Positions 1-24,054 of a stretch of 24,054 nt of DNA are shown in pieces; the stretch's first letter is position 1; the number at the start of each line of letters is the position of its first letter. This DNA comes from a virus. Below the pieces are notes generated by a model. It was not told the DNA's origin and made no database searches. It worked only from the letters and a program-made list of their open reading frames with translations. The stretch covers positions 1 to 24,054 of IMG/VR virus record IMGVR_UViG_3300029448_000066. One strand, 5' to 3'. The translations under genes were made by a program, and so were the position numbers.

Positions 1-1
1 T

Positions 2-385
2 GCGAAAGCAAAAGGAAGAAGACTGCAGAATCTAGTAAGGGATACGTTGAGAGAAGTGTTTCCCAAACTGCATGAAGATGATATTAAATCACAAACAATG
101 GGAATGTCAGGAGAAGATATCGTCTTGTCTCCTGCAGCTCGTGAAGTAATACCTTATAGTTTTGAATGTAAAAATAAAGAAAGATTAGATTTATGGAAAT
201 CTTTAGAACAAGCATTCACAAATTGTGGAGGTAGAAAACCAGTCTTAGTAATTAAACGTAATCATAGTCGAGTATATGCAGTGTTAGAATTTGATGCATT
301 TCTTGATTTAATAGAGGAGAGAAATGGCAAAACAAAGCAAGTTCAAAAAAAGAATCATAAAAGAATATCTACAACTAACAAGTAA
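2..385 (+). CDS. PD-(D/E)XK nuclease, Holliday-junction-resolvase-like, 5' end outside window
   Basis: The frame is open from base 2, and the residues before the first possible start (TTG at 47) fit the family, reading A-K-G-R-R-L-Q-N-L-V-R-D. The true start therefore lies left of the window. The protein resembles small phage endonucleases of the PD-(D/E)XK fold often annotated as resolvases. A G-E-D-I motif has its Asp codon at 116-118, and S-P-A-A-R leads to F-E-C-K-N with Glu at 164-166 and Lys at 170-172, giving the D...E-x-K catalytic triad. A later P-V-L-V-I-K-R-N strand also fits. The likely role is cleaving branched or recombination DNA during phage replication. It lies on the plus strand, opposite the virion operon, and its 3' end overlaps the next small gene by 62 nt. 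The fold assignment is fairly secure; the exact substrate is not. Confidence 0.8.
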   Translation, partial: AKAKGRRLQNLVRDTLREVFPKLHEDDIKSQTMGMSGEDIVLSPAAREVIPYSFECKNKERLDLWKSLEQAFTNCGGRKPVLVIKRNHSRVYAVLEFDAFLDLIEERNGKTKQVQKKNHKRISTTNK

Positions 386-494
386 AATATTAAATACTGT
401 TCCAGTTGTTGACGAAAGTAATTACTTTGTAATGACTCAAAATATAGAGAGAGAAGTTCAAAAAATGATAGGTCGCTTAAAGTATAGAGATTAG
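324..494 (+). CDS. Small basic protein of unknown function, 56 aa
   Basis: An ATG at 324 is preceded by a good ribosome binding site, GAGGAGAGAA, at about 314-323. The frame stays open to TAG at 492-494. The product starts M-A-K-Q-S-K-F-K-K-R, is basic at its N-terminus and is predicted helical (I-E-R-E-V-Q-K-M-I-G near the end). It overlaps the 3' end of the nuclease gene by 62 nt in another frame, so its translation is probably coupled to it. I recognise no family. A small nucleic-acid-binding or accessory protein is possible but is only a guess from charge and context. It ends 36 nt from the stop of the converging minus-strand operon. Confidence 0.65.
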   Translation: MAKQSKFKKRIIKEYLQLTSKILNTVPVVDESNYFVMTQNIEREVQKMIGRLKYRD

Positions 495-511
495 TTACTT
501 ACCCAGGGTAT

Positions 512-530
512 GGGGTGTAATCCGCACCCC
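512..530. terminator. GC-rich hairpin in the convergent gap, possible bidirectional terminator
   Basis: GGGGTG at 512-517 pairs perfectly with CACCCC at 525-530 around a 7-nt loop; T518 and G524 could add a wobble pair. It fills the gap between the plus-strand stop at 494 and the minus-strand stop at 531-533 and is strikingly GC-rich for this AT-rich DNA. Neither side has a clear T-run, so it does not meet the classic intrinsic-terminator pattern. It may stall polymerase, protect the 3' ends of both transcripts, or serve a phage polymerase with other rules. Confidence 0.45.
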
Positions 531-3527
531 TTATCCACCTAATGCTTCTAATGCTTTTAATACAGCTTTATTATTTTTTCTTTTTTTCTTTTTAACAGGA
601 ATACCTATCTTTCTAGCTCCTTCTCTAAGAGCAGGCATCATCTTTTCTTTTCTCCATTTACTAATCCATCTTGGTTTATAAGTCCCAAGCTCAATTCGTG
701 CCATTTTTGTATTGATAGTTCCAGCTTCTAAAAATGCAGGTAAAGTATAAAAATATGTTCTTGCGCCCTGTATATTAAATATACGAGCAATTTGATATTG
801 CCAATCTTTACTGCTAGTATCCATCATCATTTTTTTATCTTTTTCATAGTCCTCAGGAACAGTTTGTAAAAAGTCTGTTAATTCAGCTATAGTAATAAGA
901 TCGCTTACAAATGGACCTAGATTAGCAGTTATAGGATTTTTGCCGTAGAATGTACCATATTTGCGCTCTAAATAGTTATCCTCACCAGGGTCAGCACCTA
1001 AATAGTTAATTAATTTAAAAGCATCTTCAATTAATGGATTGTCAATTAAGCCTGCTCTGTTTTCTGTAGTTCTATCTTTTTTCTTATCATCACCAAACAC
1101 CCATCCTGCTGTAGAAAATAAACCTCCAATATCATAATCAGTTGCTGCTGCAAACAAACCTGGTATTAAAGAATATATCATTGACATTCTCATCATTTCT
1201 TGATAAGACTGTGCTATTTGTTTTTTACCAGTCCATGGATTTTTATCAAATACAATACCTGCGGAAGCATCTCTTGCTACTTCTTTAAATAATTGATAGT
1301 TTAAATCAAAGAATGCAAATTTAAAGTGTTGAAATTGTCCAATAACTTTACCACCCTTGCCTTGTAGTATTTTAGCTTTAGCCCAATTATCATAATCAAA
1401 ATGCAACATTTTAACCATTTCTTGAGATATATTTCCAGCAGAGTTTTCCATTGCATCGTATATTTGTTTATCAGTAGCAGTTTTATCTTTACTACTTAAT
1501 TTATTTTTCCAGTAATCATATCTTCTAAGTTCTCCAGTAAAAGCATGAGCAAAAGTTTCTTTAAAAGTATGCAATCTATTTTGATTTTCAGCCCATTGTT
1601 GAGATCCAGCCCGAGTTCCAAATATAGTTCTTTCTGCAGAAAGCTCAGCAATCTTACCCATTTTATCAGCAACAAATTTAGTAGCACCTCCGCCATCTGA
1701 AGTTCTAATTAATAAACCTTGCTTGTCTGTAGTAAAACCTTTTGGAACCATAATTGCATCTAAAGAGCCTTCAGTCAATGCAGAGCTGCCAATGCCCTCC
1801 CCTTTTGAAAGATCAAGACCCATTAAAGATTTTTCTCCTGTTAAAAACCCAAATCTTCTAAGCTGTCTTTCAAGCATAGCATGATTGCCAACAGGTTGTT
1901 CTCCACTTGTAGGATCATAAGGCCTGCTAGTTTGTTGATAAAATTTTCTTTTTAACGATTTGCCTTTAAGCCCAAACTTTACCCAGTTCCACAGACCTTG
2001 AGTTCTATTTTTAAAACCAGACTTAACGGAAAAACCTAATTTAGAAATATATTCAAATCCGTTAATAATCCTTACTATATCTTCCATGCCTCTCATTCTT
2101 TCACCATTATTATTAACTGCAGACTTGTGAATTTCAGCTAATATTTGAATCATCTGGCTAGAGTATTCTCCAATATTAACATTGCCTTTATTAACATTGT
2201 TTTCTCTAACAGCTTTAACCAGGTCTTTAATAGCTACTGAATATGCATGATTAACTTTACTTTTAAAATTAAAAGAAGCTACATCATGAACATATTTGTT
2301 AAGATAAAATACAGGATCTAAGCTATAATACTTTTCTGAATCACCAGCACGTTCTAATCTTCTAGTGACCTTAGTAGGGTCAAGACCATCTATTACTGCT
2401 TGCTCTACTTGCTCAGGAGTCATACCTTTATAGTCTGCTTTATCTTTTGTTTGTGCATAATCTGTAACTTTATTTAATATTTCAGTAAGTTCTATTACAT
2501 ATTTAGGAAAATACTTTTTAATACCTACTACATATTCTCCTGTTTTTGCATCTAATGTTTTATATTTTTCTGTTTTACCTGTGTATGGGTCAATAACTTC
2601 TAATCCATTTTCAAATGTTTTTTCCCAACCTTCTCCTCCAGGATTAGCTTTAATTTTTTTCATATCAATACTAGATTGTATTAAAAGTCCATCTATTTGT
2701 GATTGTATTTTATCAACTGCTTGAGTAAGGAACTTTCTTTCTACTGGATTGTTTAACAGCTCTACTGTTCTTCTTGCAGAAATAGCTCCATTTAACAAGC
2801 CCTTCATAGTATCAGCTCTCAATACATTCCACTGTTGCAATACAGTTCTTTCAAGAGGAGTTAACCCTTGTGTAATACTAAAGTCTAAGATGCCTTCAAA
2901 CCTTCTTAAGACTTCACCAGCATGAGAAATATTTTGTTTAGTAGGATCGCCACTGTAACCACCAAGCTCTATTAATTCTCTTAATATTGCATTAGATTTT
3001 TTAGATCCTGGTGTAGATTCAGCTAATCTTGTTTCAAGGGAAACAATTTGTTTATAGTCTTTCTTGCTTAAAGCTCCTCGTTTTTTAAATATAGGAGAGT
3101 CAACATCTGTAAACATTTTAAATAAACCATCTGTTAAAATGATGTCTAAGCTTTTAGCTCCTTCCTTCATAAACCTTTGATGGTAAGATGCAGCTTCACC
3201 TAATACTTCTATAAATTTTTCACCACCTACAAAGTTTCCAACAACTCTTTTTGGTAATTTAAAATTACGCTGTAACCAGTTTTGTTTAACTCCAATGCCA
3301 TCTAACCACTCATTAACACCAGACTTAAATCTTTTCATATCTACTTTAGTAATGTCACGTGAACCCCAGGGGCTTTTAGTATACTTATTCCATAAAAATT
3401 CAAATGTAGCTGGATCTATTTGACCAGTAGCAAGAGCCTTTGGATTCTTAACTATCTTATCTATAGGACCATCAACAAGTTCTCTATATAGTTTTATCTG
3501 TTCTGGATCTGTACTGTTACATATCAT
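531..3527 (-). CDS. Large internal virion / putative DNA-ejection protein, 998 aa
   Basis: This is the last gene of the minus-strand operon. It starts 11 nt after the giant gene, with TAAGGA (SD fused to the upstream stop) before ATG at 3527. I do not recognise a named enzyme. The sequence is mostly helical. It has a region around residues 631-661 (R-T-I-F-G-T-R-A-G...) and a conserved-looking aromatic stretch near 727-750 (F-Q-H-F-K-F-A-F-F-D-L-N), a style I associate with the C-terminal parts of large phage polyvalent or internal virion proteins such as the LPD38 type. A hydrophobic segment follows at about 778-812 (M-I-Y-S-L-I-P-G-L-F-A-A-A). The C-terminus is strongly basic (K-K-K-K-R-K-N-N-K, about 977-986), suiting DNA contact. 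There is a single cysteine, at residue 3. Its size, position and composition fit a partner ejected with the giant protein; this is inference. Confidence 0.6.
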   Translation of the reverse strand: MICNSTDPEQIKLYRELVDGPIDKIVKNPKALATGQIDPATFEFLWNKYTKSPWGSRDITKVDMKRFKSGVNEWLDGIGVKQNWLQRNFKLPKRVVGNFVGGEKFIEVLGEAASYHQRFMKEGAKSLDIILTDGLFKMFTDVDSPIFKKRGALSKKDYKQIVSLETRLAESTPGSKKSNAILRELIELGGYSGDPTKQNISHAGEVLRRFEGILDFSITQGLTPLERTVLQQWNVLRADTMKGLLNGAISARRTVELLNNPVERKFLTQAVDKIQSQIDGLLIQSSIDMKKIKANPGGEGWEKTFENGLEVIDPYTGKTEKYKTLDAKTGEYVVGIKKYFPKYVIELTEILNKVTDYAQTKDKADYKGMTPEQVEQAVIDGLDPTKVTRRLERAGDSEKYYSLDPVFYLNKYVHDVASFNFKSKVNHAYSVAIKDLVKAVRENNVNKGNVNIGEYSSQMIQILAEIHKSAVNNNGERMRGMEDIVRIINGFEYISKLGFSVKSGFKNRTQGLWNWVKFGLKGKSLKRKFYQQTSRPYDPTSGEQPVGNHAMLERQLRRFGFLTGEKSLMGLDLSKGEGIGSSALTEGSLDAIMVPKGFTTDKQGLLIRTSDGGGATKFVADKMGKIAELSAERTIFGTRAGSQQWAENQNRLHTFKETFAHAFTGELRRYDYWKNKLSSKDKTATDKQIYDAMENSAGNISQEMVKMLHFDYDNWAKAKILQGKGGKVIGQFQHFKFAFFDLNYQLFKEVARDASAGIVFDKNPWTGKKQIAQSYQEMMRMSMIYSLIPGLFAAATDYDIGGLFSTAGWVFGDDKKKDRTTENRAGLIDNPLIEDAFKLINYLGADPGEDNYLERKYGTFYGKNPITANLGPFVSDLITIAELTDFLQTVPEDYEKDKKMMMDTSSKDWQYQIARIFNIQGARTYFYTLPAFLEAGTINTKMARIELGTYKPRWISKWRKEKMMPALREGARKIGIPVKKKKRKNNKAVLKALEALGG

Positions 3528-3538
3528 TGTTTAATTCC

Positions 3539-6500
3539 TTATCTGCATAATTTATCAATAGCATCTTGCATAGCTTCCTTCATGTCTTTAGTTCTACCTT
3601 TATCAGAATGCTCATTAATTCTATCTCTTATAGATTTTTTAGGTATCCACCATTCACCTCTACCGCCTACCTCAAAGCCTTCTCTACCTTGCCATAAAGG
3701 TTCTATTCTATTACGGATAGTGCTAGCATCTGGCATTTTATTCATACTTGTATTGCCTAGCCCTAATGTTAATCTATATAACTCTATAGGATTAAGAGCA
3801 TAAGATCCCGTCATATAAGACATCATTATTTCTTTTGCTTTTAAGTTTAAATCTGATTTTTCTACCCACCTAGGTACAACATCTGGCATAGACAATATAT
3901 CAAAATCATTAAGCTCACGTTTAGTTCCTTCAAATCTAAACACATCACCTTCTAATGTTTTATCCCAAACTTTTAACGATGCAATTTTATGTGCATCTAT
4001 AATATCTTGATATAACTCTTTACCAGTTTCAGGGCTAATAAAATCTATACCTTTATTGCTTTTAATTCTATCAAGCATGCTAAACACTAATCTCTCTCTT
4101 AATACATTTTTATTAAAATGAGGAAGAACAGATGGTTGTCCACTCACTTTATCATAGCCTACTACATCAAAGTCAGTTGTAGAAGCTTTTGGAGATAACA
4201 ACCTGTATAAGAATTGTTTTACATAAGAGTCAGGTGTCATTCCTCCAGCATTAACAGCTTCTTTAACATGGTCAATTAAGACTTGCATTTGTGCTTCAGA
4301 TATTAAACCATACCTATCAGATGTTTTAGGAGCATTTTGATCTACAATATCTCTAGCATTTCTTATTTTTTGATTAAACCTAGAAACAATTCCATCAATT
4401 TCAGCTATCTGACCTTTGCTTAAAGAAGATAAATTTCTTGCAAATGCAATAGACATAGCACGTCGTTGATTATTTAATGCTTGATTACCTAATCTATATG
4501 TTTTATAATTAATAACAAACTGATCGCCTTTTCTAACAGGTGATATAAATCGATCTCCTGGGTTTAACACTTGTATAAACTGACCATCTCTAAACTGTCC
4601 AACTCTACCCCAATCAAGATTTTTATTTAAAAATTTTGTACCTGGTCTTAAGTTACGAGTTTCTGCTATAGCTGAACCAGGGCTATTTAATTGATAGTTA
4701 AATTCATTTAAAACCTTTACTTTAAATGATCTTTGTCGTTCTAAACCTTTATATCTTTCTGTTCCTCTTTTGCCCATAGCTCTCATAAAAGACATAGAAT
4801 CTTCTAATTGATTAACTTCATGTACTAAATATTCTAAATTAGCCCATTTCTTTTGGTCTTTAATGATACCTTTAATAGCCACAGATATTTCAGCATCAGT
4901 TCTAGCAGATTTGCCTGCTAATAATGCTCCTATATCTGTATTGAATTTAGGAGAGCTAAAATGTCTTCTTAACCCCGCTTCCATAGACTGCAAACCTTGA
5001 ATCAAAGGATGGTTACTTACGCCTCCTGGCAATGGAGAATTAGTTTTTACTCCCATAAATGACAATAAAGACTCTGTTAAGCCATGCAATTCGTTTGGTG
5101 TCATTTTTCTAAACTTGCCATTTGTAGATTCTAAGTTATATCCAGCGTATCTAATTTGATTTTTAATAACCTCAAATTGATTTACCATATCATATAAAGA
5201 CATTTTCATAGAAGTACCGTCAGTAAAAGATTGTTTTAATCCTGCCATATCAAAAATCTTACCAACTGGTGTTAATACTTCATTAATTACAGTATTTATT
5301 TTGTTCCATACTGGTTCAGGAATACTAGTAGGATTAAAATCCAATGTTTCATAAGTACCTTTACCGCCTTTAAATATAGATTTTTCAATCTTTAATAAAC
5401 CGTGTGTTGCATCTGTCCATACTAATCTTGCCAAATCAACATTATCAATAGTTCCAGATTCTTTATAGATATCAATAGTTTCTTTAATAAGTTTTTTAGT
5501 ATGACCAACAGCATCAGCTAATGCATTGCCACCTTTAAATGACAATCTATAGTTAACGTTCTGAACAGACATTTCAAAAACAGGATTAGTAGTTTTGGCA
5601 CCATACTCAAACAATGTCCCAGACTTGTTTCCTGCTGCAAAATATTGATTCATAAAAGATGCAATAGAATGCTGTCGTACAACTAAAGGCCTTTTAGATT
5701 CTAAAAGTTTTATTCTTAATCCATAATCTTCAACTAATTCAGGGCTATCTAAAAGTATTTCATTTAATGCTTTATCAAAAACTCTAGTAGCGGGGTCTAA
5801 ATATCCAGCTACATTATAAATATCTTTAATAGCATTAGAAGGTAATCCAAAAAACCCAGATGATTTATCTAAATCAAAATCTGCATCTTGAGGATCTAAT
5901 ACATCTAGCTTATTCATCTCGCTTACAGGTCCTTTACGCTGGTCTAATAGTTTTTCTATTTTACTTATAACCCAATCATTAAGACCTGCTTTTGGAGTCC
6001 TAAGGTCTACATTGACACCATGTATAGCTTTAAATAACTTATTGCCATTATCTAGTATAGTATTTGCTAATGCATCTTTACTTTTATTATTTAAAGAATG
6101 GTCCTTAAATGTTCCATCTGTTATATTTAATTTACCACTTTGACCATCAATAAACATTAATGCTTCACCGAGTGTTTCAAAATTCCTTGCTTTAATTTGA
6201 GAAATAATTTCTTGGAACTGGTCTTTCATAAAGCTTTCAAACTTAGGATGTTTTTTTGCTTTTCCATTTATATCAAGAACTTTCGTATTAAACATTTGGT
6301 TATGAGGTCCTAAAACTTCTCCTTTATGAGTAACAATAATATCATCGCCAACTTCTACAATGTTTTTTAATTTAAACTTATCAATTAATGCTTTATTTGC
6401 AGTAAATGAAAAGCTTAAGCCATCATTTCTCCCTAACAACAATTCTCTAATAGGTTTATTGTATACATGATGAGGTATTCCTGAGCCTCCAAACGATCTT

Positions 6501-9500
6501 TGTACAGGTACAGAGTTTGGATCTGTTGAATCTTTTATTCTAACAGGTAATGATAATTCAAACCCTGCTGTCATAACATTATTTCCACCAGCGGTCATTG
6601 AACTTGAAACAAAATTTCTGCTATTTAAATATTCAGAGTTAACCATTTTGTCAAGTTGAGGAGCCATATATTCAAAGACTGGTAAACCTCCAGCTTCTAA
6701 TACCCCTTCTATGCCTATTAATTTAGACATCATATCTCCGCTCTCCATGCCTATGTTTCTTATTTGTTCTGCAATTTTTTTATACGCAAAAGGGTTTGTT
6801 CGCAACTGTGAATGTCTACTTAACATATCTTGCACCACGTCACCAGAGCCTGTTACTTTTGATATATCGGCAATAGACTTGTTTGATAAAAAGTTTAAAA
6901 ATCCAGCTGACATAGTAGCGTCATGTATACCATTAATAGATTTAATAAATATAGATTCCCTATCTAGTTCTACAATAGTATTTGGTTTATCTTTTTTAAT
7001 TCTAGATATATTTAAATTGTCAGCCAAGTCTTCAAAAAATGTTTTCTTTCTGTTTATATTTTCTGGTAAATCGTGGTTTCTACCTTTAAACTCAGCTTCA
7101 CCTGGAGCTTTTCTTGCATTCTTTTTAGATGCACTGCCAAATGAAATAGAATCTAAAATGTAATTACCTTTACCATCTTGCATCATTTTATCTACAATAG
7201 GATTATATTTATATGCAGTTTTACCAGCAAATACATTAACCTCCCCAGTAGTTATGTCTATACTGCTTTGGTGTTCTACGGGCTTAATTACTACGTTAAA
7301 GCCTACTACTTCACCTTTAGCGTTTCTTATAAACCATTCAGGATTTCCTCCTTTAGCCATTAATTGAGCAGTCATTTCAGGAAGAGATAAATAAGTTTCC
7401 CCATTCACACTAGATGCTGCTAGAGGTTTAAATACCTTAAGCATCTCAGCAGCTTTTGACTCTGCTTCTTTTTGTGATAAATTGTTTTTATCTACTAATT
7501 GCTTAACCAATCTTCTCTCGGCTGCAGCTTGAGTGTCAAAGAATCTCCAGCCTTCATTCAACCCAGCTTCATCATTTATCACTAACTTTCTAAACTTAGT
7601 AGTAGATCCATCTGGATTGAACATTTGCTTATTAAATACATCTATAGAATTAGACATATCTGTTAAGCCAACAGACATTCGTTTAAAATATTCTTTTGAA
7701 AAATTTAAAGTTAAATCATTTAAAGGAACACCTGTACGAGGACTATCTAGTTTCATGTATTTTAATTCAGCTAATGCATCTACTGGAGATAACGATTTTG
7801 ATATAACGTTTTGCACAATATCTGCAGGGCCATCTATTAATCTAGTTAAAACAGTTAATTTTTTAATATTTTCCGCCGTGTTTGGAATATTTACTAAACT
7901 AGCTTCACCTTTTTCTAATCCTACATGTTCACTAAGATATTTTTCTATAATAGCTTCACCGTTTTTAACACCCATAAATATAGCTGATAATTTTTTTCTT
8001 ATTCCACTGTTAGGATTAGCCCATTCAAAAGCTATTTGTTTTGTAACTCCTCTGTGAATAAATATCATTGTATTACCGTCTAACATAACAGGTTGATACT
8101 GAGGCCTGCCATCTCTTCCTTCTCCAACTATACTAGTATTTAAACGATCTATTAACTTAACATCTTCTTTTGATAAAATTTCTTTTGAAGATATATCTAT
8201 AAACGCACCTTCGTTTAAACGTGCTTCTAATTCATTTAAGGTTTGCCTATCTAATCTAGAAGTAAATCCGTTTTTATTTCCTATTCTACTTCCAGCAATA
8301 ATAATTCCACCCTCAATATTTGCTAACCCTAAAGAAGTTTTAAGCCTATTGATACCTCTATCCCAATTAGAGATTGAACCTTCTGTAATATGCAATGCTC
8401 CATTATCAAATACTCCTAATGGCATTTTTTTTGTAGCCAGTCCTGATGCTATAACAAAGTATGAATCTAATAAAAAGTTTTGATATCTTTCTGCAGGAGT
8501 TTCACCTAAACTTTTATCTGCCAAAGATTCAATTTTAATTTTTTGAGATTCTAAAACAGGTTTTAAAACAAGATCTATATAATCTTTAACACCAGCAAAT
8601 TCAGAACTATTAAAATCTATTATGTTTGGATTTTCTGATATCTTTTCCATAAAAGCTTTAGCTGCAGGTTCTAGATTAGATATTGATTTAATTAATTCTA
8701 AAGGTTTGTGTTTAATGGTTTCTATAAAATCTAAATTAGAAGACTTAAACCATTTAGTCATATATTGTGAATCGCTAATAGATGTATTTAATCCTTTAGA
8801 CTTACCAGACCTATTAGATAAATGTATTGCATCTAATTGATCTGAGATATAATCATTAACTCCTTCAATGTCATTTAAACTAAGCTTATCGTTTCTTTCT
8901 CTTAAAGCTTCTGTAACAATTTTGTCTAATTCTTTAGTATAGTCCAATATAGACTTAGACGTTTTAAGAGGATCAGCACCTAGTTTGTCAATAACTTTTG
9001 ACAACTCTTGTCTTCTTTCTATCAATGTTCTTAATCCGACCATGTCTCTATTTTGTAAATATAATTCTAACTGAATTTGCAAATGCCCCGCTGATACTGA
9101 TAACTCTTGAATAGATTTTCTAAAACTATCATTTGTTTTGTCACCATTTAAAACTTCCATTTCAGTTAATTTTTGTATACTTTTATCTATCTCAAGGCCT
9201 AATCTGTTAACTTCAAATGCATAGCTTTCTGTTTCATACAAAGCCATTTTATCTGTTCTGTTAACTGCTTCACGCAATGCTTGTATCATTTCATTAGCTT
9301 CTAATAATTCTTTAGCAGGCTTTAGCTCTTCACTAAATCTAATCAATCCACCATTTCCTTTAGATAAATTAGCTTTCAATGGACCTTCTACTTTCATTTC
9401 ATATAAATCAATAAGCTCACTAACATGTTTATCTCTAGGATTCATTGCTTCATTTACACCAACTTGACCTTGTAATAAAATTTCTCTTAAAGTCCTTGAT

Positions 9501-12500
9501 GTTACTAGATTAAGAGTACCTCCTGATCTTACTCCTAATGGATTTTCTACTTCTAAAAATCCTACAATAGCTTCTTTTAAACCATGAGTTATGTTAGCAT
9601 TTAACAACATATCATTTACATATCGTTTAGTTATATAATTTTTAAAATTACCAAACTGATTAGCATCCATCAAGATATTGCCTATTCCGTCAGCAGGATT
9701 GTTAATTTTATCCATCATATTTTGAAGCTTGCCAGGTTCGATATACTGTACTCCACCTGTTGAAACCCCATCTAATATATTTCTAACTGAATTTATTCTG
9801 TCCATAAAAACCATCATGTCTGAAGTAACGCTTTCTGGATTAGACTGTTCTACTTGAGGGTCAATAGCTATTTTCTTTTTACCTTTAAACCAATCTCTCA
9901 TTTGTAAAACTACTCTTTCAACATTATGATCACCAGGGGTTATCTTGCCTGATAATACATCATAAGCATATCTTTGCCCAGCTCTAATGCCTGCAGTAGT
10001 TACAGCATCCCATATAGGTGTAGAAGATAAAATGTAAGGATCAAAAAATCCTTGGTCTTTTGACCAAGAAGGAACTACTTCTCTCCAACTTGATGCGCCC
10101 TGTTCATTAAATGCTCTTTCATGCATAGCTTCTGTATATCTTTCATACACATTGTTAAATCTATCTAGCACTCCTAAATCTTTAGATATTTCTTGAGAAG
10201 AAAATCTAACTCCAAAATCACCTAAACGAATATTGCCTGCACTTTCAGCTCTTTTTAAAGTTTCATGTAAAGTATACATTGAATCATGATATTGAAGTTT
10301 TCCTCCAACTTCAACTCCTTTACCAATACCTAATGCCTCTAGAATGGAAGAGTTAATTCTTAGCTTACCATCTGAAGCTTCCATAGATTCTGCGTATAAC
10401 CCAAGTTCTTTTAAACTGTCACGAATATATTCAACTTGTGAATTTTCTATCTCTCTAGTAATACGATTAACAGAACTGTCTCTTAATTTTTCCATCTGAG
10501 CTTCAACGTTTTCTACAGTAAGACTAACAGTACCGTTTTCTATTTTTATGTTTTTAAGGGTCTTAACGTACTCTAGAGCAGCGTTTCTATCCATAGGTCG
10601 TACTATTTGTCCATTTAAGCCTAACATCGCCTGAGATTCGATTATTTGAACGACCTTTAAATCGTTAATTAAATTTAATTTTTGATTCTCTAATTTTTCT
10701 TTTTGACCACCAGAAGCTTTTTCTATCTTACCATCGATAGTATTAATCTCATCTCTAACATGTTCACTCCAATGCTTATTGTTAGGGTCAGTTTTTAAAA
10801 CATCTAATGCTTGTTCTACTGTAATAACACTTTCTTTTACCATTTGATGTATTTTAGCTAAATCTTTATTGCCTTCTATTTGTGCAATCTCTAAATTTCT
10901 TTCAAGGCTTTGACTAATATCCATGTTTGCATATACTGCCATTTCATTAAGCTGTACTTTATCTTTACCCATAAGTTCCATAAATACTTCAGCTCTTGCA
11001 ATTTCGCTTCCATTAACATCTTTTCCTACTGCTTCATAGTATTTTGGCATTTTAGGTGCAGGAGATCCATCTCTACCTGGAAGAGGTTTTCCTCTTTTCA
11101 TGTATACAGCCCCAACCCAAGCATCGAATACAAATTGGTCTATAGGATACTCTTCAGTCCCAAATAATCCATTTTGATATTGGTGATACCAATGCTCTGC
11201 ATTCATTGCAACTGAGCCAGCTACATATCTAGAGGCAGATTCATATCCATCTCTTAAGATTTCTTTACCTAAATGCTTAACAATACTTGGCAAATTATTT
11301 CTAAAATGCAACATGCCTTGTTCTAATATTTCATCATCAGCTTTAGTTAAAGTTTTCTTGCTTAACAATGTTCTACCTAAACCAGGAACTTTAGCAAAAA
11401 TAGAAGCATTTTTTCCTGATTGATAATAGAAAGTATTTAATGTTGCCTGTTTATGTTTAGGTGCCATACCTTTAACGTTTCTAAATCTATTGTATAATGC
11501 TTTTCCTATTAACTTAACATCATGAGTCATTCCAGACACAGTTTTTGGAAGAAAACCGCTTTGATTGTCTATTTGCACTAATTTACCACCACCCATTGTT
11601 CTAACTTGAGATAATATTGACCCCATTACAATACCATGCGCAGCTCTTTTCATATTAGAATCAAAGCTCCACTCTGATTCATCTAAACCAGAATAATCAG
11701 CAGCCATATTAGAAAATTGATTAATCAAAACTCCGTGAGTGGCTAACAATGCAGATTCATACAATGCATCTCCAGCTCTTGTAGCTCCTCTAACGCCAAA
11801 CCCTTTGTTAATTAAATTTTGTGTTAAATGTTTTCCAAGCTGATGACCTTGAGCTTCTCCAGCTGATTTCATTACTAAATTTACAGCCTCGTCCAACTTA
11901 GTCCCACTTATCTTAAATGTTTTTGCTAATGATTCTTTTAATAATAATTGTGTTTTAACTCTTACACCTATATCATTTAAAGGATTTGTTTTTAAAACTT
12001 TTCTTTCAGTCCAATTTATAATAGGTTTAGTCTTGCCTAATGCTAATTTTCTACCTTCAGCAATTCCATCAGTAGCGGTTTTTAATAATTTAGGAGCATG
12101 TTTTTTAGCAGACTCTTCAGTAATATTACCACCAATCTTAGCAAGTCCTGCAGCTATATCATCACCATAATATTTCATTGCTCCAGGTACAAGCTTTGTA
12201 GCGCCTGTTATTCCTTTACCAATTAATCCTACTCCAGTCATAAAACCTAATCCAGTACCTAATGCATAACCCAATTTACCTGCCGTTGACTCGTCTTTCC
12301 ATCCTTGGTGACCAAGTGTTGACGATATTTTCCCTCCTAAAGCTATATCTGCTACAGCAGGAACTCCAAAAGATTCAGCAGCTCCCCATATTGTGTTGCC
12401 TACAAAATCAAAAGCTGCACCTACAACAGGTAATTGTTCTAAAGGATTAAATTCAGGAACACCTTCTAATTGAGAAGGGTCATTCCAGTATCTTACAGGT

Positions 12501-12610
12501 CCTTCACCAGAATCAAAGTTAATACTTTCTGCTTCTAATAAATCATTATCTTCTTGTAAACTTGAGTCTAATTCGTAAGCGTCCCAAAAGCTTTGGTCGA
12601 TTTTTGTCAT
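3539..12610 (-). CDS. Giant virion protein with candidate double-psi beta-barrel RNA polymerase domain, 3023 aa
   Basis: An uninterrupted 9-kb gene starts with ATG directly after the TAA of the 549-residue gene (TAAATG), with only a weak SD-like GGAT. Residues about 60-143 are glycine-rich and hydrophobic (P-V-V-G-A-A-F-D-F-V; L-G-T-G-L-G-F-M-T-G-V-G-L-I), suiting membrane contact. A long helical middle follows. Around 2005-2016 lies M-T-A-G-G-N-N-V-M-T-A-G, recalling a conserved block before the catalytic barrel in giant phage proteins. R2204-T-P and then A2243-D-F-D-L-D2248-K match the R-A-P...N-A-D-F-D-G-D region of RNA polymerase beta-prime (R425 to D460 in E. coli, 35 residues; here 40). 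The only cysteine is residue 3022. Inference: a virion-packaged, ejected single-chain RNA polymerase, as in crAss-like phage phi14:2. The alternative is a polyvalent ejection protein with a degenerate barrel. Confidence 0.6.
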   Translation of the reverse strand: MTKIDQSFWDAYELDSSLQEDNDLLEAESINFDSGEGPVRYWNDPSQLEGVPEFNPLEQLPVVGAAFDFVGNTIWGAAESFGVPAVADIALGGKISSTLGHQGWKDESTAGKLGYALGTGLGFMTGVGLIGKGITGATKLVPGAMKYYGDDIAAGLAKIGGNITEESAKKHAPKLLKTATDGIAEGRKLALGKTKPIINWTERKVLKTNPLNDIGVRVKTQLLLKESLAKTFKISGTKLDEAVNLVMKSAGEAQGHQLGKHLTQNLINKGFGVRGATRAGDALYESALLATHGVLINQFSNMAADYSGLDESEWSFDSNMKRAAHGIVMGSILSQVRTMGGGKLVQIDNQSGFLPKTVSGMTHDVKLIGKALYNRFRNVKGMAPKHKQATLNTFYYQSGKNASIFAKVPGLGRTLLSKKTLTKADDEILEQGMLHFRNNLPSIVKHLGKEILRDGYESASRYVAGSVAMNAEHWYHQYQNGLFGTEEYPIDQFVFDAWVGAVYMKRGKPLPGRDGSPAPKMPKYYEAVGKDVNGSEIARAEVFMELMGKDKVQLNEMAVYANMDISQSLERNLEIAQIEGNKDLAKIHQMVKESVITVEQALDVLKTDPNNKHWSEHVRDEINTIDGKIEKASGGQKEKLENQKLNLINDLKVVQIIESQAMLGLNGQIVRPMDRNAALEYVKTLKNIKIENGTVSLTVENVEAQMEKLRDSSVNRITREIENSQVEYIRDSLKELGLYAESMEASDGKLRINSSILEALGIGKGVEVGGKLQYHDSMYTLHETLKRAESAGNIRLGDFGVRFSSQEISKDLGVLDRFNNVYERYTEAMHERAFNEQGASSWREVVPSWSKDQGFFDPYILSSTPIWDAVTTAGIRAGQRYAYDVLSGKITPGDHNVERVVLQMRDWFKGKKKIAIDPQVEQSNPESVTSDMMVFMDRINSVRNILDGVSTGGVQYIEPGKLQNMMDKINNPADGIGNILMDANQFGNFKNYITKRYVNDMLLNANITHGLKEAIVGFLEVENPLGVRSGGTLNLVTSRTLREILLQGQVGVNEAMNPRDKHVSELIDLYEMKVEGPLKANLSKGNGGLIRFSEELKPAKELLEANEMIQALREAVNRTDKMALYETESYAFEVNRLGLEIDKSIQKLTEMEVLNGDKTNDSFRKSIQELSVSAGHLQIQLELYLQNRDMVGLRTLIERRQELSKVIDKLGADPLKTSKSILDYTKELDKIVTEALRERNDKLSLNDIEGVNDYISDQLDAIHLSNRSGKSKGLNTSISDSQYMTKWFKSSNLDFIETIKHKPLELIKSISNLEPAAKAFMEKISENPNIIDFNSSEFAGVKDYIDLVLKPVLESQKIKIESLADKSLGETPAERYQNFLLDSYFVIASGLATKKMPLGVFDNGALHITEGSISNWDRGINRLKTSLGLANIEGGIIIAGSRIGNKNGFTSRLDRQTLNELEARLNEGAFIDISSKEILSKEDVKLIDRLNTSIVGEGRDGRPQYQPVMLDGNTMIFIHRGVTKQIAFEWANPNSGIRKKLSAIFMGVKNGEAIIEKYLSEHVGLEKGEASLVNIPNTAENIKKLTVLTRLIDGPADIVQNVISKSLSPVDALAELKYMKLDSPRTGVPLNDLTLNFSKEYFKRMSVGLTDMSNSIDVFNKQMFNPDGSTTKFRKLVINDEAGLNEGWRFFDTQAAAERRLVKQLVDKNNLSQKEAESKAAEMLKVFKPLAASSVNGETYLSLPEMTAQLMAKGGNPEWFIRNAKGEVVGFNVVIKPVEHQSSIDITTGEVNVFAGKTAYKYNPIVDKMMQDGKGNYILDSISFGSASKKNARKAPGEAEFKGRNHDLPENINRKKTFFEDLADNLNISRIKKDKPNTIVELDRESIFIKSINGIHDATMSAGFLNFLSNKSIADISKVTGSGDVVQDMLSRHSQLRTNPFAYKKIAEQIRNIGMESGDMMSKLIGIEGVLEAGGLPVFEYMAPQLDKMVNSEYLNSRNFVSSSMTAGGNNVMTAGFELSLPVRIKDSTDPNSVPVQRSFGGSGIPHHVYNKPIRELLLGRNDGLSFSFTANKALIDKFKLKNIVEVGDDIIVTHKGEVLGPHNQMFNTKVLDINGKAKKHPKFESFMKDQFQEIISQIKARNFETLGEALMFIDGQSGKLNITDGTFKDHSLNNKSKDALANTILDNGNKLFKAIHGVNVDLRTPKAGLNDWVISKIEKLLDQRKGPVSEMNKLDVLDPQDADFDLDKSSGFFGLPSNAIKDIYNVAGYLDPATRVFDKALNEILLDSPELVEDYGLRIKLLESKRPLVVRQHSIASFMNQYFAAGNKSGTLFEYGAKTTNPVFEMSVQNVNYRLSFKGGNALADAVGHTKKLIKETIDIYKESGTIDNVDLARLVWTDATHGLLKIEKSIFKGGKGTYETLDFNPTSIPEPVWNKINTVINEVLTPVGKIFDMAGLKQSFTDGTSMKMSLYDMVNQFEVIKNQIRYAGYNLESTNGKFRKMTPNELHGLTESLLSFMGVKTNSPLPGGVSNHPLIQGLQSMEAGLRRHFSSPKFNTDIGALLAGKSARTDAEISVAIKGIIKDQKKWANLEYLVHEVNQLEDSMSFMRAMGKRGTERYKGLERQRSFKVKVLNEFNYQLNSPGSAIAETRNLRPGTKFLNKNLDWGRVGQFRDGQFIQVLNPGDRFISPVRKGDQFVINYKTYRLGNQALNNQRRAMSIAFARNLSSLSKGQIAEIDGIVSRFNQKIRNARDIVDQNAPKTSDRYGLISEAQMQVLIDHVKEAVNAGGMTPDSYVKQFLYRLLSPKASTTDFDVVGYDKVSGQPSVLPHFNKNVLRERLVFSMLDRIKSNKGIDFISPETGKELYQDIIDAHKIASLKVWDKTLEGDVFRFEGTKRELNDFDILSMPDVVPRWVEKSDLNLKAKEIMMSYMTGSYALNPIELYRLTLGLGNTSMNKMPDASTIRNRIEPLWQGREGFEVGGRGEWWIPKKSIRDRINEHSDKGRTKDMKEAMQDAIDKLCR
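5867..6001 (-). other. Candidate RNA polymerase catalytic region (R-T-P ... D-F-D-L-D) inside the giant protein
   Basis: Bases 6001 down to 5999 encode R2204, which begins R-T-P-K-A-G. Bases 5881 down to 5867 encode D2244-F-D2246-L-D2248, preceded by D-A and followed by K. In cellular beta-prime the same order occurs as R-A-P-T-L then N-A-D-F-D-G-D, where the three aspartates hold the catalytic magnesium. Here the Gly is Leu, comparable with the hydrophobic residue I recall at this place in crAss-like phage polymerases (DFDID). The match is short and made by eye, but the spacing between the two blocks is close to that of the cellular enzyme. Confidence 0.6.
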
Positions 12611-14260
12611 TTACACTATCCATTCATTTTCAGCTAAAGCAAGCGCTTCAACTACTGTGTTGTCTAATATTTCTTCTTCTTGAGTAGTACCTTTATATGC
12701 ATACAATTCTTCTATAGGAATTTGACTATTTATATTATTTGCTTTAGAGCTAGGATCTAAATCATTAAACAGTCCTAAGATGCCGCTTTTTGTTTTATCT
12801 TCTATCCATTGATATTGTTCTAAAATAGCATCCATAATTTGATTGTCATAATCTCCTGGACTTAAACCGAACAGTCTTAACACTGCTGTTTTTCGTCTTT
12901 GGTTTTTAGGATCGTCATAGTCTATAAGCACAGGCTCTCCTTGACTGTTCAATACAGGTTTGCCAGAAGCTTGATTTACTCTTACTGTTAAAAACTGTTG
13001 AGCTAATTTTAATTGTTCCATAAATAAAACTTCTGTTGCTTGATCTTGAGGTTTACTTATAGCATTAAAAGCATCTATAAAAGCTTTTCCTTGCGTAACC
13101 TGTCGTTGAATCATTGGATCTGCCCACGTTCCTTCTTTTGGATTAAATGAGTTGTCTATAGTAGCAATCTCAGGTCTATTGTTTACCAATATTTGCTGAG
13201 AAGCTTTAGTGTTTAACAGCAGAGCTCCTATCTGTTGATACTCTTTTTGCAAAGTCATCCATGCTACTTGAGTGTCATCATCCCAATTATCAAAATTAGT
13301 AGGAGACATATTAGATATATAATCATCATCTGCTGCTCCTGTTTGAGCTAATAATGTTGAATACTGACCTACTTTACCTGCTGTACCTGCAGCCATACGA
13401 TTTATTTGAGGTCCAACAACAGCTCCAAGTTTTGCACTTCGTTCTCCAAGAAGAATATCTTTTTGATCTTTAGGAAGTGTATCCCAAGCTATATCCATAA
13501 TATTCTGTTCTTCAATTCCTTGTTTAATAACAGACTCTCTATTTTTAATAATAGATTCTCTTTGAGCATACCTTGTTGTTTGAGGAGCTAACATTCCACT
13601 CCATATTGATTTATATCTTTCTATAGTCTCTGTATCAAACTGACCGTCTGCACCAGGTATTAATCCTTGAGATTTCATAGCTGGAAGCAATGTTGATTCC
13701 CAGTAAGGTTCAAGATCGCCAGCATCTACCATATAAGGATCACCTCCTTGTGATGCTACAGTAGCTAAATTTTGAGCCATATTGCCCTTTAAATAGCGCA
13801 AAGCATTTTGATCTTGCTTAAGTCTATTGCGCTGATTATTTAACTGGCTAGCATACTCAGAATCGTCTACAATAATTTCAGCTCTTTCTTTAATCAAATC
13901 ATACATCGGTTCAGAAACTGCATCTTCTAGTTGATTTAAAACATTCAATGCAGTGTTATCGCTAGTCCCGTTTATATCGCTTGTGTCTGGCAAGAACGTA
14001 GTAGTATCTTGAAATTCTTGTTGTATTGTTCTAATCTCATCTTCATATGTTGAAATTTCATTTTTATATTTATCAGAACTCATAGCTAAATTTTGCAAAG
14101 ACAATTCAATTAATGCCATCTCTTCTTGATTCTGCATTTTTTCTCTCTCTAATGCATATTGTTCTTGCATGCCATATAAGCCTATAAGAAGCTCTGGTAA
14201 ATCAGAAACTAATTTCTCAAGAGGTCCTGCTTCCTGTCTTTGTTTTAAAATTTTTGCCAT
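12611..14260 (-). CDS. Helical, cysteine-free probable internal virion protein, 549 aa
   Basis: ATG at 14260 follows AAGGAGATATA, a strong ribosome binding site. No family is recognised. Residues about 31-85 look like a long amphipathic helix or coiled coil (M-Q-E-Q-Y-A-L-E-R-E-K-M-Q), and much of the rest is rich in Gln, Asn, Asp and helical segments. There is no signal peptide, no clear membrane segment and no cysteine. It sits between the two Cys-rich proteins and the giant gene and abuts the latter with no spacer (TAAATG). The position and composition suit an internal core or ejection-complex component made together with the giant protein; this is inference from context. Confidence 0.5.
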   Translation of the reverse strand: MAKILKQRQEAGPLEKLVSDLPELLIGLYGMQEQYALEREKMQNQEEMALIELSLQNLAMSSDKYKNEISTYEDEIRTIQQEFQDTTTFLPDTSDINGTSDNTALNVLNQLEDAVSEPMYDLIKERAEIIVDDSEYASQLNNQRNRLKQDQNALRYLKGNMAQNLATVASQGGDPYMVDAGDLEPYWESTLLPAMKSQGLIPGADGQFDTETIERYKSIWSGMLAPQTTRYAQRESIIKNRESVIKQGIEEQNIMDIAWDTLPKDQKDILLGERSAKLGAVVGPQINRMAAGTAGKVGQYSTLLAQTGAADDDYISNMSPTNFDNWDDDTQVAWMTLQKEYQQIGALLLNTKASQQILVNNRPEIATIDNSFNPKEGTWADPMIQRQVTQGKAFIDAFNAISKPQDQATEVLFMEQLKLAQQFLTVRVNQASGKPVLNSQGEPVLIDYDDPKNQRRKTAVLRLFGLSPGDYDNQIMDAILEQYQWIEDKTKSGILGLFNDLDPSSKANNINSQIPIEELYAYKGTTQEEEILDNTVVEALALAENEWIV

Positions 14261-14273
14261 TATATCTCCTTAA

Positions 14274-15011
14274 TTACCAACAACATGGATTAAATGTATC
14301 CCAGCCCGAGTCACCACATACTACGCCAGCGCAAAGTCCGCTACCAATTGTAGCCAAATCATCGCCAGTAAAGCCTCCTCCACCATCAAGATCTGGAACA
14401 AGGTCAACAAAATCACTTAACTCCTCCTGCATAAATTGTTGACATGTTTCTACGCTGTTGCCTGCATTAATGCAATTTTGAAAACCATCTGACACAGCCT
14501 CATCTTCCCAATCGCCATAAGCACTAGGAGCGTCAGGGTTTTTGTCAGGATCTAAACCTAAAAAAACATTGTAAATATCCCATTCTTTGTCAACTTCAGC
14601 TTGACGACTTTTTAATGTATCCATTTTTGCATCTAATACTGTTGACTTTATATTTTGAATATCTTGTTCTTTTGATAAACTTACTTGATCCAATTGAAAT
14701 TCTTTTTGTTTTTTACTGCTACCAGAAGATGCAAATCCTCCTGTTGAATTTCCAACCAAAGTATTCATGTTCATTGCATTATAAGATTTTTCTAAGTTTA
14801 CTTCAGTCGCTGCTAAAGCTGTATCTATAGCATTGATTGCTTGTTCCTTAATTATATTAGCTTTAAATTGGTCAGGGCCTCTTGTAATTTCTGCCATTGC
14901 AAAATCTTTAGCATCACTATCTACATATAAATCAAATAATCTATTCCAATTATCAGGCCTATCTTCATATCCGTATTCTTCGCCAAAATCTAAATCATCA
15001 TATATACTCAT
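14274..15011 (-). CDS. Cys-rich-tailed protein of unknown function, 245 aa
   Basis: ATG at 15011 follows AAGGAGTTTGT. The N-terminus is acidic and aromatic (M-S-I-Y-D-D-L-D-F-G). A helical middle contains G-G-F-A-S-S-G-S (about 91-98). The last 66 residues hold all six cysteines: C180 and C190 in C-I-N-A-G-N-S-V-E-T-C, C227, C232, and C243-C244 in the terminal P-C-C-W. The gene just upstream encodes a protein of similar size and layout sharing C-I-x-x-G-x5-C, so the two are probably diverged duplicates. No known family is recognised. Virion location is inferred from the operon. The cysteines could form disulphides on an exposed structure or bind metal. Confidence 0.5.
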   Translation of the reverse strand: MSIYDDLDFGEEYGYEDRPDNWNRLFDLYVDSDAKDFAMAEITRGPDQFKANIIKEQAINAIDTALAATEVNLEKSYNAMNMNTLVGNSTGGFASSGSSKKQKEFQLDQVSLSKEQDIQNIKSTVLDAKMDTLKSRQAEVDKEWDIYNVFLGLDPDKNPDAPSAYGDWEDEAVSDGFQNCINAGNSVETCQQFMQEELSDFVDLVPDLDGGGGFTGDDLATIGSGLCAGVVCGDSGWDTFNPCCW

Positions 15012-15023
15012 ACAAACTCCTTA

Positions 15024-15878
15024 TTACTCGAATGGGTTTACGAAATCATCAGGATCTAATGGGGTGCAGCAGCTATCAGAACTACAATCTTCAGTCAAAC
15101 TAAAACCTCCACAAGTCCATGTATAACCATCTGGACAAGTGCCGCTACTTGGACATCCTGTCCCTCCTTCTCCCCCAGTATCAATATCTTCTCCAGGTAT
15201 TGTGCCTGAACAGCTAGCATGATCTCCGCCATCGGCGATACATTGCATATAAGCATTGTCGTCTTCAAATCCTTGGTAATCAATTTCATCAGCAGTAAAC
15301 TCAAAAGGATCCACATTCGGGTCCCCTACAACAAATCTTCTTTCAAAAAGATCCCAGTCAGGATTAAAATCAGGATCTGTTTCTTGATATGCAGAATAGT
15401 CTTCCCAAAGTTTATCTACAAATGATTTTCTAACATCATAGATTGCACTTGTTGCACTTAGTTGTTTACTTTTCATTGACTTATGTGCTAGGTCTGCTAC
15501 ACCTGTATATTCATCTGTTAAAGATTCAAGGTTAGCTCTAGCTGTACCTCCTCCAGCAAAACCACTTTTGCCAATAGAACGCTGAACATTTTCTGAAACT
15601 TCTCCTAATTGTACAGATCGAGCAGCTTTATTTAATTCAAAATCTTTAAACTCTTGGCCAAATGATTCTCTAATTAATTCTTCTTGTTTATATCTACTAG
15701 AATCTAAATAATCAGGTCCAGTAAGTGATAATGCTTCTGTCGGATTTATATCTTGTGCATAAAGTTGCGTAAAACCTTCTTGAATTAAATCTAAATTTTC
15801 AAGACCATATTGTTGACCTGATCCTTCTCCAAGAGTGTCCCAATCTGACCAGTTATCTAATTCCCACCAATTAGCCAT
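15024..15878 (-). CDS. Cys-rich-tailed protein of unknown function, 284 aa
   Basis: ATG at 15878 comes two bases after the previous stop, with its SD (AGGAAG) inside the end of the upstream gene. The N-terminus is rich in Trp and acid residues (M-A-N-W-W-E-L-D-N-W). The middle carries K-S-G-F-A-G-G-G-T-A-R (about 104-114), a glycine-rich turn similar to one in the next gene's product. The last 72 residues carry eight cysteines (213, 223, 242, 248, 256, 265, 270, 271), including C-I-A-D-G-G-D-H-A-S-C and the adjacent pair S-C-C-T-P. The gene ends in tandem TAATAA stops. It is a likely paralogue of the 245-residue neighbour. I do not recognise a family; a virion or ejection-associated role is suggested only by its position. 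Confidence 0.5.
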   Translation of the reverse strand: MANWWELDNWSDWDTLGEGSGQQYGLENLDLIQEGFTQLYAQDINPTEALSLTGPDYLDSSRYKQEELIRESFGQEFKDFELNKAARSVQLGEVSENVQRSIGKSGFAGGGTARANLESLTDEYTGVADLAHKSMKSKQLSATSAIYDVRKSFVDKLWEDYSAYQETDPDFNPDWDLFERRFVVGDPNVDPFEFTADEIDYQGFEDDNAYMQCIADGGDHASCSGTIPGEDIDTGGEGGTGCPSSGTCPDGYTWTCGGFSLTEDCSSDSCCTPLDPDDFVNPFE

Positions 15879-15880
15879 TA

Positions 15881-16744
15881 TTAATACTTCCTATATTTTA
15901 ATGGAATATCAAAAGGCACTATAGGGTCAAATGATTCAAAATCAAGACTATCGAACTCTTCAAATATATCGTCATCTAAACCTTCAAATATATCGTCGTA
16001 ATAATCATCTGCATCATCTATTAGGCTTCTAGGATTAAAATTTTCAGTAGTTACACTGCTCGTATTAACTACAGGCTCACTTGTTGATGCATTTGCTTGC
16101 CTAGCTTCATTCATACCTGTTATAAAATTAAGAGGATTAAAATTATAATCTTGTGCTAATAAATATTTAAATTTATCTTTCATAGAAGGGGCTATTGCAG
16201 TAGTAGTTCCACTTACAGCTTCACCAGCCATATTTACTCCTTCTATAGTAGCAGGCGCAGAACCCATATTTTTAAGAGCTTTCATGCCTCCACCTAGTAT
16301 AAAAGCAGACGCTGCATCTTTTGCGGAGCTAACATACTGCTCTTCATCAAAATCTCCCCATTGCATATCAAGATCAGATTCTAATTCACTTTCAAAATTA
16401 GTTAATATTCCTTGTGATTCTATATCGTCTACCGTAACACCTTCTCTAAAAGCTAAAGCACTTAACCCTTCGTCAGCAATATCAGACCATCCTTCAGTAC
16501 GTTCTCCCACTTCTCTACCTACTCTACTGCCAATACCCGCTAAAGCAGATCCAGCAAGCAGACCAACGCCTCCAGTTAATGCTCCTACTAATAAAGGAAG
16601 ACCAACTGCTCCTATAATACCGCCCCACATAGAACGAGTAGCAGCATCTTGATTTCGAGTTTGCATATCATTAAAACTACCCATTAATTCATCTTGTGCT
16701 TCATCAACAATAGTTGCTAACTGTGCTTTAAACCTACTACTCAT
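15881..16744 (-). CDS. Glycine-rich hydrophobic protein with acidic tail, probable membrane-interacting virion protein, 287 aa
   Basis: ATG at 16744 follows AAAAAGGAGCGCCA, a strong site after a 69-nt gap from the fibre gene. Residues about 40-73 form a Gly/Ala/Leu-rich hydrophobic hairpin (G-G-I-I-G-A-V-G-L-P-L-L-V-G-A-L). There is a second, weaker glycine-rich patch (A-F-I-L-G-G-G-M) near 147-154. The C-terminal 50 residues are very acidic, with the unit D-D-I-F-E occurring twice, then end basic (K-Y-R-K-Y). There are no cysteines. Such Gly-rich hairpins occur in phage proteins that enter the host membrane during DNA ejection, which fits the giant proteins downstream; a structural role in the tail is the alternative. 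No family name can be given. Confidence 0.45.
   Translation of the reverse strand: MSSRFKAQLATIVDEAQDELMGSFNDMQTRNQDAATRSMWGGIIGAVGLPLLVGALTGGVGLLAGSALAGIGSRVGREVGERTEGWSDIADEGLSALAFREGVTVDDIESQGILTNFESELESDLDMQWGDFDEEQYVSSAKDAASAFILGGGMKALKNMGSAPATIEGVNMAGEAVSGTTTAIAPSMKDKFKYLLAQDYNFNPLNFITGMNEARQANASTSEPVVNTSSVTTENFNPRSLIDDADDYYDDIFEGLDDDIFEEFDSLDFESFDPIVPFDIPLKYRKY
15958..15997. repeat. 16-bp direct repeat with 24-bp period inside a coding region
   Basis: CTTCAAATATATCGTC occurs at 15958-15973 and again at 15982-15997. The 24-bp period equals eight codons, and the copies encode the doubled D-D-I-F-E of the acidic tail of the 287-residue protein. This looks like a recent in-frame duplication, not a regulatory site. 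Confidence 0.8.
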
Positions 16745-16813
16745 TGGCGCTCCTTTTTAAATAGAAAAAATCAGAATAATTTAATATACTTACCATGTTA
16801 TATGCAACCATTA

Positions 16814-18502
16814 TTATGTCCCATCTGATATAGTGCTAGGCAATGCTATGGCTTCCATTATCCAAGAACCATAATACGTTGTACTTACGCCTTTACCAAA
16901 AAACAATCTTCCTCCAGCAGTACCTTCTTTTGCTGTACAATATAATGTTTTTGATTGTCCAGCACTCCAGCTGTGGTCTGCTCCATTAATATTCCATTCT
17001 TGATTTACCATGACACCATCACTCTCATCAACATCCCATACAAAATTATTATACTTAGTGTCTAATGCTGTGGCCGATGCATCAGTAGCTAAACCTAATT
17101 CTAAAAGACCATCACATGATACGCAATATGGCAAGAATACTTTTATTTTAACTCTATTACTTGGAGGTACTACGAATGATACTTTTAAATAATGATCAGC
17201 ACTATCAAAGTTTTTCATAATATTAGCATGAGAAGTTGTTGTTGCATAATAACCCCCTGTGGTATATGTTATATCTGTTGCGCCCAATATCATGCCTGCA
17301 TAAGAGCTATTGGCAGCACTAAATTCTGTACCGTTATTTTGTGCTATATATACACCTGTTGCAGGGTTAAACCGTAGATCACCATCAGGAGATAGGGTAA
17401 GATGACCTTGAGATCCAGACGCATCATTTGTAGAAATTATACTTGCACCATGGTCTATCCCTACAAGTATATTGAACATATCATTTAAATCGTTAGGAGA
17501 ATATATTCTAAGCCCTTGACCTGAGTTCCAATTTAACCTAGGACCTGTACCTGCAACATTAAAATTAATATCGCTACCACCAGCATCAAGAGTAATATCT
17601 CCTCCAGCATCTAAAAATATATCTCCACTTGAATCAATTTCTAAAAGTCCAGTATCGGTTCCATCAGAAGCATCTGTTATTGTAGATTCTATCTTCCCAA
17701 ATATTACAGTTTGAGCAACAGGACTTCCATCAACTACATTAGAAGCCCCATCATTTCTTCCTTGAAAAACTATTTTCCCTATAAGATCGCCATCTTGACC
17801 ATAGCATGTAGTAGTGCTAGTCCCTCTTTGAGTGTCAAATTGCAACGTAGAGGCTGCAGTTGCAGAGTTTGTTGTAGCTTTTAACCTTACATCTACATTA
17901 TCCCAAAAATCAAAGTTATTCCCCAAGGCAGCTTCACTAGCTTCAAATATTTTATCTCCACCCACATACATATCTAATACATCTGCAGAAGACTCATGTA
18001 TATAAGTATGTCCACCTAGTCCATCAAAATATAATTTTTTAGTAGCTGTTAAAAATGTATCAACATCTTGAATTATTACACTATTATTTGTTGTGTGAAA
18101 TCTTAATCCTGAAGTTGTATTACCGTCTGAGTTAATAGGAGGAGATAATGAAGCAGAAACTCTTCCGTCCCAATATTGCAATCCTCCCCTAGTTCTTTGC
18201 CCTCCCATAGCAATAACTCCACCCATCAATAATGCTCCTGTTCTAGAATTGATAGTAGTGCCACTTTGAGACATACTGTTGGGAGTGTCTAAATCTGCGC
18301 CAGCAGCTTCTTGAAGAGACTGATCTCCTACTCCATACCATTTGTTTTTAAATTTGCATAAAAGTTTTAAGCCTGACTTAGTCATTCGCAATGTTAATTC
18401 ACCGTCAGAACCTTCAGAAGGTTTAGGTAAACCCATTCCAGTCTTAACTCTAAACCCTTTTAAATGTCTAAGTTGTCTTTCTGCTGATGAATATTTAGGC
18501 AT
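16814..18502 (-). CDS. Tail-fibre-like protein, 562 aa
   Basis: ATG at 18502 overlaps the upstream stop as TAATG and is preceded by AGGAGCATATA. The N-terminal part (about 1-60) holds G-E-L-T-L-R and G-L-K-L-L-C-K-F-K-N-K-W-Y-G-V, a module that would attach to the tail. The middle is beta-rich and low in complexity, with fibre-like units such as L-D-A-G-G-D-I and L-D-A-G-G-S-D-I (297-312) and many Ser, Thr, Asn, Asp and Gly residues. The C-terminal part (about 400-562) looks globular and beta-rich and would be the host-binding tip. Its position right after the nozzle-like gene fits. The receptor is unknown, and no intramolecular chaperone or enzymatic domain was recognised. It ends in tandem TAATAA stops. 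Confidence 0.65.
   Translation of the reverse strand: MPKYSSAERQLRHLKGFRVKTGMGLPKPSEGSDGELTLRMTKSGLKLLCKFKNKWYGVGDQSLQEAAGADLDTPNSMSQSGTTINSRTGALLMGGVIAMGGQRTRGGLQYWDGRVSASLSPPINSDGNTTSGLRFHTTNNSVIIQDVDTFLTATKKLYFDGLGGHTYIHESSADVLDMYVGGDKIFEASEAALGNNFDFWDNVDVRLKATTNSATAASTLQFDTQRGTSTTTCYGQDGDLIGKIVFQGRNDGASNVVDGSPVAQTVIFGKIESTITDASDGTDTGLLEIDSSGDIFLDAGGDITLDAGGSDINFNVAGTGPRLNWNSGQGLRIYSPNDLNDMFNILVGIDHGASIISTNDASGSQGHLTLSPDGDLRFNPATGVYIAQNNGTEFSAANSSYAGMILGATDITYTTGGYYATTTSHANIMKNFDSADHYLKVSFVVPPSNRVKIKVFLPYCVSCDGLLELGLATDASATALDTKYNNFVWDVDESDGVMVNQEWNINGADHSWSAGQSKTLYCTAKEGTAGGRLFFGKGVSTTYYGSWIMEAIALPSTISDGT
17570..17614 (-). repeat. Two tandem LDAGG(S)DI units in the fibre shaft
   Basis: Bases 17614-17594 encode L-D-A-G-G-D-I and the following bases, after one Thr codon, encode L-D-A-G-G-S-D-I. 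The codons differ between copies (for example GGA versus GGT), so the repeat is kept at protein level, as expected of a beta-helical fibre shaft. Confidence 0.6.
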
Positions 18503-21500
18503 TATATGCTCCTATATACCAAGGTAACATCGTTTAATTCAAAATTAACAACTTGTCCTACAACGCTTTCAAATCTAACTTGAATAGAATGAGCTTTTTT
18601 AGGAATCCTATTTACTGAATCAAAATAAAAAGTAGAAGCAATCCAGGTCGCAGAAATATCAAGCCTTCCAATTTCTTCATATGAAGACTTTCCATCATAA
18701 GATACTTGCACTGAAACTGGGCTTTGACATTTGCTAGTTACAATTAAATTGTAAAATACTTTCATGCTAGAAGGTACTCCAAAATCTATATCTCTAGTCC
18801 TTACATCTAAAGTTTGAGGGAAATTAGACGAATATCCATTGTTAAATTTGTTAATATCTATTCCTAATGAAACCCATGCTGAAACATTTAATGCAGATAT
18901 TGAATCACTTAAACTGTAAGAAGTAATATGTACTATAGAAAAAACAACATGAGCATTTGAATAATCTCCACTTGCAGTATCTCCGTCAACTTCTTTTACA
19001 GGGTGAAATGCATTTACTAGATCAGCCCCACCACCTATTTCATCTGACGCACTACAAATAGTAATAGGAGTGTAAGGATCAGAATAAGCAGCTACTGATT
19101 TAATTCGATAATGAGTTCTTGCCAAACTATTTCCATTTTGCTGAGCTTGTCTTACTTCAAACATATCTCCTGGTTTTATATAGTTAGTCCAATTTCCTTG
19201 TACTTTAACAATTAACCCGCTTCCTGAAATATTAGTTATCCCTGTATCGCTTTTTAATACTTTAATACTTGAAAACATAGAAGGATGTGTTTGGTGAATT
19301 AATTCTGTTATATTGGACAATCTTAATGCAAGGTCAAAATCGTCGTCACCTAAATTAGTTGTAGTTGTTAAACCGTCAGAATAAACAAATCCATCATTAC
19401 CTTGTATATTAAGTTTGTATAATAAACCCTCAGATACAGCACCATTTCTTCTAGGATGCAATGTATGTTCTCCTTGAACTGGAGCTACACCGTCTTGTAT
19501 TGGCTCCCCACTATTTTCAACTGCTAAAGTAGTAACTCCATTGGTAAATCTTACTGTAGCATGATCTCCATAAGTACCAGCGCTAGTCCAAATGTCTTGT
19601 ACAGTATCGCTTTGATCTATTTTTTTAAATTTTAAGACTGTTACTTTAGCTGCAGCTCCCCAATAATGTGCTGGAGCATGATCTATCATAGCGCAGGTAT
19701 TGTTTCCCCATTGGTCATAACAGTCATTGGTCCAAGTACCTAAATCAGCATCTTGACTGCTTCCGCTAACAATCGTAGTAAAAGGCGTTATTAAATCAAT
19801 GCTATCTAGTATTAATGCATTACCTCCAAAATTATTACCTGATAAAGTTGCATTTGCAATTACTATATCTTGGCTTAAAGTAAAACTTCCACTTTTATCT
19901 CCAAGAACAGTAATAATCATATCATCTGCGTTTACTCTAAAAACTACACCTGGAATTTGCCAGTCCATATTTATTGTTACAGGCGGAGCACTAAAAGCAA
20001 GATCAGGAATGCGTGAAAAGTCTCTTTGACCGCTACCTAAATTGCTATCAAAATCTAACAAATCACCAGCGCCATTAATTAACTCATCTTCATTAACAGA
20101 CACAATGCCTTCCAAGTCTCCTGAAGGTATAGACATGTTTATACTAGTAAATGTGGTGTTATTATTAGTATGCCAACCTGTTCCAGTACTTAAACCGTAT
20201 TCAAGATATCCATTATTTGGAGTATCTAATAAATTATTATTCCCTAATGCATGCCCTTCAATGTATGCTTTTTCATGAAATCCTACATGAGATAAATTTA
20301 AATCAATTTTTACAGAAGAAACTCCATCATAAGGATCTCCCCCTGCAGCATTTAAATCTCCTCCACCTGTTTTAGTTAAATATATTTGAGACTTTCCTAT
20401 ATTTTGATATCTAGGAACACCTTCTTCTTGATACGAACTTAAACTATCACCTAAAAAAGAAGGTGCTTTTTCCACATCCTCTGTAGCAGGTATTTCAGGA
20501 CCCATGCTCAAAGGATCAATGTGCATATGATATGCAATAACGCATGAAGGATAAGAATTGTTAGTTTCCCAAGTTGAGCCGCTTACTTCGTGAGGAGCGC
20601 ATAAAGATACTTCTCCATTAACTCCATAGTTTACTGTTGACTCGTCTGGAAGAGTTCCTCCACTAGAACCTTCTTGAATATGAAGAGCAGATGATTTTGT
20701 AATTGTGCTAGCAGCTATATCAACATAAGTTGCAGTAGGCGCATTTGTAACAGTTAAAGTATTATTTGCATAAAGCTCTCCAGTAGAAAGAATATTACTT
20801 GCGTTTCTATATATACTTAAAGTACTATTGGTTAGAAAAGTAAACAAGTCGTTTCCTACTTTTTCAGATATCATTCTTTCTAAAAAAACACCAAAACTTT
20901 CCGTTACTCCATCTATACCAACATTGGCGTTTAAAGGATATGAAAATTGATTAGTTATATCAGTCGATCCAATTGTAAACTTTGTATCAGTTGCAGTCCA
21001 TTCACCATTTACTTGTGAAATAATCCATTGCGCATTTGTTCCAATGTTTGCTTGTACAGGATTATATATATCAACACTTTCAGAATTATCTACACTTTCA
21101 GAAATAAACATGCAAGTATCATCATAATTCATAATAATATTAGATTTTGAATATCCACTTATTGTATCTTTTCCATGAGTCCATGAACCTGTTTGTAAAT
21201 CATATATCATTACATCTGACCTTACAAGATCAGTAACATCATTATTGTTTTCCATGTAATTAACAGGATCTTGAAATACAAGTATTTGTTTTAATTCTTG
21301 TATATATCCTATCATTCCATTTTTCCCAATAAAATCATACCAACCTCTTACACCAGAAGTCATACCTTCAGTTGGATTTAATTTTCCAAGAATTAAATTA
21401 GTTATTTTTTCACCGTCATATAAAAAGCATCCATTTCGATTTACCCAAACAGGACCATATTCAGTCATGCACGTTTGATAAGGATGCTCTACTCCCATAT

Positions 21501-23151
21501 ATTTATGTTGTGATTCAAGATATTCAACATCTTTAGATATATTAATTATATATAATGTTTTATTTTTAAATTGCAAAACCCTATCAGCAAAAGCCATGAG
21601 TTGTGTAATTTGCTCTCCATCATTAATAGCAACATCAATTTCATTACTAGCAGGAAAGATATCAAATTGATTTTCTTCAGATATAAGCATTCTATCTGGT
21701 TCAGGGTCATAGCTGTCCCATATAGTGGCACATTGTTTAACGCAATTCCCTGTTGTATAAATGTCATTAACTGTTCCAGTAAAACTTCCTCCTACAATTT
21801 CAGCAGTATTAAAAGGTAACCTTTTTACTCCTCCTGCAAAAGCTCGTCTATTGATAACTACTGCAGTTTTATATTTAGCAGCAGTGCTTTTTTCTATATG
21901 TGACACTCCTGTTAAATGTCTATAAGTTAATGCAGGCAATTTTTTAATAACTAAAAAATTACTCATTTTAATTCCATTGTTAGAGTATACTGTATTTTGC
22001 ATAGCAAAATTGGTACTATCTAATCTATCTCCTGCATGAGATTCTATATAATGAGGATCAGTTTGAGTATCCGTACCAAAATGTAAATATGCTAAATATT
22101 CAGGGTCTTCTTTTATCCCTAGCGAATCACCAACTAAATAAAGTCTAACTCCTATAGTTCGTGGATCAAAAGGTTTATGACTATCTGATTGGCCAGGAAC
22201 TGAACCTTCACCATCAAAGCCTACTGCAATTTTAAATTTTAATGCATGTGCAGTACTAATCGCAGAGCTATCTTCTAAAGCATTAGTTCCGTCGGTATGA
22301 AGAAAAGTTGTTACAGGAGACTCTTGACCATCGTCATAAACAAAGCTCATGCCAAATTGCAAAGCTTCATCTCCGCTAAACTCTCCAGCTATGCCACTAT
22401 CAGCTACAACTTCTAAATGAATATTCCCTGTACTTAATTCTACTTGAGCAAATTCAGTATCGCCTATAGATGTAGACAATGCGCCAAATCCATCTCCATT
22501 GCAAATCAATTGACCTTTATTGCTATTTGCTATACAGCTAGGTGCAAATACAGGTGCGTCTAAAGAAAACCATTGAGGACCAACAGCATATCCATTAGTC
22601 CCTCCATTGTTATAAACAGCACTACTTGCTAAAATTCCACCAAACCATCTTTTGTCAATGAATTTAAATACTCTTGAATATTTGCTAGAAATATTATTAA
22701 TTGTTCTGTCATTAACCCTTAAGCCACCATCTATATAATAAAATACAGGACGCACTTCTGATGCTCCAGACCCAGATGTAGATATTTTAATTTTATTTTC
22801 TAATAAAACTCCTGAAGTAGCAGCATTAGACTGTAGTACCGAGCCAGCTTCATATATATTTAAAAAATTACCATTTTGATATGCAATAACGTCAACTTCT
22901 TTTTCAGTATTGCTAACAATGCTATGATCTGCAGTGAATGCAAACAACCCATACCCAGGAACAAAATTACCTTCAAAATCGTCTGGAAAGTCTCCGTGAA
23001 TAACAGCTCCACCCATTGATCGAACTTTGCCTGTAACATCACACATAACTCCAGTGGCTTCATGCAATGCATTCTCAGGAAGGTCTCGTCCATCATAGTA
23101 GTTAACTAATCCTCCTTCAAACTTATTTATTTGCAGTATTGTCTTTGCCAC
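18502..23151 (-). CDS. Large tail protein, nozzle/hub-like, 1549 aa
   Basis: The start is GTG at 23151, with AGGA 10 nt upstream; the next in-frame Met lies inside the conserved N-terminus, so GTG is preferred. The N-terminus (N-K-F-E-G-G-L then D-G-R-D-L-P and G-K-V-R-S-M-G-G) is the classic opening of phage tail-tube or tail-tip proteins, comparable with T7 gp12 (L-K-G-G-I-S...L-Q-K-R-P). Residues about 485-600 have the propeller-like pattern F-D-I-F-P-A-S-N-E-I-D-V, L-Q-F-K-N-K-T-L-Y-I-I and Y-G-P-V-W-V-N-R-N-G-C-F-L-Y-D-G. The C-terminal 100 residues (I-D-F-G-V-P-S-S-M-K-V-F-Y-N-L onward) form another beta-rich domain typical of such proteins. The long middle, about 650-1440, is beta-rich without a recognised fold. 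Probable role: distal tail or nozzle, carrying the fibre encoded next. Confidence 0.65.
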   Translation of the reverse strand: MAKTILQINKFEGGLVNYYDGRDLPENALHEATGVMCDVTGKVRSMGGAVIHGDFPDDFEGNFVPGYGLFAFTADHSIVSNTEKEVDVIAYQNGNFLNIYEAGSVLQSNAATSGVLLENKIKISTSGSGASEVRPVFYYIDGGLRVNDRTINNISSKYSRVFKFIDKRWFGGILASSAVYNNGGTNGYAVGPQWFSLDAPVFAPSCIANSNKGQLICNGDGFGALSTSIGDTEFAQVELSTGNIHLEVVADSGIAGEFSGDEALQFGMSFVYDDGQESPVTTFLHTDGTNALEDSSAISTAHALKFKIAVGFDGEGSVPGQSDSHKPFDPRTIGVRLYLVGDSLGIKEDPEYLAYLHFGTDTQTDPHYIESHAGDRLDSTNFAMQNTVYSNNGIKMSNFLVIKKLPALTYRHLTGVSHIEKSTAAKYKTAVVINRRAFAGGVKRLPFNTAEIVGGSFTGTVNDIYTTGNCVKQCATIWDSYDPEPDRMLISEENQFDIFPASNEIDVAINDGEQITQLMAFADRVLQFKNKTLYIINISKDVEYLESQHKYMGVEHPYQTCMTEYGPVWVNRNGCFLYDGEKITNLILGKLNPTEGMTSGVRGWYDFIGKNGMIGYIQELKQILVFQDPVNYMENNNDVTDLVRSDVMIYDLQTGSWTHGKDTISGYSKSNIIMNYDDTCMFISESVDNSESVDIYNPVQANIGTNAQWIISQVNGEWTATDTKFTIGSTDITNQFSYPLNANVGIDGVTESFGVFLERMISEKVGNDLFTFLTNSTLSIYRNASNILSTGELYANNTLTVTNAPTATYVDIAASTITKSSALHIQEGSSGGTLPDESTVNYGVNGEVSLCAPHEVSGSTWETNNSYPSCVIAYHMHIDPLSMGPEIPATEDVEKAPSFLGDSLSSYQEEGVPRYQNIGKSQIYLTKTGGGDLNAAGGDPYDGVSSVKIDLNLSHVGFHEKAYIEGHALGNNNLLDTPNNGYLEYGLSTGTGWHTNNNTTFTSINMSIPSGDLEGIVSVNEDELINGAGDLLDFDSNLGSGQRDFSRIPDLAFSAPPVTINMDWQIPGVVFRVNADDMIITVLGDKSGSFTLSQDIVIANATLSGNNFGGNALILDSIDLITPFTTIVSGSSQDADLGTWTNDCYDQWGNNTCAMIDHAPAHYWGAAAKVTVLKFKKIDQSDTVQDIWTSAGTYGDHATVRFTNGVTTLAVENSGEPIQDGVAPVQGEHTLHPRRNGAVSEGLLYKLNIQGNDGFVYSDGLTTTTNLGDDDFDLALRLSNITELIHQTHPSMFSSIKVLKSDTGITNISGSGLIVKVQGNWTNYIKPGDMFEVRQAQQNGNSLARTHYRIKSVAAYSDPYTPITICSASDEIGGGADLVNAFHPVKEVDGDTASGDYSNAHVVFSIVHITSYSLSDSISALNVSAWVSLGIDINKFNNGYSSNFPQTLDVRTRDIDFGVPSSMKVFYNLIVTSKCQSPVSVQVSYDGKSSYEEIGRLDISATWIASTFYFDSVNRIPKKAHSIQVRFESVVGQVVNFELNDVTLVYRSI

Positions 23152-23248
23152 GCTTATGCTTTCCTTTCTTTTTTAAATAAGAAAATTTAACTTTCCCCTG
23201 ACCATCTATGTCTTTATCTTCTCTTTTAAGACGGATTTTGTTGGGCAT
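23123..23248 (-). CDS. Tiny very basic protein, 41 aa
   Basis: ATG at 23248 overlaps the preceding stop as TAATG, and the gene ends in TAA at 23125-23123, overlapping the start of the 1549-residue gene by 29 nt. The product (M-P-N-K-I-R-L-K-R-E-D-K...) is about one third Lys and Arg. No SD is visible, so translation would rely on coupling to the upstream gene. No family is recognised. The overlap geometry on both sides supports a real gene, but the length makes it uncertain. Confidence 0.5.
   Translation of the reverse strand: MPNKIRLKREDKDIDGQGKVKFSYLKKKGKHKRGKDNTANK
23162..23165 (-). promoter_or_regulatory. Ribosome binding site supporting the GTG start at 23151
   Basis: Read on the minus strand, AGGA is followed by ten bases (AAGCATAAGC) and then GTG. 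The site lies inside the overlapping 41-codon gene. No ATG nearby gives a complete N-terminus of the tail protein, so this site decides the start. Confidence 0.55.
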
Positions 23249-23403
23249 TATATTTTAAGGCTTTTTTTAACCTTACTCCATAATACATTATCTAATTTAT
23301 TTTTTGATGAATTAACTAAATAATCCCCCAATACACCAACTACACTTTTTACTACTGATTCTGTTAATATGTTTTTCATCACATATCCAATTAATTTGCT
23401 CAT
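23248..23403 (-). CDS. Small protein of unknown function, 51 aa
   Basis: ATG at 23403 lies two bases after the holin-like gene's stop, with AAAGGGATAACA upstream as a plausible SD. The product begins M-S-K-L-I-G-Y-V-M-K and has an amphipathic, Val-rich stretch (S-V-V-K-S-V-V-G-V-L-G-D-Y-L-V, residues 16-30) and a basic end. It ends in TAATG shared with the next small gene. Position after a holin-like gene suggests a lysis-accessory or small membrane-associated protein, but no family is recognised. Confidence 0.6.
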   Translation of the reverse strand: MSKLIGYVMKNILTESVVKSVVGVLGDYLVNSSKNKLDNVLWSKVKKSLKI

Positions 23404-23405
23404 TG

Positions 23406-23663
23406 TTATCCCTTTTTAATTAAGTTAGTTACTATTTCTACTAATGCTTGATAAGACTTAAGTATACCTCTTTGTTCTATTTGCATTTTTTTCTGTTGAT
23501 CTATAAGCTTTATAATTATCATTTCTAGGCGTTTAAAATCCTGTTCCAGCTCTGACATCAACTCGTTCTGGATAAAGGCGTTCTGACGCCAAATAAAGAA
23601 GCCAAAAGCACATGCTACTGCTACTGGTATCCCGAACTTTTCTATTATTGCAAATAAATCCAT
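23406..23663 (-). CDS. Holin-like small membrane protein, 85 aa
   Basis: ATG at 23663 overlaps the metallophosphoesterase stop as TAATG. Residues about 8-26 form one membrane segment (F-G-I-P-V-A-V-A-C-A-F-G-F-F-I-W), followed by a long charged helix or coiled coil (about 32-70, with E-L-E-Q-D-F-K-R-L-E) and a basic end. This layout is that of BhlA/UviB-type holin-like proteins: short N-terminal anchor and cytoplasmic helical tail. The likely role is permeabilising the inner membrane at lysis. No endolysin gene is visible in the window, so lysis function is inferred from topology; a virion-assembly membrane protein is the alternative. Confidence 0.55.
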   Translation of the reverse strand: MDLFAIIEKFGIPVAVACAFGFFIWRQNAFIQNELMSELEQDFKRLEMIIIKLIDQQKKMQIEQRGILKSYQALVEIVTNLIKKG

Positions 23664-24054
23664 TACTTATTCCCATCTATCATTTCCCCCCATACACAAC
23701 ATTTACCGTTGATTATCTGTACTACATCTACCGTAAACTGTCCTCTGCCATAAAAATCTATTATAGCAAATGCATGAGCCCAATTTATCCTTCTATTAGA
23801 TAGCCATTGATTAGCTTTGCCGCTCATATCTTTTAAGCATCCAATACTCCAGGCTGACTTAGGTCCATCCATATGTGTAGCTGACATTTGTTGCAAATCA
23901 TGCCAGTGACCATACATAACATTGCATCCAAGTTTTCTTAAATGATTTGATGTATGATACTGTCCTCCATATTGATGACCATGATAAAAGTATAGCTTTC
24001 CTATCTTTAGATGTTTGCCAAATGGGTGATACTTGTATCCCCTGTCAGCCAAAT
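23663..24054 (-). CDS. Calcineurin-like metallophosphoesterase, C-terminal part, cut by window edge
   Basis: The frame runs off the right edge; the codon at 24052 is TTG, read here as an internal Leu (position 1). The visible 129 residues hold the second half of a metallophosphoesterase: L-Y-F-Y-H-G-H (H24, H26) and N-V-M-Y-G-H-W-H-D (H49, H51), the histidine motifs that bind the two metal ions. A beta-rich end follows (A-F-A-I-I-D-F-Y-G-R-G-Q-F-T-V). The N-terminal metal-binding motifs (D-x-H, G-D, G-N-H) would lie outside the window. Phage enzymes of this family are phosphodiesterases or phosphatases of unproven substrate. It overlaps the holin-like gene as TAATG, so it belongs to the same operon. 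Confidence 0.75.
   Translation of the reverse strand, partial: LADRGYKYHPFGKHLKIGKLYFYHGHQYGGQYHTSNHLRKLGCNVMYGHWHDLQQMSATHMDGPKSAWSIGCLKDMSGKANQWLSNRRINWAHAFAIIDFYGRGQFTVDVVQIINGKCCVWGEMIDGNK

Follow-up and report, generated by a model that had tools for sequence, protein, structure and literature searches.

Results

A giant gene in a late block

The minus strand of the window (the whole stretch of DNA analyzed, comprising the first 24,054 of the 48,950 bases of the virus record) is a late block in which presumed tail genes are followed by genes for small glycine- or Asp-rich proteins and then by genes for proteins of 549, 3023, and 998 aa. The largest product, P0001 (3539–12610, minus strand; 3023 aa), is predicted to be a single-chain virion RNA polymerase with two double-psi barrels (DPBBs). 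Its open reading frame (ORF) lies immediately downstream of the ORF for the 549-aa protein (12611–14260, minus strand) and directly upstream of that for the 998-aa protein (531–3527, minus strand). Farther upstream, also on the minus strand, are a sequence-based candidate for an ejection protein of 287 aa with a glycine-rich hydrophobic segment (15881–16744), a presumed tail gene (16814–18502), and a co-directional gene for a 1549-aa presumed tail component without a library match (18502–23151). At the end of the record, positions 2–385 of the window encode on the plus strand a RusA-like Holliday junction resolvase/PDDEXK protein (PHROG 244, E 3.5e-16), the frame of which is open at the record end.

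Beyond the window, on the strand and in the block of P0001, the record encodes the terminase large subunit (TerL; PHROG 38, E 9e-66), a P22-type portal (PF16510, E 1e-50), and an SU10-type capsid protein (PF17236, E 1e-22); a lysozyme is also encoded farther along. The original prediction, made from the sequence of the window, was that P0001 is a virion-packaged polymerase encoded where such an enzyme would be expected, and the genes around P0001 are indeed structural. The phage is uncultured and short-tailed. The best matches of TerL, among those listed, are to various podoviruses at 24–25% identity, and the matches of the terminase, portal, and capsid suggest a place elsewhere than in the Crassvirales. 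The contigs of P0001 relatives are mostly under 61 kb, with one of 83 kb. Almost all relatives with sequence of sufficient length encode a protein similar in size to the 998-aa product (751–1050 aa) 3′ of the polymerase, and relatives also have a gene at the position matching that of the 549-aa protein, with a product of 274–888 aa.

Genes on the plus strand at the opposite end of the record are presumed to be early. Sigma factor region 2 was absent from the record in a profile search with a working control, and no repeated 14-mers that could be candidate early promoters were found in the record. The early end also carries, at about 45.3–48.8 kb on the plus strand (L003:6253-9763), a cassette encoding a 75-aa small protein, a 506-aa protein of unknown function, a Prok-JAB protein (PF14464, E 3.7e-6), and a ThiF/E1-like protein (PF00899, E 3.7e-20), with matches to PADLOC E1-E2 models (E 7e-14); from its domains it looks like a phage ubiquitin-like conjugation or deconjugation set. 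Runs of N, read as XXXX in the metallophosphoesterase (L002:1664-2317) and the 506-aa protein (L003:6717-8237), are assembly gaps, and the frames of these two proteins are therefore uncertain.

The predicted catalytic motif is invariant in a diverse family

The prediction was prompted by R2204-T-P and, 40 residues later, D-A-D-F-D-L-D-K, and both motifs lie where claimed: the interval 5867–6001 runs exactly from R2204 to D2248, and R2204 is separated from D2244 by 40 residues. The corresponding distance is 35 residues in E. coli beta-prime (R425–D460) and 39 in phi14:2 gp66 (R1322–D1361). R2204-x-P2206 (5993–6001, minus strand) is the equivalent of beta-prime R425-x-P and gp66 R1322-x-P1324, and the predicted catalytic-metal loop D2242-A-D2244-F-D2246-L-D2248-K2249, which would be the DxDxD of DPBB-A, occupies 5864–5887 on the same strand. 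The individual codons are at 5999–6001 (R2204), 5885–5887 (D2242), 5879–5881 (D2244), 5873–5875 (D2246), 5867–5869 (D2248), and 5864–5866 (K2249). Taken alone, the RxP/DxDxD motif is weak evidence, and it is conservation and fold that decide. Composition shuffles of P0001 contained some DxDxD in 45% of cases, and in 2.4% an RxP preceded a DxDxD at a suitable distance. The exporter Wza, the sole match in a sequence search of the Protein Data Bank (PDB), contains QDADFDLDK; it was rejected as a relative, being an unrelated protein with a chance match covering about 20–30 residues.

Relatives were gathered by scans of IMG/VR with successive alignments. This yielded 37 distinct sequences, making 38 giant proteins with P0001, of which the complete ones are 2953–3213 aa in length. 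The family splits into two clades, and the distant clade is 17–20% identical to P0001 over the core. Across the 38 sequences, 31 of the 3023 positions are invariant, and 10 of these fall within residues 2204–2249 (R2204, P2206, G2227, N2233, D2236, D2242, D2244, D2246, D2248, and K2249). Only 7 of 184 Asp residues are invariant, four of them in the motif (D2242, D2244, D2246, and D2248); R2204 is the single invariant residue among 138 Arg, and 5 of 251 Lys are invariant (K1617, K1776, K1797, K1829, and K2249). Among the first three sequences, no other 30-residue stretch anywhere in the protein is as conserved as residues 2223–2252 (24 of 30 identical, compared with a mean of 21%). The spacers in the motif vary between F, Y, and N, between L, F, and M, and between A and S (DADFDLDK, DADFDFDK, DSDFDMDK, DADYDMDK, and DADNDFDK), and because the residues between the aspartates are variable, selection acts on the aspartates themselves. 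The original prediction had named unconserved aspartates in homologs as an outcome that would count against it; they are invariant in all 38 sequences.

D2242 is a fourth invariant Asp, extending the motif to DxDxDxD, and is lacking in the crAss enzymes, which mostly have G there. We take its position to be that of N458 in E. coli beta-prime, which has a suggested role in sugar selection, and it is possible that D2242 affects sugar or metal selection. Among the relatives, one protein (L114:2999-12361) keeps both the RxP and the DxDxD parts but has them separated by an insertion of more than 100 residues, which was not seen in the others. In a deep branch with DADNDFDK (L094:4691-13873 and L096:4528-13674), the position between the first two metal-binding aspartates, usually aromatic, is Asn. 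Searches of annotated phages by tblastn detected no relatives of P0001 or of L035, and scans of genome contigs detected none.

The N-terminal half of P0001 (residues 1–1500; 8111–12610, minus strand) is conserved in the family, has no known relative and no Pfam or PHROG match, and is presumed to be the packaging and ejection part. A hydropathy scan of P0001 found no strong transmembrane segment, so membrane insertion by P0001 itself is unsupported.

A profile link outside the motif

A crAss-type profile was built from eight cores, namely phi14:2 gp66 (from KC821624) and seven from crAss-like phages and Flavobacterium phage Fpv1. When the 37-sequence core alignment was compared with it by hhalign, the best match (score 50.0, E 1.6e-4) covered residues about 1697–1835, a region far N-terminal to the motif. 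The highest score was 23.5 among sixty shuffled targets and 25.2 among natural decoys. The next match was the RxP…DxDxD stretch, and the two are collinear, core positions 123–252 and 620–676 corresponding to crAss positions 14–167 and 440–489. The upstream region (7106–7522, minus strand) would be a beta-like barrel region equivalent to DPBB-B. Within it, K1776 (7283–7285) pairs with gp66 K1012, K1797 of a KTA motif (7220–7222) with K1027, and K1829 (7124–7126) with K1065, all encoded on the minus strand and all invariant both here and in the eight crAss-type cores. RxP is likewise invariant in the eight cores and is present in P23-45 gp96. The link through the lysine region, as a sequence alignment outside DxDxD, is independent of the motif. 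A profile comparison with crAss-like polymerases had been suggested as a check, and the lysine region aligned at a score above all decoys.

With 16 sequences the hhalign comparison with the crAss profile was not significant. The family profile found no match to gp66 as a single sequence, and P23-45 gp96 gave no hhalign profile match. The 998-aa partner at first gave a suggestive match to the crAss gp76 group, which dropped to a score of 28.9 with deeper alignments, and homology was not established.

The predicted core fold

The polymerase core was modeled as residues 1575–2750 (4361–7888, minus strand). AlphaFold2 with 16 sequences gave a model with pLDDT 69 and no PDB match, for which the only named significant Foldseek matches among predicted structures of viral proteins were the crAss-like cr50_1, cr118_1, and cr111_1 (E 1e-5 to 6e-4), the last annotated as a putative RNA polymerase. 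With 37 sequences the model improved to pLDDT 79.6 and pTM 0.77, and Foldseek against the PDB ranked 6vr4_A, the phi14:2 polymerase, first and as the only significant match (E 8.9e-7, prob 1.00). The match has low TM-scores (0.27 and 0.16), a large rmsd, and about 9% identity over the alignment. A plant RDR2 chain (7eu1_M) and the phiKZ and AR9 non-virion two-barrel RNA polymerases were insignificant runners-up. The catalytic Asp loop is poorly modeled (model residues 667–671, pLDDT below 50). From the model we infer that the core fold includes two double-psi barrels with the three Asp clustered in one.

The structure prediction that had been proposed as a check on the polymerase assignment produced a core model matching the two-barrel polymerase 6VR4, and no confident model placing the aspartates outside such a barrel emerged. 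The proposal that P0001 is a member or distant cousin of the phi14:2 polymerase group is supported by this match, by the crAss matches in the viral library, and by the lysine pairing. A conserved helix at residues 2369–2383 with invariant D2380 (5462–5506, minus strand) resembles, at the motif level only, the crAss VDxxKxP segment (gp66 D1612); it is a possible counterpart of that segment and perhaps belongs to the bridge-helix region.

A family invisible to profile libraries

P0001 has no match in Pfam, PHROG, or NCBIfam. Neither has gp66 itself, so the blank scans say nothing against P0001 as a polymerase. Blank libraries are to be expected both from the gp66 result and from the published report that, outside the DxDxD region, many two-barrel RNA polymerase families are not significantly similar in sequence (PMC10770324). 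Together, the invariance, the fold match, and the lysine pairing indicate, as judged from alignments and a predicted model, that P0001 and its relatives are single-chain two-barrel RNA polymerases of a new family that the libraries do not detect. No description of the family was found in the open-access literature searched, subscription papers and preprints being mostly outside the search. Giant single-chain two-barrel virion RNA polymerases are a kind already known, and the P0001 family would be a new one within that kind.

Discussion

A probable packaged polymerase for the first phage genes

We consider it highly likely that P0001 is a single-chain, DNA-dependent RNA polymerase with two DPBBs and a fold closest to that of gp66, which is packaged, injected, and transcribes the first phage genes. 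In the proposed mechanism, residues about 1700–1835 would form the beta-like barrel, with K1776, K1797, and K1829 contacting RNA and nucleotide phosphates, and residues about 2190–2260 would form the beta-prime-like barrel. There the catalytic Mg2+ would be held by D2244, D2246, and D2248, and R2204 would contact either the nucleotide about to be added or the RNA 3′ end. P0001 would be packed with the DNA during head assembly, be ejected first, before the DNA and together with the neighboring ejection proteins, and then refold in the cell and transcribe the first plus-strand genes. Early expression would in this way proceed without a sigma factor or host polymerase.

We infer virion packaging from the position of the gene in the structural block, and it is there that another reading has its opening: a two-barrel RNA polymerase could be made in the infected cell as a non-virion enzyme for middle or late genes. 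Two-barrel polymerases of this sort exist, among them P23-45 gp64 and the phiKZ and AR9 non-virion enzymes (PMC10770324), and the latter two are among the weak fold matches of the P0001 core. However, the P0001 gene shares block and strand with those for capsid, portal, and terminase, beside tail-side genes and outside the presumed early plus-strand block, and its product is about 3000 aa long with a core of only about 1200, whereas non-virion enzymes are compact. We therefore regard a non-virion role as unlikely.

A bolder extension of the packaged-polymerase reading, which we hold to be distinctly improbable, would make these phages, about 50 kb in size and outside the Crassvirales, a lineage of ancient origin that is sister to the crAss polymerases and has the virion enzyme as the sole phage polymerase. 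In that case D2242 would alter sugar selection or the binding of metal, enabling the ejected enzyme both to transcribe and to prime or copy DNA. The same residue, at the beta-prime N458 position, could be taken to suggest a two-barrel fold with some other chemistry, for instance priming or DNA synthesis in the manner of archaeal PolD, or RNA-templated synthesis in that of QDE-1/RDR2, since PolD and the RNAi polymerases are built on the two-barrel fold too (PMC10770324). Such chemistry is made very improbable by the closest fold match, which is to a DNA-dependent RNA polymerase, and by a gene context that is structural and not replicative. It is scarcely credible that P0001 serves only in structure or ejection, lacks polymerase activity, and carries its DxDxD-like sequence by chance, for although the shuffles and the Wza example show how readily the motif arises, it is invariant in 38 sequences down to 17–20% identity and is accompanied by the 6VR4 fold match and the lysine pairing.

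If P0001 is a packaged polymerase, its family enlarges this kind by at least 38 giant single-chain proteins, diverse in sequence and unrecognized by Pfam, PHROG, and NCBIfam, from uncultured phages with genomes near 50 kb. Injection of a cellular-type polymerase, and with it host-independent early transcription, is probably commoner than annotations suggest. The 31 invariant residues among 3023 are a ready test list, and residues 1575–2750 offer a compact core for expression.

Comparison with known virion polymerases

To our knowledge, the virion two-barrel polymerases characterized so far come from only a handful of lineages, namely crAss-like phages, Thermus phage P23-45, and jumbo phages with multisubunit enzymes. 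YonO and QDE-1/RDR2 resemble P0001 in having two barrels in one chain, and RDR2 (7eu1_M) was a sub-threshold fold match, but they are non-virion proteins and none matched P0001 significantly. The virion RNA polymerase of coliphage N4 has the T7-type single-subunit fold. An N4-type enzyme was rejected as a model for P0001, since no such match appeared in the sequence or fold searches of the protein; a PF00940 search of the record gave no match, and its control was also silent. The likeness to N4 (Schitoviridae) is in the giant size of a podovirus virion polymerase (about 3500 aa) and in its ejection with partners, and the mode of action proposed here is similar (PMC12633501).

In P23-45 gp96, as is proposed here, a virion two-barrel RNA polymerase domain, with FRNP…DFDGD, lies inside a giant ejected protein, the polymerase being fused to the tail tape measure protein (PMC10770324). 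The gp96 domain differs in lacking a clamp and in lying at the N terminus of a tape measure protein of 5002 aa, in a phage with a long tail. In Flavobacterium phage Fpv1 (KU599877, Fipvunavirus), a crAss-type RNA polymerase is found unrecognized in a protein of about 4,400 aa annotated only as structural; such polymerases are therefore not without precedent outside the Crassvirales, in which this phage is not classified.

The closest likeness is to gp66 of phi14:2 (PDB 6VR4; AGO48955.1 in KC821624), one of the crAss-like phages, which are common in the gut. Like P0001, gp66 is a single chain in which a three-Lys beta-like region precedes RxP…DxDxD, and its gene lies between two other giant genes, as in the 549-3023-998-aa order here. 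The two proteins differ in length (2180 vs. 3023 aa), in R-to-D spacing (39 vs. 40), and in the motif (TGSDFDIDK vs. QDADFDLDK, with a fourth Asp in P0001). The genomes differ as well, 97–100 kb for a crAss-like genome, within the range of about 90–105 kb for Crassvirales, compared with 49 kb for the record here, the TerL of which matches various podoviruses. In phi14:2, mass spectrometry underlies the annotation of the polymerase and both flanking giant products as virion proteins. The crAss001 virion carries its RNA-polymerase-associated proteins as cargo, which has been proposed to leave the particle in a partly unfolded state (PMC10172136). By analogy, packaging and ejection of P0001 would closely resemble those in phi14:2 and crAss001.
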